This document shows, in pieces, positions 1-64,000 of a stretch of 64,000 nucleotides of DNA. Origin of the DNA: Streptomyces sp. Tu6071. GTDB lineage: Bacteria; Actinomycetota; Actinomycetes; Streptomycetales; Streptomycetaceae. A program made the translations under genes and the position numbers. Positions within the stretch are counted from its first letter, which is position 1. Every line of letters starts with the position of its first letter. The stretch is from NCBI RefSeq assembly GCF_000213055.1, contig NZ_CM001165.1, forward strand, positions 248,001 to 312,000, written 5' to 3'. Below the pieces are notes generated by a model. It saw only the letters and a list, made by a program, of their open reading frames with translations. It made no database searches and had not been told where the DNA came from.

Positions 1-1405
1 CGCGCTCGTCCGCGCCACCGTCCTGGAGGCCGCGCACCCGCAGGTCGGCGCCGCGCTCGTCGCCAACTCCACCTTCGTGACGCACCCGTGGCGCCGCCTG
101 CGCAACACCTTCCACAGCATGCGCCGCATGAGCGACGCCGACGAGGCGGTACGGAGCAGGGAGGCCGCCCGGCTCAACCGGCTGCACGACCGCCTGAAGG
201 GCACGGGCCCCGATCAGCGCCCGTACGACGCGATGGACCCCGCCGCGCGCGCCTGGGTCCTCGCGACCCTCTTCGAGAGCGCCGTCACGATGTACCGGCT
301 GAGCGGGCAGCCCCTGCGGCACGAGGAGATCGAGGAGCTGTACGAGGAGACGAGGGGCTACCTGCGCGCGCTCGGGGACGAGGCCGCGCGGCTCTCGGCG
401 ACGACGGTCGAGTTCTGGCCGTACTTCGACGCGGTGGTGGAGCGGGAGCTGGAGGACACGGAGGCGATGCGGATCATCCTCTACAAGCTCTTCGACCACC
501 TTCCCGCGCCCGGGGTGCTGAGCGGGGTCCCCACGCTGTGGGCCACGGGCCGGGCGTTCGCCGGGCCGCTGATCGGGGCGGTCACGGTGGCGTCGCTGCC
601 CGAGCCGTTCCGCAGGCGCGCCGGTCTCCCCGAGCTGCCGGGCGTGACGACGCTCCTGCGCGGGACGTACCTCGCCGCCGGTCTGACGCGCTTCCTGCCG
701 GACGACTGGATCAGCGCCGAACGCGTCGTCGACCTGCTCTCGTCCACCCCCGGCGGCGACGATCCGGCGGCGCGCACCGCGGCGGCGCTGCACGAGAGGC
801 TGCGGCGGGCCGGGGCGCTCGTCCGCCTCCTGTCGCCCCTGCCGGTGCCCGAGCCCGCCGCCCCTCCCGCGCCCGTGCACAGCGGCGCGGAGGAGTTCTT
901 CCGCGAGGTGCTCGACCAGACAGGGGACGGATACCTCGACTGGCCGGATCTCGCCGCCATGGCCCGGGAGCTGGCGACGAGGCTGGATCTCGACGAACCG
1001 GAGGAGACCCGGCTGTACGAGGCGTTCGCGAGCTGGTGGCGGGAACTCCAGGCGGCCCTGGACACGGACGGCGACGGGCGGGTGAGCGCGCGGGAGTACG
1101 CGAGCAACGCCGCCGGGCTCGCCGGACCGGCGCTCATCCGTGTCGCGGAGGTCCTCTTCGCGGCGGCGGACGCCGACGGCAACGGGACGATCGACGCCGA
1201 GGAGTACCGCGCGCTCTTCCGCACGGCGTTCCGCCGCGAGACGGTGGGAACGGGTGGGGCGGGGAGGACGGGCGGCACGAGTGGGCCGGGGGACGCGGGC
1301 GGCGCGGACACGTACGACGGCGCCGCGTTCGTCCGCGCCTTCGTGTCGTTCATGTCCGGCCGCCCGCGCTCCTCTCCGTTCGATCCCCTGTTCCGTCAGC
1401 CCTGA
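1..1405 (+). CDS. MpaB/DUF2236-type oxygenase fused to EF-hand domain (5' truncated)
   Basis: The frame is open from base 2 to the stop at 1403-1405. A GTG at 77 exists, but about 25 upstream residues (including AAHPQVGAAL) look like conserved family sequence, so the gene is cut by the window edge. The N-terminal part resembles the MpaB/latex-clearing oxygenase family: an RxxxT motif (WRRLRNT) followed by a His (NRLHDRL), both candidate haem-site residues. The helix that usually reads VHATL reads VLATL here. After a Pro-rich linker (about residues 255-268 from the GTG) come three EF-hand loops: DQTGDGYLDWPD (280-291, degenerate), DTDGDGRVSARE (329-340) and DADGNGTIDAEE (365-376). This suggests a haem oxygenase under Ca2+ control. 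That function is inference; the domain make-up is fairly clear. Confidence 0.75.
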   Translation, partial: ALVRATVLEAAHPQVGAALVANSTFVTHPWRRLRNTFHSMRRMSDADEAVRSREAARLNRLHDRLKGTGPDQRPYDAMDPAARAWVLATLFESAVTMYRLSGQPLRHEEIEELYEETRGYLRALGDEAARLSATTVEFWPYFDAVVERELEDTEAMRIILYKLFDHLPAPGVLSGVPTLWATGRAFAGPLIGAVTVASLPEPFRRRAGLPELPGVTTLLRGTYLAAGLTRFLPDDWISAERVVDLLSSTPGGDDPAARTAAALHERLRRAGALVRLLSPLPVPEPAAPPAPVHSGAEEFFREVLDQTGDGYLDWPDLAAMARELATRLDLDEPEETRLYEAFASWWRELQAALDTDGDGRVSAREYASNAAGLAGPALIRVAEVLFAAADADGNGTIDAEEYRALFRTAFRRETVGTGGAGRTGGTSGPGDAGGADTYDGAAFVRAFVSFMSGRPRSSPFDPLFRQP

Positions 1406-1417
1406 ACGGGCCGGGGG

Positions 1418-3034
1418 TCAGGAGGCGCGGTAGGTGTACGTCGGGGTCGACTCCTGGGCCGTCTTCCCCTGGGGGAGGTAATCGAAGGAGTACGAGAGGC
1501 TGTCGCCGGCGCGGAGGCTCACGGGCAGTTCCCAGCGGCCTGCTCCGGCGTTCCAGGTCAGGAAGTAGTTCTCCTGGGCGGCCCCGTTCTTGCGGTAGTG
1601 GACGGTGACCCAGGTGGCGCCGTCGCTGCCGGGCTTGAACCAGACGGCGGGCTGGCCGCCCGCTGTCACCCCCTGCGTGAAGGCGCCGTTCCCGGGGTTC
1701 GCACCGCCCCCGTTGCCGGGATCGGTCCCGCCCCCGTTGCCCGGGTCCGTTCCGCCGCCGGTGCCCGTGCCGCCGACCCACTGGCTTCCGCGCAGTTCGG
1801 CGAGGAAGCGGTCGAGGATCACCGGGTCCGCCTGGACGCGGGCGTCGCCCCAGTAGCCGTTGCCGCAGCCGGTTCCACCGGCGTTCGCGCCGTCGGCACA
1901 CTGCCACTGGGTCTGGCTGTCCCAGTCGGTGTTGATGTAGGCGGCGGCGCGGACGACGTCGCGGTTCGCGGCGATGAAGGAGAAGTAGGGCTTGTACCAC
2001 TCGTTCCAGCGGGCGTCGGAATTCGCCGCGACCGGACCCTTCTTCATGATGCAGCTCTTGGTCGCCGCGCCGTTGTCGTACCCCTGCGGCGACGACTCCG
2101 CGATCATCACGGGCTTGCCGTGGCCGCGCGCGAAGTCGAGCACCCGGTTCTGGAGCCCGGTGGGCGAGGTGTCGTACGCGGAGCAGCCCCACTGGGTCGC
2201 GAGCGAGCCGGAAGTGTAGAAGGCCGAGAGGCCGACCCAGTCCACGTACGCGTCACCGGGGTACCAGGCGTCGTAGTGGGCGGGGTCGGTGACGACGTAG
2301 TTCCACTCGGGGTGGTCGGTGCTGGTGTTGAGCGGCCAGGCGGCGGTCTGCCACACCGTGGCGACCTTGGTGGCGCCGAGGGCGTCGATGCGGCCCTTGA
2401 TGTACTGGAACGCCTTCTTGTAGTAGTCGGCGTTGTAGCAGTTCCACGGCCCGTCGAACTCGTAGCCGATGCGCAGGAAGACCTGCCGGTCGTAGCCCTT
2501 GAGCTTGGTGACCATGTCGTCGACCTTGGCCCGGTACCGCGCCGTCAGGCTCGGGTTCCCCGAGGTCACGTCGCTGTCGTCGGTACCGATGATGGCGCGC
2601 AGCGGCTGGTTGCCGCAGCCGCTCGTGGCGTCGGAGAGGTAGAGGCCGACCGCGAGGGCCGCGCCCGGGTACTGGGCAAGGGTGCTGTTGAAGTCGACTG
2701 TGCCCGAACCCCAGTTGACGGGTCCGTTCATCCCGGCGAGCGGCTCGGGGCTGCCGCCGAGCACGAGGTTGGTGTACAGGGTGACGCCGCCGGGCTTCGG
2801 GGCGTCGAGCGAGGTCTTGTCGAGGACGTCGCGCTTGTAGGCGGAGAGCGTGTCGCTGTCCTGGCCCATGACGGAGAGGACCTTGCCGTCCGCGGGCAGA
2901 TTACGGCCCGAAACAGTGGCGGCGGCAGTCCCCGAGGCTGCGGCCTGGGCCGGGGCGCCGAGGCCGAACGCGGCGAGCGCGCCGACGGCGATCCCGGCGC
3001 ACAGGACGCCGGCTCGTCTTCGGATGGAACGCAT
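1418..3034 (-). CDS. Secreted GH26-like endo-glycanase with C-terminal CBM56-like module
   Basis: 538 aa. The start ATG has AGGAG about 10 nt upstream. Residues 1-33 are a Sec signal peptide (RRR, hydrophobic core, AQAAA). The catalytic domain (about 45-420) carries LRIGYEFDGPWN with Glu192 as probable acid/base and VMIAESSP with Glu313 as probable nucleophile, as in GH26. The NWGSGTVDFN and LAQYPGAALAVGLY segments recall GH26 beta-1,3-xylanases. A linker of three (D/N)PGNGG-type repeats (about 425-450) leads to a roughly 85-residue beta-sandwich (AVWFKPG, WVTVHYRKNG, YSFDYLP) resembling CBM56, a beta-1,3-glucan binder. It is divergent from an ABC importer/GH43/LacI operon and probably makes the oligosaccharides imported by it. 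The substrate (beta-1,3-xylan, beta-glucan or mannan) is uncertain. Confidence 0.72.
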   Translation of the reverse strand: MRSIRRRAGVLCAGIAVGALAAFGLGAPAQAAASGTAAATVSGRNLPADGKVLSVMGQDSDTLSAYKRDVLDKTSLDAPKPGGVTLYTNLVLGGSPEPLAGMNGPVNWGSGTVDFNSTLAQYPGAALAVGLYLSDATSGCGNQPLRAIIGTDDSDVTSGNPSLTARYRAKVDDMVTKLKGYDRQVFLRIGYEFDGPWNCYNADYYKKAFQYIKGRIDALGATKVATVWQTAAWPLNTSTDHPEWNYVVTDPAHYDAWYPGDAYVDWVGLSAFYTSGSLATQWGCSAYDTSPTGLQNRVLDFARGHGKPVMIAESSPQGYDNGAATKSCIMKKGPVAANSDARWNEWYKPYFSFIAANRDVVRAAAYINTDWDSQTQWQCADGANAGGTGCGNGYWGDARVQADPVILDRFLAELRGSQWVGGTGTGGGTDPGNGGGTDPGNGGGANPGNGAFTQGVTAGGQPAVWFKPGSDGATWVTVHYRKNGAAQENYFLTWNAGAGRWELPVSLRAGDSLSYSFDYLPQGKTAQESTPTYTYRAS

Positions 3035-3074
3035 ACGGATGCTCCTGGTGAGGAGGTGCGGGTGGGCAAACGGA

Positions 3075-3103
3075 ATGGTGAGAGCCCGTCAGGCATCCGT
3101 CAA
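3075..3103 (-). promoter_or_regulatory. Candidate promoter of the GH26-like gene
   Basis: On the minus strand, -35 TTGACG (3098-3103) and -10 CACCAT (3075-3080) are separated by 17 nt. This would give a leader of about 35 nt before the ATG at 3034. Confidence 0.45.
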
Positions 3104-3150
3104 TCCTTCCCGTAAGTTTTCGTGAATCCGAGCTGGTCGTACGCCCGGAA

Positions 3151-3285
3151 CCGAAACATTCAGCGGCCCGAAAGACCACGACCGGGGCCGGTCACCGGTC
3201 CACATCACCAACTCGACCTGCGAAGGCGCCGGGTAACAGGGATGCTGCGGATTAACGAAACTTCAACGAAACTATTGACAGTCAA
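3151..3285. promoter_or_regulatory. Divergent control region with CGAAA repeats and a TTGACAGTCAA palindrome
   Basis: The 387-nt gap (3035-3421) between the GH26-like gene and the binding-protein gene holds CGAAAC at 3152-3157, CGAAAG at 3169-3174, and two AACGAAACT copies at 3254-3262 and 3265-3273 (period 11). The perfect palindrome TTGAC-A-GTCAA lies at 3275-3285 and includes a consensus -35 TTGACA for the rightward operon; I see no convincing -10. CGAA-type elements are known operators of streptomycete LacI-family xylan regulators. The LacI gene at 8680 is the obvious candidate ligand (inference). Confidence 0.5.
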
Positions 3286-3421
3286 TTTCGCCCGGCGGCA
3301 CCTTGTGCGTGCCACACAGCGTCCCGGAGTCCCGCTCCGGAGCGAGTGCCGGGCGCTCCCCCACGCCCCGGGCCGTGAGGGCCACCCCTGTCTCTTCCGC
3401 ATCCGCACCTCGGAGGTCCGT

Positions 3422-4705
3422 ATGGGCTCCTCGTACGTCCGCAGTTCACTCGCCGCCACCGCGGCACTCGGCGTCCTCCTCGGCCTCGCCGGCTGCTCCT
3501 CCGACTCCGACGGCTCCGGCGGCGGCACCACGCTCACCGTCGCGACGTTCAGCGACTTCGGGTACAAGCCGCTCTTCAAGGAGTACGAGAAGGCGCACCC
3601 CGGCATCCACGTCAAGGAGCGCGTCTCCCAGCTCGACCAGCACCACAACAGCCTCTCGACGCAGCTCTCCTCGGGCAGCGGCGCGGCCGACGTGGTGGCG
3701 ATCGAGGAGGGCTACATGCCCAAGTTCCGCACGGTGAAGGACAAATTCGTCAATCTCGCGCGGTACGGCGGGGGGAAGCGCGAGAGCGAGTACCTGCCCT
3801 ACAAGTGGTCGCAGGGTACGGCGGACGGCGGGAAGTTCGTCATGGGGTACGGGACCGATGTCGGCGGCCTCGCGATCTGCTACCGGACGGACCTCTTCCA
3901 GCAGGCAGGGCTGCCCACCGGCCGCGACGAGGTCGCCAAGCTGTGGCCCACGTGGGACGACTACTTCGCCACCGGTGACGCCTTCCGCGGGAAGGTGAAG
4001 GACAAGGCGTGGTTCGACTCCGCGGGCAACGTCTTCAGCGCCATGATGAACCAGACCGAGTACGGCTTCTTCGACAAGGACGACAAGTACATCGGCGACA
4101 GCAACCCGCGGGTCGAGACGGCGTTCACGAGCACCGCGAAGGCCGCCGCCGACGGCCAGTCCGCGAACCTCGTGCCCTTCAGCCAGCAGTGGAACGCCGG
4201 TATCAAGCAGGGCCGCATGGCGACCATGACGTGTCCCGCCTGGCTCACCGGTCTCATCCAGACCGCCGCGGGCCCGGAGGGCAAGGGCAAGTGGGACATC
4301 GCCAAGGTGCCCGGCGACGGCGGCAACTGGGGCGGCTCCTTCCTCACCGTGCCCAAGCAGGGCAAGCACGTGAAGGAGGCCGCGAAGCTCGCCGCCTTCC
4401 TCACCTCGGCCGCCTCGGAGAAGAAGATCTTCCAGGGCCCGACCGGCTCGCTCCCCTCGCTCGTCGCGCCGCTCGACGACCCGGCGGTCCAGGACACCAG
4501 GCAGAAGTACTTCAACGACGCGCCCACCGGCAAGATCTTCGCCTCCTCGGCCAAGAGCCTCCGGCCGAGCTTCCGCGGGACCAAGGACCAGCAGGTGCGG
4601 CTCCCCTTCAACAGCGCCATCCAGCTCGTCGAGCAGCGCAAGGCGAAGCCCGCCGAGGCGTGGCAGAAGGCGCTCCAGGACGCGGAGAAGAACCTGAAGC
4701 ACTGA
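3422..4705 (+). CDS. Sugar ABC transporter solute-binding lipoprotein
   Basis: 427 aa from the ATG at 3422, preceded by GGAGG at 3412-3416; the longer upstream frame has no lipoprotein signal and is not preferred. Residues 1-25 form a lipoprotein signal peptide with lipobox LAGC (Cys25), followed by a Ser/Gly-rich spacer. The rest matches extracellular solute-binding protein family 1 (TLTVATFSDFGYKPLFKEYEK start, conserved Trp/Tyr-rich pocket residues, GGSFLTVPKQ). It should capture an oligosaccharide outside the membrane and deliver it to the permeases encoded next. First gene of the binding protein/permease/permease/GH43/LacI series. No ATPase gene is present here, so a shared MsiK-type ATPase encoded elsewhere is likely. 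Confidence 0.88.
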   Translation: MGSSYVRSSLAATAALGVLLGLAGCSSDSDGSGGGTTLTVATFSDFGYKPLFKEYEKAHPGIHVKERVSQLDQHHNSLSTQLSSGSGAADVVAIEEGYMPKFRTVKDKFVNLARYGGGKRESEYLPYKWSQGTADGGKFVMGYGTDVGGLAICYRTDLFQQAGLPTGRDEVAKLWPTWDDYFATGDAFRGKVKDKAWFDSAGNVFSAMMNQTEYGFFDKDDKYIGDSNPRVETAFTSTAKAAADGQSANLVPFSQQWNAGIKQGRMATMTCPAWLTGLIQTAAGPEGKGKWDIAKVPGDGGNWGGSFLTVPKQGKHVKEAAKLAAFLTSAASEKKIFQGPTGSLPSLVAPLDDPAVQDTRQKYFNDAPTGKIFASSAKSLRPSFRGTKDQQVRLPFNSAIQLVEQRKAKPAEAWQKALQDAEKNLKH

Positions 4706-4889
4706 CGGCGGCGGGCCGCGCGCCCCTCCCCGCGGGCCGCACGACGAGCACGGGCCCGGCGGTCCGTACGGGCCCCCGGTTCCCCGTACGGACCGCCCGG
4801 CCCGCTCCGTTCCGCCCGCCCGCGTCCACCCGCCGCCGCCCTGCGCGGCGGCGCCCCGTTCCCGTACCCCTGCCTCCCAGGAGGACTTC

Positions 4890-5840
4890 ATGGCGGCCGA
4901 CACCGCCGGTGCCGAGGAGCGTCTCGGCACCACTCCGCGACCGCGCGTGCGGCGCGGGTTGCTCGCCCCGTACAGCTTCGTCTCCCCGTTCTTCCTCGTC
5001 TTCGGGATCTTCGGGCTCTACCCGCTGGTCTACACGTTCTGGGTCTCCCTGCACCACTGGGACCGGCTCTCCGGGAACCAGGGCTACGCGGGGTTCGGGA
5101 ACTTCAGCGACCTCTTCTCCGACCAGGACTTCTACACCGCGACGTTCAACACCTTCAGCATCTTCCTGCTGTCCACGGTCCCGCAGTTGCTCCTCGCGCT
5201 CGCCGTCGCGTGGCTCCTGGACCGCCGGCTGCGCGCCCGGACCACCTGGCGCGCGCTCGTCCTCGTACCGCAGTACGTGTCCGTCGTCGCCGTCGCGCTC
5301 GTCTTCTCGCAACTCTTCGGACGCGACTTCGGCGTCGTCAACTGGGTGCTCGAACATCTCGGGCTCATGGACGACCCCGTGGACTGGACCGCGGACACCT
5401 GGAGTTCGCACCTCGCGATCAGCTTCATGGTGATGTGGCGCTGGACCGGCTACAACGCGCTCATCTACCTCGCCGCGATGCAGGCGGTGCCGCGCGAACT
5501 GTACGAGTCGGCGATGGTCGACGGCGCCGGGCGCTTCCTCACCTTCCGGCGCATCACGCTCCCCTCGATCCGGCCCACCGTCCTGTTCACCGTCGTGATC
5601 TCGACGATCGGCGGATTGCAGCTCTTCGCCGAGCCCTTCCTCTTCGATCCACAGGCCAACGCGGAGGGCGGCACCGAGCACCAGTTCCAGACCCTCACGC
5701 TGATGCTCTACAAGTACGGGTTCATCAACAACGACGCCGGTTACGCCTCGGCCATCTCCTGGGTGCTCTTCCTCGTCATCGCCCTCGTCGCGGCGATCAA
5801 CTTCCTGCTCACGCGCCGACTCGGCGCCACCGACCGCTGA
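4890..5840 (+). CDS. Sugar ABC transporter permease (MalF/UgpA type)
   Basis: 316 aa, ATG at 4890 with GGAGG 5 nt upstream. Six predicted membrane helices. Helix 1 follows the N-terminal RRGLLAPYSF segment, and the MalF-like EAA loop reads ELYESAMVDGAGRFLTFRRITLP (positions about 205-230), the site that contacts the ATPase. Gap of 184 nt after the binding-protein gene. Inner-membrane partner of the permease encoded at 5903. Confidence 0.9.
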   Translation: MAADTAGAEERLGTTPRPRVRRGLLAPYSFVSPFFLVFGIFGLYPLVYTFWVSLHHWDRLSGNQGYAGFGNFSDLFSDQDFYTATFNTFSIFLLSTVPQLLLALAVAWLLDRRLRARTTWRALVLVPQYVSVVAVALVFSQLFGRDFGVVNWVLEHLGLMDDPVDWTADTWSSHLAISFMVMWRWTGYNALIYLAAMQAVPRELYESAMVDGAGRFLTFRRITLPSIRPTVLFTVVISTIGGLQLFAEPFLFDPQANAEGGTEHQFQTLTLMLYKYGFINNDAGYASAISWVLFLVIALVAAINFLLTRRLGATDR

Positions 5841-5902
5841 CCGTGCCGCTCCCGAGCGGGCCGCACAGCGGTCCGCGCCCGGCCACCCAGAGGAGTGTCC
5901 CC

Positions 5903-6820
5903 GTGGTTCCCGTCGCCGCCCCCGCCCCCGTCACCGAGACCCCGCCCGCCGCTCCGGCGCACCGGGCCGCCCGCCCCGCCAGGGCGCGCGGCCCCCGCCG
6001 CTTCGACAGCGCGGGCCCCCTGGCCTACACGATGCTCGCCGCCGTCGTCGTCGCCTCGCTCTTCCCCCTGTACTGGACCTTCGTCGTCGCCTCGCACGGC
6101 GACAACTCGGTGCTCGGCGGCGCGACGCCCTCGCTCGTGCCCGGCGGGCACCTGATCGACAACATCAAGCGGGTCTTCGACACGGTCGACTTCTGGAAAG
6201 CGCTCGGCAACTCCTTCACCGTCTCGGCGACCACGGCGGTCAGCAATGTGCTGCTCTCCTCGCTCGCGGGCTACGCCTTCGCCAAGATGCGCTTCCGCGG
6301 CCGCGACGCGCTGCTCGTGGTCGTCGTCATGACGGTCATGGTGCCGACCCAGCTCGGCGTGCTGCCGCTGTACCTGCTCGTGACCGACATGGGCCTGTAC
6401 GGGAAGCTCTCCTCGCTCATCCTGCCCGCGCTCGTCTCCGCGATCGGCGTGTTCTGGATGCGGCAGGCGATGGAGGAGAACATCCCCGACGAGCTGATCG
6501 AAGCCGCGCGCGTCGACGGTGCCGGTCCGCTGCGCAGCTTCTGGTACGTGGCGTGGCCGGGCGTACGCTCGACGGCCGCCGTGCTCGGCATGTTCACTTT
6601 CATGGCCGCCTGGAACGACTACTTCTGGCCGCTCATCGCCCTGCCGCCCGAGAACGGCACCGTGCAGATCGCGCTCAACCAGCTCGCCGCCGGCTACTAC
6701 ACGGATTACACGCTCATGCTCGCCGGGGTCGTCGTCTCGGTGCTTCCGGTCCTCGCGCTCTTCGCCGTCCTGGCCCGTCGCATCGTCTCCGGCGTCATGG
6801 CGGGCGCGGTCAAGGGCTGA
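5903..6820 (+). CDS. Sugar ABC transporter permease (MalG/UgpE type)
   Basis: 305 aa from the GTG at 5903, with AGGAG at 5891-5895; the open frame upstream of 5903 overlaps the previous permease and lacks family similarity. It has an N-terminal Pro/Ala-rich cytoplasmic tail of about 35 residues, then six helices. The MalG-type EAA loop is ELIEAARVDGAGPLRSFWYV. It ends 50 nt before the GH43 gene. Confidence 0.9.
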   Translation: MVPVAAPAPVTETPPAAPAHRAARPARARGPRRFDSAGPLAYTMLAAVVVASLFPLYWTFVVASHGDNSVLGGATPSLVPGGHLIDNIKRVFDTVDFWKALGNSFTVSATTAVSNVLLSSLAGYAFAKMRFRGRDALLVVVVMTVMVPTQLGVLPLYLLVTDMGLYGKLSSLILPALVSAIGVFWMRQAMEENIPDELIEAARVDGAGPLRSFWYVAWPGVRSTAAVLGMFTFMAAWNDYFWPLIALPPENGTVQIALNQLAAGYYTDYTLMLAGVVVSVLPVLALFAVLARRIVSGVMAGAVKG

Positions 6821-6870
6821 GCCCGGCCGGCCCCCGCTTCCCGTCCCGTACCCGCACACCTGAGGAATCG

Positions 6871-8604
6871 ATGACCACCGTGTCCCCGACCGGGCCCGCC
6901 TCCCCGGCGCCCGGTGCCCACGAGCGCGCCACGATCAGCAATCCGGTGCTCGCCGGTTTCCATCCCGACCCCTCGCTGCTGCGCGTCGGCGCGGACTACT
7001 ACCTCGCGACCTCGACCTTCGAGTGGCTGCCGGGTGTCACGCTGCACCACTCGCGCGACCTCGTGCACTGGCGGACGCTCGGTGGTGTCCTCGGGGAGGA
7101 GCGGCTGCTCGACCTCGTGGGCGTGCCGGACTCCGGCGGGGTGTGGGCGCCGTGCCTGTCGTACGCGGACGGCACCTATTACCTCGTCTACTCGGACGTC
7201 AAGAGCCTCGCGGGCGCGTACAAGGACGTGCACAACCACGTCGTCACCGCGCCCGCGATCACGGGGCCCTGGTCCGACCCGGCCCCGGCACCCGGCCACG
7301 GCTTCGACGCCTCGCTCTTCCACGACGACCCGGCGCCCGACGGCGACGGGCGGAGCTGGCTGCTGTGGCTGGAATGGGACCACCGGCCGGGGCACGACCC
7401 CTTCGGCGGCATCCTCCTCCAGGAGTGGGACCGTACGGCCCGTGCCGTCACGGGACCCGCCCACCGGATCTTCAGCGGCACCGCGCGGGGGCGCACCGAG
7501 GGACCGCACCTGTACCGGCGCGAGGGCTGGTACTACCTCGTGACGGCGGAGGGCGGCACGGGCTGGGAGCACGCCGTGACGGTCGCCCGGGCGCGCGCGG
7601 TGACGGGTCCCTACGAGGCCGATCCGGCGGGTCCGCTGCTCAGTTCGTGGGAGGACCCGGGGCTCGCGCTGCAGAAGGCGGGGCACGGCAGTCTCGTCGA
7701 GACCCCGGCGGGCGAGTGGTATCTCGCGCACCTCGCGGCGCGCCCGTTCGGTGCGCGCGGCGCCTGCGTTCTGGGCCGCGAGACCGCGCTCCAGCGCGTC
7801 GAGTGGACGGCCGGCGGCTGGCCGCGCGTCGTCGGGGAGGCCGGTACGGGGCGGCCCGCGCTCCGCGTCGCGGCCCCCCTCGGCACGGGCGCGGCGGGTA
7901 CGGGCCTCGCAAGCGGCCCCGTGCCCGCGCGGGAAGCGGCGTGGGGCCCCGGGCTCCTCCCGGGCCCCGAGTGGATGACGCTGCGCCGGCACGCCGACTC
8001 CTCGTGGGCCGGGCCCGGCGCCGCACCCGGTTCCGTACGGCTGCGGGGCGGCGAATCGCTCTCCTCGCGGCACCGCCAGAGCCTCGTGGCCCGCCGTCAG
8101 CAGCACGCCCGCTTCACCTTCACGGCCACCGTGGACCACGAACCGGGCTCGCCCCGGCGCTCGGCCGGGCTCGCCCACGTCTACAACACCCAGCTGTGGC
8201 ACTACGCACACGTCACGGCGGACGGGGCGGGCGCCCGCGTGCTGTGCCTCGCCGTGTGCGATCGCGGCCGGTACGCCGAACTCGCCGGCGCCGCCCTGCC
8301 GGACGCGGACCCGGTGCGGCTGCGCCTGACCGGCGACGGCCCCCTGGCGCGTTTCGCCTGGGAGGACGCGGGGGTGTGGCGGGCGCTCGGTCCCGCGCTC
8401 GACACGACGCGGCTGTCCGACGAGTACGCGACCGTCGGCGGTCCGGACGGGCACTTCTCCAGTTGGGGCTTCACCGGCGCTTTCCTCGGGCTGAGCGCGC
8501 AGGACCTCACCGGCGAGGGCCGCGCGGCGGAGTTCTCCCGTGTGCGGTACGAGGGCGGGGTGGCGCGAGGGCCCGCCGGTGAAGGGCCCGGTGCGTCAGA
8601 CTGA
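6871..8604 (+). CDS. Glycoside hydrolase family 43 (beta-xylosidase/arabinofuranosidase-like)
   Basis: 577 aa, ATG at 6871 with a GAGGAA site. There is no signal peptide, so it should act in the cytosol on imported oligosaccharides. The five-bladed GH43 propeller occupies about residues 22-320: general base Asp33 in FHPDPS, pKa-modulating Asp146 in GFDASLF, general acid Glu210 in RTEGPHLY. A C-terminal beta-sandwich (about 350-560, including YNTQLWHYAHVT) is typical of GH43 beta-xylosidases. With the importer and the secreted GH26-like enzyme it completes a glycan-degradation set. Which pentoside it cleaves cannot be read from the sequence. Confidence 0.88.
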   Translation: MTTVSPTGPASPAPGAHERATISNPVLAGFHPDPSLLRVGADYYLATSTFEWLPGVTLHHSRDLVHWRTLGGVLGEERLLDLVGVPDSGGVWAPCLSYADGTYYLVYSDVKSLAGAYKDVHNHVVTAPAITGPWSDPAPAPGHGFDASLFHDDPAPDGDGRSWLLWLEWDHRPGHDPFGGILLQEWDRTARAVTGPAHRIFSGTARGRTEGPHLYRREGWYYLVTAEGGTGWEHAVTVARARAVTGPYEADPAGPLLSSWEDPGLALQKAGHGSLVETPAGEWYLAHLAARPFGARGACVLGRETALQRVEWTAGGWPRVVGEAGTGRPALRVAAPLGTGAAGTGLASGPVPAREAAWGPGLLPGPEWMTLRRHADSSWAGPGAAPGSVRLRGGESLSSRHRQSLVARRQQHARFTFTATVDHEPGSPRRSAGLAHVYNTQLWHYAHVTADGAGARVLCLAVCDRGRYAELAGAALPDADPVRLRLTGDGPLARFAWEDAGVWRALGPALDTTRLSDEYATVGGPDGHFSSWGFTGAFLGLSAQDLTGEGRAAEFSRVRYEGGVARGPAGEGPGASD

Positions 8605-8626
8605 CCCGGGGCCGCCGCCCCCGGGT
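8604..8626 (+). terminator. Hairpin between GH43 and lacI-type gene
   Basis: ACCCGGGG (8604-8611) pairs perfectly with CCCCGGGT (8619-8626) across a 7-nt loop. It starts at the last base of the GH43 stop codon. It has no T-tract, so it may attenuate rather than end transcription into the regulator gene. Confidence 0.45.
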
Positions 8627-8679
8627 GACCCGGCGGCCCGCCCCGCACGTACCAGTAAGGACAGGAGTCGGAACCCCGC

Positions 8680-9774
8680 ATGACGACACGGCCCGGCAAC
8701 AAGGTGACCATCGGCGCCATCGCGGCCGAGGCGGGCGTCTCGTCCGCGACCGTCTCGAAGGTCCTCAACGGCCGCGCGGACGTCTCGGCGGCGACCCGCG
8801 AGAAGGTGCAGCAGATCATGGCCCGCCGCCACTACCAGCGGCGGGGCGGCAGGCGCAGGGGCGGGATCGTCGACCTCGTCCTCAACGAGCTGGACAGTCT
8901 GTGGTCGATCGAGATCATCCGCGGGGCGGAGGAGACGCTGCGCGGGGCGGGCGTGAGCATGGTCCTGTCGGCGGTGCACGGCGACAGCGAGGGCACCACG
9001 GCGTGGCTCGACCAGCTCGCCGCGCGGCGCTCCGACGGGGCGATTCTCGTGGTGTCCGACCTGACCCCGCGCCAGCGGGCCCGGCTCACCGCGCTCGGGG
9101 TGCCGTTCGTGCTCGTCGACCCGGTCGGGAACGTGGAGGCGGGGGTGCCGACGATCGGGGCGACGAACTGGGCGGGGGCCGTCGCGGCGACCGAGCACCT
9201 CATCGCGCTCGGCCACCGGGACATCGTCCATCTCGCGGGCCCGCGCCACCTGCTGTGCAGCCGGGCCCGCGCGGACGGTTTCCGGGCGGCGATGGAGGCG
9301 GCCGAGATCCCGGTGCGCGAGGACGCCGTCACCCACGGCGCCTTCGACGACGCCTCGGGCCAGGCGCAGGCGGAGGCCCTGGTCATCGCGGCGGAACGCG
9401 GGGAGCGCGCGCTGCCGAGCGCCCTCTTCGCGGCGAGCGACCTCCAGGCCCTCGGGGCCTGCGCGGCACTGCGCGCGCGGGGCCTGCGGGTGCCCGAGGA
9501 CGTGAGCGTCGTCGGTTTCGACGACCTCCCGGTCTCGCGCTGGTGCCACCCCGCCCTCACGACGGTGCGCCAGCCGCTCCAGGACATGGCGGCGATGGCC
9601 GCGCGGACCCTGCTGCGGCTCGTGGACGGGGAACAGGTCGACCTGCCGCGCGTCGAGCTGGCGACGCGGCTCGTCGAGCGGGAGAGCACGGCTCCGTACG
9701 AGGCGGCGGAGCGGGCCGGGGCGAACGCGACGGACGGGAGACGGCCCGGGGGCGACGGCGTGGAGGGGGCGTGA
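8680..9774 (+). CDS. LacI-family transcriptional regulator
   Basis: 364 aa. N-terminal helix-turn-helix at about residues 9-55 ([23 protein letters not shown]) with the hinge helix following, then a periplasmic-binding-protein-like ligand domain to about 340 ([23 protein letters not shown] is the typical C-terminal signature). It probably represses the upstream transport and hydrolase genes and responds to an oligosaccharide. Candidate operators are the CGAAA repeats at 3151-3273. The last 20 residues are a charged, Gly-rich tail of no clear function. Confidence 0.9.
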
Positions 9775-9944
9775 CCAGGCCGGACCCCTAAGGGTCGGAC
9801 GTCATACTCAAGTCGGAGACGAGGCCCTCGGGTCCCTCTCAAGTGGACCCCGAAGACACCTCTTGCGAGGGTCTTCACGAGGTGGTCCCAGCGGGAACGA
9901 TGGCTTGTGTCGCCACCGTCCCCGTCTCGCAGGAGTTCCCGCTC

Positions 9945-10727
9945 GTGACCGCCTTCCCCCACGTCACCACCCCCTCCCCCGCCACGACCGCCGTCGCGGC
10001 GCGGGCCACGGAGCTGTCCAAGGTCTACGGGACGGGGGACACCCGTGTGGTCGCCCTGGACCGCGTCTCGGTCGCCTTCCACCAGGGCGAGTTCACCGCC
10101 ATCATGGGTCCCTCTGGCTCGGGGAAGTCCACGCTCATGCACTGTGTGGCCGGGCTGGACAGCTTCAGCGGCGGCTCCGTACAACTGGGGGGCACGGAGC
10201 TGTCGCGGCTCAAGGACAAGCAGCTCACCGCGCTGCGCCGGGACAAGATCGGTTTCGTCTTCCAGGCGTTCAACCTGCTGCCGACGCTGACCGCGCGGGA
10301 GAACATCACGCTGCCCCTCGACATCGCGGGCCGCAAGCCGGAGAAGCAGTGGCTGGAGCGGGTCATCTCCATGGTCGGCCTCGAAGGACGGCTCAAGCAC
10401 CGGCCCACGGAGCTGTCGGGCGGTCAGCAGCAGCGCGTCGCCGTGGCCCGCGCGCTGGCCTCGCGCCCCGAGATCGTCTTCGGCGACGAGCCCACGGGGA
10501 ACCTGGACTCGCGCTCGGGCGCCGAGATCCTCGGCTTCCTGCGCGAGTCGGTACGGGAGCTGGGCCAGACCGTCGTGATGGTCACGCACGACCCGGTCGC
10601 CGCGGCCTACGCGGACCGCGTCGTCTTCCTGGCGGACGGCCGCATCGTCGACGAGATGCACGGGCCGACCGCGGAGCGGGTCCTCGACCGCATGAAGGAG
10701 TTCGACGGCAGGGGCCGCGTGAGCTGA
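9945..10727 (+). CDS. ABC transporter ATP-binding protein (MacB/LolD type)
   Basis: 260 aa from the GTG at 9945, chosen because AGGAG lies 9 nt upstream (9931-9935). Earlier in-frame starts at 9843 and 9900 lack a good site. Walker [11 protein letters not shown]-loop [11 protein letters not shown], signature LSGGQQQR, Walker [14 protein letters not shown] and the switch His (VTHDP) are all present. The [22 protein letters not shown] segment is typical of the lipoprotein/drug-efflux subfamily that works with FtsX-type permeases such as the one encoded 70 nt downstream. Confidence 0.93.
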
Positions 10728-10797
10728 CGCCCCCCGCCGCCCCTCCCCCGCCGGTTCCGCGACGGTCCCGGCTCCCTCACTTCAGGACTCGCTCACC

Positions 10798-13317
10798 ATG
10801 TTCCGTACCGCCCTGCGCAATGTGCTCGCGCACAAGGCCCGGCTCCTCATGACCGTGCTCGCCGTCATGCTCGGCGTCGCCTTCGTCTCCGGCACCCTGG
10901 TCTTCACCGACACCTTCGGCACCGCCTACAAGAACCAGTCCGCGAAAAGCTTCGACCACGTCTCCGTCGCCATCGAGCCGGACGGCGGCCAGGGCCCCGC
11001 CGAGGAGAGCGACAAGGGCGCGACCCGGCTCGACGACGCCCTCGTGCGCGAGGCCGCCGCGGTGCCCGGCGCCGAGTCGGCGCTCGGGAGCGTGGAAGGC
11101 TTCACCGCGCTCGCCGGCAAGGACGGCAAGCTCGTCGGCGGCAACTGGGGCAGCAGAGGGACCAATTACTATCCGGACGCACGTGGGCACGACCCCCGCT
11201 GGACCTTCGTCCGCGGCGGGGCACCGGCCGCGGCGGACGAGGTGGCCCTCGACAGCCGGACCGCCGAACGCACCGGGTACCGCGTCGGCGACTCCGTCCG
11301 CCTCTCCACGAACGGCTCCGTCACGAAGGCCGTGGTCGCGGGGGTCTTCGACACGGACGACGGCAACGTCCTCGCGGGCGGCAGCCTCGTGCTCTTCGAC
11401 AACACCACGGCGCTGCGCGTCCTCGGCGACGGCGCGTACGACGAGATCGACGTCAAGGCCGCGCCGGGCACCTCGCAGTCCGCGCTGCTCCACTCCGTAC
11501 GGGACGTCCTGCCCGAGGACACCGAGGCCCGCACCGGGGCGGCGCTCTCCGCCGAGCAGGACCGGATGATCGAGCGGCAGACCAGTTCCACGAGTCAGGT
11601 GCTGCTCGTCTTCGCCGGGATCGCGCTCTTCGTCGGGATCTTCATCATCGCGAACACCTTCACGATGCTCGTCGCCCAGCGCACCCGCGAGCTGGCCCTG
11701 CTGCGCGCGGTCGGCGCCTCGCGCCGCCAGGTGACCCGCTCGGTGCTGACCGAGGCGTTCCTGATCGGCCTCGTCGCCGCCGTCGCCGGAGGCGTTCTCG
11801 GGATCGGGGTCGCCGTACTCCTCCAGACGCTCCTCAAGGCGGGAGGGGCCGGGCTGCCCGAAGGGCCGCTCGTGCTCGCCCCGCGCACGGTTCTCGTCTC
11901 GCTGCTCATCGGCGTCGGCGTCACGATGACGGCCGCCTGGCTGCCGGGCCGCAGGGCCGCGAAGATCCCGCCGGTCGCCGCGATGAACAGCGTCCACGCG
12001 GCCCCGACCGTGCGCGGCCTCGTCGTCCGCAACACTCTCGGCTCCGTCGTCGTCGCGCTCGGCACGGTGCTCCTCTTCACGGACGACAACTACGTCGTCT
12101 CGGCGGGCGCGGGCGTCGTCATGGTCGGCGTCATCATCCTGACGCCGCTGCTCTCGCGCCCCTTCGTCGCGGCGGCCGAACCGCTGCTGCGGCTCTTCGG
12201 GGTCGCGGGAAGGCTCGCCCGGCTCAACGCGGTCCGCAATCCGCGCCGCACCGCGTCGACCGCGTCGGCCCTGATGATCGGCCTCACCCTCATCACCGCG
12301 ATGACGGTGGTCGCGACCTCGACGAGCGGCGCGATCGACCGGATGGCGGCCGACTCCCTCAAGGCCGACTACACGGTCTCGATGGCGAACTACGAACCCC
12401 TCGCGCCTCAGGTGCACAAGACCGTGGCCGCGCTCCCGGGGGTCACCGCCTCCAGCCCGGTGCGCACGGCGTACGGGGAGGTCGGCGGCGCTCCGAACCG
12501 GCTCTCCGGCATCGACCCGAAGAGCTTCGGCAGCCTCGTCCACCTGGATCTCGACAGCGGCTCGCTCCGGGGCCTGCGCGGCGACGCGGTCCTCCTGGAC
12601 CGGGACACCGCCAAGGAGCGCGGACTGCGGACCGGCGACCGCGTCACGGTGAAGTTCGACGACGACGGCGGCCGTGCGCACCTGCGGGTCGCGGGCGTCT
12701 ACCGGCCGAACGACCTGCTCAACGGTGTCTACGTGCCGACCTCCGTCGTCGATCCGCACCTGTCGGAGATCGCCGACGAGAAGGTCCTCGTGCGGGTGCG
12801 CGGCGGTGCGAGCGCCACGGCGGAGGACACGCTCGTCAAGGCGCTCGGTTCCAATCCGGCCCTCAAGATCCAGGACAAGGAGGCCATCAGCGGCGAGATC
12901 GGCGGCGCCATCGACATGCTCCTGAAGATGCTCTACGGGCTGCTCGCGATGGCCGTGCTGATCGCGGTCCTCGGCGTCGTCAACACCCTGGCCATGTCGG
13001 TCTTCGAGCGGCGGCACGAGATCGGGATGCTGCGGGCCATCGGCCTGGACCGGGCGAAGGTCAAGCGGATGGTGCGGCTGGAGTCGGTGGTGATCTCCCT
13101 GTTCGGCGCGGTGCTGGGCGTCGGGCTCGGGCTCTTCCTCGGCTGGATCGCGGGCGGCGCGGTCGGCGAGGAGGTCCCGACGTACCGCATGGACGTCCCC
13201 GTGTCGCGGCTGCTCGTCTTCCTCGCGAGCGCCGCCGTGGTCGGGGTCCTCGCGGCGCTGTGGCCGGCCCGGGGCGCGGCGCGGCTCAACCCGCTCCAGG
13301 CGATCAAGGCGGAGTAG
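10798..13317 (+). CDS. FtsX/MacB-type ABC permease, two FtsX units
   Basis: 839 aa. N-terminal helix (LLMTVLAVMLGVAFVSGTLVFTDT) precedes an extracellular MacB-like domain. The first FtsX core is at about 260-400 (ELALLRAVGASRRQVTRSVL), followed by a second helix pair, a second extracellular domain and a C-terminal FtsX core (HEIGMLRAIGLDRAKVKRMV). This internal duplication is usual in actinobacterial members. Partner of the preceding ATPase. The cargo is unknown; lipid, antibiotic or peptide export is possible. Confidence 0.92.
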   Translation: MFRTALRNVLAHKARLLMTVLAVMLGVAFVSGTLVFTDTFGTAYKNQSAKSFDHVSVAIEPDGGQGPAEESDKGATRLDDALVREAAAVPGAESALGSVEGFTALAGKDGKLVGGNWGSRGTNYYPDARGHDPRWTFVRGGAPAAADEVALDSRTAERTGYRVGDSVRLSTNGSVTKAVVAGVFDTDDGNVLAGGSLVLFDNTTALRVLGDGAYDEIDVKAAPGTSQSALLHSVRDVLPEDTEARTGAALSAEQDRMIERQTSSTSQVLLVFAGIALFVGIFIIANTFTMLVAQRTRELALLRAVGASRRQVTRSVLTEAFLIGLVAAVAGGVLGIGVAVLLQTLLKAGGAGLPEGPLVLAPRTVLVSLLIGVGVTMTAAWLPGRRAAKIPPVAAMNSVHAAPTVRGLVVRNTLGSVVVALGTVLLFTDDNYVVSAGAGVVMVGVIILTPLLSRPFVAAAEPLLRLFGVAGRLARLNAVRNPRRTASTASALMIGLTLITAMTVVATSTSGAIDRMAADSLKADYTVSMANYEPLAPQVHKTVAALPGVTASSPVRTAYGEVGGAPNRLSGIDPKSFGSLVHLDLDSGSLRGLRGDAVLLDRDTAKERGLRTGDRVTVKFDDDGGRAHLRVAGVYRPNDLLNGVYVPTSVVDPHLSEIADEKVLVRVRGGASATAEDTLVKALGSNPALKIQDKEAISGEIGGAIDMLLKMLYGLLAMAVLIAVLGVVNTLAMSVFERRHEIGMLRAIGLDRAKVKRMVRLESVVISLFGAVLGVGLGLFLGWIAGGAVGEEVPTYRMDVPVSRLLVFLASAAVVGVLAALWPARGAARLNPLQAIKAE

Positions 13318-13331
13318 CGGGGGCGGGGGAC

Positions 13332-13366
13332 GCGGGGTCCGGGGCGTGCCGCGCTCCGGGCCCCGC
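13332..13366. terminator. Terminator between convergent ABC permease and protease genes
   Basis: A 14-bp stem, GCGGGGTCCGGGGC (13332-13345) with GCTCCGGGCCCCGC (13353-13366), including two G-T wobbles and a 7-nt loop. It lies in the 73-nt gap between converging genes and could serve both. Confidence 0.55.
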
Positions 13367-13390
13367 TCTCCCGTACCCCGCCGCTCGGCG

Positions 13391-14122
13391 TCAGCCGATG
13401 ACCCCGCGGAGCCACTTCCGTTGCCGCGCGATCTCGCCCGCTTCGGCGGTCGACTCCCGGTCGGAGCCGTCGAAGACGCCGACGAGCTTCTCCCGGCCGT
13501 GCGGGGCCACGCTTATCACCGGGCCGCCCGAATCGCCCCCGGCGGGAATCCCCTTGACCTTCTCCATGCAGAAATCGGAGGTCCCGGGCCCGGCGTGCCC
13601 GGCGCAGCGCGGGTCGTCGGGCCGTACGACCCGGAGGTCCGCCTCCTTGAGCACGCGGGACTGGCAGGCGTTCTCGTCGCCTTCGCACGTCGCGCCCCAC
13701 CCGTACACGCGCACGCGCTGCCCGGTGTGCACCCCCTCGCTCGCGAGCGGCGCCGTACGCACCGTCATCGGGGGGACTTTGACGAGCATCATGTCGGCCT
13801 CGGCACTCCCCCGCCGCGCGCCCTTCACGGGGTGTACGAGGGTCCCGGCGGTCGCGTCGAGGCTTCCGACGCGGAACGAGATCCGTTTGTCCGCGACCGC
13901 CTGCCCCTGCTCGAAGAAGCAGTGCGAGGCGCTGAGCACCCACTCCCGGGCGACCGCCGTCCCCGTGCACGTCGGCACGCCGTCGACGAACATCCGCACG
14001 GCCCAGGGCCCGTACGTGCTCGGCGCACCCCCGATGACGGCGGACGCGGGCGGCGCGGCGAGCGTCCCGCCGGTCAGCAGGGCCAAAGCGGTCAGCAGCA
14101 GCGCGCGGGCGCGGTGGGCCAT
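13391..14122 (-). CDS. Secreted trypsin-like serine protease (S1 family)
   Basis: 243 aa from the ATG at 14122, which has GGAG upstream and begins the signal peptide (MAHRARALLLTALALL...ASA); a longer frame starting at 14167 would bury the signal. The catalytic triad is visible as His67 (LSASHCF), Asp110 (AEADMMLVKV) and Ser198 (GGDSGGPV). The mature protein probably begins near VIGGAP with almost no pro-region. Six or more cysteines suggest disulfides. No linked inhibitor gene is seen. Confidence 0.88.
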   Translation of the reverse strand: MAHRARALLLTALALLTGGTLAAPPASAVIGGAPSTYGPWAVRMFVDGVPTCTGTAVAREWVLSASHCFFEQGQAVADKRISFRVGSLDATAGTLVHPVKGARRGSAEADMMLVKVPPMTVRTAPLASEGVHTGQRVRVYGWGATCEGDENACQSRVLKEADLRVVRPDDPRCAGHAGPGTSDFCMEKVKGIPAGGDSGGPVISVAPHGREKLVGVFDGSDRESTAEAGEIARQRKWLRGVIG

Positions 14123-14231
14123 GTCTCGTTCACTCCACTCGGGGGACGGGTGCGTTCCGAAGGGCATACCCGCGTCTGCCCCGAGACGCGGCCCGGAGAC
14201 CCGGCGTCACCCCAACGCGGCCGATGCCCCG

Positions 14232-14861
14232 TCACGCCCCGGGTCGGCCGAACGCGGCGACCGCACCGAACGCCTCCTGGGTCACGACCCCCAGCGGCTC
14301 GCCGTCGGGATGGAGCGCCCAGTACTCCAGAGCCGTCGTGGCGACGTTGACGAGCATCCCGGCGAGCGCTGCGGCGACGACGCCCTCACCCGGGCCGGCC
14401 CCGACACGCTCGGCGACAACGGGGGTGAGGAGGTCCTGTGCGCGGCGGCCCGCCGCGAGCCAGCGGGCCTTGAGCGCGGGCTCGGCGAGCATGACACGCG
14501 CCGTGCGCCGCGTATCGGCACCGTTGACGGAGCTGCCGGCGAGGAGGGCTGTCCGGGCGGCGTCGACGAGGGGTTCCCCCGACGGCCGGGCCGCGAGCGC
14601 GCGCACCAGTTCCTCGACCCCCTCCGTGAGCAGCGGCGTAAGGACTTCCTCCTTGACGGCGCAGTGCCGGTAGAAGGTGCGCAGCGAGATCCCCGCCGCC
14701 GCGGCGATCTGCTCGACAGTCGTCTCACCGAAACCCTGCGCGTCGAACAGTTCGATCGCGCGTAGCGCGATCTCGCGGCGTACCGAGGCACGTCGCCGTT
14801 GCCGCAGGTCGGGCCGGGGCGCGGTTCCCGCGCGGTTCTCGTGCTGCGTCGCTCCGCTCAT
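14232..14861 (-). CDS. TetR-family transcriptional regulator
   Basis: 209 aa from the ATG at 14861; residues upstream of this Met in the longer frame run through the intergenic palindromes and are not TetR-like. The helix-turn-helix is at about residues 30-75 (TTVEQIAAAAGISLRTFYRHC). The C-terminal ligand domain is divergent. Divergently transcribed from the SDR gene at 15041, whose promoter region contains the likely operators. An Arg-rich stretch precedes the DNA-binding domain. Confidence 0.87.
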   Translation of the reverse strand: MSGATQHENRAGTAPRPDLRQRRRASVRREIALRAIELFDAQGFGETTVEQIAAAAGISLRTFYRHCAVKEEVLTPLLTEGVEELVRALAARPSGEPLVDAARTALLAGSSVNGADTRRTARVMLAEPALKARWLAAGRRAQDLLTPVVAERVGAGPGEGVVAAALAGMLVNVATTALEYWALHPDGEPLGVVTQEAFGAVAAFGRPGA

Positions 14862-14906
14862 GACCGGCGTCCCGTCCCTCGTGCCCACTCGATCCGCGTA
14901 CCCGGT

Positions 14907-14965
14907 TGCCATTATGGCAGGACAGTCACAGTTGGCATGTTGTGCCACATCGACGTATCGTGCCA
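14907..14965. promoter_or_regulatory. Probable TetR operators between tetR-type and SDR genes
   Basis: Perfect palindrome TGCCAT-T-ATGGCA at 14907-14919, and a second perfect repeat TGGCA-TGTTG-TGCCA at 14933-14947. A further TGCCA half-site is at 14961-14965. All share the TGCCA/TGGCA half-site. They lie in the 179-nt divergent gap, as expected for autoregulation plus control of the SDR. Confidence 0.65.
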
Positions 14966-15040
14966 AGTGGAGCGATCCTCTCCGTTTCGCTCCTCGTGGA
15001 AAGCGGACGAAGACCGCACAACCGAAGGAAGTGGTCAACG

Positions 15041-15955
15041 ATGACCGGAATTTCGTTCGAGGGGCGCGTGGCGATTGTCACGGGCGCGGGCGGCGGGCTG
15101 GGCCGCGCTCACGCGCTCGACCTCGCCGCACGCGGGGCCAAGCTGGTCGTGAACGACCTCGGCGGTTCGATCGCCGGTACGGGCGGCGGTTCCGCGATGG
15201 CCGACGAGGTGGTCGCCGAGATCGTCGCGGCCGGTGGTGAGGCCGTGGCGAACTACGACTCGGTGGCCACACCGGAGGGTGGCGCGGCGATCGTACGGAG
15301 CGCCGTCGACGCCTTCGGTACTGTGGACATCCTCGTGAACAACGCCGGCAACATCCGTAACGCGCCGTTCACCGACCTGAAGCCCGAGGCAATCGAGGCG
15401 CTGTTGGCGGTGCACGTCAAGGGCGCCTTCTACGTGACCCAGCCCGCTTTCGCGGTCATGCGCGAGAAGGGCTACGGCCGGATCGTTTTCACCGCGTCCG
15501 CGGCCGGGGTCTTCGGCAGCCCCGAACAGGCGAACTACGCGGCGGCCAAGAACGCCGTCCTGGGTATCTCCAACGTCGTCGCGCTGGAGGGCGCGCCGCA
15601 CGGCATCACGTCCAACACGATCCTCCCCGTCTCCGACTCGCGGATGATCGCGGACATGAACCCGGAGACCCTCGCGGGCGTCCCGAAGACCCCCGCGCAC
15701 CGTGAGCCGGAGATGATCACCGCGATGGTGAGCTACCTCGCGAGCGAGGCGAACCCGTACACGCACGAGGCGTTCTCGATCGCGCGTGGGCGCTACGGAC
15801 GTGTCTTCACTGGCGTGACCGAGGGCTACACCGTCCCGTTCGAGGCCCCCGTGGCGACGGCCGACGACATCGCGGCGCACATCGACGAGATCCGCGACCG
15901 CGCCGTGTACCACGTGCCGGGGTCGATGGTCGAGGAGTTCTCGCTGGTGCCGTGA
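15041..15955 (+). CDS. Short-chain dehydrogenase (HSD17B4/multifunctional-enzyme-like)
   Basis: 304 aa from the ATG at 15041 (GAAGGAAG upstream). Cofactor motif TGAGGGLG near the N terminus, LVVNDLGG, NNAG and the YxxxK pair in ANYAAAKNAV. The NDLGG...GGGS segment after beta-2 is characteristic of the (3R)-hydroxyacyl-CoA dehydrogenase domain of type 2 multifunctional enzymes. The roughly 60-residue C-terminal extension also fits this group. Likely an NAD-dependent hydroxyacyl-CoA or steroid dehydrogenase under the divergent TetR. Confidence 0.85.
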   Translation: MTGISFEGRVAIVTGAGGGLGRAHALDLAARGAKLVVNDLGGSIAGTGGGSAMADEVVAEIVAAGGEAVANYDSVATPEGGAAIVRSAVDAFGTVDILVNNAGNIRNAPFTDLKPEAIEALLAVHVKGAFYVTQPAFAVMREKGYGRIVFTASAAGVFGSPEQANYAAAKNAVLGISNVVALEGAPHGITSNTILPVSDSRMIADMNPETLAGVPKTPAHREPEMITAMVSYLASEANPYTHEAFSIARGRYGRVFTGVTEGYTVPFEAPVATADDIAAHIDEIRDRAVYHVPGSMVEEFSLVP

Positions 15956-16058
15956 GCGCTGTGTGCGGGCGGGACCGACACCCGTGGGCGGCGGGACGGA
16001 CAAGTGCCGTACGCGGCCGCGCCGGTTCGGGCCCGATGAAGGTGCGCGCGGCACGGCG

Positions 16059-16096
16059 GCCCCGCACGGTACGGGCATCGTCGTGCCATGCGGGGC
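16059..16096. terminator. Hairpin between convergent SDR and transglycosylase genes
   Basis: GCCCCGCA (16059-16066) and TGCGGGGC (16089-16096) form a perfect 8-bp stem, with partial pairing inside the 22-nt loop. It lies in the 209-nt convergent gap, which holds no gene. Confidence 0.4.
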
Positions 16097-16164
16097 GGCC
16101 GGGCAGCGTACGGACGGGAACGCCGCGCACTGCTCCGGCAGGTCCCCGGGACGTACGGCGGGCC

Positions 16165-17424
16165 TCAGGGCGATGGGGTTGCGCAGGGTGACTCCGTGGG
16201 CTCGGGGGCCTCGGTGGGTGTCGCCTCGTCGGCCGGCGGGGGTGCGGTGGTGCTGTCGGAGGGGCAGGCGCTCGGTGAGGGGGTGCCGGGGTCCTCGGAT
16301 GCCGTGGGGTCCGGGGTCCCGGACGGGGGTTCCGACGGCGGTGTCGATCCGGTCGGTGAGGAGCCCGGGTCGGAGGGGCTCGGCGAGGGATCCGGGCTGC
16401 CGCCGGAGGACGGGTCGGGGGACGGACCGGTGGGCGGGGCGGACGTGGTGCCGGGCCCGGGGCTCGGCTTCCCCTCCGGCTCCTCGCCGGGCTGCGGCCC
16501 GATCACGATGCCGCCGCCCTTGTTCCCCTTGCCCCCGTCGCCGACAGGTGCCGTGGCCTCCCGGTCGCCCCCGGCACCCGGGCTCTTCGGCACGACGCCC
16601 GTCCCGTCCGGCACCGCGTGCACCCCGTCGCGGTAGAACGCCAGCCAGCGCAGCACCAGTTGGAGGTAGTCGCGCGAGTAGTTGTAGCTCAGGACCGCGC
16701 GCTCCAGGCCCCCGCCCGTCGCCAGGTCACGCCCGCCCGCGCACAGGTAGCGGCCGGCGCCGAGTGCCGCGTCGTAGATGTTGTTGGGGTCCGCGCGCCC
16801 GTCGCCGTTCCCGTCGGCGCCCCAGCGCCGCCAGGTGCCGGGGAGGAACTGCAGGGGGCCCACCGCCCGGTCGTAGACGGGGTCGCCGTCCCAGGCGCCG
16901 TTCTCGGTGTCGCGGATGAGCGCGAAACCGTCACCGTCGAGGGCGGGCCCGGTGATGCGGTGCCGGGTCGTGCCGTGCGCGTCGACGTCGCCGCCGCGCG
17001 CCTGCCCCGACTCGACCTGGCCGATCGCCGCGAGCAACTGCCACGGCAGGTGGCAGCCCGGCCGGGAGTGCGCCAGGGAGGACTCGGCACGCTGGTAGGC
17101 GGCGAGCACGGTCGCGGGCAGCCCGGACGACCTGCGCAGCGGCACTTCCACGACCGGGATCCGCGCCCCCGGTGCCTTCAGCGGATCGACCGGCGGTGAT
17201 TCGACGTGGTAGGAGTCGTCGCCCTGCGTCGGGACCTCGGGCAGCGGCGGGAGCGGCGCGGCCACCGGGCTCGGCGCGTCCTTGTGGTGCTTGGTCAGGC
17301 CCTCGACGAGCGCGGGGGCCTGCGAGGCGTTGAGCAGGGCGGTCGCGGCGACGGCGACCGCCGTACCGCGCAGGCCGCCGCGCAGACGACGGCTGCGGGG
17401 GCGCGGGATACGCAAGGGGCGCAT
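16165..17424 (-). CDS. Secreted lytic murein transglycosylase (SLT/MltB-like) with Pro/Ser-rich tail
   Basis: 419 aa from the ATG at 17424 (AAGGGAAG site). N-terminal Arg-rich signal/anchor. The central domain (about 105-270) has IGQVESGQARGG with the catalytic Glu, GPALDGDGFALIRDTENG, VGPLQFLPGTWRRWG and LSYNYSRDYLQLV, the MltB-like pattern seen in actinobacterial transglycosylases. The last 130 residues are a low-complexity Pro/Ser/Thr/Asp tail, probably wall-spanning. It sits 122 nt downstream of the last Mce-associated gene, so it may be co-expressed with the lipid importer and open local wall space. That link is inference. Confidence 0.85.
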   Translation of the reverse strand: MRPLRIPRPRSRRLRGGLRGTAVAVAATALLNASQAPALVEGLTKHHKDAPSPVAAPLPPLPEVPTQGDDSYHVESPPVDPLKAPGARIPVVEVPLRRSSGLPATVLAAYQRAESSLAHSRPGCHLPWQLLAAIGQVESGQARGGDVDAHGTTRHRITGPALDGDGFALIRDTENGAWDGDPVYDRAVGPLQFLPGTWRRWGADGNGDGRADPNNIYDAALGAGRYLCAGGRDLATGGGLERAVLSYNYSRDYLQLVLRWLAFYRDGVHAVPDGTGVVPKSPGAGGDREATAPVGDGGKGNKGGGIVIGPQPGEEPEGKPSPGPGTTSAPPTGPSPDPSSGGSPDPSPSPSDPGSSPTGSTPPSEPPSGTPDPTASEDPGTPSPSACPSDSTTAPPPADEATPTEAPEPTESPCATPSP

Positions 17425-17546
17425 GGGGGTCTTCCCTTCGTGTACGTCCATCTCCGGTCGGTCCTGCCGCGGAACGGGGCGCGCCCGCGCGTTCAGCACT
17501 TCGGTCCTGGGCCCCTCGGCCCTGGAGCTGCTGGTCCTTCGGCCGT

Positions 17547-18335
17547 TCAGTCCCCGAAGGTGTCCAGCGCCGAGACCTGCCAGCGTCCTTCGCGCCGCAC
17601 GAGGTCGACGGCGAGCATGGCGCCCGCGTAGTTCGCGGCGGCGGGGGCCTTGGCCGCCGTACTGGTGCTGCTCTGGTCGGCGAAGACCAGGACGCGGGCG
17701 CGGTCGCCCTCGATCCGCTCCACCGCGCTGTCCGTGACGGTCGTCGTGACGACCGTCTTCTGCTTCCCGGCCGCCGCGAGCACGGGCGCGAGCAGCGTCC
17801 GGTGCTGGGCGACGGCCTTCCCCGTGAGCCAGCGCGCGGTGGCCTTGTCCATCGCGCCCGGGTCGGCGTGGTCGTAGGAGAACAGGGCGTCGACCGCCTT
17901 CCCGGCCTGCCCCTTGACCTCGCTCGTGCGGGCCGCGTCGGTGAGCGCGGTGTTCCGGGTGGCGGCGGTGTCGCGCAGGGCGTCGGCGCGGGTGGTGGCC
18001 CAGCCTGCGAAGGCGCCGAGGAGGAGGGTGAGCAGGCACAGGGCGGCGACGCCTCGCGCGAGTCCGAGGGGCCGGGCCGCACGCGGCGCGACGGCCGAGG
18101 GGGCCGAGAGGGAGGTATCGGAGGCGGCCTCGGGATCGTCGGGTCCGGGATCGACGGGTTCGGAATGGGCCGCATCCCCGGACAGCGAGCCCCCGCCGGT
18201 CTCCTCGGGAAGGGTCTCCCCGCCTGATTCCCCGTCCCGGGGACTTGGCGCGGGCCGTGTCGTCTGAGCCGTCACGGCCGCGAGTCTGCGCTGCCGGTTG
18301 AGGTGGTGGCGGGTGGTGTGGCGCGTCGTGGACAT
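17547..18335 (-). CDS. Mce-associated membrane protein (type II, second copy)
   Basis: 262 aa from the ATG at 18335 (AAGGAG). A cytoplasmic N-terminal region of about 90 acidic and Pro-rich residues, one membrane helix (VAALCLLTLLLGAFAGWA), then an extracytoplasmic domain with the LFSYDHADPGAMD motif and an NTF2-like C-terminal part (RARVLVFADQS...VDLVRREGRWQVSAL). It resembles the protein at 18956-19705 over its whole extracytoplasmic length. Predicted to stabilise the Mce complex at the membrane surface. Confidence 0.8.
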   Translation of the reverse strand: MSTTRHTTRHHLNRQRRLAAVTAQTTRPAPSPRDGESGGETLPEETGGGSLSGDAAHSEPVDPGPDDPEAASDTSLSAPSAVAPRAARPLGLARGVAALCLLTLLLGAFAGWATTRADALRDTAATRNTALTDAARTSEVKGQAGKAVDALFSYDHADPGAMDKATARWLTGKAVAQHRTLLAPVLAAAGKQKTVVTTTVTDSAVERIEGDRARVLVFADQSSTSTAAKAPAAANYAGAMLAVDLVRREGRWQVSALDTFGD

Positions 18336-18355
18336 CGTGGGCTCCTTCGCGCCGC

Positions 18356-18889
18356 TCAGTCGGTCTCGGTGCTCGCGGTGCCGCCGACCGGGGCCTGCCC
18401 GAGGGCGCTCAGCTTCCACGTGCCGCGGGTGCGGGTGAGTTCGCCGAGCATGCGGCTGTCCTTGTCGGTGGTCTTCTGGCCGGAGGCCCGTACGGTCACG
18501 CGGAGGGCGACCATCACGCGTGCCTTCCCAGCGCGTTCGTCGAGTTCGGTGACGGCCCCGTCGAGCACCTTCGCGGTGCTGACCGTCCCGGCGGTGCGCA
18601 CCTGCTCCTCGAAGGCGTCGCGCCCCTTGACGAGCTGGCTGTGCAGGTCGCCGGTCGTGGAGGACTCCCACAGGTCGAGGCCGCGCGCGAAGTGGGCGTG
18701 GTCGAGGGTGTTGAGGTTCTGCACGGCCTGCTCGCCCGCTTCGAGCGCGTCGTCGCGCGCGGCGGCGTAGGAGGGCCCGTCGTCGTGCGCGGCGCCGTAC
18801 CAGGACCAGCCGGCCCAGGCGGCGAAGCCGCCCGCGACCAGGGTGAGGGCGAGCGCCGCGAGGAGCAGCGGACGCGTGAGCCGGTTCAT
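18356..18889 (-). CDS. Mce-associated membrane protein (type I, second copy)
   Basis: 177 aa from the ATG at 18889 (AAAGGA site). Short N-terminus, one membrane helix (LLLAALALTLVAGGFAAWAGW), a helical segment (YAAARDDALEAGEQAVQNLNTLD) and a C-terminal beta domain ending TRGTWKLSALGQ. Same design as the protein at 19702-20346. Gaps of 66 and 20 nt to its neighbours keep it in the operon. Confidence 0.8.
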   Translation of the reverse strand: MNRLTRPLLLAALALTLVAGGFAAWAGWSWYGAAHDDGPSYAAARDDALEAGEQAVQNLNTLDHAHFARGLDLWESSTTGDLHSQLVKGRDAFEEQVRTAGTVSTAKVLDGAVTELDERAGKARVMVALRVTVRASGQKTTDKDSRMLGELTRTRGTWKLSALGQAPVGGTASTETD

Positions 18890-18955
18890 GCGGGTCCTTT
18901 CAGCGAGCGGTCGAGCGAGGGGGCGGCGGGTGGGGGCGGGGTTCACTGGACGTTC

Positions 18956-19705
18956 TCAGCGGGCGGTGAGGTCGACGACGCGCCAGACGCCGTCGTCCAG
19001 CCGGGCGGTGACGGAGAGCTGCGCGGCGCTCGTGGTCGCCTTCTCGTCCCCGCGCCGCGCGGTCTGGTCGAGGAAGACGAGGAGGTGCGCGGTGTCCCCG
19101 CGCAGGCTGACGACGCCGACGCGGACGGACTGCGTGGAGAGCGTCACGCGCTGGGTGCGGACGTCCTCCCTGACCCTGCCGAGCAGCGCCTCGTACTGCC
19201 GGGCCGCCTTCCCCGCGAGCGCGGCCCTCGCGGAGCGCTCGGTCCCCGCCATGCCGTCCGGCGTGTAGGAGAAGATCCGGGCGAGCGCGTTGCCGACGTC
19301 TCCGCTCACCCGGTCGCTCGCCTCGGCATCGGTGAGCGCGTGGTTGGCAGCGCCGGAGGTGTGGCGCAACGAGTGCGCCTGCTGGAGGAGCACGCACCCG
19401 GCGAGCAGGAGCAGTACGGACCCGAGCGCGACGGCGAGCGTCCGGCGGCGCGCCCACCACGTACGGACCGGCCGCGCGTCCTCGGCGCCGTCCTCCGCCG
19501 ACGCGGGACTGGCGGCCTCGGCGACGGGAGTCCCCTCCCCGGCGGCGGCCTCCACTCCCGTACCGGCCTCCTGCCCCGCACCGGCCGCTCCCGCTTCCGC
19601 ACCGGGCTCCTGCCCCGCACCGGCCGCTCCCGCTTCCGGCTCCTCCCCCGCCCCAGCCGCTTCCGCCCCGCGCTCGCGCGCCCACACCGGCGTCCCGCGC
19701 TTCAT
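18956..19705 (-). CDS. Mce-associated membrane protein (type II, first copy)
   Basis: 249 aa from the ATG at 19705 (GGAGGTGA site); its ATGA overlaps the stop of the upstream gene by 4 nt. The cytoplasmic N-terminus contains repeats of an EPGA/GAGQE-like unit (about residues 14-45), then a helix (LAVALGSVLLLLAGCVLL), IFSYTPDGMAG and a C-terminal domain ending DDGVWRVVDL. The AGC inside the membrane segment is not preceded by a signal-type n-region and is probably not a lipobox. Confidence 0.8.
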   Translation of the reverse strand: MKRGTPVWARERGAEAAGAGEEPEAGAAGAGQEPGAEAGAAGAGQEAGTGVEAAAGEGTPVAEAASPASAEDGAEDARPVRTWWARRRTLAVALGSVLLLLAGCVLLQQAHSLRHTSGAANHALTDAEASDRVSGDVGNALARIFSYTPDGMAGTERSARAALAGKAARQYEALLGRVREDVRTQRVTLSTQSVRVGVVSLRGDTAHLLVFLDQTARRGDEKATTSAAQLSVTARLDDGVWRVVDLTAR

Positions 19706-20346
19706 CGCGTCACCTCCGAAACCGCCACCGCCGACAGGCCCTTGACCTTCCACTCCCCCGAGGAGTCCCGCGTCAGGACCGCTTCCAGGCGTTTGCGGTC
19801 GGTCGTCGGTTTCCCCGCGTCCGGCGCCGTCGTCTCGACCCTGAGCGTCGCGATGAGGCGTGCCGTGCCCGCGTGGGTGTCGAGCGCCGTGAGCGCCGCG
19901 TCCGTCACGACGCCGCGCGAGGAGGCGCCCTTCGCCGGTTTGACGCGGGCGAGTTCCGTACGCAACGGACCGGCGCTGACCGTTTTCCAGCGGGTCACGC
20001 CCGCCTCGGCGCGGGCCCGCGAGGAGGCGTCGAGCGTCGAGAGCGTCGCGACGGCGGCGCGTCCCTCGTCGAGGGCGGCGTCGCGGGCCCGCCCGTACGC
20101 GAGGTCGTCGTCGGTGCGGGCCCGCGCGTACGACCACGTGCCCGCCGCGCACACCGCGAGCGCGAGCGCGATCCCGAGTCCGGCGAGAACGCGCCGCACG
20201 AGCCGCGTCCGCGCACGGCCGCCGGGCCGCTCCCGTTCCGCGGCGCCCGTGGCGTCCGTGGCGTCCGCGCCCTCGCCGTCCGTCCCGCTCGCCGTCTCCT
20301 GCGCACGACGCGCTTCCGTCCCGCTCACGAGTTCCTCCGTGCTCAC
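19702..20346 (-). CDS. Mce-associated membrane protein (type I, first copy)
   Basis: 214 aa, GTG start at 20346 in a GTGA overlap with the stop of the MceF gene, so translation is probably coupled. Charged cytoplasmic N-terminus of about 50 residues, one helix (VLAGLGIALALAVCAAGTW), a helical YGRARDAALDEGRAAVATLSTLD segment and a C-terminal beta domain (DSSGEWKVKGLSAV). Confidence 0.82.
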   Translation of the reverse strand: MSTEELVSGTEARRAQETASGTDGEGADATDATGAAERERPGGRARTRLVRRVLAGLGIALALAVCAAGTWSYARARTDDDLAYGRARDAALDEGRAAVATLSTLDASSRARAEAGVTRWKTVSAGPLRTELARVKPAKGASSRGVVTDAALTALDTHAGTARLIATLRVETTAPDAGKPTTDRKRLEAVLTRDSSGEWKVKGLSAVAVSEVTR

Positions 20347-21569
20347 GATGCGCTCCCGACGCCGAGGAGGTCGGCCATGTCCCCGCCCGTCGACGCGGCC
20401 CCGCTCTCGCGCACCGAGGGCAGCGCGAGCGCCCCGGGCCGGACCGGTTCCGGCACCGCGCCGCCCTTCGGGGCGTTGGCCGAGCCCCGCACCTGGACGC
20501 CGCTCGACGCGGGCGCGGTGCAGCGCGCCCCGGTGTTGAGCGCGGGTGCGGGGCTCGTGTCCGTGCCGAGGCGGTAGCGCGTGCCGCCGTAACCGGCCGT
20601 GCAGGGAAGGGGCTTGAAGAAGGTGACGGCCATGCCGAGGTTGAGCTTTCCGCCGTCGACGGCGGTGGAGCCGATGGCGACCGCCTGGGGCAGTTTGACG
20701 AGCAGTTCCTCCGTGCCGCGCTGCCGGGTGACGGCGACCTCGGAGGTGGTGAGGAGGTTGGCGAGGACGACGCCGATCTCCGGATCGAGGTCGCGCAGGA
20801 CGCCGCTGATCTGCTCCGACGCGCCGGGCGCGGCCATGATGAGGCGGCGCAGGTCGGCGTCGGAGCCCTTGAGGGTCGCCGCGAGGTCCTTGGCGCCGCG
20901 CGCGAAGGACTTGATCGCCTCCGCCTCCTCGGCCTGCGTGCGCAGGACCGTCCGGCCGTCCTCGATGAGCGCCCGCGTCTGCGGGAAGGAGCGGTCGGCG
21001 GCGCGCACGAAGTCGGAGCCGTTGTCGAGCAGCACCCGCAGGTCGTCGCCGCGCCCCTCGAACGCCTTGCCGAACTCGTCGACGACCGTGCGCAGGTCGT
21101 CGAGCGGTACGGAGGTGGTCAGGTCGTCCACGCCCGAGAGCACGTCGGTGACGGGCCGGGGCACGGAGGCGGCGGAGGCCGCGAGGCGGGAGCCGTCGCC
21201 GAGGTAGGGGCCGCCGTCGCTCTCGGGGCGCAGGTCGATGTACTGCTCGCCGACGGCCGACAGGTCGGCCACGACCGCTTCGGCGTCCTCGGGGATGCGC
21301 GGCGCGGACTTCTTGATGCGCAACTGGGCCTCCACGCCGTCGGCGGTGAGCCCGATGTCGCCGACGCGGCCCACGGAGACGCCCCGGTAGGTGACGTTGG
21401 CGTGCGTGAACAGGCCGCCGGTACGCGGCAGTTCGACCTTGACCGAGTAGTAGTCGGCCGCTCCCACGTACCGGCCGAGGTCCGCGTAGCGCACGCCGAG
21501 GTACGCGAGCACGAGGACGGCGACGACGACGAAGGCGATGTTCTTGAGCAGCGTGGCGCGGGTGATCAC
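20343..21569 (-). CDS. mceF: Mce family protein, MceF position
   Basis: 408 aa, GTG at 21569 in a GTGA overlap with the MceE gene. N-terminal helix (LLKNIAFVVVAVLVLAYLGV), Mce/MlaD domain at about 40-115 (GLFTHANVTYRGVSVGRVGDIGL, then SAVGEQYIDLRP), a long helical region (about 130-290), and a Pro/Gly-rich C-terminus with two cysteines. Part of the secreted six-subunit lipid-carrying tunnel. Confidence 0.9.
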   Translation of the reverse strand: MITRATLLKNIAFVVVAVLVLAYLGVRYADLGRYVGAADYYSVKVELPRTGGLFTHANVTYRGVSVGRVGDIGLTADGVEAQLRIKKSAPRIPEDAEAVVADLSAVGEQYIDLRPESDGGPYLGDGSRLAASAASVPRPVTDVLSGVDDLTTSVPLDDLRTVVDEFGKAFEGRGDDLRVLLDNGSDFVRAADRSFPQTRALIEDGRTVLRTQAEEAEAIKSFARGAKDLAATLKGSDADLRRLIMAAPGASEQISGVLRDLDPEIGVVLANLLTTSEVAVTRQRGTEELLVKLPQAVAIGSTAVDGGKLNLGMAVTFFKPLPCTAGYGGTRYRLGTDTSPAPALNTGARCTAPASSGVQVRGSANAPKGGAVPEPVRPGALALPSVRESGAASTGGDMADLLGVGSAS

Positions 21570-22930
21570 GGGGTGCCTCCGCTCGTGGTCGCGGGCAGGG
21601 GCAGCGGGCTGCGGGGCGAGGCGCCGGGGCTCGTCGGGGAGTTCGCGGACGGGGAGCGCGAGCCGCTGGGCCCGGAGCCCTCCGGGGTCGCGCTCCCGGA
21701 TGCCGCGCCGTGCGATGCCGTGCTCTGCGACGCCGTACCTCGCGACGCCGTGTCTTTGGGCGCCGTGTCCTTGGACGCCCCGTCGTCCGTGGCCCCCTTC
21801 TCCCCCGAGGGTTTCCCCGCCGACTTCCTGAGCGCGTCGCCGCCCTGCGTGGGCCCGCCCGGAGCCCCCGCGCCGTCGTCGGGGTCCTGCGGCGCGAGCG
21901 GTGGGATCAGGGTCGTCCCGTCGGCCGCGGTGATGTGCAGATACGCGTTGAGGTAGTCCCCGTGGACCCCGTTCAGGACCTCGTCCGTGAAGGGGTACGT
22001 GAGGAGCACCTGGAGCGAGTCGGGCAGGTCCTTGCCCGCGTCGGCGAGGGAGCGCAGGCTCGGCGCGAGGGCTTTCAGGTCGGCGACCATGTCGGCCTTG
22101 CTCCTGTCGATGGTGTCGACGGCGACGTCCTGGAGGCGGTCGAGCGAGCGCAGCATCGTCATGAGCGATCCCCGCTGCTCCTCCAGCGTCTTGAGTCCGG
22201 GGGCGAGGTCGTCGAGTACCGCGCCCACGTCCTGTTTGCGGTGGGCGAGGGTCGCCGAGAGCCGGTTGACGGCGTCGAGCGCGGCCGTGATGTCGCTCCG
22301 GTGGTCGTCGAGGTCGGTGACGAGCGTGTCGACCCGGCGCAGGGTGGAGCGGACCTGGCTCTCGCGACCGCCGACGGCCTTGTTGAGTTCGGTGGTGATG
22401 GACTTCAGCTGGTTGACGCCGCCGCCGTTGAGGAGCAGCGACAGCGCGCCGAAGACCTCCTCGACCTCGGTGTCGCGGGCGGTGCGGGAGACCGGGATGC
22501 GGTCCCCGGAGCGCAGCCGCCCGCCGCCGTCCTCGGGCTCGACGAGCTGGACGTACTTCTCGCCGAGCAGGCTGGACTGTTCGAGGCGGGCCCCCGTGCC
22601 GGAGGGCAGCCGTACGTCCCCGTTGATCCGGAGCGTGACGCGGGCCGTCCAGCCGTCGTCGGCGAGCGAGATGGCGGTGACACGGCCGATCGTCACGTCG
22701 TTGACCTTGACGTCGGACCGGGGGACGAGGTTGAGGACGTCCTTCATGTCCGCGGTGACGGTGTACGGGTGGGAGCCGAGGTCGGCGCCGCCGGGCAGCG
22801 GCAGGTCCTCGATGCCGTCGAAGCCGAGCGCGGGGACGGGGACGATGCCGAGGGTCAGGCACAGGGCGAGTACGGCGGCGGCCCCCGTGCCGCCCCACAG
22901 TCCCGCCGCGGTGGACCGCTTCACGCTCAC
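21566..22930 (-). CDS. mceE: Mce family protein, MceE position
   Basis: 454 aa, GTG at 22930 (GTGA overlap with the MceD gene). The N-terminal hydrophobic segment ends VLALCLTLG, a poor lipobox although MceE members are often lipoproteins. GIEDLPLPGG is the MceE-type signature, followed by the Mce domain and a helical region to about residue 350. The last 100 residues are low-complexity, including repeats of a D(T/G)ASxxTA-like unit at about 380-430, probably disordered in the wall. Confidence 0.9.
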   Translation of the reverse strand: MSVKRSTAAGLWGGTGAAAVLALCLTLGIVPVPALGFDGIEDLPLPGGADLGSHPYTVTADMKDVLNLVPRSDVKVNDVTIGRVTAISLADDGWTARVTLRINGDVRLPSGTGARLEQSSLLGEKYVQLVEPEDGGGRLRSGDRIPVSRTARDTEVEEVFGALSLLLNGGGVNQLKSITTELNKAVGGRESQVRSTLRRVDTLVTDLDDHRSDITAALDAVNRLSATLAHRKQDVGAVLDDLAPGLKTLEEQRGSLMTMLRSLDRLQDVAVDTIDRSKADMVADLKALAPSLRSLADAGKDLPDSLQVLLTYPFTDEVLNGVHGDYLNAYLHITAADGTTLIPPLAPQDPDDGAGAPGGPTQGGDALRKSAGKPSGEKGATDDGASKDTAPKDTASRGTASQSTASHGAASGSATPEGSGPSGSRSPSANSPTSPGASPRSPLPLPATTSGGTP

Positions 22931-23961
22931 TCACCCCCCACGGCGGGCAGGGGCAGCATCGGGCCGCCCTCGGCCACCTCGTTGAGGTTGGCGCGCCCGG
23001 TGAGCGTGCGGGTCCTCGGGTCGTACGCCTTGACGAGGTTGCCGGCCGCGAGCGGCGCGGTGTCGAGTGCCTCGGCGAGCGATTTCCGCTGGTCGACGAG
23101 GGTCTGGGTGAGAGGTACGAGACGGTCCACGTTCTTCTTCAGCTCGCCGCGGTTGTCCTGGACGAAGGTCTTGACCCGGCCGAGCGCGGTGCCGAGTTCC
23201 TTGAGCGCCGCCGCGAGGTCGTCGCGGTCGTCGGCGAGGTAGGTGGTGACGCTGTCGAGGTTCTCCTGGGCCGTGCGCACCGAGCTGTCCTGGTCCTTGA
23301 GCATCGTGGTGAAGGACTGCAACTGGCTGAGGGTCGTGAAGAGTTCCTCGCTGCTGCCGTCGAGGGTCTTCGCGGCCTTGCCGAACTGCTCGATGCTCTC
23401 GCCGATCGCCGCGCCGTTGCCCTTCAGGTTCTTCGCGCCCGTGTCGAGGAGGTCGGACAGGGCGCCGTCCGCGTTGGCGCCCTCGGGCCCGAGCGCCTTG
23501 CTCAGGTCGGTGAGGGAGTCGTAGAGCTGGTCGATCTCGACGGGGATGCGGTTGCGGGAGAGCGGGAGGACGGCGCCGTCGCGGAGCCGGGGGCCCTTGG
23601 TGTAGGCGGGGGTGAGCTGGACGTAGCGGTCCGCGACGACGCTCGGGGCCACGGCGACGGCGCGCGCGTTCGCGGGGACGTCCACGCCGTGGTCGATGTC
23701 GAGTACGACCCCGACCTTGGTGCCCTGCGGGCGCACCGCGACGACCTTCCCGACGCGGACCCCGAGGATGCGCAGGTCGGAGCCCTCGTACACGCCGACG
23801 GCGCGGTCGAAGTACGCGGTGACGCGCGTCCCGCCGGGGCTCGCGGCGCGGACGCCGTAGACGCCCGCGGCGGCGAGGAGGACGAGGACGAGCCCGCCGA
23901 CGAGGAAGCGGCGGCGCGTGGACCAGGGGTGCGTGGGCCGGGGGTGCGTGGTGCCGCTCAC
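22927..23961 (-). CDS. mceD: Mce family protein, MceD position
   Basis: 344 aa, GTG at 23961 (GTGA overlap with the MceC gene). Arg-rich N-terminus, helix (FLVGGLVLVLLAAAGVYGV), Mce domain at about 45-120 (VGVYEGSDLRILGVRVGKVVAV, then VVADRYVQLTP), then a helical coiled region. Confidence 0.9.
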   Translation of the reverse strand: MSGTTHPRPTHPWSTRRRFLVGGLVLVLLAAAGVYGVRAASPGGTRVTAYFDRAVGVYEGSDLRILGVRVGKVVAVRPQGTKVGVVLDIDHGVDVPANARAVAVAPSVVADRYVQLTPAYTKGPRLRDGAVLPLSRNRIPVEIDQLYDSLTDLSKALGPEGANADGALSDLLDTGAKNLKGNGAAIGESIEQFGKAAKTLDGSSEELFTTLSQLQSFTTMLKDQDSSVRTAQENLDSVTTYLADDRDDLAAALKELGTALGRVKTFVQDNRGELKKNVDRLVPLTQTLVDQRKSLAEALDTAPLAAGNLVKAYDPRTRTLTGRANLNEVAEGGPMLPLPAVGGE

Positions 23962-25022
23962 TGGTCCCCTCCCTTCTTCGTCTCGTACGCGCCGTTCCTC
24001 GGCGGCACGCAGGACGCCTCGGGCCGCGCGGACGCGGGCAGGAAGTCGCGCGGGATGGCGCCGCACAGGTAGCTGTCGAACCAGCGGCCGTTGCCGAGCG
24101 AGTTGCCCATGAGCCGGTAGTACGGGCCGAGCAGTCCGAGGGTCCGGTCGAGCCGGCCCTGGTTCTCCTCCAGCACGTCGGTGACGCGGCCGAGGGCCTT
24201 GAGCGTCGGCCGCAACTGCTCCTCGTTGTCGGCGACGAGGCCGTTCAGCTCCTTGCCGAGCGCCTTGCTGCCGCTGAGCAGGGCCTTGACGGCGGTGCGC
24301 CGCTGCTTCAGCTCGCCGAGCAGGGAGCCGCCGTCGTCGATGAGCGTCTCGAAGCTGGACTTCCTCGTTTCGAGCGTCTTGGTGAGCTGTTCGCTCCCCT
24401 TGAGGAGGCGGGCGAGTTCGGCGTCGCGCGAGGACACCGTCCTGGAGAGCGCGGAGAGTCCCTTGACGGCGGTCCGCACGTCGGGCGGGGAGTCCTTGAA
24501 GGTGTCGGAGAGCGTCTCGAAGCTCTTGGCGAGCTGTTCTGTGTCGACCTCGTCGATGGTGCTGCCGAGGTCCTGGAGCGCGCTCGTCACGTCGTACGGG
24601 GACGTGGTGCGCGAGAGCGGGATGCGGCTGCCCGGGTCCTGGCGCCCTGCGCCGAGCGGGTCCAGGGCGAGGTACTTGGAGCCGAGGAGGGTCTTGATGG
24701 CGATGGCGGCGGTGGTGCGGTCGCCGATCCACGTGTGCGCGCCCCGTACCCGGAAGGCGACCTTCACGCGGTCTCCTTCGAGGCCGACCGAGGTGACCTC
24801 GCCGACCTTGACGCCAGCGATCCGCACCTCGTCGCCCTCGTCGAGCCCGGCGGCCTCGCTGAAGTCGGCGGAGTACGTGGTGCCGCCGCCCACGAGGGGC
24901 AGGCTCGTCGCGTTGAAGGCCGCGTACAGGACGAGGGCGAGCGCGGCGAGGCCGACGAGTGCGACGGCGACGGGGTTGCGTTCCTTCACAGGGGTGAAGC
25001 GCGGTCGCTTCGCCGGCGTCAT
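23958..25022 (-). CDS. mceC: Mce family protein, MceC position
   Basis: 354 aa, ATG at 25022 (ATGA overlap with the MceB gene). N-terminal helix, Mce domain with DEGDEVRIAGVKVGEVTSVGLEG split by the sheet, LLGSKYLALDPLG, helical region, and a C-terminal part with CGAIPRDFLPAS and a Cys near the end. Confidence 0.9.
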   Translation of the reverse strand: MTPAKRPRFTPVKERNPVAVALVGLAALALVLYAAFNATSLPLVGGGTTYSADFSEAAGLDEGDEVRIAGVKVGEVTSVGLEGDRVKVAFRVRGAHTWIGDRTTAAIAIKTLLGSKYLALDPLGAGRQDPGSRIPLSRTTSPYDVTSALQDLGSTIDEVDTEQLAKSFETLSDTFKDSPPDVRTAVKGLSALSRTVSSRDAELARLLKGSEQLTKTLETRKSSFETLIDDGGSLLGELKQRRTAVKALLSGSKALGKELNGLVADNEEQLRPTLKALGRVTDVLEENQGRLDRTLGLLGPYYRLMGNSLGNGRWFDSYLCGAIPRDFLPASARPEASCVPPRNGAYETKKGGDQ

Positions 25023-26077
25023 GACTGGCACCTCGCTTCGGTGACGGGGATGCCGGTGGGCGGCTTCGATCCGTCGGACATGGTGAGTCCGCCGACCTTC
25101 GCCTCGCACAGGTAGAGGTTGAACCAGGACCCGTAGGAGGACAGGCGGGCGAGGGTGGTGAGCTTGGTGGGCGCCTTGTCGAGGAAGCTCTCGATCTGCG
25201 GGATGCCGTCGCCGAGCGAGTCGGAGAGGCGGCCGAGCTGATGGATGTCGTCCTTGAGCGGTTTCCTGGCGTCCTGGAGCAGTCCGGCGGTGACGGTGGT
25301 CAGCTCGCCCATGGCCTGGACGGCCTCGCCGAGCGGTTTCCGGTCCCCGTTGAATCCGGAGACGAGTTCCTTGAGCGTGGTGACGAGGTCGTCGAACCGG
25401 TCCTCGCGGTCGTTGATGGTGTCGAGCACCTGGGTGAGGTTGCCGATGACCTCGCCGATGACCTTGTCCTTCGCCGCGACCGTGGTGGAGAGCGAGCCGA
25501 CGTGCTCGATGAGGCTGTCCACGGTGCCGCCCTCCCCCTGCAGCACCTTGACGATCGACCCGGCCAGCTCGTTGACCTGCGCGGGGTCGAGCCCTTCGAA
25601 GAGCGGTTTGAACCCGTTGAAGAGGAGGGTGAGGTCGAGGGCGGGCGTGGTGCGGCTCAGCGGGATGGTGGCGTTGCCGGGGAGTTCTCCCGTGGCGGCG
25701 CCGGTGCCGCGCTCCAGCGAGACATAGCGCTGGCCGACCATGTTGAGGTACTTCACGGAGGCCGTCGTGGTGGCGGGGAGGGCGCGGTCGCGGTCGACGG
25801 TGAAGGTGACCTGGGCCGTGCGGTGGTCGACGACGCGTACGTCGGTGACCTCCCCGACCTTGACGCCCGAGATCCGCACGCCGTCGCCGTCGATGAGCCC
25901 GGTCACGTCCGAGAACAGCGCCTTGTACGTCGTCGTGTCGTCGCCGACGCCGGTGTTGGCGATGGACAGGCCGAGCACGGCGGTCGCGACCCCGGTGACG
26001 AGGACGAAGACGAGCGATTTGACGATCGCTCCCGTGGGGGGCCTGCGGTGCGGGAAGGAGTCCTTGTCCCTGCTCAC
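25019..26077 (-). CDS. mceB: Mce family protein, MceB position
   Basis: 352 aa, GTG at 26077 (GTGA overlap with the MceA gene). N-terminal helix (SLVFVLVTGVATAVLGLSI), Mce domain with GLIDGDGVRISGVKVGEVTDV and MVGQRYVSLERG, helical region, and a C-terminal YGSWFNLYLCEAKVGG motif shared with MceC-type proteins. Confidence 0.9.
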   Translation of the reverse strand: MSRDKDSFPHRRPPTGAIVKSLVFVLVTGVATAVLGLSIANTGVGDDTTTYKALFSDVTGLIDGDGVRISGVKVGEVTDVRVVDHRTAQVTFTVDRDRALPATTTASVKYLNMVGQRYVSLERGTGAATGELPGNATIPLSRTTPALDLTLLFNGFKPLFEGLDPAQVNELAGSIVKVLQGEGGTVDSLIEHVGSLSTTVAAKDKVIGEVIGNLTQVLDTINDREDRFDDLVTTLKELVSGFNGDRKPLGEAVQAMGELTTVTAGLLQDARKPLKDDIHQLGRLSDSLGDGIPQIESFLDKAPTKLTTLARLSSYGSWFNLYLCEAKVGGLTMSDGSKPPTGIPVTEARCQS

Positions 26078-27390
26078 TTCACCCTCACCTCCGTGCCCCG
26101 GAAGACGGGGCCCGCGAGGAGGCTCGACCAGTCGGGAAGCTCCTCGGCGGGGGACTCCGCGTCGGGTGCGCGCGTGCCGGCCCCGGCGCTCTCGGGGTTC
26201 TTCGTGCTCCCGGTGCTCTTCGTGTCCTGGGCGGGCGCGCTGAGCAGTTCGTTGACGAGGTCGTTCTCCTGCGGGGAGTTGACGGGCCCGAGGTCCTTGT
26301 CGGCGGACGCGCTCGCGGTGGCGGCGGGGCGGGTGCCGCTCGCCTCGCCGAGGTAGGGCGCGGAGTAGCAGTGCGGGCCGCCGGAGGCGGTGTACGCGGG
26401 GGTGTCGCGCCCGGGTCGGTAGGCACCCCTGGACGGCACGGTCGTGACCTCCACGTGGACGCCGGGGTGGCCGGTGCCCTTGCCGAGGGCGCGGTCCATG
26501 CGGGGGGCGAACTCGGTGAGCGCGCGGAGGGTGCAGGGGAACTCGGCGGAGTACTCGGCGAGGAGCTGGAGGGTGCCGCGCGAGGTGGTCGAGAGGCGGA
26601 TGATCGTGTCCTTGTTGGCGCGCAGGAAGCCGTCGACGTCCTCGGCGGCGCGGGTGGTGCCCGCGTAGGCGGCGGAGAGGTCGCTCTCCTTCTCGGCGAG
26701 GGTGCCGCTGGTGGTGGTGAAGTCCTGGAGCGCGTCGACGATGCCGGGCGCGGCGTCGGCGTACACGTGCGACACCGTCACGAGCTGCTTCAGGTCCTCG
26801 TTGAGCGCGGGGAGTTCGGGGTTGAACCTCTTGAGGTGCGCGTCGAGTTCGGTGAGGGTCTCGCCGAGCTTGTCGCCGCGTCCGTCGAGCGCCCGCGAGA
26901 CGGCGGAGAGTGTCGCGGAGAGCTTCTGCGGCTGGACGGCGGTGAGCAGCGGAAGGGTGTGGTCGAGGACCTGCTGGAGTTCGATGGCGTTCGCCGAGCG
27001 GTCCTGCGGGATGACGGCCCCGGCGCCGAGCGGCGTGCCCGGCTTCGAGGTGTCGGCGACGAGTGCCACGTACCGCTCGCCGAAGAGGGTGGTGGGGAGC
27101 ATCTGGGCGCGGACGTCGTCCGGGACGGACTTGAGTGCCCCGGGTTTCATCGCGAGGGTGAGGCGGGCTCCTTGCCGCGAGGCGTCGATGGCGCGGACCT
27201 CGCCGACGACGACGCCGCGCAGCTTGACCTCGGCGCCGATGTGCATCTCGTTGCCCACGCTGCCGGTCTCGACGACGACGCGCGGGTCGTCGCTGAAGTC
27301 CTTCTGGTAGACGGCGACGGCGAGCCAGATGAGCAGGGCGGCGACGACGAGGAAGGCGATGCCCGCGAGGCGCAGGCGCAGGGTCCGCAT
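26074..27390 (-). CDS. mceA: Mce family protein, MceA position
   Basis: 438 aa, ATG at 27390 one base after the stop of the second permease gene. Helix (IAFLVVAALLIWLAVAV), Mce domain with EMHIGAEVKLRGVVVGEVRAI and LFGERYVALVAD, helical region to about 330, then a Ser/Ala/Glu-rich tail. Long tail and order place it as the first Mce subunit. Confidence 0.9.
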   Translation of the reverse strand: MRTLRLRLAGIAFLVVAALLIWLAVAVYQKDFSDDPRVVVETGSVGNEMHIGAEVKLRGVVVGEVRAIDASRQGARLTLAMKPGALKSVPDDVRAQMLPTTLFGERYVALVADTSKPGTPLGAGAVIPQDRSANAIELQQVLDHTLPLLTAVQPQKLSATLSAVSRALDGRGDKLGETLTELDAHLKRFNPELPALNEDLKQLVTVSHVYADAAPGIVDALQDFTTTSGTLAEKESDLSAAYAGTTRAAEDVDGFLRANKDTIIRLSTTSRGTLQLLAEYSAEFPCTLRALTEFAPRMDRALGKGTGHPGVHVEVTTVPSRGAYRPGRDTPAYTASGGPHCYSAPYLGEASGTRPAATASASADKDLGPVNSPQENDLVNELLSAPAQDTKSTGSTKNPESAGAGTRAPDAESPAEELPDWSSLLAGPVFRGTEVRVK

Positions 27391-27391
27391 G

Positions 27392-28198
27392 TCAGCCCGC
27401 CACCTTCACCGTCGTGGTGGCGCCCCAGATCGCGAGCGAGAGGAAGAAGTCGGTGACCGCGATGAGGACGATGGCGTTGCGCACCGAGCGGCCCACGGCG
27501 ACGCCGACCCCGGCGGGCCCGCCCTGGGCGCGGAAGCCGTAGTAGCAGTGGGCGAGGATCACCATCACGCTGAAGACGAGCACCTTCAGGACGCTGAGCA
27601 GCACGTCCTCGGGGACGAGGAAGAGGTTGAAGTAGTGGTCGTAGGTGCCCGAGGACTGGCCGTTGAAGACGACGGTGACGACGCGCGAGGCGACGTAGCT
27701 GGAGAGCAGGCCGAGCGCGTAGAGCGGGATGATCGCGACGACGCCCGCGATGATCCGGGTGGTCACGAGGTACGGCATCGCGCGTATGCCCATGCCTTCG
27801 AGCGCGTCGACCTCCTCGTTGATGCGCATCGCGCCGAGTTGCGCGGTGAACCCGGCGCCGACCGTCGCGGAGAGGGCGAGACCGGCGACGAGCGGGGCGA
27901 CCTCGCGGGTGTTGAAGTAGGCGGTGACGAAGCCGGTGAGCGGGGCGGTGCCGATCTGGTCCATGGCGGCGAAGCCCTGGAGGCCGACGACGGTGCCGGT
28001 CGCGGCGGTCATGCCGATCATGACGCCGACCGTGCCGCCGATGACGCTGAGGCCGCCGGAGCCGAACACCACCTCGGCGAGCAGGCGCTGCACCTCCTTC
28101 GCGTACCGCGCGAGCGTGCGTGGAATCCACAGCAACGCGCGCAGGTAGAAGAGGAGTTGGTCGCCGCCGCGGTCGAGCCAGGCGAATGGGGATGCCAT
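27392..28198 (-). CDS. yrbEB: MlaE/YrbE-type lipid ABC permease, second subunit
   Basis: 268 aa, ATG at 28198. MlaE-family core: GMTAATGTVVGLQG, EVDALEGMGIRAMPYLVTTRIIAG (the coupling helix that docks on the ATPase) and 5-6 helices. Only 4 nt separate it from the first permease gene. Confidence 0.93.
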   Translation of the reverse strand: MASPFAWLDRGGDQLLFYLRALLWIPRTLARYAKEVQRLLAEVVFGSGGLSVIGGTVGVMIGMTAATGTVVGLQGFAAMDQIGTAPLTGFVTAYFNTREVAPLVAGLALSATVGAGFTAQLGAMRINEEVDALEGMGIRAMPYLVTTRIIAGVVAIIPLYALGLLSSYVASRVVTVVFNGQSSGTYDHYFNLFLVPEDVLLSVLKVLVFSVMVILAHCYYGFRAQGGPAGVGVAVGRSVRNAIVLIAVTDFFLSLAIWGATTTVKVAG

Positions 28199-28202
28199 GC
28201 GT

Positions 28203-29066
28203 TCAGCCTCCCTTCGGCGGAACGATCTGGAGGTAGACCGCCGTCATCGCCATGTTCACCACGAGCAGCAGGATGAAGGTGATGACGACGGACTGGTTGA
28301 CGGCGTCGCCGACGCCCTTGGGCCCGCCGCGCGGGTTGAGCCCCCGGTAGGCGGCGACGATCCCGGCGATGAGGCCGAAGACGAGCGCCTTGAGTTCACC
28401 GACGTAGAGATCGGGGAGCTGGGCGAGGGCGGAGAAGCTCTGGAGGTAGGCGCCCGGGGTGCCGTGCTGGAGGCCGACGTTGAGGAAGTAGCCACCGAGG
28501 GTGCCGACGACCGAGACGAGGCCGTTGAGCAGCAGCGCGACGAACATGGTGGCGAGCACGCGGGGCACGACGAGCCGCTGCACGGGCGAGACCCCCATGA
28601 CCTCCATGGCGTCCAGCTCCTCGCGGATCTTGCGCGAGCCGAGGTCGGCGCAGATCGCCGAGCCGCCCGCCCCCGCGATGAGCAGCGAGACGATGAGCGG
28701 GCTCGCCTGCTGGATGACGGCGAGGACGCTGGCCCCGCCGGTGAAGGACTGCGCCCCCAGCTGCTGCGTCAAGCTGCCCACTTGGAGCGCGATGACGGCG
28801 CCGAAGGGGATCGACACGAGCGCGGCGGGCAGGATGGTGACGCTCGCGATGAACCAGAACTGCTCGATGAACTCGCGGAACTGGAAGGGCCGCCGGAAGA
28901 TCGCGCGCAGCACCTCAAGGGTGAGCGCGAAGAGCCTGCCGGTCTGGCGGAGCGGGCCGAGCAACGGGTTCGGGGGGCGCGGCGGCGCGGGCGGCGGCGT
29001 GCGCACGGCCTCCAGGGGGACGGTGGGCGGCTCGGGCGGCGGGGCGGGGCGCTCGTCGATGCTCAT
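28203..29066 (-). CDS. yrbEA: MlaE/YrbE-type lipid ABC permease, first subunit
   Basis: 287 aa from the ATG at 29066 (GGAG 8 nt upstream); the frame upstream of it overlaps the ATPase gene. Pro-rich N-terminus (about 40 residues), then the MlaE core with IREELDAMEVMGVSPVQRLVVPRVLA. Forms a heterodimer with the second subunit. Confidence 0.93.
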   Translation of the reverse strand: MSIDERPAPPPEPPTVPLEAVRTPPPAPPRPPNPLLGPLRQTGRLFALTLEVLRAIFRRPFQFREFIEQFWFIASVTILPAALVSIPFGAVIALQVGSLTQQLGAQSFTGGASVLAVIQQASPLIVSLLIAGAGGSAICADLGSRKIREELDAMEVMGVSPVQRLVVPRVLATMFVALLLNGLVSVVGTLGGYFLNVGLQHGTPGAYLQSFSALAQLPDLYVGELKALVFGLIAGIVAAYRGLNPRGGPKGVGDAVNQSVVITFILLLVVNMAMTAVYLQIVPPKGG

Positions 29067-29094
29067 GAGGCCGCTCCGGGCCCCGTACGCGCTC

Positions 29095-30090
29095 TCACGA
29101 GGCACCCCCGTGGTGCGCCCACGCGCTCCGCTCCCAGCCGTAGGCGGCGCGGATCGCGGACTGCGCGCGCTCGGGCAGGGTGTGCAGCAGCCCCCGTACG
29201 CGCTCCCGGCGCCGCGCCACGGCGGCGCGCTCGCCGAGTCCGGCACTCGGCTCCAGCTGCGGGACGAGCGCCTTCGGTTCGGCGGGCGGGGTGGTCGCGG
29301 CGGCCTCGGCTGCGAGCGTCGCGGCGTCCTTCTCCTCGGACATCCCGATGGGACCCGCCTTGCTGGCGGTCAGGAACTGGGCGACGACCGGTTCGCGGCT
29401 CGTGAGGAGCACTTCGCGCGGGCCGAAGGCGACCAGTTCGCGACGGAAGAGCATCCCCATGTTGTCGGGCACGGTCGCGGCGATGTCGAGGTTGTGCGTG
29501 ACGATGAGCATCGTCGCGTCGATGCGGGTGTTGAGGTCGATGAGGAGCTGGGAGATGAAGGCGGTGCGCACCGGGTCGAGGCCCGAGTCGGGCTCGTCGC
29601 ACAGGATGATCTCCGGGTCGAGCACGAGGGCCCGCGCGAGGCCCGCGCGCTTGCGCATCCCGCCGCTGATCTCGCCGGGCAGCTTGCCCTCCGCGCCGAC
29701 CAGGCCGACGAGTTCGATCCGCTCCATGACGATGCGGCGGATCTCGGCCTCCTTCTTGCGGGTGTGCTCGCGCAGCGGGAAGGCGATGTTGTCGAAGAGG
29801 TTCATCGACCCGAACAGGGCCCCGTCCTGGAACATCAGGCCGAACTTCTTGCGGGCCTCCATGATGTCCCGCTCCGGCGAGCGCGCCATGTCGACGCCGT
29901 CCACCAGGACGCGACCGTGCTCGGGCTTGAGCAGGCCGATCAGCGACTTGAGGAAGACGGTCTTGCCCGTCCCCGACGGACCGAGCATGACGCTGACCTC
30001 CCCCGCCGGCAGCGTCAGGCTGACGTCCTGCCAGATGGTCTGCCGGCCGAAGGACTTCGTCAGCCCCTCGACCCTCACTTCGATTCCCAT
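29095..30090 (-). CDS. mceG: MlaF/MceG-type ABC ATPase of the Mce importer
   Basis: 331 aa from the ATG at 30090 (GAAGG upstream). Walker A GPSGTGKT, signature ISGGMRKR, Walker B IILCDEPDSGLD, switch His in VTHNLD; the ISGGM and DSGLDP variants are typical of Mla/Mce ATPases. A C-terminal extension of about 80 residues after the ATPase fold is rich in Ala/Arg. First gene of the 13-gene minus-strand operon; it is unusual among Mce loci only in lying directly with the permeases rather than elsewhere. Confidence 0.92.
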   Translation of the reverse strand: MGIEVRVEGLTKSFGRQTIWQDVSLTLPAGEVSVMLGPSGTGKTVFLKSLIGLLKPEHGRVLVDGVDMARSPERDIMEARKKFGLMFQDGALFGSMNLFDNIAFPLREHTRKKEAEIRRIVMERIELVGLVGAEGKLPGEISGGMRKRAGLARALVLDPEIILCDEPDSGLDPVRTAFISQLLIDLNTRIDATMLIVTHNLDIAATVPDNMGMLFRRELVAFGPREVLLTSREPVVAQFLTASKAGPIGMSEEKDAATLAAEAAATTPPAEPKALVPQLEPSAGLGERAAVARRRERVRGLLHTLPERAQSAIRAAYGWERSAWAHHGGAS

Positions 30091-30201
30091 CGCCTTCTCA
30101 CCTTCAGCGAGCGGACTCGGCAGCGCACCGTAATGCTCTTCGCACGTGCCGAACAAGATCCCGGAACAATCACTCCGAGCCTTCCCGGAGAACTTGTCAT
30201 C

Positions 30202-30234
30202 CGCTGATAAAAGAACACGTCTCCCCTGTCAGCG
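30202..30234 (-). promoter_or_regulatory. Candidate mce operon promoter inside an inverted repeat
   Basis: On the minus strand, -35 CTGACA (30227-30232) and -10 TATCAG (30204-30209) are 17 nt apart, about 107 nt before the mceG start. CGCTGA at 30202-30207 and TCAGCG at 30229-30234 form an inverted repeat around the promoter. The sequence TTTATCAGCGGATGA read on the minus strand (30197-30211) recurs with one change at 31602-31616. Confidence 0.42.
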
Positions 30235-30249
30235 AATGAGCGGAACAAG

Positions 30250-30298
30250 CGGCGGGACCCCGTCTCGCCGGGGGTGGGCGAAAGACGGGACCCCGCCG
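30250..30298. terminator. Hairpin downstream of the secreted-protein gene at 30565
   Basis: CGGCGGGACCCCGTCT (30250-30265) and AGACGGGACCCCGCCG (30283-30298) form a 16-bp stem with two mismatches. It lies between the gene ending at 30565 and the mce promoter and would insulate the two. Confidence 0.5.
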
Positions 30299-30395
30299 TG
30301 GAGAACCGGCCGAGAAGGAGGGCCCGGGTCCGTTTCTCCGAGAACTCCCGACCGGCGGGAGGGCGCCGGCCGGGAGAGAGGCAATCCCCCGGAAG

Positions 30396-30421
30396 GGACG
30401 TTACGGCCGAGTAACCTCGGC
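30396..30421 (-). promoter_or_regulatory. GTTAC-N6-GTAAC element upstream of mce
   Basis: The plus strand has GTTAC at 30400-30404 and GTAAC at 30411-30415. On the minus strand the element continues as GTAACGTCCC. The same arrangement, GTTAC-N6-GTAACGTCCC, occurs on the plus strand at 31782-31802 before the secreted-protein gene at 31947. A small GCCGAG/CTCGGC hairpin (30406-30421) overlaps. Nothing else is evident in the 474-nt gap 30091-30564 besides this, the hairpin at 30250 and the promoter. Confidence 0.45.
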
Positions 30422-30564
30422 TCGCAACAGCCGTTCACGAAGTATTTCCTTACCGGATTTCCGGGGGCGGGCTGATGGCGCCGGGAGGCGAAAGGGGATG
30501 CGGGTTTGTCGCCGGGTGACAAGCGGCCGGGGGCGGGCGAGGGTCGCCGCCGGGAGCGCTCTCG

Positions 30565-31500
30565 TCACTTGGCCGCCGAGTGCCAGTACCGCGAGAACGT
30601 CCTGCCCTGGTTCGGGGAGGCGCTGCCGGGGTCGGTGAGCGTGGCCAGGTAGGTCGAGGCGCTGTTGAGCGTCAGCGAGTTCTTGCCGGAGGCGGCGGGC
30701 AGGCCGGACTTGAGGTTGACCGCCCAGTTGAAGGCGCCGAGGCCGAGCGGGCCGCAGCCGCTCGCTCCGGGCGCGGCGAAGGTGGTGTCCTCCTGGCCCG
30801 CGCCGGTCGCCGCGAGCCGGACCATCTCGCCGGTGTCCGCGGGCGTGCCGTTCGCGGTGAAGGACTCCGCCGCCACTCCCGGCGTGGTCTGGTTCTGCGG
30901 ACGCAGCACGATGGGGGACGACTTGGTCCCGATGTAGCAGTTGCCGCCGATGAGCGGGTTCTGGAGGTGCACGCGGACCGGGATGGAGAGGATCGGCTGC
31001 TTCTCGCCGAGGCCCGCGAAGAGCTGGAAGTCCGTGGGGGTGCCGACCGGTTCGACGGTGGCGGTGACGCGGTTGAGGGTGCTGTTGGTTATCTGGTCGC
31101 ACACGGCGCCGACCACGGGGACGGAACTGGGGCACATGAGGCCGAGCAGGCCACCGGGCAGGTCGGCGGGGTCGGCGACGAGCGCGCCGTCCGCGGGCGC
31201 GATCACCGTGTTGGTGCCGTCCGCGTGCGTGATGACTCCGGCCTGGAGGTCCGTCCTCCCGGTGGGGACGACGGAACTGCCGATCTTGATGACACCGCTC
31301 GACGAACTGGAGGAGATACAGGTGGCCTGGTCGTCGATCCCGTCGGCCGCGAGCATCGCGGCGTCGTCGACCGGGCAGCGGTCGAACGGCGCCCAGCGCC
31401 CGTTCAGCTGCGGCCCCGCGGCCGTCGACGTGCCGATGGACGCGATCGTCGCCAAGGCGGCGGTGGCGCTCAGTACGGTGAGGCGTCTGAGAGAGCTCAT
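30565..31500 (-). CDS. Secreted protein of unknown function next to mce
   Basis: 311 aa from the ATG at 31500 (GAAGGGAA site). Signal peptide (MSSLRRLTVLSATAALATIASIG...). The mature part (GPQLNGRWAPFDRCPVDD onward) has six cysteines in the patterns DRCP, ATCIS, LMCPS, AVCDQ, GNCYIG and SGCGPLG, suggesting three disulfides. The C-terminal PGASGCGPLG...LPAASGKNSL resembles PAFTGCGTAG...GPDNELRMN in the protein at 32865, so the two may share a domain. No membrane helix besides the signal. I cannot assign a function. Confidence 0.7.
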   Translation of the reverse strand: MSSLRRLTVLSATAALATIASIGTSTAAGPQLNGRWAPFDRCPVDDAAMLAADGIDDQATCISSSSSSGVIKIGSSVVPTGRTDLQAGVITHADGTNTVIAPADGALVADPADLPGGLLGLMCPSSVPVVGAVCDQITNSTLNRVTATVEPVGTPTDFQLFAGLGEKQPILSIPVRVHLQNPLIGGNCYIGTKSSPIVLRPQNQTTPGVAAESFTANGTPADTGEMVRLAATGAGQEDTTFAAPGASGCGPLGLGAFNWAVNLKSGLPAASGKNSLTLNSASTYLATLTDPGSASPNQGRTFSRYWHSAAK

Positions 31501-31573
31501 TCCGGTTTCCCTTCGGAGTCGGGCAACGCGAGCCCGGACGTTACTCACCGGAAACCTCGCGCGGCAATAAGCT

Positions 31574-31802
31574 CGCTGACGCATTTTCCATTACTCGCGC
31601 GTTTATCAGCGGGTGAGCATCGGGGACCCCGCCTTGCGCATCTGGTGAGTGTTTCCGCCCGGCGCCCCGGAAATCGTCACGCGTCGACAAAAAGCCGGGG
31701 CCCGTTGCTCGCCCCGGGGCAAGAAATTCGCCGATCAGGGCCCGAACGAGAGATTCTTTCCCTTTTCCATTGCGACTTCCGGTTACCAGCTCGTAACGTC
31801 CC
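31574..31802. promoter_or_regulatory. Divergent control region with two motifs shared with the mce promoter region
   Basis: The 446-nt gap 31501-31946 contains CGCTGA (31574-31579) and TCAGCG (31606-31611) as an inverted repeat, TTTATCAGCGGGTGA at 31602-31616, and GTTAC-N6-GTAACGTCCC at 31782-31802. Both motifs have counterparts before mceG. CGTAACG at 31792-31798 also resembles the -35 of BldN-type promoters, but a matching -10 is not clear. Confidence 0.45.
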
Positions 31803-31862
31803 CTCTCGAAGGCGACGAACAACGGCCTGTGCGACCGATCGGTTCGTTGACCTGGAGTGTGA

Positions 31863-32549
<687 letters not shown>

Positions 32550-32558
32550 TCCCGTGAT

Positions 32559-32587
32559 CCCGCGGTCCGTGAGCGCACGATCGCGGG
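32559..32587 (+). terminator. Weak hairpin after the small secreted protein
   Basis: CCCGCGGTC (32559-32567) pairs with GATCGCGGG (32579-32587), nine pairs including one G-T wobble, 11-nt loop. Confidence 0.4.
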
Positions 32588-32810
32588 GACGCCCGACCCC
32601 GTGAGCGCCTGATCGCGTGAGCGCGCCACCGCCCGTCACCGGCCCCCGGGCCCGTGACGGGCGTCGGCGTTCCCCTCGGCCGCACGGGCGGGCCCGGCCC
32701 ACCGCCCTGAACTCCGGCGCACGCCCATGAACAGGCGCCCCGATCCGTCGTCCCGGCCCAGGGCGCAGATCCGGCGCCCCGGTCCAGCGCACAGATCCGG
32801 CGCCCCGGTC
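32567..32810. repeat. Short direct repeats in a 315-nt intergenic region
   Basis: Between 32550 and 32864 there is no gene. CCGTGAGCGCxxGATCGCG occurs at 32567-32585 and 32599-32617 (17 of 19 identical), with a further GTGAGCGC at 32617. Farther on, CAGATCCGGCGCCCCGGTC is repeated exactly at 32766-32784 and 32792-32810 (26-nt period). These look like local duplications; a role is not evident. Confidence 0.6.
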
Positions 32811-32864
32811 AAGCGCCGGGGTCCGACCGCCCGGCCCGAGCGCCACGAACAAGGAAGAGGACGT

Positions 32865-34412
32865 ATGCGAGCAACAGGACGAGGCGCGGGCGCGCGGCGC
32901 GCGGCGCGTCCCGCGCGCGTGGCCGCCGCGACCGCGACGGCCCTGATGCTGGGGCTCCTGACCGGAACGGGCTCACAGGCCGACGAGGACTCCCCCACCA
33001 CCGCCGATCTGGCCTACGCCTGCCGGTTCCCGGACTCCACCGGCGCCCCGGCGACGACCGTGGACGCGCGCGTGGAGGTGACGACCCGCCTGCCGGGGAG
33101 CGCCGTCCCCGGCAGCCCGATCGACGCGGGCACCGTGGAGGTCGCCGCGCACCTCCCGCGCGCCGCGGTCAGCGCCCTGTTCCCGGACGCGCGCGCGGTG
33201 TCCGGCTCGGCCGCGCTCGGCGTCGACGTCCGCCAGAACAAGGACCGGGCACGGGCCGACTGGTCGCTGGTGACCGCCGGGACGGAGCTGCCGGCACAGG
33301 GGGCGGAACTCGTCCTTCCCTCCTCCGGGAAGGTCCCGACGATCACCGTGAACTCCGCCGGGCGGGTCCTGCTGCTCGGCGGCGAGGCGCGTTTCGTTCT
33401 CCAGCCGGACGTCGGCGCGCCGGTGTCGCTCGCGTGCTCCCCCGCGCCGGGCCGGGAACCGCGCGTCGCGGAGATCGCCGTACCGGAGGACGCGGCCGTC
33501 CCCGAGGACACGCGGCCCGCCACACCCGGCGGGGACCACTCCTCAGGACCGGCGGCGCGGGAGGACGCCCGCGAGGACGACGTCACCCTGTCCCCCCAGG
33601 AGGACGAGCCCGCCGTCTCCTGGCCCGACGAGTGCGACGACATGCCCACCGGCGAGCTGGACACCAGCGTCTCGGCGCCTCCGCCCCCGTACCACTTCAA
33701 TCCCATTCCGCTGGACGGCGTGCCCATGTGCGCCTACGCCGTCGGCATCAGCACCGTGCGCAAGCAGAACGGCTCGATGCTCATCAACGACCCGTCGGGG
33801 AAGCCCGCGCTGATGCGGGTCCGGGGTGTCGTCCGTTCCGACCTGGGCGACTGGGGCGCCGAACCGGGGTCCGAGGGCTTCAACCAGATCTGGTCGCTGG
33901 CCGAGATCCACCTGCCGGACGCCCGCGCCAGCTTCCTCAGCTTCGGCTACCTCCCGGTGACGGCAAGCGTGACCTTCGAGACGGGCAAGGTCACCATCCT
34001 CACCGGGCAGCCCCACATGAACGACCCGACCAGCGCGTTCGCCCGCATCGTCTTCCAGCAGTCGCTGCGTCTCCACGACGTCGTGGTCAACGGCACCCCG
34101 CTCGACGTCGGCCCCTCCTGCCGGACCGCGAAGAGCTTCCGCGTACTGCTCAACGGCGACATGAACTCGAAGGAGAACCCGTACGTGAACGTGTTCTCGG
34201 GCGGCCTGCTGACCGGAAAGGTCACCATTCCCGCCTTCACCGGCTGCGGCACCGCGGGCGAGAACCTGAACGGCCTGTTCACCGCGGCCATCAGCGGCCC
34301 GGACAACGAGCTGCGGATGAACCAGGCGCCCACGTGCGTGACCGGCGACTTCCCCTCCGGGTGCCCCCCGGTCGTCCCCGAGCTGCCCCGCCTCAGGCCC
34401 ACGTCCTCCTGA
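32865..34412 (+). CDS. Secreted DUF6801-type protein
   Basis: 515 aa from the ATG at 32865 (GGAAGAGG site); the upstream open frame runs through the repeats and is rejected. Signal peptide with Arg-rich start. Residues about 45-195 match the DUF6801 pattern (LAYACRFP, VEVAAHLPRAAVSALFPDA, GKVPTITVNSAGRVLLLGG, VSLACSP). An acidic disordered linker (about 200-250) leads to a C-terminal domain (250-500) with six more cysteines, ending TGDFPSGCPP. The C-terminal PAFTGCGTAG segment resembles one in the protein at 30565. Extracellular; role unknown. Confidence 0.75.
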   Translation: MRATGRGAGARRAARPARVAAATATALMLGLLTGTGSQADEDSPTTADLAYACRFPDSTGAPATTVDARVEVTTRLPGSAVPGSPIDAGTVEVAAHLPRAAVSALFPDARAVSGSAALGVDVRQNKDRARADWSLVTAGTELPAQGAELVLPSSGKVPTITVNSAGRVLLLGGEARFVLQPDVGAPVSLACSPAPGREPRVAEIAVPEDAAVPEDTRPATPGGDHSSGPAAREDAREDDVTLSPQEDEPAVSWPDECDDMPTGELDTSVSAPPPPYHFNPIPLDGVPMCAYAVGISTVRKQNGSMLINDPSGKPALMRVRGVVRSDLGDWGAEPGSEGFNQIWSLAEIHLPDARASFLSFGYLPVTASVTFETGKVTILTGQPHMNDPTSAFARIVFQQSLRLHDVVVNGTPLDVGPSCRTAKSFRVLLNGDMNSKENPYVNVFSGGLLTGKVTIPAFTGCGTAGENLNGLFTAAISGPDNELRMNQAPTCVTGDFPSGCPPVVPELPRLRPTSS

Positions 34413-34462
34413 CCCCAACTCCCACCAGAACCCAACACACCTCACCATCAAATCCCGCACAA

Positions 34463-34477
34463 CTTGTGTACAACAAG
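34463..34477. promoter_or_regulatory. Inverted repeat upstream of the PucR-type regulator
   Basis: CTTGT-GTACA-ACAAG, perfect 5-bp arms, lies about 140 nt before the GTG at 34616 in an unusually AT-rich patch. Possible autoregulatory or promoter element. Confidence 0.35.
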
Positions 34478-34615
34478 CGACAGTTGCTCTACCGTCAGTA
34501 GCTCCCACCAGAGGTTTCCCATCGGTACGCACCTGGCGGTCGCGAGGGCGCGGCTCCCTTTCAGGCGCCCTCGCGCCCGGCCCCACCCGGGCGCCCGGAC
34601 AGCAAGGAGGCTGCC

Positions 34616-35902
34616 GTGCAACTGCCGGCCCGTACGAACGAGGTCGAGGACTCCCCCGGTCCGTTACCGCGGGAGTTCGCGCGGATCATGCGGCCCGAGA
34701 TCCCCGGACTGATCAAGGAGATCGGGGTCGAGGTGACCCGCGCCTTCCCGGAGTACGCGGGGCTGCTCGACGGTCCGGACGAGGCGGCGATCCGGCAGGG
34801 GGTCGAGAAGAGCCTCAACGGCTTCGTCGACCGCGTCGCCGACCCCGGGGCCTCCACCGCGAGCCGGGACGAACTGCTCCGCAAATTCGGCCGCGTCGAG
34901 GCGTACGAGGGCCGCGACCTCAACACCCTCCAGAGCGCGTACCGCCTCGGCGCGCGGGTCGCGCTGCGCCGCGCGAAGTCCTTGGGCCGCCGCTTCGACC
35001 TCTCGCCCGAACTGCTCCTGACCTTCGCCGAGGCGCTGTTCTCCTACATCGGGGAGCTCGAAGCGCTGTCGCTGGAGGGGTACATGGAGGCGCGGGCGGG
35101 CGCGGGGGGCGAGATGGTGCGAAGACGACTCCTGCACCTGCTCCTGGCCGGTACCCCGCTCCATCACGCCACGATCAACGACCTGTGCGAGCAGGCGTGT
35201 TGGCAGGTGCCCGACGAGGTCACGATGGTCGCGCTGCGCGCGCCCGCGCCCGAGCACACCCAGGCGGGGCTCGCCGCCGACGTCCTCTCCGACCTCGGCG
35301 CGCCGCAGCCCCACTTCCTCGTCCCCGGTCCGCTCACCCCGGAGCGGCACACCATGCTGGAGACGGCGGTGCTCGACGGGCGCCTCGCCATCGGGCTCAC
35401 CGTGCCCACCGCCCACGCGGCGGACTCGCTGCGCTGGGCCCGGCGCGCGCTCCAGCTCGTCGACGAGGGCGTGGTCCCCGACACCCCCTACCTGCGTACC
35501 GCCGACCACCTGATGGCCCTGTGGCTGCTCTCCGATCTGCCGCTCGTCCGCGAGGTCGCGCAGCGCGAGCTGTCCCCGCTGGCGAAGGTCTCGGGGACCC
35601 GCCGCACGCGGCTCGTGGAGACGCTGCACGCGTGGCTCACCACGCGGGGCACCGCGGACCAGGTGGGCGACGCCCTCGGTGTGCACGCCCAGACGGTCCG
35701 CTACCGGCTGCGCAACCTGGAGGCGCACTTCGGGCACCGCCTGGAGGACCCCGGGCACCGCTTCGCCATGGAGGCCGCGCTGCGCGCGCTGCACCTCCAC
35801 GACGCCACCGGACCGGCGGGCGGTACGGCGGCGGACGGTACGGCGATCGCCTCCGCGCGCGGCACGGCGACCCCTCCCACGCGTCGCGCGCCCGCCCCGT
35901 AG
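34616..35902 (+). CDS. PucR/CdaR-family transcriptional regulator
   Basis: 428 aa, GTG at 34616 with AAGGAGG upstream. The N-terminal half (about 15-150) is helical (RsbRD-N-like pattern LLRKFGRVEAYEGRDLNTLQSAYR), a GGDEF-like middle region follows, and the C-terminal PucR HTH_30 is at about 335-395 (GDALGVHAQTVRYRLRNLEAHFG). The final 35 residues are a Gly/Ala/Thr tail. Its place beside the secreted proteins and mce makes it a candidate regulator of both (inference). No ligand is predicted. Confidence 0.85.
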   Translation: MQLPARTNEVEDSPGPLPREFARIMRPEIPGLIKEIGVEVTRAFPEYAGLLDGPDEAAIRQGVEKSLNGFVDRVADPGASTASRDELLRKFGRVEAYEGRDLNTLQSAYRLGARVALRRAKSLGRRFDLSPELLLTFAEALFSYIGELEALSLEGYMEARAGAGGEMVRRRLLHLLLAGTPLHHATINDLCEQACWQVPDEVTMVALRAPAPEHTQAGLAADVLSDLGAPQPHFLVPGPLTPERHTMLETAVLDGRLAIGLTVPTAHAADSLRWARRALQLVDEGVVPDTPYLRTADHLMALWLLSDLPLVREVAQRELSPLAKVSGTRRTRLVETLHAWLTTRGTADQVGDALGVHAQTVRYRLRNLEAHFGHRLEDPGHRFAMEAALRALHLHDATGPAGGTAADGTAIASARGTATPPTRRAPAP

Positions 35903-36176
35903 GCGCCGCCCGCCGCGAGAGCCCGGCCCGCGGTTTCCCGCTCCGGGGGACCCGGACGGTGCCGCCGTCGGCGGGACGCACTCGCGCACGGGAGCCTGCG
36001 CGGCGACGGGCCGGGCGGCGAAGGGGGGTGCCACGGGTGGTCGTCGCCGGCTTCCTCCCGGGACGTCGCGGTGGGCCGCAGGCCAGGCCCGCTGTCGGCC
36101 CCATAGCGACGGACGCCATCCGCGCGGCGGATTCTGGCCGCGTGCCGCGACAGAGCGGCGCGCCGTCCCCGGTGGC

Positions 36177-38513
36177 TCAGCCCGACTTCGGCGGCTTGCG
36201 GGCGTCGAAGGCGAAGAGGGTGTTCTTGTCCGCGGCGACGACCAGGGCACCGCCCGCCACCGTCACGCGGGGGCCCGAGCCCTGCTCGCCCGTCAGTCCG
36301 TCGACCCGGGGATCGGTGGTCCACAGGATCTCGCCGGTCGAGGGCGAGAGCGCGACCACGCGCCCCGTGGCCGAGCTGAAGTACAGCGCGCGTTCGCCCG
36401 AGGCGGGCCCCGAGGCGCCCTCCACGGCGGTCTGCCGCGACCACTTCGCCCGTCCGCTCTCCGGGTCGATCGCGGTGACGCGCCCCGTCTGCCCGCTCAC
36501 GTAGACGGTGCCGCCCGCCATGCCCGGTGTCCCGTCGTAGGTGCGCGCGAACGGGGCGTACGTGACCTTCCGCGTGGCCGGATCGGCCAGCGCCACGCCG
36601 TCGTAGCCGGTCGACGCCGGGCCCTCCTTGTGGACCTGGAGGAGGGCGAGACGGCCGCCGGTGGCACCGACCGGCACGACGGGGCCCTTCACCGCGAGGG
36701 CGCTGCCGAGCCGCCCCGAGGCGCGGTCGACGGTGTGGAGGGTGGGGTGGCGCACGTCCAGCGCGTCGATCTCGCCCTCCCGCGCGCACATGGCGAGGAG
36801 CCGGGTGCCCGCGAGGACGGGGGCGCACCGGGTGCCCGCGGGGAACGGGGTCTTCCAGGTGACGTCACCGCTGTGCGCGTCCCGCGCCTCCAGCTGGGAG
36901 CCGGTCGCGTCGACCGACACGACGGCCGTACCGGCCACGAGGGCCTCCTGGCTGCGGCCCGTCACGGCCTGGGACTGGGTGTCGGTCGGTACGGACCACA
37001 GCTCGTGGCCCGTTTTCGCGTCGAGCGCCACGACTTCCCTGCGCGGCTCCTGCGGGGCGTCCTCGGGCGCGAAGCGGTAGCCCAGCACGGTGTCCTGGGT
37101 GGCGCCCACGAAGTACAGGCCCTGGACGGGGACGCCCTGGCTCTTGACCGTCCACGCCCGCGAGCCGTCCTTGACGTCGAAACGGCTCGCGATCACGCCC
37201 CCTCCCCCGCAGAAGACGGCTTCCCCGCGCGCGACGCAGCGCAGTTCGTCGGGGATGTCCGCGCGCCCGCCCAGCACCGTTTGGCGCCAGGGCGCGAAGC
37301 CGTCCGGAGGCGCCGGGGCCGCGACCCCGCTGTTCTTGCCCTCGCCGGAGCCCGCCGCCGTCACCACGGCGACGCCCCCGCCCACGGCCGACACGGCGAC
37401 GACGGCGGCGAGCACGGACCGCCAGCGGCGGCGCGGGCGGCGACCGTTGAGGGTGGTGTCACCGGGGTCGGCGTGGTCGCCCGGGACGTCAGGGACGACG
37501 GGGGCGCGAGCGGCGTCAGGGACGACGGGGGCGCGAGCGGCCTCAGGGGCGTCGGCGTGGGCGTCGGCGGTACGGGGCACCTCAGGGGAAGGAGGCGCTC
37601 CGGCGGGAAGGATCGCTCCGGCCGTACGGGACGTGACCTCGTCGTGCCGTGTCGTCACGTCCCGGGTGCGGCTCGCGCCGAGGCCGTCCCCGCCGACCGT
37701 GCCGAGGTCGGAGGGGAGGTCGCGGAGCAGGACGAGGAGTTCGTCCGCCGAGGGGCGCCGGTCCGGCTCCTTGTCGAGGCACAGCTCGACGAGCGCGCGC
37801 AAGGGCTGTGGCACCGCGTCGAGCGCGGGCTCCTCGTGCACCACCTGGTACGCCGTCATGTAGGGGCTGTCGGCGTCGAAGGGGCCGTGCCCCGTCACCG
37901 AGTAGACGAGCAGCGTGCCGAGCGAGAAGACGTCGGAGCGCGGCCCGACACCGCGCGGCGCCTGCAACTGCTCCGGCGACATGAAGGGCGGCGTCCCGAT
38001 GATCCGCCCCGTCATCGTCAGGGTCTGCTGGTCCGCGGCGCGCGAGATGCCGAAGTCGATGACGCGCGGGCCCTCGGGCGAGAGCACGACATTGGAGGGC
38101 TTGAGGTCGCGGTGGACGACGCCGACGCGGTGGATGTCGCGCAGGGCCTCGGCGAGCCCGATGGCGAGCCTGCGCAGTTCGGCGCCGCCGAGCGGGCCCT
38201 TCGCGGCGATGTGCTGGCTGAGCGTGTCCCCCTCGATGTAGCTCGTCGCCATCCACGGCTGCTCGGCGTCGGGGGCGGCGTCGACCACAGCGGCGGTGAA
38301 GGCCCCGCTGACCCGTCGGGCGGCTGCCACCTCCTGCCGGAAGCGGGTGCGGAATTCCTCGTCGGCGGCGAACTGCTGATGGATCAGCTTGATCGCGACA
38401 GGGCGTCCCGAGCCCGTGCGCGCCAGGAAGACCGTTCCCATCCCGCCCGAGCCGAGGCGTGCCTCCAGCACATAGCCGCCGATCTCGGCCGGGTCCCCGA
38501 CACGCAGCGACAC
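36177..38513 (-). CDS. Membrane Ser/Thr protein kinase with C-terminal PQQ-type propeller
   Basis: 778 aa from the GTG at 38513 (GGAGG, 9 nt spacing); an in-frame GTG at 38552 is possible but less well placed. Kinase domain about 10-270: LGSGGMGTVFLA, VAIKLI lysine, HRDLKPSN, DFGIS, SPEQ, all intact. A disordered stretch follows, then one membrane helix (WRSVLAAVVAVSAVGGGVAVV) and an extracytoplasmic propeller of repeated W-x-LDxxxG-type blades (WSVPTDTQ, WKTPFPAG, YDGVALADPATRKV, WSRQTAVEG, LWTTDPRVDG). This is the usual streptomycete PQQ-repeat kinase. The stand-alone context gives no substrate. The 274-nt gap before it (35903-36176) shows no feature. Confidence 0.9.
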   Translation of the reverse strand: MSLRVGDPAEIGGYVLEARLGSGGMGTVFLARTGSGRPVAIKLIHQQFAADEEFRTRFRQEVAAARRVSGAFTAAVVDAAPDAEQPWMATSYIEGDTLSQHIAAKGPLGGAELRRLAIGLAEALRDIHRVGVVHRDLKPSNVVLSPEGPRVIDFGISRAADQQTLTMTGRIIGTPPFMSPEQLQAPRGVGPRSDVFSLGTLLVYSVTGHGPFDADSPYMTAYQVVHEEPALDAVPQPLRALVELCLDKEPDRRPSADELLVLLRDLPSDLGTVGGDGLGASRTRDVTTRHDEVTSRTAGAILPAGAPPSPEVPRTADAHADAPEAARAPVVPDAARAPVVPDVPGDHADPGDTTLNGRRPRRRWRSVLAAVVAVSAVGGGVAVVTAAGSGEGKNSGVAAPAPPDGFAPWRQTVLGGRADIPDELRCVARGEAVFCGGGGVIASRFDVKDGSRAWTVKSQGVPVQGLYFVGATQDTVLGYRFAPEDAPQEPRREVVALDAKTGHELWSVPTDTQSQAVTGRSQEALVAGTAVVSVDATGSQLEARDAHSGDVTWKTPFPAGTRCAPVLAGTRLLAMCAREGEIDALDVRHPTLHTVDRASGRLGSALAVKGPVVPVGATGGRLALLQVHKEGPASTGYDGVALADPATRKVTYAPFARTYDGTPGMAGGTVYVSGQTGRVTAIDPESGRAKWSRQTAVEGASGPASGERALYFSSATGRVVALSPSTGEILWTTDPRVDGLTGEQGSGPRVTVAGGALVVAADKNTLFAFDARKPPKSG

Positions 38514-38686
38514 TCTTCCCGCCCTCCAGTCCCCCGTGCGCCTTCGTCCCACGGGCCCGTGTACCTCTCCGGACCCAAACTAGCGGCAGGGTGGCACGGA
38601 ACGGCAAAGCGGGTGACCCCCGCACCCGTCCCGGGGGCCCGGGGACTCGCGGCGGGCCCGCGCGACCCGCCGCCCCGCTCGCCCCG

Positions 38687-39466
38687 TCAGTCCGTGATCG
38701 AGGCGCGGAAGCGGTACCGGTCCCCGCGGTAGATGGCCACCGTCAGCTCCAGCGGACGGGCCTCCTGGTTGAAAGCGAGCTGGGTCGCGACGAGCACGGG
38801 GGTCACGTCCTCGATCTCCAGCAACTCCTTCTCCCGTGCGTCGGGTTGACGGGCCTCGACCGAGTAGTCGGCGACGTGGGGCACCTGCGGGGGCTCGGCC
38901 TCGCGCAGCGTGGCGTACAGGGAGGCGCGGCCGAAGTCGGTGTGGGCGAGGGCGGGGCAGAGGGCGAGGGGGAGCCGGTTGTGCTCGACGACCACGACGA
39001 GGTCGTCGAGGAAGCGCAGCCGGCGCATGGCGAACAGGAGCGCGCCGGGTGCGATCCGCAGCTCCTCCGCCTCGGCGATCGTCGCCGCGCGCACGCCCGC
39101 TTCGAGGACGCGCGTGCGCACCGCGAGGCCGTGCCGCAGCGCGTAGTCGGCGAAACCCTGCACCGTACGACCGGCCGTCGGGCGCGACAGGGCCGGGTGG
39201 TCGGCCGAGCGGTCCTCCTGGAGGAACCAGCCGCGGGCGGGGGCGGAGACGATGAGCCCTTCGTCCGCGAGGCGGTTGAGGGCGGAGCGCATGGTGACCC
39301 GCGAGACCTCGTAGCGCTCGGCGAGGACGCGCTCCGAGGGCAGCCGGTCGCCGGGGCGGGCGGCGCCCTCGGTGAGGTCCTGTCGCAACCGCCGGGCCAC
39401 CACTGAGTAGAGAGGCAGCGTCTCGCCTCGCGCGCCGACGGCGCCGGGCTCCGAATAGCTAGGCAT
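38687..39466 (-). CDS. GntR-family regulator (HutC/UTRA type)
   Basis: 259 aa from the ATG at 39466. Winged helix at about 14-80 (RPGDRLPSERVLAERYEVSRVTMRSALNRLADEGLI), then a UTRA ligand domain ending YRGDRYRFRASITD. Upstream extension of the frame crosses the promoter repeats and is rejected. Divergent from gatZ-type gene; the start codon itself overlaps the first operator repeat, so autorepression is likely. Effector probably a sugar phosphate. Confidence 0.9.
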   Translation of the reverse strand: MPSYSEPGAVGARGETLPLYSVVARRLRQDLTEGAARPGDRLPSERVLAERYEVSRVTMRSALNRLADEGLIVSAPARGWFLQEDRSADHPALSRPTAGRTVQGFADYALRHGLAVRTRVLEAGVRAATIAEAEELRIAPGALLFAMRRLRFLDDLVVVVEHNRLPLALCPALAHTDFGRASLYATLREAEPPQVPHVADYSVEARQPDAREKELLEIEDVTPVLVATQLAFNQEARPLELTVAIYRGDRYRFRASITD

Positions 39467-39519
39467 ACCAGAATAATACCAGAACGACTTTTGACCATAC
39501 CGGTTCGTACCAGTAGTCT
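39464..39519. promoter_or_regulatory. Promoter of the amino-sugar operon with four regulator repeats
   Basis: Rightward -35 TTGACC (39491-39496) and -10 TAGTCT (39514-39519) with 17-nt spacing. Four RTACCRG repeats: ATACCAGAA at 39465-39473 and 39476-39484 (period 11), ATACCGG at 39497-39503 and GTACCAG at 39507-39513, the last two lying wholly in the promoter spacer. The first overlaps the GntR start codon. Binding there would block both directions. Confidence 0.65.
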
Positions 39520-39566
39520 GCCTGCCGTAAGCAAACGGCCCTGATGAGCAAGGACGAGGTGCGTAC

Positions 39567-40859
39567 ATGGCGGGCCCCTTGGACGAACTGGTACGAGACC
39601 AGAAAGCCGGTCTGGCGCACGGCGTCACCTCCGTCTGCAGCGCGCACCCCCTGGTACTGGAGGCCGCCGTGCTCCAGGCGGTCGAGACCGGCACGGCCGT
39701 CCTGATCGAGGCGACGTCGAACCAGGTGGACCAGTACGGCGGTTACACCGGGCTGGACCCGGCGGGCTTCCGCGACCTGGTGCTCGCCCTCGCCGACCGC
39801 CTCGGGCTGCCGCGCGAACGCGTCGTGCTCGGCGGCGACCACCTCGGCCCCAACCGCTGGCGCGACCGCCCCGAGCGGGAGGCCATGGCCGAGGCGGACG
39901 ACCTGGTCCGCGCTTATGTCGCGGCGGGCTTCACCAAGATCCACCTCGACTGCAGCTTCGCCTGCGCCGGGGAGAGCCTCCCGCTCCCCGATGCCGTGGT
40001 GGCCCGGCGGGCGGTGCGCCTCGTCCGGGTCGCCGAGGAGGCCGCGGGCGCGGAGGCGGGCCGCCTGCGCTACGTCATCGGCACCGAGGTCCCGGTGCCG
40101 GGCGGCGCCGACCACGCCCTCGACGGCGTACCGCCCACTCCCGCCCCCGCGGCCGGGAAGACCCTGGAGACGCACCGTGCGGCCTTCGCCGCCGCCGGGC
40201 TCGGCGCGGCGTGGGAACGCGTCATGGCGCTCGTCGTCCAGCCGGGCGTCGAGTTCGGCCAGCGGGACATCGCCGACTACCGCGGGGAGCGCACCCGGGA
40301 GCTGCGGCACGTCCTCGACGAGGAGCCCGGCATGGTCTTCGAGGCCCACTCGACCGACTACCAGCTCCCCGGTTCCCTCGCCCGCCTGGTCCGCGACCAC
40401 TGGGCCGTGCTCAAGGTCGGGCCCGCGCTCACCTTCGCCCTGCGCGAGGCGCTGTTCGCGCTCGCCGCCATCGAGGAGGAGACCGTCGGCACCGCTCGCT
40501 CCGGTCTCGTCGAGGTGGTGGACCGCAGGATGCGCGAGGAGCCCGGCGGCTGGGCGGCGTACTCCTCCGGGAGCGACGCGCGCGCCCTGCGGCTGGACCG
40601 CCTCTACGGCTACAGCGACCGGGTCCGCTACTACTGGACCGACCCCGAGATAGCCGCCGCGCAGCGGCGTCTCTTCGAGAACCTGGGCGGCGCTCCCGTG
40701 CCGCTCGCCCTTCTTTCCGCGCATCTGCCCGCGCAGTACGCGCGCGTCAGGTCCGGAGTGCTCGCCGCCCGGCCCCGCGATCTCGTGATCGACCGGGTGC
40801 GCGACGTGCTCCGTACCTACGCGGCGGCCTGCGCCCCCCGTCCCAAGGAGTACGCGTGA
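39567..40859 (+). CDS. GatZ/KbaZ-like tagatose-bisphosphate aldolase subunit
   Basis: 430 aa, ATG at 39567. Full length for the D-tagatose-1,6-bisphosphate aldolase non-catalytic subunit family: CSAHPLVLEAAV, IEATSNQVDQYGGYTG, LGGDHLGPN, IHLDCS, FEAHSTDYQ, VGPALTFALREALFAL. In Enterobacteria these stabilise the catalytic GatY/KbaY, but some homologues act alone. A GatY-like aldolase is encoded at 57157, about 17 kb away. First gene of the operon; its last bases overlap the next start. Confidence 0.88.
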   Translation: MAGPLDELVRDQKAGLAHGVTSVCSAHPLVLEAAVLQAVETGTAVLIEATSNQVDQYGGYTGLDPAGFRDLVLALADRLGLPRERVVLGGDHLGPNRWRDRPEREAMAEADDLVRAYVAAGFTKIHLDCSFACAGESLPLPDAVVARRAVRLVRVAEEAAGAEAGRLRYVIGTEVPVPGGADHALDGVPPTPAPAAGKTLETHRAAFAAAGLGAAWERVMALVVQPGVEFGQRDIADYRGERTRELRHVLDEEPGMVFEAHSTDYQLPGSLARLVRDHWAVLKVGPALTFALREALFALAAIEEETVGTARSGLVEVVDRRMREEPGGWAAYSSGSDARALRLDRLYGYSDRVRYYWTDPEIAAAQRRLFENLGGAPVPLALLSAHLPAQYARVRSGVLAARPRDLVIDRVRDVLRTYAAACAPRPKEYA

Positions 40860-42013
40860 CGACCACCCCCGAGACCAGCGACCTGCCCGCCGCGCCGCCC
40901 GGCGCCGCGCACACGAGCCGCGAGATCGGGCAGCAGCCGCGCCTGTGGCGGCGGATGGCCGAACGCGTCGAGGCCGGGGGGACGGAGCTGCGCGCCTTCC
41001 TCTCGCCCCTGCTCGCCGATCCCTCGCTGCGGATCGTCCTCACCGGGGCGGGCACCTCCGCCTTCGCGGGCGGCATCGCCGCACCCGCGCTCGCGGCGGC
41101 CACCGGGCGCACCGTGGAGGCCGTGGCCACGACCGACATCGTCGCCACGCCGCACGCCTGCTTCCCCGACCGGGACCGCCCCACGCTGCTCGTGTCCTTC
41201 GCGCGCTCGGGCAACAGCCCGGAGAGCACCGCGGCGACCGCGCTCGCGGAACAGCTCCTCGACCACTGCGCCCACCTCCTCGTCACGTGCAACGCGGACG
41301 GCGCGCTCGCGCTCGCGCACCGCGAGCGCGCGGACTCGTACGTGCTGCTGACGCCGCCCGAGGCGGAGGACCAGGGCTTCGCCATGACCTCCAGCCTGAC
41401 CTGCATGCTGCTCGGCGCCCTGGGCGCGCTCGGCGCGGGGGAGGTGCGCGGCCTCGGCGGCGTCGCGGAGAGTGCCGAAGCGGTGCTCGGCGAGGCTTCC
41501 GTACGGCAGGTCGCCGCGCTCACCGGGCGCGGACTCGACCGCTTCGTCTACCTCGGCAGCGGCCCGCTCAAGGCCCTCGCCAACGAGTCCGCGCTCAAGC
41601 TCCTCGAACTGACCGGCGGGGCGGTGAGCGCGCTCGCCGACTCCTCGCTGGGCTTCCGGCACGGGCCGAAGGCGTTCCTGACCCCGCGTACCGGCGTCGT
41701 CGTCTTCGTCTCCAACGACCCGTACACGCGCCGCTACGACCTCGACATCTTCGCCGAGCTGAGCGCGGCGCTGCCCGCCGGGCAGGTCATCGCCGTCGCG
41801 GGCCGCCCCGACGGGCTGCCCGCCGCGCACACGTGGCTGCTGCCGGGGATGGCGGAGGCGGAGGACGCGGCGCTCGCGCTGCCCGCCGTGGTCTGCGCGC
41901 AGCTCGTCGCCCTGCACACCTCGCTGGCGTACGGCGTGACACCCGACAACCCCTTCCCGGACGGCGAGGTCAACCGCGTCGTGCAGGGCGTCACGGTGCA
42001 CCCGCTGCCCTGA
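40856..42013 (+). CDS. agaS: SIS-domain sugar isomerase/deaminase, AgaS family
   Basis: 385 aa from the GTG at 40856 (GTGA overlap with the previous stop; AAGGAG at 40844-40849). Two SIS domains (about 45-190: LTGAGTSAFAG, SFARSGNSPEST; about 215-350: YLGSGPLKALANESALKLLELT, FRHGPKAFL). AgaS members are galactosamine-6-phosphate deaminase/isomerases giving tagatose-6-phosphate. Fits GatZ next door; a tagatose-6-phosphate kinase is not seen in the window. Confidence 0.87.
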   Translation: MTTTPETSDLPAAPPGAAHTSREIGQQPRLWRRMAERVEAGGTELRAFLSPLLADPSLRIVLTGAGTSAFAGGIAAPALAAATGRTVEAVATTDIVATPHACFPDRDRPTLLVSFARSGNSPESTAATALAEQLLDHCAHLLVTCNADGALALAHRERADSYVLLTPPEAEDQGFAMTSSLTCMLLGALGALGAGEVRGLGGVAESAEAVLGEASVRQVAALTGRGLDRFVYLGSGPLKALANESALKLLELTGGAVSALADSSLGFRHGPKAFLTPRTGVVVFVSNDPYTRRYDLDIFAELSAALPAGQVIAVAGRPDGLPAAHTWLLPGMAEAEDAALALPAVVCAQLVALHTSLAYGVTPDNPFPDGEVNRVVQGVTVHPLP

Positions 42014-42082
42014 CCCGGGACGCATACGCCGGGCACCGGCCCGTTCACATCCACCAGCCGCAGCGGACAAGGGAGAACACCC

Positions 42083-43048
42083 GTGTACCTGGGAGTCGAC
42101 GGCGGCGGCACCAAGACCGCCTTCTGCCTTCTCGACGCCTCCGGAGCCGTCCGGGGAACGTCCCTCCGGCCGTCCACCACGCCCGCGCCGGGGCCCGGCG
42201 GGACGGAGACGGCCGCCCGCGTCCTGCGGGAGGGGATCGCCGAGGTCTGCCGTGCGGCCGGAACGGACCCCGCGCACCTCTCGTACGCCTTCCTCGGGCT
42301 GCCGGGGCACGGCGAGGACGAGGAGCTGACGGGCGCTCTCGACGCGCTCCCCGGCCGGGTCCTGCCCGGTGTACCAGCCGCGGTGGGCAACGACATGGTG
42401 TGCGGCTGGGCCGGTGCCTTCGCCCTCGGCGACGGCGTCAACGTGATCAGCGGCACCGGTTCCATGGCCTACGGCGAGGTGCGCGGGCGGCGCGCCCGGA
42501 CGGGAGGCTGGGGCGAGCTCTTCGGCGACGAGGGCTCGGCCCACTGGCTCGCGGTGCGCGGGCTCGGCCTCTTCACACGGATGAGCGACGGCCGCGCCCC
42601 CACCGGGCCGCTCCACGCCCTGCTGCGCGAGCGCCTGGCGCTCGGCACGGACCTGGACCTGGTCGGCACGGTGCTCGTGGGCGGCTGGGACCGTACCCGG
42701 GTCGCCTCGCTCAGCCCGTACGTCACCGAGGCGGCCCGCGCGGGGGACACCGCCTGTGCGGCGCTGCTCGCGGAGGCGGGGCGTGAACTGGCGGCGCTCG
42801 CGGGCGCCGCGCACCGCGCGCTCGGCCTGGCCCCCGAGGAGCCCGTGCCGCTGTCGTGGTCGGGCGGCGTCCTCGGCGTGGCGGAGGTACGCGACGCGTT
42901 CCTCCACGCGCTCGCCGCCTCCCCCGCGCGGTTCACGCCGCGCGCTCCGCGCACCACTCCCGTGGTCGGTGCCGCGCTCCACGCGGCCCGGCTCTCCGGC
43001 AGCCCGCTGAGCGGGGAAGCGGTGGCCACGCTTCCCCCGGCCCCCTGA
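42083..43048 (+). CDS. BadF/BcrA-type sugar kinase (N-acetylhexosamine kinase-like)
   Basis: 321 aa, GTG at 42083 with AAGGGAG upstream. ASKHA kinase motifs: GVDGGGTKTAFCLLD (phosphate-1), GNDMVCGWAG, ISGTGSMAYGE (phosphate-2), GWGELFGDEGSAHWL, and an adenosine motif SWSGGVLGVAEVRD. This is the N-acetylglucosamine-kinase-like branch. It probably phosphorylates the released hexose or hexosamine. Between AgaS and GH4 genes. Confidence 0.87.
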   Translation: MYLGVDGGGTKTAFCLLDASGAVRGTSLRPSTTPAPGPGGTETAARVLREGIAEVCRAAGTDPAHLSYAFLGLPGHGEDEELTGALDALPGRVLPGVPAAVGNDMVCGWAGAFALGDGVNVISGTGSMAYGEVRGRRARTGGWGELFGDEGSAHWLAVRGLGLFTRMSDGRAPTGPLHALLRERLALGTDLDLVGTVLVGGWDRTRVASLSPYVTEAARAGDTACAALLAEAGRELAALAGAAHRALGLAPEEPVPLSWSGGVLGVAEVRDAFLHALAASPARFTPRAPRTTPVVGAALHAARLSGSPLSGEAVATLPPAP

Positions 43049-43156
43049 ACAAGAGTCACCAAGCGTGCCGACCGGCGCGCCCCTCCCCCGCCCGCGGGCC
43101 CCGGCCCGGCAGGGCCGGACCAGCGCCCGGCAGGGCACTCCAGAAAGGAAGAGCAC

Positions 43157-44530
43157 GTGTCCGACAGCATCAGCGACCAGCGGTCGCTCGTCCTCATCGG
43201 CGCCGGCAGCGCCGTCTTCACCCGCGGCCTGCTCGCCGACCTCATCACCGCCGAGGACCTCGGCCGCTGGGAGATCCGGCTCGTCGACGTCAACCCCGAG
43301 GCGCTGTCCGTCGCCACCCGGCTCGCCGAGCGCATGGTGGAGGCGCAGGGCGCCGGGGACCGCATCACCGTACGGTCCTCCACCGACCGCCGGGCCGAAC
43401 TCCCGGGCGCCGACTACGTCGTGACCTGCGTGGGCGTCGGCGGGCGCCCCGCGTGGCAGACGGACCACGACATCTGCCGGCGGCACGGTGTCTACCAGCC
43501 CGTGGGCGACTCGGTGATGCCCGGTGGCATCTCGCGCCTGCTGCGCACCACGCCCGTCATGGTCGACGTGGCCCGCGACGTCGTGGACCTCGCGCCCGAG
43601 GCGTACTTCTTCAACTACAGCAACCCGATGACGGCCAACGTGCAGGCCATGACCCGCTACGCGGGCGCCGAGGTCGTCGGGCTGTGCCACGGGATGCACC
43701 ACGTGCAGCGGGAGCTGGCGGCCTTCGCCGGCCTTCCCTTCGAGGAGACCTCGACGCTCTACGCGGGCATCAACCACCTCACCTTCATCTACGACTTCCG
43801 CCACCAGGGCCGCGACGCCTGGCCCGGTGTCCGTGCCCGCGTGGACCGCGAGCTGGCCGAACCGCCGCGGCCCGAGGACATCGGCGCCATCTGGGAGAAC
43901 GGCCGGGCCTGGCACAACCCGTTCTCCTGGGAGATCTTCCGCACGTACGGCGCCTATCCGGCGGCCAACGACAGGCACGTCCTGGAGTTCTTCCCGGAAC
44001 GCTGGGCGGGCGGCGACTACTACGGCAAGAAGCTGGGCGTGGACGCGTTCTCCGTGCCGGAGATCCTGCAGTGGGGCGAGGAGCGCTACCAGTCGATGCG
44101 CGAGCAGGCGGAGGGCGACGCGCCCCTCGACGCCTCCGCGTTCGACCGCTCCACGGGCGAGCAGGAGCAGCTCCTCGCGATCATCCGCTCGATCACGTTC
44201 GACCGCCGCGAGATGTTCTCGGTGAACGTGCCCAACCGGGGCAGCGTCCCCGGACTCCCGGACGAGGCCGCGCTGGAGATCCCCGCCGTGGCGACCGGGC
44301 GGGGGCTGCGCCCGGTACAGGTCCCGGACCTCTCCGCGCCGCTGACCGCGATCCTGTCCCGGCGGCTGAGTTCCGTGGACCTCGCCGTCGAGGCGGCGAT
44401 GACCGGCAACGAGGACCTGGTGGTCGAGGCGGTCATCGCGGACGGCGCCGTGACCGACCGCGACGCGGCGGCGGCCCTCGTGAAGGACCTGCTGGCGGCC
44501 CAGAGCCGGTTCCTGCCGCGCTTCGCCTGA
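43157..44530 (+). CDS. Glycoside hydrolase family 4 (NAD- and metal-dependent)
   Basis: 457 aa, GTG at 43157 with GAAAGGAAG upstream. N-terminal dinucleotide fold (LVLIGAGSAVFTRGLL), FNYSNPM, the metal motif VGLCHGMHH and AGINHLTFIYDF. In GH4 the CHG variant marks the alpha-glucosidase-like group, CHS marks alpha-galactosidases and CN phospho-glucosidases; this is a guide, not proof. Cytoplasmic. Would release a hexose for the kinase encoded before it. Gap of 108 nt upstream. Confidence 0.88.
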   Translation: MSDSISDQRSLVLIGAGSAVFTRGLLADLITAEDLGRWEIRLVDVNPEALSVATRLAERMVEAQGAGDRITVRSSTDRRAELPGADYVVTCVGVGGRPAWQTDHDICRRHGVYQPVGDSVMPGGISRLLRTTPVMVDVARDVVDLAPEAYFFNYSNPMTANVQAMTRYAGAEVVGLCHGMHHVQRELAAFAGLPFEETSTLYAGINHLTFIYDFRHQGRDAWPGVRARVDRELAEPPRPEDIGAIWENGRAWHNPFSWEIFRTYGAYPAANDRHVLEFFPERWAGGDYYGKKLGVDAFSVPEILQWGEERYQSMREQAEGDAPLDASAFDRSTGEQEQLLAIIRSITFDRREMFSVNVPNRGSVPGLPDEAALEIPAVATGRGLRPVQVPDLSAPLTAILSRRLSSVDLAVEAAMTGNEDLVVEAVIADGAVTDRDAAAALVKDLLAAQSRFLPRFA

Positions 44531-44655
44531 GCCCCGCGGCCGGACCCACGGCCCGGGCCGGGCCGCCCGGAGCGCCGCCCCGATCAGCGCGGAGCCCCCG
44601 CTCCCCCTTCACGGAGCCCCGCTCCCCCACCACCCGTTCAGTCAGGAGACAGTCC

Positions 44656-45504
44656 ATGAAGATCGCCCGCGTCCGCCACGAGGGCCGCGTGCTCGCCGCC
44701 CGCGTGGACGGCGGGACCGCCTACCCGGTCGTGCCGGAGGAGCCCCGGTTCATGGCCGACGCCGTGCGCGACCTGATCGCCCAGGGCACCGTGCGCGAGG
44801 TGCTGGGCGCCGACGTGCCCGGCATACCGCTCGCCGAGGCGGAGCTGCTCAGCCCGCTCGCGGCGCCGCAGAAGATCGTCTGCGTCGGGCTCAACTACGC
44901 GGACCACATCCGCGAGACCGGTCTGGAGACCCCGCGGCGTCCGCTGACCTTCGTCAAGACCGCTCACACCCTGACCGGGCCGACCGCGACGGTGCGCGTG
45001 CCGCGCGGCACGACGGAACAGCTCGACTGGGAGGCCGAACTCGCCGTCGTCATCGGCAGGACCACCCGGAACGTGACCGCCGAGCAGGCCGCCGACCACG
45101 TCTTCGGTTACACCGTGGCCAACGACGTCTCGGCCCGCGACGCGCAGTTCACCGACGGGCAGTGGTTCCGGGCCAAGAACTTCGACGCGTTCTGCCCCCT
45201 CGGGCCGTGGATCGTCACCGCCGACGAGGTCCCCGACCCGCACGCGCTCGCGATCTCCGCGCGCGTCAACGGGGCCACCGTGCAGGACAGTTCGACCAAG
45301 GAGATGATCTTCGGCATCGGCGAGACCATCTCCTACCTGTCGCGGTACATGACCCTGTACCCGGGCGATGTCATCGCCACCGGGACCCCGCACGGCGTGG
45401 GCATGGGCCGGGAGCCGCAGCTCTGGCTCCGGGACGGCGACGTGGTCGAGGTCGAGGTCGAGGGCATCGGCGTGCTGCGCAACCCGATCAGCGTCCAGGA
45501 CTGA
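44656..45504 (+). CDS. Fumarylacetoacetate hydrolase family protein
   Basis: 282 aa from the ATG at 44656 (CAGGAG site). N-terminal small domain, then the FAH barrel: [16 protein letters not shown], the metal ligand pair in [12 protein letters not shown] and [22 protein letters not shown], and the [15 protein letters not shown] terminus. Family members cleave or hydrate 2-keto acids, including diketo-deoxy sugar acids and 5-carboxymethyl-2-hydroxymuconate derivatives. Its neighbour, an IlvD/Edd dehydratase, suggests sugar-acid breakdown. Confidence 0.87.
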
Positions 45505-45510
45505 GCCCCG

Positions 45511-45567
45511 CGGGCGCGGGCGGGGAGCCGCGCCGCCCTTCCGGACCCGGCTCCCCGCCCGCGCCCG
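45511..45567 (+). terminator. Strong hairpin after the FAH gene
   Basis: A perfect 18-bp stem (GGGCGCGGGCGGGGAGCC, 45512-45529, with 45549-45566), extendable to 19 pairs, 7 nt past the stop. No T-run. It suggests the dehydratase gene has its own transcription unit. Confidence 0.6.
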
Positions 45568-45611
45568 TACCCCCGCGGCGCACCCCCGCCCGCCGCACCC
45601 GCACCGTCCCT

Positions 45612-45644
45612 CGGCCTCCCCCGGCTCCGCTCCGGGGGAGGCCG
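45612..45644 (+). terminator. Second hairpin before the dehydratase gene
   Basis: GGCCTCCCCCGG (45613-45624) and CCGGGGGAGGCC (45632-45643), perfect 12 bp (13 with the flanking pair), loop CTCCGCT, ending 24 nt before the ATG. Could terminate or attenuate. Confidence 0.5.
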
Positions 45645-45667
45645 CCCCGTACGACCGAAGGAGTCTC

Positions 45668-47314
45668 ATGAACATCGCCGACGATCCCGACCGCGCACCG
45701 GCTCGCTCGCACCTGTACGCGATGGGGCTGAGCGACGAGGACATGCGCCGCCCCACCGTGGGCATCGCCTCGACGTGGACGGGCACCATGCCCTGCAACC
45801 TCACGCACCGGGACCTCGCGCGGCACGTCGCCACCGGTGTGCGGCGCGCCGGGGGCATGCCGATGGAGTTCAACACCGTCGCCGTCTCCGACAACCTCAC
45901 GATGGGCACGCCCGGGATGCGCGCCTCGCTCGTGAGCCGCGAGGTCATCGCGGACTCGATCGAACTCATGGGCCGGGCCCACGGCTTCGACGCCATGGTG
46001 TGCATCGTGGGCTGCGACAAGACCGTGCCCGCCGCCATGATGGCGATGGCCCGCCTCGACATCCCCTCCGTGCTCCTCTACAGCGGCAGCATGATGCCGG
46101 GCACGTGGCGCGGACGCGAGGTGACGATCCAGGACATGTGGGAGGCGCTCGGGGAACGGGCCGTCGGCCGCGTCGCCCAGGAGGACGTGGACGACCTCGC
46201 CCGGCACGCGTGCCCGGGTGCGGGCACGTGCGCGGCGCAGTACACGGCGAACACCATGGGGACGGTGGCGGACTTCCTCGGTCTCGCCCCCTTCGGTGTC
46301 GGCGACATCCCCGCCACAGCGAAGGAGAAGACCGCCGCCGCCGAGCGGGTCGGTGAACTCGCGCTCGACGTCCTCGCCCGTGACCTGCGCCCCTCCGCGA
46401 TCCTGACGGCGGACGCGCTGCACAACGCCATCGTCTCCGTCGCGGCGATGGGCGGCTCGACCAACGCGGTGCTCCACCTGCTGGCGATCGCCCGGGAGGC
46501 CGGTCTGGACCTCGCCATCGACGACATCGGCCGTCTGTGCCGCGAGGTGCCGATCATCACGGCGCTGAAGCCGGCCGGTCCGTACACCGCCGCCGATCTG
46601 TGGCGGGCGGGCGGGACCTCGCTCGTGGCCGCCCGGCTCCTTGAGGCCGGGGTGCTGCGCGAAGCGGTGTCGCTCATCGACGGCCGCTCGCTCGCCGACG
46701 TCGCCGCCGACGCCGTGCCCGCCGAGGGCCAGGACGTCGTCAGGGACATCGCGGCGCCGGTCAAGCCCGCGGGCGCCCTGGCGATCCTGCGCGGCTCGCT
46801 CGCCCCGGACGGCTGTGTCCTCAAGCTGGGCGGCCGGCCCGACTTCGTCCGTACGGGTCCCGCGCGCGTCTACGACTCCGAGGAGGACTGCTTCACCGCC
46901 ATCCAGGCCGGGGAGGTGCGCGAGGGCGACGTGGTGATCGTCCGCTACGAGGGCCCCGCCGGGGGTCCCGGGATGCGCGAGATGCTCGCGATCACCGGCG
47001 CGCTCGTCGGCCGGGGGCTCGGCGAGTCCGTCACGCTCGTCACGGACGGCCGCTTCAGCGGTGTCTCGCACGGCCTGGTCATCGGGCACGTGGCCCCCGA
47101 GGCGTGGCACGGCGGCCCGATCGCGCTCGTCGCGGACGGCGACACCGTCACGGTGGACAGCGCGGGCGGCACGCTCGACCTCGATGTCGCGCCGGAGGAG
47201 CTGGAGCGGCGGCGCGCGGCCTGGAGCCGCCCGGTCAGGGAGGTGGAGCGGGGCGTCTTCAGCAAGTACGTGGCGGTCGTCGGCTCCGCCTCGGACGGCG
47301 CGGTCACCGTCTGA
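45668..47314 (+). CDS. IlvD/Edd-family dehydratase (probable sugar-acid dehydratase)
   Basis: 548 aa from the ATG at 45668 (GAAGGAG site). Fe-S and metal motifs: [41 protein letters not shown], and the C-terminal [12 protein letters not shown] and [11 protein letters not shown]. Either dihydroxy-acid dehydratase (valine/isoleucine synthesis) or a sugar-acid dehydratase. The context (FAH protein, sugar operon) favours the second. The sequence alone does not decide. The RBS lies just after the second hairpin. Confidence 0.82.
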
Positions 47315-47330
47315 GCCGTTCCGCCGCCAC

Positions 47331-47374
47331 ACGGGAGAGGGGCCCCCGCCGGTCGGCGGGGGCCCCTCTCCCGT
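47331..47374. terminator. Bidirectional terminator, 20-bp stem
   Basis: Perfect stem: CGGGAGAGGGGCCCCCGCC (47332-47350) with its complement at 47355-47373, plus a flanking A-T pair, loop GGTC. It fills the 65-nt gap between the converging dehydratase and saccharopine-dehydrogenase-family genes. Confidence 0.8.
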
Positions 47375-47379
47375 ACGTC

Positions 47380-48582
47380 CTACTGCTCGCGCATCCCCCA
47401 CGGCGAGCCGTAGGCGGTGAGCAGGTCGAGGAACGGCTCGGCAGGGAGCGCCTCGGGGCCGAGGACGCCGCTGCCCTTCCACGTGCCGTTCGCGAGCAGT
47501 TCCAGGGCGACCACGGGGTTGAGCGCGGTCTGCCAGACGACGGCCTGCGAGCCGTACTCCCGCATCGACCACTCGTTGTCCACCACGTGGTAGAGGTACA
47601 CCTCGCGCGGCGCCCCGTCGCGGACCCCCTTGACCCAGGTCCCGGCGCAGGTCTTGCCGCGCATGCGGTCGCCGAGCGCGGCCGGGTCGGGCAGGCAGGC
47701 GGCCACCACGTCGCGCGGGGAGACCTCGACATCACCGACCCGCACCTTCTCCGTCCGGTCGAGACCGAGCTTGTGCAGGGTGCGCAGGACGTCGATGAAC
47801 TCCTGGCCGAGCCCGTACTTGAAGGTGACGCGCGGGGCGTCCACCCAGCGCGGGATGAGCAGGACCTCCTCGTGCTCCACGTTGACGCACTCCACCTCGC
47901 CGATGCCCTCGGGGAAGTCGAAGACCTCCGGTTCGGAGAACGGTGCCGTGGTGAACCAGCCCCGGTCCTTCTCCCACACCACGGGCGGGTTCAGGCATTC
48001 CTCGATCGTCGTCCAGATGGAGAAGGAGGGCGCGAAGTCGTAGCCGTCCACGGTGAGGTCGGCACCGTCGCGGACGCCGATCTCCTCGATCGTGTCGAAG
48101 AGGTGGTCGGCGGCGTAGCGGGCGAAGACGTCGGAGAGTCCCGGCTCGACGCCCATCCCGACGAGGGCGAGCCGCCCGGCCGCCTCCCACTCCCCCGCCA
48201 GGGCGAACTGCTCGTCCCCGAGCATGACGCCGGTGCGGGCGTAGGGCTGCTCGGGGTGGGGACGCGAGAGGGACATGGCCATGTCGAGGTAGTGCGCCCC
48301 GGCGGCGAGCGCCGCGCGGAAGAGGGGCATCACGAAACGCGGGTCGGTCGCGTTCAGCACGACGTCGATGCGGTGCTCGCGGAGCAGGGCCTCGACGGCG
48401 GCCTCGTCGGACGCGTCGATCGCGGCGGCGACGAAGCGCGGGTCGTCGGTGGCCTGTGCCGCCGCGACCGCGCGCTCGCGCACGTAGTCGGCCACGACGC
48501 AGTGCGCGAAGAAGGAACGGCGGGCGGCGATGCGGGCGGCGGCGGTGCCCACACCGCCGGCGCCGACGATGAGTATGCGCAT
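47380..48582 (-). CDS. Saccharopine dehydrogenase family protein
   Basis: 400 aa from the ATG at 48582 (AGGA upstream). N-terminal Rossmann motif ILIVGAGGVGTAAARIAARR, then DxSD segment and VVLNATDPRFVMPLFRAALAAGAHYLDMA, GMGVEPGLSDVFARYA and a long C-terminal domain with EVECVNVEHEEV. Similar to carboxynorspermidine/saccharopine-type enzymes, NAD(P)-dependent and acting on an amino acid or amine-linked substrate. Position between sugar genes gives no firm clue. Confidence 0.83.
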   Translation of the reverse strand: MRILIVGAGGVGTAAARIAARRSFFAHCVVADYVRERAVAAAQATDDPRFVAAAIDASDEAAVEALLREHRIDVVLNATDPRFVMPLFRAALAAGAHYLDMAMSLSRPHPEQPYARTGVMLGDEQFALAGEWEAAGRLALVGMGVEPGLSDVFARYAADHLFDTIEEIGVRDGADLTVDGYDFAPSFSIWTTIEECLNPPVVWEKDRGWFTTAPFSEPEVFDFPEGIGEVECVNVEHEEVLLIPRWVDAPRVTFKYGLGQEFIDVLRTLHKLGLDRTEKVRVGDVEVSPRDVVAACLPDPAALGDRMRGKTCAGTWVKGVRDGAPREVYLYHVVDNEWSMREYGSQAVVWQTALNPVVALELLANGTWKGSGVLGPEALPAEPFLDLLTAYGSPWGMREQ

Positions 48583-48677
48583 GGTGATCCTGGGTCTCTC
48601 TCGGAAGGGAAGGCGGCAGCGGCCGTGCCGTGGCTCGGCGACGGGCTGCCGGGGGGGTGATGCGGAAACGGGGAGGG

Positions 48678-49658
48678 TCAGGGGGTGCGGTGCACGGCCC
48701 GGTCCTCGTCCCCGGGGGTCCGGGTCAGGCGGCTGAGGAGCGGGACGGACCGGCCCGGTGCGTCGCCGCCCGTGTCGCTCACGTGCCACAGCCGCCCGCC
48801 CCGGCGCAGCACGAGGTCCGTGCGGTGCGGGTCGTGGTCGAGCGTCGTCGCGGCGAGCGCGGTGACCGGGCCTTCGCCGGGCAGCCGGAGACCTCGGTAC
48901 GGGTCCGGGGTGCCGAGGTCGACGACGTCGATCCGCTCCGCGGCCTCGTTCCACACGTAGAGGCACGGGACGGCGCCGCGCACGACCGCCGCGCCGACGA
49001 GCCCGGCGGGGAGCGCGGTCTCGTCACCGTCCGGGGCCAGGTAGCTCCCGCCGGAGGCACCGAGGAGCGCGAGGCCCGGACGTGGGGCGTCCGGGAGGGG
49101 TACGAGGAGGACCGCGCCGGGACCGCTCGGGCGCGCGGGCGCGAGCGGCGCCGGCTCCCAGGCCAGACGGGGGTAGGCGCCCGCGTCGGCGCGGAACAGG
49201 CGCGGGCTTCCGTCCTCGGCGAGGACGGCCGTCCACAGCGTGCCGTCCGGGTTCTCGGTGAGGCTCGCCGAGCGGACGCGGCCCGCGGGGGGCGGTTCCT
49301 CGGTGGTGAAGGCGGTCTCCGGGTTCCACCGCAGACGGTGCGTGCGCGCTCCCGAGGTGGCGAGCACCTCCAGGTGGTGCGGGCCGTGCGCGCTCTGCAC
49401 CACCTGGACCCCGTCGTAGCGCCTGCCGGTGCCGAAGCGCAGGGCGCCGCTCCACTCGCCGGGCGGCGGACCTCCCGGCTCGGGGGCGTTGTGCTCCGGG
49501 TCGTTGTTGAACCAGAGCACCCAGAGTCCGTCCTCCTCGTCGCAGAGGAGGAGTTCGAGATTGCCTCGCAGTCCGTACCGGCCCTGCGCGAACGCGAGCC
49601 CGCCCCGGTTCGGGGGCGGGAGAGCGGTGCGCGGGGCGGGGGACGGGGCAGCAGCCAT
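48678..49658 (-). CDS. Orphan protein, probably a cytoplasmic beta-propeller
   Basis: 326 aa, ATG at 49658. No signal peptide. Six or more short repeats of a strand-rich unit, for example NLELLLCDEEDGLWVLWFN, HLEVLATSGARTHRLRW, SASLTENPDGTLWTAVL and TDLVLRRGGRLWHVS, suggest a six- or seven-bladed propeller or lectin-like fold. No catalytic motif recognised. It may follow the saccharopine-dehydrogenase-family gene's neighbour promoter or share the divergent region 49659-49908. Function unknown. Confidence 0.65.
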   Translation of the reverse strand: MAAAPSPAPRTALPPPNRGGLAFAQGRYGLRGNLELLLCDEEDGLWVLWFNNDPEHNAPEPGGPPPGEWSGALRFGTGRRYDGVQVVQSAHGPHHLEVLATSGARTHRLRWNPETAFTTEEPPPAGRVRSASLTENPDGTLWTAVLAEDGSPRLFRADAGAYPRLAWEPAPLAPARPSGPGAVLLVPLPDAPRPGLALLGASGGSYLAPDGDETALPAGLVGAAVVRGAVPCLYVWNEAAERIDVVDLGTPDPYRGLRLPGEGPVTALAATTLDHDPHRTDLVLRRGGRLWHVSDTGGDAPGRSVPLLSRLTRTPGDEDRAVHRTP

Positions 49659-49761
49659 GGGAAAAACCTCGCAGCCGGCCGAGGACAGAGGAGGCGCGCA
49701 TCAGGGCCGGCGACCGGCAGCACCTCGTCGAAAACCCTAGGCACTCCAGGAACGCGCGTCA

Positions 49762-49788
49762 ATGAGCACGAATGAGCAAAGATGAGCA
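49762..49788. promoter_or_regulatory. Three ATGAGCA repeats at 10-nt spacing
   Basis: ATGAGCA at 49762-49768, 49772-49778 and 49782-49788, one per helical turn, in the 250-nt gap between the propeller-like gene (-) and the Rossmann-like gene (+). The core TGAGCA is also the core of the elements at 51970 and 60241. A DeoR operator is likely. Confidence 0.5.
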
Positions 49789-49908
49789 CATGGCTGGTGG
49801 GGAGCGCCCCGACTCCGCACAGTGGGAGGACTCGCTCGCGCGACGGGAGAGGACTCGCTCCCGCGACGGGGGCGACGATGAGCCACGTACCGGACAGGTG
49901 GGAGCACG

Positions 49909-50520
49909 ATGCGGGACACGGAAGGCCGCGCAACGGTCGGGACGGAGCGGCCCGCGAAGGCAGCCGAAGGCAGCACGCCGCACGTCCTCGTCGTCGGAGC
50001 CACGCGCGTGCTGCGCCCTTCGGTCCGGGCGCTCGTCGCGCGCGGCACCGCGGTCACCGCCGTCGCGCGCGACGGCCGGGCGCTCGCGAAGCTCGCGGCG
50101 GAGTGCGGGCCGCTCGTGCGCGCGCTCGCGGCCGACGCGGGGGCACCGGGCTTCGCGCGGGCGCTGCGCGACGCGGGCGGCCGCGGCGGCTTCACGGGCG
50201 CCCTGGTCTACACCCCGGCCCTCCCGGTGCCGCGCGCGAAGGACCTGCTCGGGGGTACCCGCGTGCTGATCCTGCCGAGCGCGTGGGCGGCTCCGGACGC
50301 CGCGGGCCCGTCCGGGGCGTCCGCCTGGACGCCCGACGACCTCCCGGCGGAGACGGCCGGCTCCCGGCGTCTGGTGCTCGGCTGGCACGCGGCGGCGGGC
50401 GCCTCGCGCTGGCACACGCCCGAGGAGATCTCGGCCGCCGCCCTCGCCCTCCTCGACGCACCGGCCCGCACGGACGCGGTCCTCGGCGCGGTACGCCCCT
50501 GGTCGGCCCGCCCCGCCTGA
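49909..50520 (+). CDS. Short Rossmann-like (SDR-related) protein
   Basis: 203 aa, ATG at 49909 with GTGGGAG upstream. HVLVVGATRVLRPSVRALVARG is a nucleotide-binding-type start in which the usual glycines are partly replaced. The rest is shorter than a full SDR and lacks a clear YxxxK. It ends WHTPEEISAAALALLD. Possibly a degenerate dehydrogenase or regulator-like protein. Upstream of a DeoR gene, separated by a hairpin. Confidence 0.65.
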   Translation: MRDTEGRATVGTERPAKAAEGSTPHVLVVGATRVLRPSVRALVARGTAVTAVARDGRALAKLAAECGPLVRALAADAGAPGFARALRDAGGRGGFTGALVYTPALPVPRAKDLLGGTRVLILPSAWAAPDAAGPSGASAWTPDDLPAETAGSRRLVLGWHAAAGASRWHTPEEISAAALALLDAPARTDAVLGAVRPWSARPA

Positions 50521-50559
50521 GGCGGACGCCGGATCACGCGGTACGGGCGGGCGTCCGCC
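50521..50559 (+). terminator. Hairpin after the Rossmann-like gene
   Basis: GGCGGACGCC (50521-50530) directly after the stop pairs perfectly with GGCGTCCGCC (50550-50559), 19-nt loop. Confidence 0.5.
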
Positions 50560-50707
50560 GACGCCGTACGCGTCACCGGTCGGCCCGCCGCGCTTCGCAA
50601 GTAAGCTGTTTCCCTCGCGACGGACGGCCCACCTCCCTCCGTCGCGGGACGGCCGACGGGGGGCGAGACCCCGTGCGGCCCCTGCCGAGGGGAGAAGAGA
50701 CCAGGTC

Positions 50708-51466
50708 ATGCTGGGCGCCGAGCGAAGGAAGAGGCTGCTCCACGTGGTGCGCGCGGACGGCGTCGCACATGTGGCCACGCTCGCCGAGCGACTCGATGTC
50801 AGTCCCTCCACGATCCGCAGGGACCTCTCCGCGCTGGAGTCGCAGGGCCTGCTCAACCGCACGCACGGCGGCGCCATGGCCGAGTCGGCCGGCGCCGTGG
50901 AGGCGGACCGCCCGCAGCGGAGCGGCTTCGCCCCCTGGGAGAAGCGCGCCCTGGCGAGCGCCGCCGTGGAGCACATCGTCCCCGGCACGACCATCCTCAT
51001 CACCGGCGGGACCACGACGGCGGCGATGGTTCCGCTGCTCGCGGCCGTGGACCGGCTGACGGTCGTCACCAACTCCCTGCACCTCGCGGGCGAACTCGCC
51101 CAGCACGAGGAGATCAGCACCGTGGTGCTCGGCGGTTACCTGCGGCACCGGGAGATGTCCCTGCTCGGGCACCTGACCCGGCAGGCGCTCGAAGAACTCC
51201 ACGTCGACGAAGCCTTCGTGGGCGCCTACGGGATCACCGGCTCCGGGATAAGCGGCGCCCACGTGGACGAGGCGGAGACCGACCGCTGGCTGCTCTCGCG
51301 CGTACGGCGCATCACGGCGCTCGTCGACGGGTCGAAGTTCGGCCGCTCGGGCCCGCTCCGCGTCGCCCCCGCCACGCAGCTCTCCCGCGTGATCACGGAC
51401 TCCTCGGCGCCGGAGGAGGACGTACGGGAGCTGCGGGCGGCGGGCGTCGAGGTCATCCGGACCTGA
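50708..51466 (+). CDS. DeoR-family transcriptional regulator 1
   Basis: 252 aa, ATG at 50708. HTH_DeoR at about 5-60 (VATLAERLDVSPSTIRRDLSALESQGLLNRTHGGA). Sugar-phosphate sensor domain with ILITGGTTTAAM, VVTNSLHLAG, VVLGGYLRHREMSLLG, and DGSKFGRSG. Closely similar to DeoR 2 at 56334 (for example GLLGHL and GAHVDEAxTDR). Probable ligand of the TGAGCAATA elements. Confidence 0.9.
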   Translation: MLGAERRKRLLHVVRADGVAHVATLAERLDVSPSTIRRDLSALESQGLLNRTHGGAMAESAGAVEADRPQRSGFAPWEKRALASAAVEHIVPGTTILITGGTTTAAMVPLLAAVDRLTVVTNSLHLAGELAQHEEISTVVLGGYLRHREMSLLGHLTRQALEELHVDEAFVGAYGITGSGISGAHVDEAETDRWLLSRVRRITALVDGSKFGRSGPLRVAPATQLSRVITDSSAPEEDVRELRAAGVEVIRT

Positions 51467-51481
51467 GCGGCCCTCGGCGGA

Positions 51482-51506
51482 GCTGAGCCGCCCCGCGGCG
51501 CTCAGC
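51482..51506. terminator. Small convergent hairpin
   Basis: GCTGAGC (51482-51488) and GCTCAGC (51500-51506), perfect 7-bp arms plus inner CGC/GCG pairing, between the converging DeoR and tautomerase-like genes and overlapping the latter's stop. Confidence 0.4.
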
Positions 51507-51831
51507 CGTGCGCGGGCGCCGTGCCCACCGACCAGCTCACCCACACCTCGCCGGGCGGGACGCCCCAGCCCTCGGCGAGCGAACGCGCCGCGGCGGCGAG
51601 CGCCGACGTCATGGCGTGCTCCCCCCTGTCGGACCCGTGCAGCACGGCGAGCGGCCACGCCCCGGCCGGGCCGTCCCCGGTCGTCGTCACGGCGGCCTCG
51701 CACAAGGTGGCCACCACTCCGGACGGCGGAAGGCCGAGCGCGTCGGCGACGGCCGTGCAGAGCGAGGTCAAACGCGCGAGATCGCGCGCGGGTTCGGTCG
51801 CGCGGGGCGCGGTCACCTGTATCACCGGCAT
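51502..51831 (-). CDS. Tautomerase-like small protein (4-OT family)
   Basis: 109 aa, ATG at 51831 with GGAGGA upstream. It begins Met-Pro (PVIQVT), leaving an N-terminal proline after Met removal as needed for 4-oxalocrotonate-tautomerase catalysis. Beta-alpha-beta pattern: PVIQVTAPRA, LTSLCTAVADALGLP, VVATLCEAAV, then a second similar unit. Longer than the 60-70 residues of classic 4-OT, closer to two-unit members. Divergent from the ABC binding-protein gene, across the TGAGCAATA element. Confidence 0.6.
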   Translation of the reverse strand: MPVIQVTAPRATEPARDLARLTSLCTAVADALGLPPSGVVATLCEAAVTTTGDGPAGAWPLAVLHGSDRGEHAMTSALAAAARSLAEGWGVPPGEVWVSWSVGTAPAHG

Positions 51832-51969
51832 GGGTGGTCCTCCTCGGAGCGGGGGCGGCAGGACACTGCCCGAGGCCGGTCACTCCCACGTCGTCGCAGG
51901 TGACGGGACATATGGACGGCAAGTGTCCGCTTGAGGCTAAGACGGTCCCCGGGCAGCGTCAAGGCAAAA

Positions 51970-52029
51970 TGAGCAATAAAAATCAGAGCCTGATTGATAT
52001 TGACCGGCCTTGGTCGCGCGGACTAGAAA
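51970..52029 (+). promoter_or_regulatory. Operator-promoter of the second ABC-sugar operon
   Basis: In the 308-nt gap 51832-52139. TGAGCAATA at 51970-51978 and TATTGACC starting at 51998 are 28 nt apart. AATCAG-AGC-CTGATT (51981-51995) is a perfect inverted repeat between them. -35 TTGACC (52000-52005) and -10 TAGAAA (52024-52029) have an 18-nt spacer. The same TGAGCAATA/TATTG layout recurs at 60241-60277. Probably bound by one of the DeoR proteins. Confidence 0.6.
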
Positions 52030-52139
52030 CAGACATTGAGGCGCCCCTCTGGCCGGATTCCTCCCGCCACCTCTCCGGCGCCTCCCCTCCCGTCCTCCCA
52101 CCGCCGAGGACTACTTCACGAATCCCGAAGGAAGTGCCC

Positions 52140-53441
52140 ATGGCAGTCGCCAGAAGAGTGGTGCTGGGCGCCGCCGTCGCCGGAGCCGGAGCCGTCGGCT
52201 TCGCCCGGCGCTCCGGCTTCTCGCCCTCCAACACGGGGGCGGGCGGGCCCGACACGCTCACGTTCTCCCTGTGGGGAAGTGACGCGGAAGTGGCCGCCTT
52301 CCGCGCCCTGGGGCGCGCCTTCGAGCGCCGCCACCAGGGCGTACGCGTACAGATCCGCCTCGAATCGTACGAGCAGATGTACGCGAACATGGACGCCCTG
52401 CTCGCGGGCGGACGGGCCCCCGACCTCTTCCGCTGCGACTACGCCAACCTCGGCATGTACAGCGCGAGCGGTCAGCTTCTCGACCTGAGCCCGTACTTCT
52501 CCCCCGCGGACCGCGCGGGCTTCCCGCCCGCCCTGTGGGAGGCCGTGTGCCACGAGGGCCGGCCCTACGCGGTGCCGCACCACACCGACACCACGGCGGT
52601 CCTCTACCGCAAGGACATGTTCCGCGAGGCGGGCATCACGAGCGTCCCCTCCACCCTGGAGGAGGCGTGGACCTGGGACGAGTTCAGCGAGATCTGCGCG
52701 CGTCTCCGCAAGAAGGTGCACGGCGTCTACCCGTTCGTGTACGGGTGGCAGCAGGTCGGCGCCTTCCGCTGGCTCACCTGGCTGTGGGAGGCGGGCGGGC
52801 GCATCCTCGACAAGGACCTCTCCGCGCCCGCGATCGAGTCCGCGGCGGGGCTGCGGGCGATGCGCTACACGCAGGACTTCTTCCGCGAGGGCTTCGTCCC
52901 GCCCAACAGCTCCGTCAAGAGCGCCGCGTACCCCGACTCGACGTTCGTCGCGGGCACCGTGGCGATGAGCTTCGCGGGGGACTTCCTGCTCCCCACGATC
53001 GACCCCGCGCTCAAGAAGGAGCTGTACGGCGTCACCTTCCAGCCGCGCGGCAGGCAAACGGCGACCGACCTCGGCGGCAACGCCGTCGCGGCGACCCGGC
53101 ACACCGACAACCCCGAACTCGCCGCCGCCTTCCTCAAGTTCCTCGTCGAGGAGGAGAACATGGCGCGCTTCTGCGAGCAGGGCGTCATGCTCCCCAGCCG
53201 CAACGCGCTCCTGAACCAGCGCCTCGACTACGCCGTCCGGCCCGATCTCATGTCCACCTACGCCGAGCAGGCGACGGCCCTCACCCCGGCGATGACGGCG
53301 CAGGTCGCCGTCCCCTCCTTCGGCCGGATCAACGCCGCCCTCCAGGACGAGCTGGAAGCCGCCTTCGTCAACCGGCAGCCGGCCGATGTCACCCTGCACC
53401 ACATCGCCGAATCCACCCGCAAAGCCCTGGCCTCCGCCTAG
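52140..53441 (+). CDS. Sugar ABC transporter solute-binding protein
   Basis: 433 aa from the ATG at 52140 (GAAGGAAG site). N-terminus MAVARRVVLGAAVAGAGAV has twin Arg and a hydrophobic core but no lipobox Cys, odd for a Gram-positive binding protein; it may be Tat-exported or anchored otherwise. Then LTFSLWGSDAEVAAFRALGRAFE, GRAPDLFRCDYANLG, YAVPHHTDTTAVLYRKDMF and GGNAVAATRHT, the family 1 fold. Feeds the permeases encoded next. Confidence 0.85.
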   Translation: MAVARRVVLGAAVAGAGAVGFARRSGFSPSNTGAGGPDTLTFSLWGSDAEVAAFRALGRAFERRHQGVRVQIRLESYEQMYANMDALLAGGRAPDLFRCDYANLGMYSASGQLLDLSPYFSPADRAGFPPALWEAVCHEGRPYAVPHHTDTTAVLYRKDMFREAGITSVPSTLEEAWTWDEFSEICARLRKKVHGVYPFVYGWQQVGAFRWLTWLWEAGGRILDKDLSAPAIESAAGLRAMRYTQDFFREGFVPPNSSVKSAAYPDSTFVAGTVAMSFAGDFLLPTIDPALKKELYGVTFQPRGRQTATDLGGNAVAATRHTDNPELAAAFLKFLVEEENMARFCEQGVMLPSRNALLNQRLDYAVRPDLMSTYAEQATALTPAMTAQVAVPSFGRINAALQDELEAAFVNRQPADVTLHHIAESTRKALASA

Positions 53442-53465
53442 GCCCGTCCGCATCCTGGAGCCGCC

Positions 53466-54419
53466 ATGGCCACCACAGCCTCGCCGCCGCGCGCCGTCCG
53501 CCCGCAGGCGCCCGCGAACAACTCCCCCGCGCCGCGCGCGCGCCGGGCGGCACGCTTCCGCGAGACGCTCGCCGCCTACTGCACCCTGGGGCCGAACCTC
53601 GTCCTGGTCACGCTCTTCCTGCTGGTCCCCCTCGTCATGGCCGTCGTGCTGAGCTTCCAGTACAGCACCGGCCTCGACTCGGCCTCCTGGGCCGGTCTCG
53701 CCAACTACCGGCAGCTCGCGGACGACCCGGTCTTCTGGCGCACCGTGCTCAACACCGGGATCTTCTGCGTCGCCACCGTGCCCGTGGAGATGGCGATCGG
53801 GCTCGGGGTGGCCCTGCTCTTCAACAAGGTGATGCCCGCCCGGCCGCTGTGGCGCACCCTCGTCTACCTCCCCATGGTCCTCTCCGGGGTCGCGACCGCG
53901 CTCATCGGCACCCTGATGTTCGACCAGAACATCGGCCTGCTCAACAAGCTGCTCGGCACGCTCGGTCTGCCCGCCGCCCCGTGGCAGACCAGCGGGACCG
54001 CCGCGATGGCCTCCGTCGTCCTCATCACCTTGTGGATGCGGGCCGGTTTCAACATGGTCATCTACCTCGCGGGGCTCCAGGGCATCTCACCGGAGATGTA
54101 CGAGGCGGCGGACGTGGAGGGGGCCGGCTTCTGGCAGCGGCTGCGCCACATCACGATCCCGCTGCTCGGCCCCTCCACCTTCTTCCTGCTGATCATGAAC
54201 GTCATCTACTCGTTCCAGGTCTTCGACACCGTGTACGTCATGACCCTGGGCGGCCCCGGCCACTCCACCGACGTGATGATCACCTACGCGTACCGCAACG
54301 GCTTCCAGGGCAGGCAGCAGGGCTACGCCGCCGCGATCGGCATCGTGCTGTACGTCATCGTCATGATCTTCACGGCACTCCAGTGGCGCTTCAGCAAGAA
54401 CCGGGACACCGTCGGCTGA
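53466..54419 (+). CDS. Sugar ABC transporter permease (MalF type)
   Basis: 317 aa, ATG at 53466, 24 nt after the binding-protein gene. Six helices. EAA loop MYEAADVEGAGFWQRLRHITIP. N-terminus Pro/Ala-rich, cytoplasmic. Confidence 0.9.
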   Translation: MATTASPPRAVRPQAPANNSPAPRARRAARFRETLAAYCTLGPNLVLVTLFLLVPLVMAVVLSFQYSTGLDSASWAGLANYRQLADDPVFWRTVLNTGIFCVATVPVEMAIGLGVALLFNKVMPARPLWRTLVYLPMVLSGVATALIGTLMFDQNIGLLNKLLGTLGLPAAPWQTSGTAAMASVVLITLWMRAGFNMVIYLAGLQGISPEMYEAADVEGAGFWQRLRHITIPLLGPSTFFLLIMNVIYSFQVFDTVYVMTLGGPGHSTDVMITYAYRNGFQGRQQGYAAAIGIVLYVIVMIFTALQWRFSKNRDTVG

Positions 54420-54470
54420 CCGTCCCCCCCTCGTCCCTCCCCCGACGCCATCGCCTCACGAAGGACGCCG

Positions 54471-55328
54471 ATGTCCATCACCTCGACCCAGCAACCGCCC
54501 GTCGCACCCGGGCGCCGGCGGGATCGCGCGCGCGTGGTGCGCGCGGTGGCCGCCGCCGTCATCGGGCTCGCCATGGCCCTCCCGCTGTTCTGGATGCTCC
54601 TCGTCGCCTTCTCGCCCCTCGCCGACCTGCACACCTCGCAGTTGCGGTGGTGGCCGAGCGCGCCGACCCTGGACAACTTCCGCCGCGTCTTCCGCCTGCC
54701 GGTGTGGACCTGGACGATGAACTCGACCGTCATCACGTGCCTCGTCGTGGTCATCACCGTCTCCAGCAACCTGCTCGCCGGCTACGCCTTCGCGAAGATG
54801 CGCTTCCGGGGCCGCAACCTGCTCTTCCTGCTCATGCTGAGCACCATGACCGTGCCGGTGCAGGTGCTCATGGTGCCGCAGTTCAAACTCGTCAGCTCCA
54901 TGGGGCTGTTCGGCAGCTTCTGGGCCGTCGTGATCCCCGCCTCCTCCACGGCCTTCGGGGTCTTCCTCGCCCGCCAGTTCATGCTCGGCATCCCCGACGA
55001 GGTCATCGAGGCGGCGCGGATGGACGGCGCGGGGCGGCTGCGCACGTTCTTCGCCGTCGTCCTGCCCCTGTGCAAGCCGCTGATCGCCGTCCTGTCGCTG
55101 CTGACCTTCCTCAACCAGTGGAACGACTTCGCCTGGCCGCTGACCGTGCTCAAGGACGAGCGCCTGTACACGCTCTCGGTCGGCATGCAGTTCGTCAACG
55201 GCCAGTACACCGCGGACTACGGCGCCATCATGGCGCTCGCCCTCATCTCCATCCTGCCCATGGTCGTCCTCTTCCTCTGCTTCCAGAAGTACTTCGTCCA
55301 GGGCTTCGCACGATCGGGAATCAAGTGA
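54471..55328 (+). CDS. Sugar ABC transporter permease (MalG type)
   Basis: 285 aa, ATG at 54471. Six helices, EAA loop VIEAARMDGAGRLRTFFAVVLP. Its stop overlaps the start of the next gene in GTGA. No ATPase gene is linked; a shared ATPase is assumed. Confidence 0.9.
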   Translation: MSITSTQQPPVAPGRRRDRARVVRAVAAAVIGLAMALPLFWMLLVAFSPLADLHTSQLRWWPSAPTLDNFRRVFRLPVWTWTMNSTVITCLVVVITVSSNLLAGYAFAKMRFRGRNLLFLLMLSTMTVPVQVLMVPQFKLVSSMGLFGSFWAVVIPASSTAFGVFLARQFMLGIPDEVIEAARMDGAGRLRTFFAVVLPLCKPLIAVLSLLTFLNQWNDFAWPLTVLKDERLYTLSVGMQFVNGQYTADYGAIMALALISILPMVVLFLCFQKYFVQGFARSGIK

Positions 55329-56344
55329 GCACTCCCTCCCCCGTCCACTACCTCAGCACCCTCGCCTTCCCGGACCGCTGGCTCGACGCGCTGCGCGCCC
55401 GTCACCCCCGCCTGGAGGTGACCCAGATCCGGGCCGGCTCGCCCGAGGAGATACCCGAGGAGATCTGGCGGCGCACCGAGATCCTGCACACCGGCTCCGT
55501 CTTCCCGCGCGCCGCGGCCGACGTCCCGGCGCTGCGGTGGATTCAGCTCGACACCTCCGGCGCCGACCACCTCAAGGGCACCAGCGTCTGGGACCTCCCC
55601 GTACCGCTGACCTCCATCGGCGGCATCTCGCCGGTGCCGATGGCCGAGTACGTGATGATGATGATCCTCGGGCTCGCGCACCGGCTGCCGCGCGCCGTGC
55701 AGGTGCAGAACGTGGGCGTGTGGCCCTCGCTCGGAGAGCGCTGGAACACGCTCATGCCACGCCGGCTGCGCGGCGCCACGGTCGGGATCGTCGGCTACGG
55801 CCGTATCGGCAAGGAGATCGGCCGTCTCGCCGGGCAGTTCGGCATGACCGTGCTCGGCCTCAAGCGGGGACGCGGCACGCGCGCCGGGGAGTTCTTCGGC
55901 TCCGCCGCCGGGCAGGAGGCCGACGCCGAGCTGTACACGCCGGACGAACTGCACGCCTTCCTCGCCCGCTGCGACTACCTCGTCCTCACCTGCCCGCTCA
56001 CCGAGGAGACGCGCGGGATGATCGACGCCGAGGCCGTCGCCCGGCTCAAGGAGGGGGCGATGGTCGTGAACGTCTCGCGCGGCGGCATCCTCGACGAGGA
56101 GGCGCTGCGCGAGGGGCTGCGCTCGGGCCGGGTCGCCGGGGCGGCTCTCGACGTCTTCGACGCCGAGCCGCTGCCCGCGGGGCACCCGTGGTGGGACGAG
56201 CCCGGGGTGCTGCTGACCCCTCATGTGGCGGGCTTCGCGCCGGACTACGAGGAACAGACCCTGGAACTCGTCAGCGACAACGTCGGGCGCCACCTCGCCG
56301 GGCGGGAGCTGCTCAACCTGGTGGACCGGGCCCGTGGCTACTGA
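55325..56344 (+). CDS. D-isomer-specific 2-hydroxyacid dehydrogenase
   Basis: 339 aa from the GTG at 55325 (GTGA overlap with the permease). Catalytic Arg in VNVSRGGILDEEAL, Glu in DVFDAEPLP and His in LTPHVAG. NAD motif VGIVGYGRIGKEIG. Lacks the Asp-rich start of formate dehydrogenases. Probably reduces a 2-keto acid made in this pathway or oxidises a sugar-derived hydroxyacid. Confidence 0.9.
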   Translation: MSTPSPVHYLSTLAFPDRWLDALRARHPRLEVTQIRAGSPEEIPEEIWRRTEILHTGSVFPRAAADVPALRWIQLDTSGADHLKGTSVWDLPVPLTSIGGISPVPMAEYVMMMILGLAHRLPRAVQVQNVGVWPSLGERWNTLMPRRLRGATVGIVGYGRIGKEIGRLAGQFGMTVLGLKRGRGTRAGEFFGSAAGQEADAELYTPDELHAFLARCDYLVLTCPLTEETRGMIDAEAVARLKEGAMVVNVSRGGILDEEALREGLRSGRVAGAALDVFDAEPLPAGHPWWDEPGVLLTPHVAGFAPDYEEQTLELVSDNVGRHLAGRELLNLVDRARGY

Positions 56345-57107
56345 GTTCTTCCTCGCGCCCCAGCGCCGTCACGCGGTCCTGACCCGGCTGCGGCACCGCG
56401 GCACGGTCAACGTCCAGGAGCTGTCCGACCTGCTGCGCATCTCCCCCTCCACGGTCCGGCGTGACCTGCGGGAGCTGGAGGAGGAGGGGATGCTGCGCCG
56501 TGTCCACGGCGGGGCGACCGTCCTCGACGGGGCCTTCGAACCCGACCAGCCGCAGCGGGCCGCGACGCAGTGGGAGGAGAAGGGCCGCATCGCCGAGGCC
56601 GCCCTGCCCCTCATCCGCGACCACAGCACGGTGCTCATCAGCGGCGGCACCACGACGGAGACCCTGGCCGCGCGGCTCGGCGACCGGCGCGGGCTCACCG
56701 TCGTCACCAACGCCCTGCCGATCGCGCAGGTCCTCTCCGCGACGGCCGCCGTGGACGTCATCGTGCTCGGCGGGGTGCTGCGCCACCGGGAGCAGTCCCT
56801 GCTCGGGCACCTCGCCGAACGCGCGCTCGCCGAGCTGCAGATCGACCAGATCTTCACCAGCTCCTTCGGCCTCGACGCCGAGACCGGGCTCACCGGCGCC
56901 CACGTGGACGAGGCCCAGACGGACCGTGCGCTGCTCGCCGCCGCGCGCGACATCGTCGTCCTCGCCGACGAGTCGAAGCTCGGCAGACGGGGCCCGGTCC
57001 GCCTCGCCCGCCTGGAGCAGGTGTCCACCCTCGTGACCGACGCGGGCGCCGCCCACCCGGTCTGCGCGGCGCTCACGCGCCGGGGGAGCAAGGTCGTCGC
57101 GGCCTGA
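56334..57107 (+). CDS. DeoR-family transcriptional regulator 2
   Basis: 257 aa from the GTG at 56334, overlapping the dehydrogenase gene by 11 nt; the RBS is weak and coupling is likely. HTH at about 5-60 (VNVQELSDLLRISPSTVRRDLRELEEEGMLRRVHGGA), sensor domain LISGGTTTETLAARLG, VVTNALPIAQ, DESKLGRRG. Second regulator close to DeoR 1 (50708). Its target may include the operators at 51970 and 60241. Confidence 0.88.
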   Translation: MATEFFLAPQRRHAVLTRLRHRGTVNVQELSDLLRISPSTVRRDLRELEEEGMLRRVHGGATVLDGAFEPDQPQRAATQWEEKGRIAEAALPLIRDHSTVLISGGTTTETLAARLGDRRGLTVVTNALPIAQVLSATAAVDVIVLGGVLRHREQSLLGHLAERALAELQIDQIFTSSFGLDAETGLTGAHVDEAQTDRALLAAARDIVVLADESKLGRRGPVRLARLEQVSTLVTDAGAAHPVCAALTRRGSKVVAA

Positions 57108-57156
57108 GCACCACCGCGCCCCGCGCCCGTCCTCTCCCTCCACGAACGGAGCCACC

Positions 57157-58005
57157 ATGCCTCTCGTCCCCACCGCCGCCCTCGTGTCGCACGCCGTGCG
57201 CGAGTCGTCCGCCGTCCTCGCCTTCAACGTCATCACCCTCGAACACGCCGAGGCGGTGGCACGGGCCTGCGCGCGCACCGGCTCCCCCGCGCTGCTCGCC
57301 GTCAGCCAGAACGCGGTGCGCTACCACCACGACGACCCCGCCCCCCTCCTCGCCGCCTGCGCCGCCGTCGCCGAAGGGTGCGCGGCGCCGCTCGCACTCC
57401 ACCTGGACCACGTCGAGGACGAGGAACTCGCCCTGCGCGCATCCGCGTTGGGCTGCGGATCCGTCATGTTCGACGCCTCCCGCCTCCCGCACGCCGAGAA
57501 CGTCGCCCGCACGGCGGCCCTCACCGCGCGCCTGCACGCGGACGACGTCTGGGTGGAGGCGGAACTCGGTGAGATAGGCGGCAAGGACGGCGTGCACTCG
57601 GCGACCGCGCGTACCGATCCCGCCGAGGCCGCGGAGTACGTGCGCGCGACCGGCGTCGACGCCCTCGCGGTCGCCGTCGGCAGCTCGCACGCCATGACGA
57701 GCCGCACCGCCACGCTCGACCACGAGCTGATCTCCCGGCTGCGGAAGGCCGTCAACGTCCCCCTCGTCCTGCACGGCTCCTCGGGCGTGCCCGACGACGC
57801 GCTCGTCGCGGCCGTGACCGCCGGGATGCGGAAGATCAACTTCGGGACGCATCTGAACACGGCCTTCACCGGGGCCGTGCGCGCCGAACTCGGCGCGCGC
57901 GAGGGTGTGGACCCGCGCCGTTATCTCGGGGCGGGCCGCGAGGCGGTCACCGACGCGGTCGCCGCGCTCCTGCACCTGCTCGCCCCGGTCCCGGCCGCCC
58001 GGTGA
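57157..58005 (+). CDS. Class II fructose/tagatose-bisphosphate-type aldolase (GatY/KbaY-like)
   Basis: 282 aa, ATG at 57157. Zn site from the His of LHLDHVEDEEL, His in AVAVGSSHAM and His in PLVLHGSSGVP; also EAELGEIGGKDGV and GMRKINFGTHLN. Cleaves a ketose 1,6-bisphosphate or 1-phosphate into DHAP and an aldehyde. The paired GatZ-like subunit is encoded in the other cluster at 39567. Confidence 0.9.
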   Translation: MPLVPTAALVSHAVRESSAVLAFNVITLEHAEAVARACARTGSPALLAVSQNAVRYHHDDPAPLLAACAAVAEGCAAPLALHLDHVEDEELALRASALGCGSVMFDASRLPHAENVARTAALTARLHADDVWVEAELGEIGGKDGVHSATARTDPAEAAEYVRATGVDALAVAVGSSHAMTSRTATLDHELISRLRKAVNVPLVLHGSSGVPDDALVAAVTAGMRKINFGTHLNTAFTGAVRAELGAREGVDPRRYLGAGREAVTDAVAALLHLLAPVPAAR

Positions 58006-58087
58006 GCCGTCCGCTCCCCCACGACCGTCCCCGTTCGAACCCCCGGGTCCCCCCGGGTCCCCTCTCGTACCCCACAGGAGTCCGGCA

Positions 58088-58384
58088 GTGATCGATCCCG
58101 TACCCGACCCCGGTGCCTACCTCACCGCGCTGCGCGCCCGCGTGCTGGAAAGGGAAGGCATTCCCATGGTCCTCGCCCTCCAAGGGGCCGCTCCGCGACC
58201 GGCGGACGCGGCCCCGGAGGCCGAGGGCGCCGAGCTGGCCGACCTGCTCCGCCACTACCGCGCGGCTCTCGCCCCCGAGGCCGACGACGACGCGGAACCC
58301 GCGCTCATCGACGTGCTCCAAGTGATGGGCGCGGCACACCTGACCCCGCGCGGCGGCGACGCCCGGAAGGAAGACCCCCGATGA
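58088..58384 (+). CDS. Small partner protein of the deacetylase-like gene
   Basis: 98 aa from the GTG at 58088 with AGGAG upstream; its stop overlaps the next ATG (ATGA). Core features: DPGAYLTALRARVLEREGIPM, then a helix LLRHYRAALAP and IDVLQVMGAAHL. The first ~100 residues of the protein encoded at 59150-60184 have the same order (DPEAALEAS...RRGVPM, EFEEFHARLAP, VIAALQALAYRHL), so it is the free form of a domain that is fused there. No signal peptide. Function unknown, probably bound to the next protein. Confidence 0.72.
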   Translation: MIDPVPDPGAYLTALRARVLEREGIPMVLALQGAAPRPADAAPEAEGAELADLLRHYRAALAPEADDDAEPALIDVLQVMGAAHLTPRGGDARKEDPR

Positions 58385-59076
58385 CCGACGCACCCTCCCG
58401 CCTGCCCTCCTTCGCCGCGCAGGAGCAGGCCCTGCGCTCCGGCCAGTACCTGCGCGTGGTCAACTACCACAACACCCCGCACGCGGACACGGAGAAGATC
58501 CGCGGCGAGCTGCAGGAACTCGCCCGCCACTTCGCCCCGGTCGGCCTGGACGACCTCGACCGCTTCCGCGCCACGGGCCGCTGGCACAAGGACCGTCCCG
58601 GCGTCATCCCCGTCTTCTACGAGGGCTACCGCAACAACGCGGAGGTGGCCGGGCCGCTCGCCGAGGAAGCCGGGCTCACCGCCTGGTTCTTCGTCTGCAC
58701 GGCCTTCCTGGACGTGCCGGTGGCCGAGCAGTACGACTACGCCAACGCCCACGACATCGATCTGGTGGAGGAGGACCGGAAGGGCGACCGGCTCGCCATG
58801 ACGTGGGACGACGTCGCCGCGCTCAGCCGCCGGCACGTGGTGACGCCGCACACGGCCTCGCACGCGGAGGCCGCTTCGCTGCGCACCGACGAGGACCTCG
58901 AACGGGAGATCTTCGCGCCGAAGCGCCGCATGGACGAGGTGACCGGCCAGAGCGCCCCCGCCACCGCCTTCCTCTGGGGCACCCCCTTCGGGGCGCACCC
59001 CCGCGTGGACGAGGCACTGCGCGAGGCGGGCTACCGCTACCAGTTCGGGAACACGATGATCCAGTACCTGGACTGA
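58381..59076 (+). CDS. Divergent polysaccharide-deacetylase-like (CE4) protein, stand-alone
   Basis: 231 aa, ATG at 58381 overlapping the small gene. Pattern follows the IcaB/PgaB-type CE4 barrel: LRVVNYHNTP, GVIPVFYEGYRNNAEVAGPLAEEAGLTAWFFVCT split across strands, and MTWDDVAALSRRHVVTPHTASH holding the His-x-x-x-His metal pair. In normal CE4 enzymes the first motif is TFDDGY; here it is VFYEGY, so the catalytic Asp is Tyr and the metal Asp is Glu. Cytoplasmic, no signal. Deacetylase activity is therefore uncertain. Confidence 0.72.
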   Translation: MTDAPSRLPSFAAQEQALRSGQYLRVVNYHNTPHADTEKIRGELQELARHFAPVGLDDLDRFRATGRWHKDRPGVIPVFYEGYRNNAEVAGPLAEEAGLTAWFFVCTAFLDVPVAEQYDYANAHDIDLVEEDRKGDRLAMTWDDVAALSRRHVVTPHTASHAEAASLRTDEDLEREIFAPKRRMDEVTGQSAPATAFLWGTPFGAHPRVDEALREAGYRYQFGNTMIQYLD

Positions 59077-59106
59077 CCGGGATGCGCGCGCCCTCGGGCG
59101 CGGACG

Positions 59107-59146
59107 ACGGAGGGGGGAGGCGGCCCGGTGCCGCCTCCCCCTCCGT
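59107..59146. terminator. Bidirectional terminator
   Basis: ACGGAGGGGGGAGGCGGC (59107-59124) with GCCGCCTCCCCCTCCGT (59130-59146), 17 pairs and one bulge, between the two converging deacetylase-like genes. A smaller hairpin (CGCGCCC/GGGCGCG, 59087-59102) precedes it. Confidence 0.7.
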
Positions 59147-59149
59147 GCG

Positions 59150-60184
59150 TCACCCCGGCAGCCGCTGCACCATGGTGTTGCCGAACACGAACCGGTACCC
59201 GGACGCGGCGACCGCCCGGTCGGCGGCGGACTCGCCCGACCAGCCGGTGCCCTCCAGCCAGGCCGTGGCGGGTGCGCTGCCCCCGGTGACGGCGTCCATC
59301 AGCCGCTTCGGCTCGCTCACCTCGCGCGCGACGTCCTCGGCGGTGAGGGTCGTACGGGCGAGGGCGTGCGAGGCCGTGTGCGGGGTGACCACGTGTCCGC
59401 GCCGGTGGAGGTCCGCTATCTCCTCCCAGGTCATGGCGAGGCGCTCACCCGGGCGGTTCTCGTCCACGAGCTTGATCCGGTGGGCCGGGGCGAAGGTGTA
59501 CTGCTCGGCCACGGGGGTGTCGACGAACCGCGTGCAGACGAAGAACCAGCCGGTGACACCGGCCTCCTCGCAGGCGGCAGCGGCGACCTCGTAGTTGTCG
59601 CGGTATCCCTCGTAGAAGACCGGCAGCAGCCCCGGCCTTTCCCCGGGCCATCGGCCCGTCGTCGCGAAGTGCTCCAGGTCGGCGACGCCGACGGTCGCGA
59701 AGTCCCGCGCGTACCCGCGCAGTTCCTCGACCAGCTCGTCCTTCCAACTGGCCGGGGTGTTGTGGTAGTTCACGACCCGGAGGTAGCGCCCGGCGCGCAG
59801 ATCGGCGGCCGTCTCCGCCGCGCTCACCCGCCCTTCCCCGGTCGGCGTCGTCCTCGCCGCGCCCGTCCCGCCGCTCCCGGCGGGCCGTCCCGGCCCGAGG
59901 TGCCGGTAGGCGAGCGCCTGCAGGGCGGCGATCACCCCCGCCTCGCCGCCTCCGGCCGCCGGGGCGAGCCGCGCGTGGAACTCCTCGAACTCGGCGGCGA
60001 GGAGTGCGTCGGTCCCGTCCTCCTCCGGCGCGGGCGCCACCGTCACGGACTGGTGCCGCCGCCCCGCCTCGCGCAGCGATACGAGCATGGGCACACCCCG
60101 CCGCGCGGCCACCAGCGAGAGGCTGGCTTCGAGGGCGGCTTCGGGATCTTGGGGCGGGACGGACGAGGCGTCAGGCAGGGACAT
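59150..60184 (-). CDS. Fused small domain plus deacetylase-like protein
   Basis: 344 aa from the ATG at 60184. Residues 1-105 are homologous to the 98-aa protein at 58088; residues about 120-344 to the protein at 58381 (same VVNYHNTP, VFYEGYRDN, WFFVCTRFVDTPVAEQY, HVVTPHTASH, FGNTMVQ). A Gly/Ala-rich linker joins them. Within it an in-frame GTG at 59827 lies behind GGGGAAGGG, as if a start site of a once separate gene survived. Promoter region carries the TGAGCAATA element at 60241. Confidence 0.75.
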   Translation of the reverse strand: MSLPDASSVPPQDPEAALEASLSLVAARRGVPMLVSLREAGRRHQSVTVAPAPEEDGTDALLAAEFEEFHARLAPAAGGGEAGVIAALQALAYRHLGPGRPAGSGGTGAARTTPTGEGRVSAAETAADLRAGRYLRVVNYHNTPASWKDELVEELRGYARDFATVGVADLEHFATTGRWPGERPGLLPVFYEGYRDNYEVAAAACEEAGVTGWFFVCTRFVDTPVAEQYTFAPAHRIKLVDENRPGERLAMTWEEIADLHRRGHVVTPHTASHALARTTLTAEDVAREVSEPKRLMDAVTGGSAPATAWLEGTGWSGESAADRAVAASGYRFVFGNTMVQRLPG

Positions 60185-60240
60185 AGTGGGTCCTAGGTCA
60201 GGAGAAACGACCCCCACACTCTGCTCCCACCAGGAAGACC

Positions 60241-60277
60241 TGAGCAATAACGCTCAGCGTTTGAACGATATTGCTCA
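60241..60277. promoter_or_regulatory. TGAGCAATA operator upstream of the fused gene
   Basis: TGAGCAATA (60241-60249) and TATTGCTCA (60269-60277) are perfect inverted 9-mers 28 nt apart start to start. Compared with the element at 51970, 26 of 37 positions agree, including TCAG and TGA in the spacer. Strong sign of one DeoR regulator for both promoters. Confidence 0.6.
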
Positions 60278-60347
60278 TATCCAGCGGATGCCTCGCACCG
60301 TGCGCGGGCGGCGGCGCGAGCGGGCTCGACCCCCGGTGCCGGGAGCG

Positions 60348-60399
60348 GTGCCGCCCGGCCGCCGCGCGCGAGGCCCGTCGCGCGGCGGCCGGGCGGCAC
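60348..60399 (-). terminator. Terminator of the rpsN-rpmB transcript
   Basis: Perfect 21-bp stem: GTGCCGCCCGGCCGCCGCGC plus G (60348-60368) with 60379-60399, 10-nt loop, downstream of the S14 stop at 60462. Confidence 0.65.
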
Positions 60400-60446
60400 C
60401 GTGGCCGCCGTGCGACGGCCGGGCGGCGCCGTGGCCGCCGTGCGGC
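60387..60446. repeat. Tandem 30-bp repeat
   Basis: Two copies of a 30-mer beginning GGCCGGGCGGC at 60387-60416 and 60417-60446, 28 of 30 identical; the first overlaps the right arm of the terminator stem, so the repeat likely arose by duplication of it. Confidence 0.6.
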
Positions 60447-60461
60447 GGGCCTCCGGCCGCG

Positions 60462-60767
60462 TCACCAGGAGGACTTGGTCACTCCCGGCAGGAAGCCCGC
60501 GTGCGCCTGTTCGCGGACGCGGACGCGGGAGAGGCCGAACTTGCGCAGGTGGCCCCTGGGCCGGCCGTCCACGCTGTCGCGGTTGCGGACGCGCGTCGCG
60601 CTGGCGTCGCGCGGCTGGCGGCGCAGCTCGCGCAGGGCGGCGCTCCTCTCGTCCTCGCCGGAGTCCGGACGGCGCAGGATCTCCTTCAGTTCGGCCCGGC
60701 GGGCGGCGTAGCGCGCGACGGTCGCGCGGCGCTCGTCGTTCTTGGCGATCTTGCTCTTCTTGGCCAT
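60462..60767 (-). CDS. rpsN: 30S ribosomal protein S14, zinc-independent form
   Basis: 101 aa from the ATG at 60767 ([14 protein letters not shown]). The long form without the CxxC...CxxC zinc site of the 61-aa form. The start overlaps the L28 stop by one base (TGATG). Replaces the zinc form when zinc is scarce. Confidence 0.93.
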
Positions 60768-61003
60768 CAGACGCGGTTCCCCCGGGCGCGGACGCGGGCG
60801 ACGGCGGCTTCGACGCCGATGGCGTCGACCGTCTTGATCCCCTTGGCGCTCAGCACCAGCCGGACGTACCGGCCCTCGCTGGGGAGCCAGTACCTCTTGC
60901 GCTGGATGTTCGGGTCGAAGCGGCGCGAGGTGCGCCGGTGCGAGTTGGACACCCTGTTGCCGAAAGCGGGCTTGCTTCCGGTGAGTTGACAGTGTGCGGA
61001 CAT
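60767..61003 (-). CDS. rpmB: 50S ribosomal protein L28, C-minus form
   Basis: 78 aa, ATG at 61003. [28 protein letters not shown]. Usual L28 has CxxC in this place; here only one Cys, so zinc is not held. Confidence 0.93.
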
Positions 61004-61042
61004 GAACGTGTCTCTCCTTGCGGGGCACGGGACCCCTTTCGG

Positions 61043-61063
61043 TAATGAAAATCGTTGTCGTAT
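61043..61063. promoter_or_regulatory. Zur-box-like site between rpmB and rpmG
   Basis: TAATGAAAATCGTTGTCGTAT, similar to the TGAAAATnATTTTCA core of streptomycete Zur boxes, in the 70-nt divergent gap and able to control both sides. Confidence 0.65.
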
Positions 61064-61073
61064 GCTACCTCCC

Positions 61074-61238
61074 ATGGCACGCGACGAACTACGCCCGATC
61101 GTCAAACTCCGGCCCACCGCCGGTACCGGATACACCTGTGTGACGCGCAAGAACCGGCGGAACGACCCCGACCGCCTCGTGCTGCGCACGTACGAGCCGC
61201 TCCTGCGCCGGCACGTCGACTTCCGCGAGGAACGCTGA
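61074..61238 (+). CDS. rpmG: 50S ribosomal protein L33, C-minus form
   Basis: 54 aa from the ATG at 61074 ([20 protein letters not shown]). Only one Cys (TCVTRKN), so the four-Cys zinc site is absent. The longer frame from 61002 would cross the Zur box and is not preferred. Divergent from rpmB. Confidence 0.92.
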
Positions 61239-61310
61239 CGGTCCCCCGTTCTCCGCATCCCGCCCGCGCGCACCTCGCGGGCACACGTCCGCGAGGGGAA
61301 GTCGACTTCT

Positions 61311-61739
61311 GTGTACGGAACATCGCGCCGGGAGACACGCTCCACGCGCCAGCGCGCCGCGGTGCTCGGCGCGCTGCGCGCGGCGGACGGCTTCGTCTCC
61401 GCCCCGGCGCTCCACGGTCTCCTCGCCACCGGCGGGGCGGCCGTGGGGCTCACCACGGTCTACCGGACGCTGCGGCTCTTCGAGGAGACGGGCCGCGTGG
61501 ACGTGACACGCGACGACTCCGGGGGCCGCCTCTACCGGTGGCGGCCCCCCGGGGAGCACCGGCACTACCTCGTCTGCCGCGCGTGCGGCGCGAGCCTCGC
61601 GGTGAACGCCGAGGTGGTCGAGCGGTGGGTGGCCAAGGTGATGCGGGAGAGCGGCTACCGCGCCGTGGCGCACACCCTGGAGCTGAGCGGGGTGTGCGAC
61701 AGGTGCCCGGAGGAGCACGGGCCGGGGACGGCCACCTGA
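61311..61739 (+). CDS. zur: Fur-family zinc repressor, Zur-type
   Basis: 142 aa, GTG at 61311 with GAGGGGAAG upstream. Winged helix ([19 protein letters not shown]), [11 protein letters not shown] and GVCDRCPEE supplying the two CxxC structural-zinc pairs. Assigned to Zur rather than Fur because it lies among C-minus ribosomal and znu genes. Confidence 0.82.
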
Positions 61740-61785
61740 CGGTACGGGGCGGCGGTTCGGTCCGTACGGCGTACCGCCGCGCGCA

Positions 61786-61828
61786 CGCCCTGGGCGGGCC
61801 GGACACGTCGTCCGGCCCGCCCAGGGCG
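61786..61828. terminator. Terminator between zur and znuB
   Basis: Perfect 19-bp stem: CGCCCTGGGCGGGCCGGAC (61786-61804) with 61810-61828, loop ACGTC, in the convergent gap, then CTTTC. Confidence 0.75.
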
Positions 61829-61862
61829 CTTTCCGGCGCTCCCGCGGGGGTGCGTGACCGGC

Positions 61863-62771
61863 CTACCGCCCGGCGAGGGCGGATTCGGCGGGGGCCGCGT
61901 CCGTGGGAGCCGGTGTGCGCCGCTTGTCGCCCGTGCGCAGGCGGGCGGCGAAGCGGCAGCAGACGTAGATCGCGAAGGAGAGCGTCGTGACGTACGGGCT
62001 GATGGGGACACTGCTGCCGAGGGCGAGGAGGATGCCGCCCTCGACCGACAGGACGGCGAAGGCGACGCTCAGCAGCGGCAGCAGGACGGGGGAACTGGTG
62101 ATCCGGGCGGCGGCGGCAGCGGGGGTGACGATCAGGGTCAGGACCAGCAGGGCGCCCACCACCTGCACCGACAGCGCGACCGCGAGGCCCAGGATCAGCA
62201 TGAAGGCCAGGGACAGGGAGCGGACCGGCAGGCCGCGCGCCTCGGCGACCTCGGGGTCGGCGCTGGCGAAGGTGAGGGGGCGCCAGACCACCGCGAGGGC
62301 GAGCAGGACGACGGCGGAGGTGCCGAGCAGCCATGCCGTCTGCGGCGTGTCCACGGCGACGATCTGCCCCGTCAGCAGCCCGAACTTGTTCGCCGCGCGA
62401 CCCTTGTAGAGCGCGAGGAAGAGGACGCCGAGGCCGAGCCCGAACGGCATGAGGATGCCGATCGCCGAGTTCCGGTCCCTGGCCCGCGCGCCCAGGACAC
62501 CGATGACCGCCGCCGCGACGAGCGAGCCGAGGAGGGAACCGGCGACGACGTTGACCCCGAACAGCAGCGCGGCGGAGGCCCCGGCGAAGGACAGCTCGCT
62601 GATGCCGTGCACCGCGAAGGGCAGGTCGCGCATGATGACGAAGACTCCCACGAGCCCGCCGACGAGGCCGAGGGCCGCCCCGACGATCAGTGAGTTGCGG
62701 ACGAGGCCGAGGAGTTCCCCGTAGTTGTCGTAGGCGAAGAGCTGGTGCCAGACGCCGTCTGCGAGGTTCAT
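61863..62771 (-). CDS. znuB: Zinc ABC transporter permease ZnuB
   Basis: 302 aa from the ATG at 62771 (ATGA overlap with znuC). About eight helices, ABC-3 family signatures HGISELSFAGASAALL and ALSVQVVGALLVLTLIVTPAAAA. Confidence 0.9.
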   Translation of the reverse strand: MNLADGVWHQLFAYDNYGELLGLVRNSLIVGAALGLVGGLVGVFVIMRDLPFAVHGISELSFAGASAALLFGVNVVAGSLLGSLVAAAVIGVLGARARDRNSAIGILMPFGLGLGVLFLALYKGRAANKFGLLTGQIVAVDTPQTAWLLGTSAVVLLALAVVWRPLTFASADPEVAEARGLPVRSLSLAFMLILGLAVALSVQVVGALLVLTLIVTPAAAAARITSSPVLLPLLSVAFAVLSVEGGILLALGSSVPISPYVTTLSFAIYVCCRFAARLRTGDKRRTPAPTDAAPAESALAGR

Positions 62772-63691
62772 CGGCGGACTCCGAGGTGCGGGTGGGGTTC
62801 CTCGGGGTGGTGGGCCGGTTCCTCGTACGCGCCGGCGACCACGACCCGGCCCCCGACCCGTACGACGTCGACGTGCGTGCCGTACAGGCGCGAGAGCGAG
62901 GCGGAGGTGAGGACCTCCTCGGGGGTGCCGGTGCGGTGCGCGCCGGGGGCGAGGTAGAGGACGCGGTCCACGAGGTCGAGGACGGGATTGATCTCGTGGG
63001 TGACGAAAACGACTCCGGTGCCGTGCGAGCCGCGGCGGGCGTCGATGAGTTCGGTGACGGCCCGCTGGTGGTGCGGGTCGAGCGAGACGAGCGGTTCGTC
63101 GCACAGCAGGAGGCGCGGGTCCGTGGCGAGGGCCTGGGCGACCCGTACCCGCTGGCGTTCCCCGCCGGAGAGTTCACCGAGGGGGGCGTCCGCGTAGGCC
63201 GAGGCGCCGACGGAGGCGAGGAGTGCGTCCACGCGTGCGCGGTCGGCCCGGCCGGGGCGGCGTGGGCCGAAGCGGTGGCCGTCGACGCCGAAGCGGACGA
63301 GGTCGCGGGCGCGGACCGGGGTCTGGGCGGAGATGCTCGCCTGCTGGGGGATGTAGCCGAGGTGGCGGTTGGCGCGGTGCGCGGGCTCGCCGAGGACGGT
63401 CAGGGTCCCGGCGGACAGGGGCTGCCTGCCGAGCAGGGCCCGCAGCAGGCTCGTCTTGCCCGCGCCGTTGGGGCCGAGCACGGCGAGGAACTCGCCCGGC
63501 CGGACGTCGAGTTCGAGGTCCTGCCAGACGGTGCGCCGACCGTGGGCGACGGCGCCGCCGCGCATGCTGAGCAGCGCGGCGGCGGCCTCGGCGGAACGGC
63601 TTGCGGACGTCCCGGCGGCCTGCCCGCTCGCGGCCGTGTCCGTCGTTCCGGCCCCGTTCCGGGGTTTCGGGATCATCGCTGCGCCGCTCAC
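62768..63691 (-). CDS. znuC: Zinc ABC transporter ATP-binding protein ZnuC
   Basis: 307 aa from the GTG at 63691 (GTGA overlap with znuA). Walker A GPNGAGKT, LSGGERQR, Walker B LLLCDEPLVSLD, VTHEINP. About 50-residue Ala-rich N-terminus before the ATPase; C-terminal His-rich end (EEPAHHPEEPHPHLG) that may bind zinc. Confidence 0.9.
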   Translation of the reverse strand: MSGAAMIPKPRNGAGTTDTAASGQAAGTSASRSAEAAAALLSMRGGAVAHGRRTVWQDLELDVRPGEFLAVLGPNGAGKTSLLRALLGRQPLSAGTLTVLGEPAHRANRHLGYIPQQASISAQTPVRARDLVRFGVDGHRFGPRRPGRADRARVDALLASVGASAYADAPLGELSGGERQRVRVAQALATDPRLLLCDEPLVSLDPHHQRAVTELIDARRGSHGTGVVFVTHEINPVLDLVDRVLYLAPGAHRTGTPEEVLTSASLSRLYGTHVDVVRVGGRVVVAGAYEEPAHHPEEPHPHLGVRR

Positions 63692-64000
63692 TTGCCGAGC
63701 GCGTCGGCGAGGGAGTCGAGGGTCGCACCCATCCACGCGAGGTAGTCCTTGCCCCGCGGCAGGGTCTCGGTGACGGGCACCTCGGGCACCCCGGCGCTCT
63801 TCGCCGCGTCCGCGACCTTCTCGGTCTGCGGCCCGGAGGTCTGGGAGTTGTAGACGAGCGCCTTGACCTTCTTGTCCTTGTAGAGCGCGAGGGTCTCCTG
63901 GAGCACCTTCGGGGAGACGTCGTCGCCCTCCTCGATGGCCTCGCTGAAGTCCTCGGGCGTCTTGTTGACGAGCCCGGCGGCCTCGGTCATGTAGAGGGGC
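63688..64000 (-). CDS. znuA: Zinc ABC transporter solute-binding protein ZnuA (5' part beyond window)
   Basis: Last 103 residues before the stop, open to the window end. VKALVYNSQTSGPQTEKVADAAKSAGVPEVPVTETLPRG and YLAWMGATLDSLADALGK are the C-terminal lobe of cluster A-I metal-binding proteins. First gene of the znuACB operon. Confidence 0.85.
   Translation of the reverse strand, partial: PLYMTEAAGLVNKTPEDFSEAIEEGDDVSPKVLQETLALYKDKKVKALVYNSQTSGPQTEKVADAAKSAGVPEVPVTETLPRGKDYLAWMGATLDSLADALGK

Follow-up and report, generated by a model that had tools for sequence, protein, structure and literature searches.

A small protein encoded beside, or fused to, a CE4-like protein in actinobacteria: a probable two-subunit enzyme of sugar catabolism

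The split pair and its fused paralogue

The window, a 64,000-nucleotide stretch of the Streptomyces sp. Tu6071 genome, carries a series of sugar-uptake genes followed by two overlapping genes for a small and a CE4-like protein, and by a convergent gene that encodes both halves in one chain:

51834..53441, + strand: sugar ABC transporter solute-binding protein (PF01547), start uncertain
53466..54419, + strand: sugar ABC transporter permease (PF00528)
54471..55328, + strand: sugar ABC transporter permease (PF00528)
55325..56344, + strand: D-2-hydroxyacid-dehydrogenase-like protein (PF02826, 176.5 bits)
56334..57107, + strand: DeoR-type regulator, start uncertain (best NCBIfam match AgaR, below cut-off)
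57157..58005, + strand: class II aldolase (F_bP_aldolase), operon mate and conserved neighbour
58088..58384, + strand: P0001, 98-aa putative small subunit, GTG start, with the motif R-x-L-E-R-E-G-I-P-M
58381..59076, + strand: P0002, 231-aa putative CE4-like (NodB2-type) subunit (PF01522, 24.5 bits, cut-off 23.1)
59150..60184, − strand: P0003, 344-aa fused paralogue (PF01522, 32 bits)

The genes for P0001 and P0002 share a 4-nt overlap, ATGA, and an AGGAG ribosome site can be recognized by eye ahead of the GTG start of the former. The facing ends of the 231-aa and 344-aa genes are separated by 73 bp. Within P0003, the small domain (residues ~10–100) is followed by a linker and then by the CE4-like domain (~129–344). 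The large parts of P0002 and P0003 can be aligned over 214 aa at 60% identity (E=7e-85); the small parts of P0001 and P0003 reach only 36% identity, over 50 aa (E=7e-4, as a single comparison). The original prediction described these genes as split and fused versions of one pair, and the coordinates, lengths, overlap and convergent orientation that it gave for the three genes are all exact. Every motif that it listed (R-x-G-[IV]-PM, LAP, VVNYHN, FYEGYR, HTASH and FGNTM) is found, and its proposal that the 344-aa gene carries both parts is borne out by the large-part identity and by a small-part profile score above those of shuffled sequences.

The 98-aa protein matches no Pfam or NCBIfam family. 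When a profile built from 18 stand-alone small proteins was scored against 34 long proteins and 1,020 shuffled controls, 31 of the 34 exceeded the best shuffle, the lowest of these at 17.9 bits compared with 9.4 bits (P0022, P0098 and P0115 are absent among the 44 matches listed for this profile). Three CE4-like copies have no match to the profile: the first copies in loci L027 and L032, whose N-terminal extension resembles, by eye, a worn small domain, and L048/L068, a 349-aa CE4-like protein with a long N-terminal extension. In comparison with Streptomyces SID11385, the fused gene has a dN/dS (NG86) of 0.27 and the split genes have 0.20 (small) and 0.14 (large), and by these estimates both split genes are under purifying selection. 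Codons 1–100 of the fused gene, taken alone, give 0.45, suggesting that its small domain is less constrained.

Conservation of the pairing and origin of the fused forms

The original prediction called for a search for the domain pair in other genomes, and the outcome favours it: the two are neighbours or fused for 42 of 44 CE4-like domains. One genome per species was scanned with two peptide patterns, PVFYEGYR and G[ILV][TV][GA]WF[FPA][VI]C, neither of which involves the small domain; the scan yielded 35 loci, to which an Arthrobacter plasmid was added, and by its nature favours typical members. Three observations emerge. First, across these loci and the window the small gene lies directly upstream on the same strand for 35 of the 44 CE4-like domains, and the small domain is fused in seven; the remaining two are the first copies in L027 and L032. 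Second, the overlap is exactly 4 nt in 25 of the 35 split pairs. Third, among 394 actinomycete genomes the CE4-like protein (E<=1e-15) is present in nine, the genome of the window included, at 11 places, and a small-domain match (E<=1e-11) is present in the same nine at 10 places, L048/L068 being the sole CE4-like place in these genomes without one. In two more of the 394 genomes the large protein is missing and the small domain gives only weak matches (1.1e-4 and 7.4e-4). The pairing of the small and CE4-like proteins in genomes is near-obligate. Because the two are nearly always co-encoded or fused in the actinobacteria examined, they probably form one two-part enzyme.

In the tree, the Streptomyces fused forms constitute one clade (support 100/100), and those of Quadrisphaera and 'Streptomyces sp. 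NP160' lie elsewhere, in a grouping with modest support (94/52). A constraint joining all 20 fused rows into one clade is rejected (p-AU 0.026); thus, fusion probably arose more than once. Two of these rows, for the first copy at L027 and the first at L032, were classed as fused by eye. Fused and split forms lie close together in the window and in L001–L004, ~2.2 kb apart in L004, and occur in tandem in L027 and L032, provided that a worn N-terminus counts as fused. The records for L033 and L035 are both labelled Streptomyces sp. NP160, a label that may be wrong; in the tree, L033 falls among fused copies of the Quadrisphaera type, and L035 is placed close to these.

A confident AlphaFold2 model of the natural fusion (pLDDT 91.7, pTM 0.92) has the small domain packed tightly onto the large domain, with strand pairing between the two, and in this prediction the single strand of the small domain must pair with the large domain. 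The earlier suggestion that fusion of the neighbours indicates a complex is supported by the pairing across genomes, the fusions in more than one clade, and the docking in the fusion model. Proteins encoded by adjacent operon genes frequently do not interact, and the two might conceivably share an operon yet work separately, their fusion being incidental. This is highly improbable given the modelled packing and the fusions in more than one clade, and the small domain also stays with the large one at L027, L032, L033 and L071, where the importer operon was not found.

An altered CE4 active site

Fold matches identify the large domain as a NodB2 barrel as in PplD, PgaB and IcaB, and the Bacillus BA3943 and BA0150 entries are also among the matches. 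As described for PplD (PMC8807736), H105 is the catalytic His, D168/H223/H227 are the zinc ligands, and D167, which is held by R302, coordinates the catalytic water; the D167N mutant is inactive, and the authors propose that the MT5 His acts as both base and acid. By motif order, H30, Y80, E81, H157 and H161 of P0002 match H105, D167, D168, H223 and H227 of PplD, and R302 has no counterpart in P0002, which stops opposite residue 299 of PplD. In a profile alignment to eight canonical NodB2-like sequences (E=1.8e-17), FYEG lies opposite FDDG and the alignment ends at GYR, and the C-terminal tail is 11–13 residues long in 158 of 184 members compared with 57–76 in canonical proteins.

The catalytic Asp (MT1) is present in none of the 243 sequences counted; Tyr takes its place in 241 and Phe in two (L068 and P0198), so the Tyr is not universal. 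In 180 CE4-like sequences, among which some proteins are counted twice, MT1 reads YEG in 177, and the exceptions are L069 (YDS), L071 (YDG) and L068 (FDG, read by eye). It reads YEG in 62 of 63 further sequences and FEG in P0198; the position pattern fitted 61 of the 62, and the last holds the YEG letters elsewhere in its own context. The protein searches behind these counts comprise the best 120 of 169 and the best 120 of 512 matches, and represent the nearer forms. Both His residues at the putative metal-ligand positions (HTxxH) are kept in 180/180 and 63/63 sequences, the putative metal acid is Glu in all counted but L068, L069 and L071, which have Asp, and the MT5 His of the first strand (VLMYH in NodB2 deacetylases) is present. 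N-x-H-x-T is found in 177 of the 180, with three sequences lacking a match to the pattern. The Asp and its Arg seem to have been lost together.

Since the position occupied by Tyr in this family is that of the inactivating D167N substitution, the PplD result makes standard CE4 deacetylation doubtful, and the chemistry of an Asp-less family must differ in detail. If the roles of base and acid both fall to the MT5 His, as the PplD authors propose, an Asp-less barrel might still work. In addition to the Tyr or Phe in place of the catalytic Asp, the family differs from the NodB2-type CE4 de-N-acetylases PplD, PgaB, IcaB and BpsB in that the metal Asp is mostly Glu, the C-terminal segment bearing the Asp-holding Arg is absent, a small partner is obligate, and no signal or membrane segment is seen by eye; the genes lie in a sugar-import operon, whereas those of the canonical enzymes lie among cell-surface polymer genes.

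We propose, with a probability of about 0.65, that P0001 and P0002 together make up one obligate two-subunit enzyme, probably metal-dependent, that takes part in sugar catabolism in the cytoplasm, and that the 344-aa protein is its fused paralogue. The small subunit would stabilize or complete the shortened barrel, and the complex would most likely function as a hydrolase whose substrate is a derivative of an imported sugar or sugar phosphate, in which the MT5 His may be base and acid. A more specific version, offered tentatively, is that the large subunit is a NodB2 barrel without its last strand-helix unit and catalytic Asp/Arg, and that a strand of the small protein takes the vacant place, provided in trans or, in the fusions, from the N-terminal side. 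The result would be an enzyme of eight strands built from two chains, with a new Tyr + Glu-His-His site, working in a sugar pathway not yet described. Should the small chain complete the barrel, this would be a natural example of a TIM-like enzyme assembled by strand complementation. The database name of these proteins, 'polysaccharide deacetylase', would be misleading if the two act as one enzyme, as no counted member retains the catalytic Asp; in that case the small unnamed family also gains a role, and a recurring but unassigned actinobacterial sugar-uptake operon acquires a testable missing step.

Alternatively, the large subunit of the same complex may be a pseudoenzyme that binds sugar as a sensor, chaperone or operon regulator and performs no catalysis. 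Replacement of the catalytic Asp in 243/243 sequences and absence of the Arg-bearing segment would agree with such a role, and CE4 pseudoenzymes exist: BA0150, which has been termed a pseudoenzyme in a published paper, and BA3943 combine, as this family does, the CE4 fold with altered active-site residues. However, the metal ligands and MT5 His, unneeded for binding alone, are kept almost everywhere, and the operon already has a DeoR regulator, making this alternative unlikely.

Operon setting and candidate reactions

The genomic setting was surveyed in 38 sources, namely 37 loci (among them L037, which is included though not a member) and the window; the gene-family counts are rough, as a simple in-house gene caller was applied to loci of unequal length. 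The importer binding protein and the permeases are each present in 33/38 sources, the D-2-hydroxyacid dehydrogenase in 31, DeoR in 27, the class II aldolase in 26, SIS in 23, PfkB kinase in 21, GH4 in 20, 1-PFK type in 19, IlvD/Edd in 19 and FAH in 17. The core consists of the importer, dehydrogenase, DeoR, small and CE4-like genes, and the SIS/kinase/aldolase and GH4/IlvD genes are variable. The small/CE4-like pair is usually part of a conserved sugar-uptake operon. At L027, L032 and L033 the CE4-like gene alone was matched and no other operon gene was found; L068 and L071 also lie outside an importer operon, and L070 contains the pair without SIS, kinase or aldolase.

Many loci resemble Aga (N-acetylgalactosamine) operons in containing SIS, PfkB kinase, tagatose-6-phosphate-kinase-like, class II aldolase and AgaR-like regulator genes. 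The usual deacetylase of the Aga pathway is an amidohydrolase. In contrast to Aga operons, no Aga/Tag equivalog cut-off is reached by these loci (AgaR, 174.4 vs 260; tagatose-6-P kinase, 168.8 vs 409.55; agaS, 21.3 vs 529.2), only the cut-off of the general hexose-kinase subfamily is passed, by one protein (265.9 vs 216.4), and the SIS, kinase and aldolase genes are missing from some loci (L070).

As a first guess, possible if far from assured, the two-subunit enzyme would cleave off an acyl group, N-acetyl or another, before the steps catalysed by SIS, kinase and aldolase. Such a reaction ahead of SIS and kinases fits an amino-sugar-like module; loci without that module do not fit. The same complex could instead catalyse another reaction on the same barrel, such as isomerization, epimerization or lactone hydrolysis, with no acyl removal. 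Loss of the Asp/Arg pair points to altered chemistry, and in many loci the genes in the vicinity, among them GH4, IlvD/Edd, FAH and dehydrogenase, hint at sugar-acid steps. Yet the SIS and kinase modules suit an acyl-amino sugar equally, and we know of no CE4-fold protein that performs isomerization, epimerization or lactone hydrolysis, which renders this option rather unlikely. The two-subunit metal enzyme ranks first among the explanations, followed by other chemistry and the pseudoenzyme, with unrelated operon mates last.

Several further genes accompany these loci. Upstream of the operon in the window, 50708-51466 (+) encodes a second DeoR-type regulator, ~45% identical to relatives of the first, and 49909-50520 (+) encodes a ~200-aa protein whose family occurs in 24/38 sources; its start resembles, by eye, a short Rossmann/SDR protein, and its relative in L012 has no Pfam match. 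A 109-aa protein starting Met-Pro (51502-51831, −) belongs to a family found in 19/38 sources, often beside the SIS or kinase gene; it has no Pfam family above its cut-off and looks tautomerase-like. A 326-aa protein (48678-49658, −), with no Pfam match, represents a family also in 19/38 sources, often just past the CE4-like gene. Past the fused gene, 60462-63990 contains, as judged by eye, genes for a metal ABC transporter and a Fur-like regulator together with small genes of ribosomal-protein type, and the layout is reminiscent of zinc-responsive clusters. Elsewhere in the genome of the window, far away at ~7.34 Mb, SIS, class II aldolase and DeoR genes form a second cluster (L067 8305-11022). 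Following the SIS gene in L069, acetaldehyde dehydrogenase-like and 4-hydroxy-2-oxovalerate aldolase-like genes (13649-15624, by eye) hint at a pyruvate-forming pathway branch.
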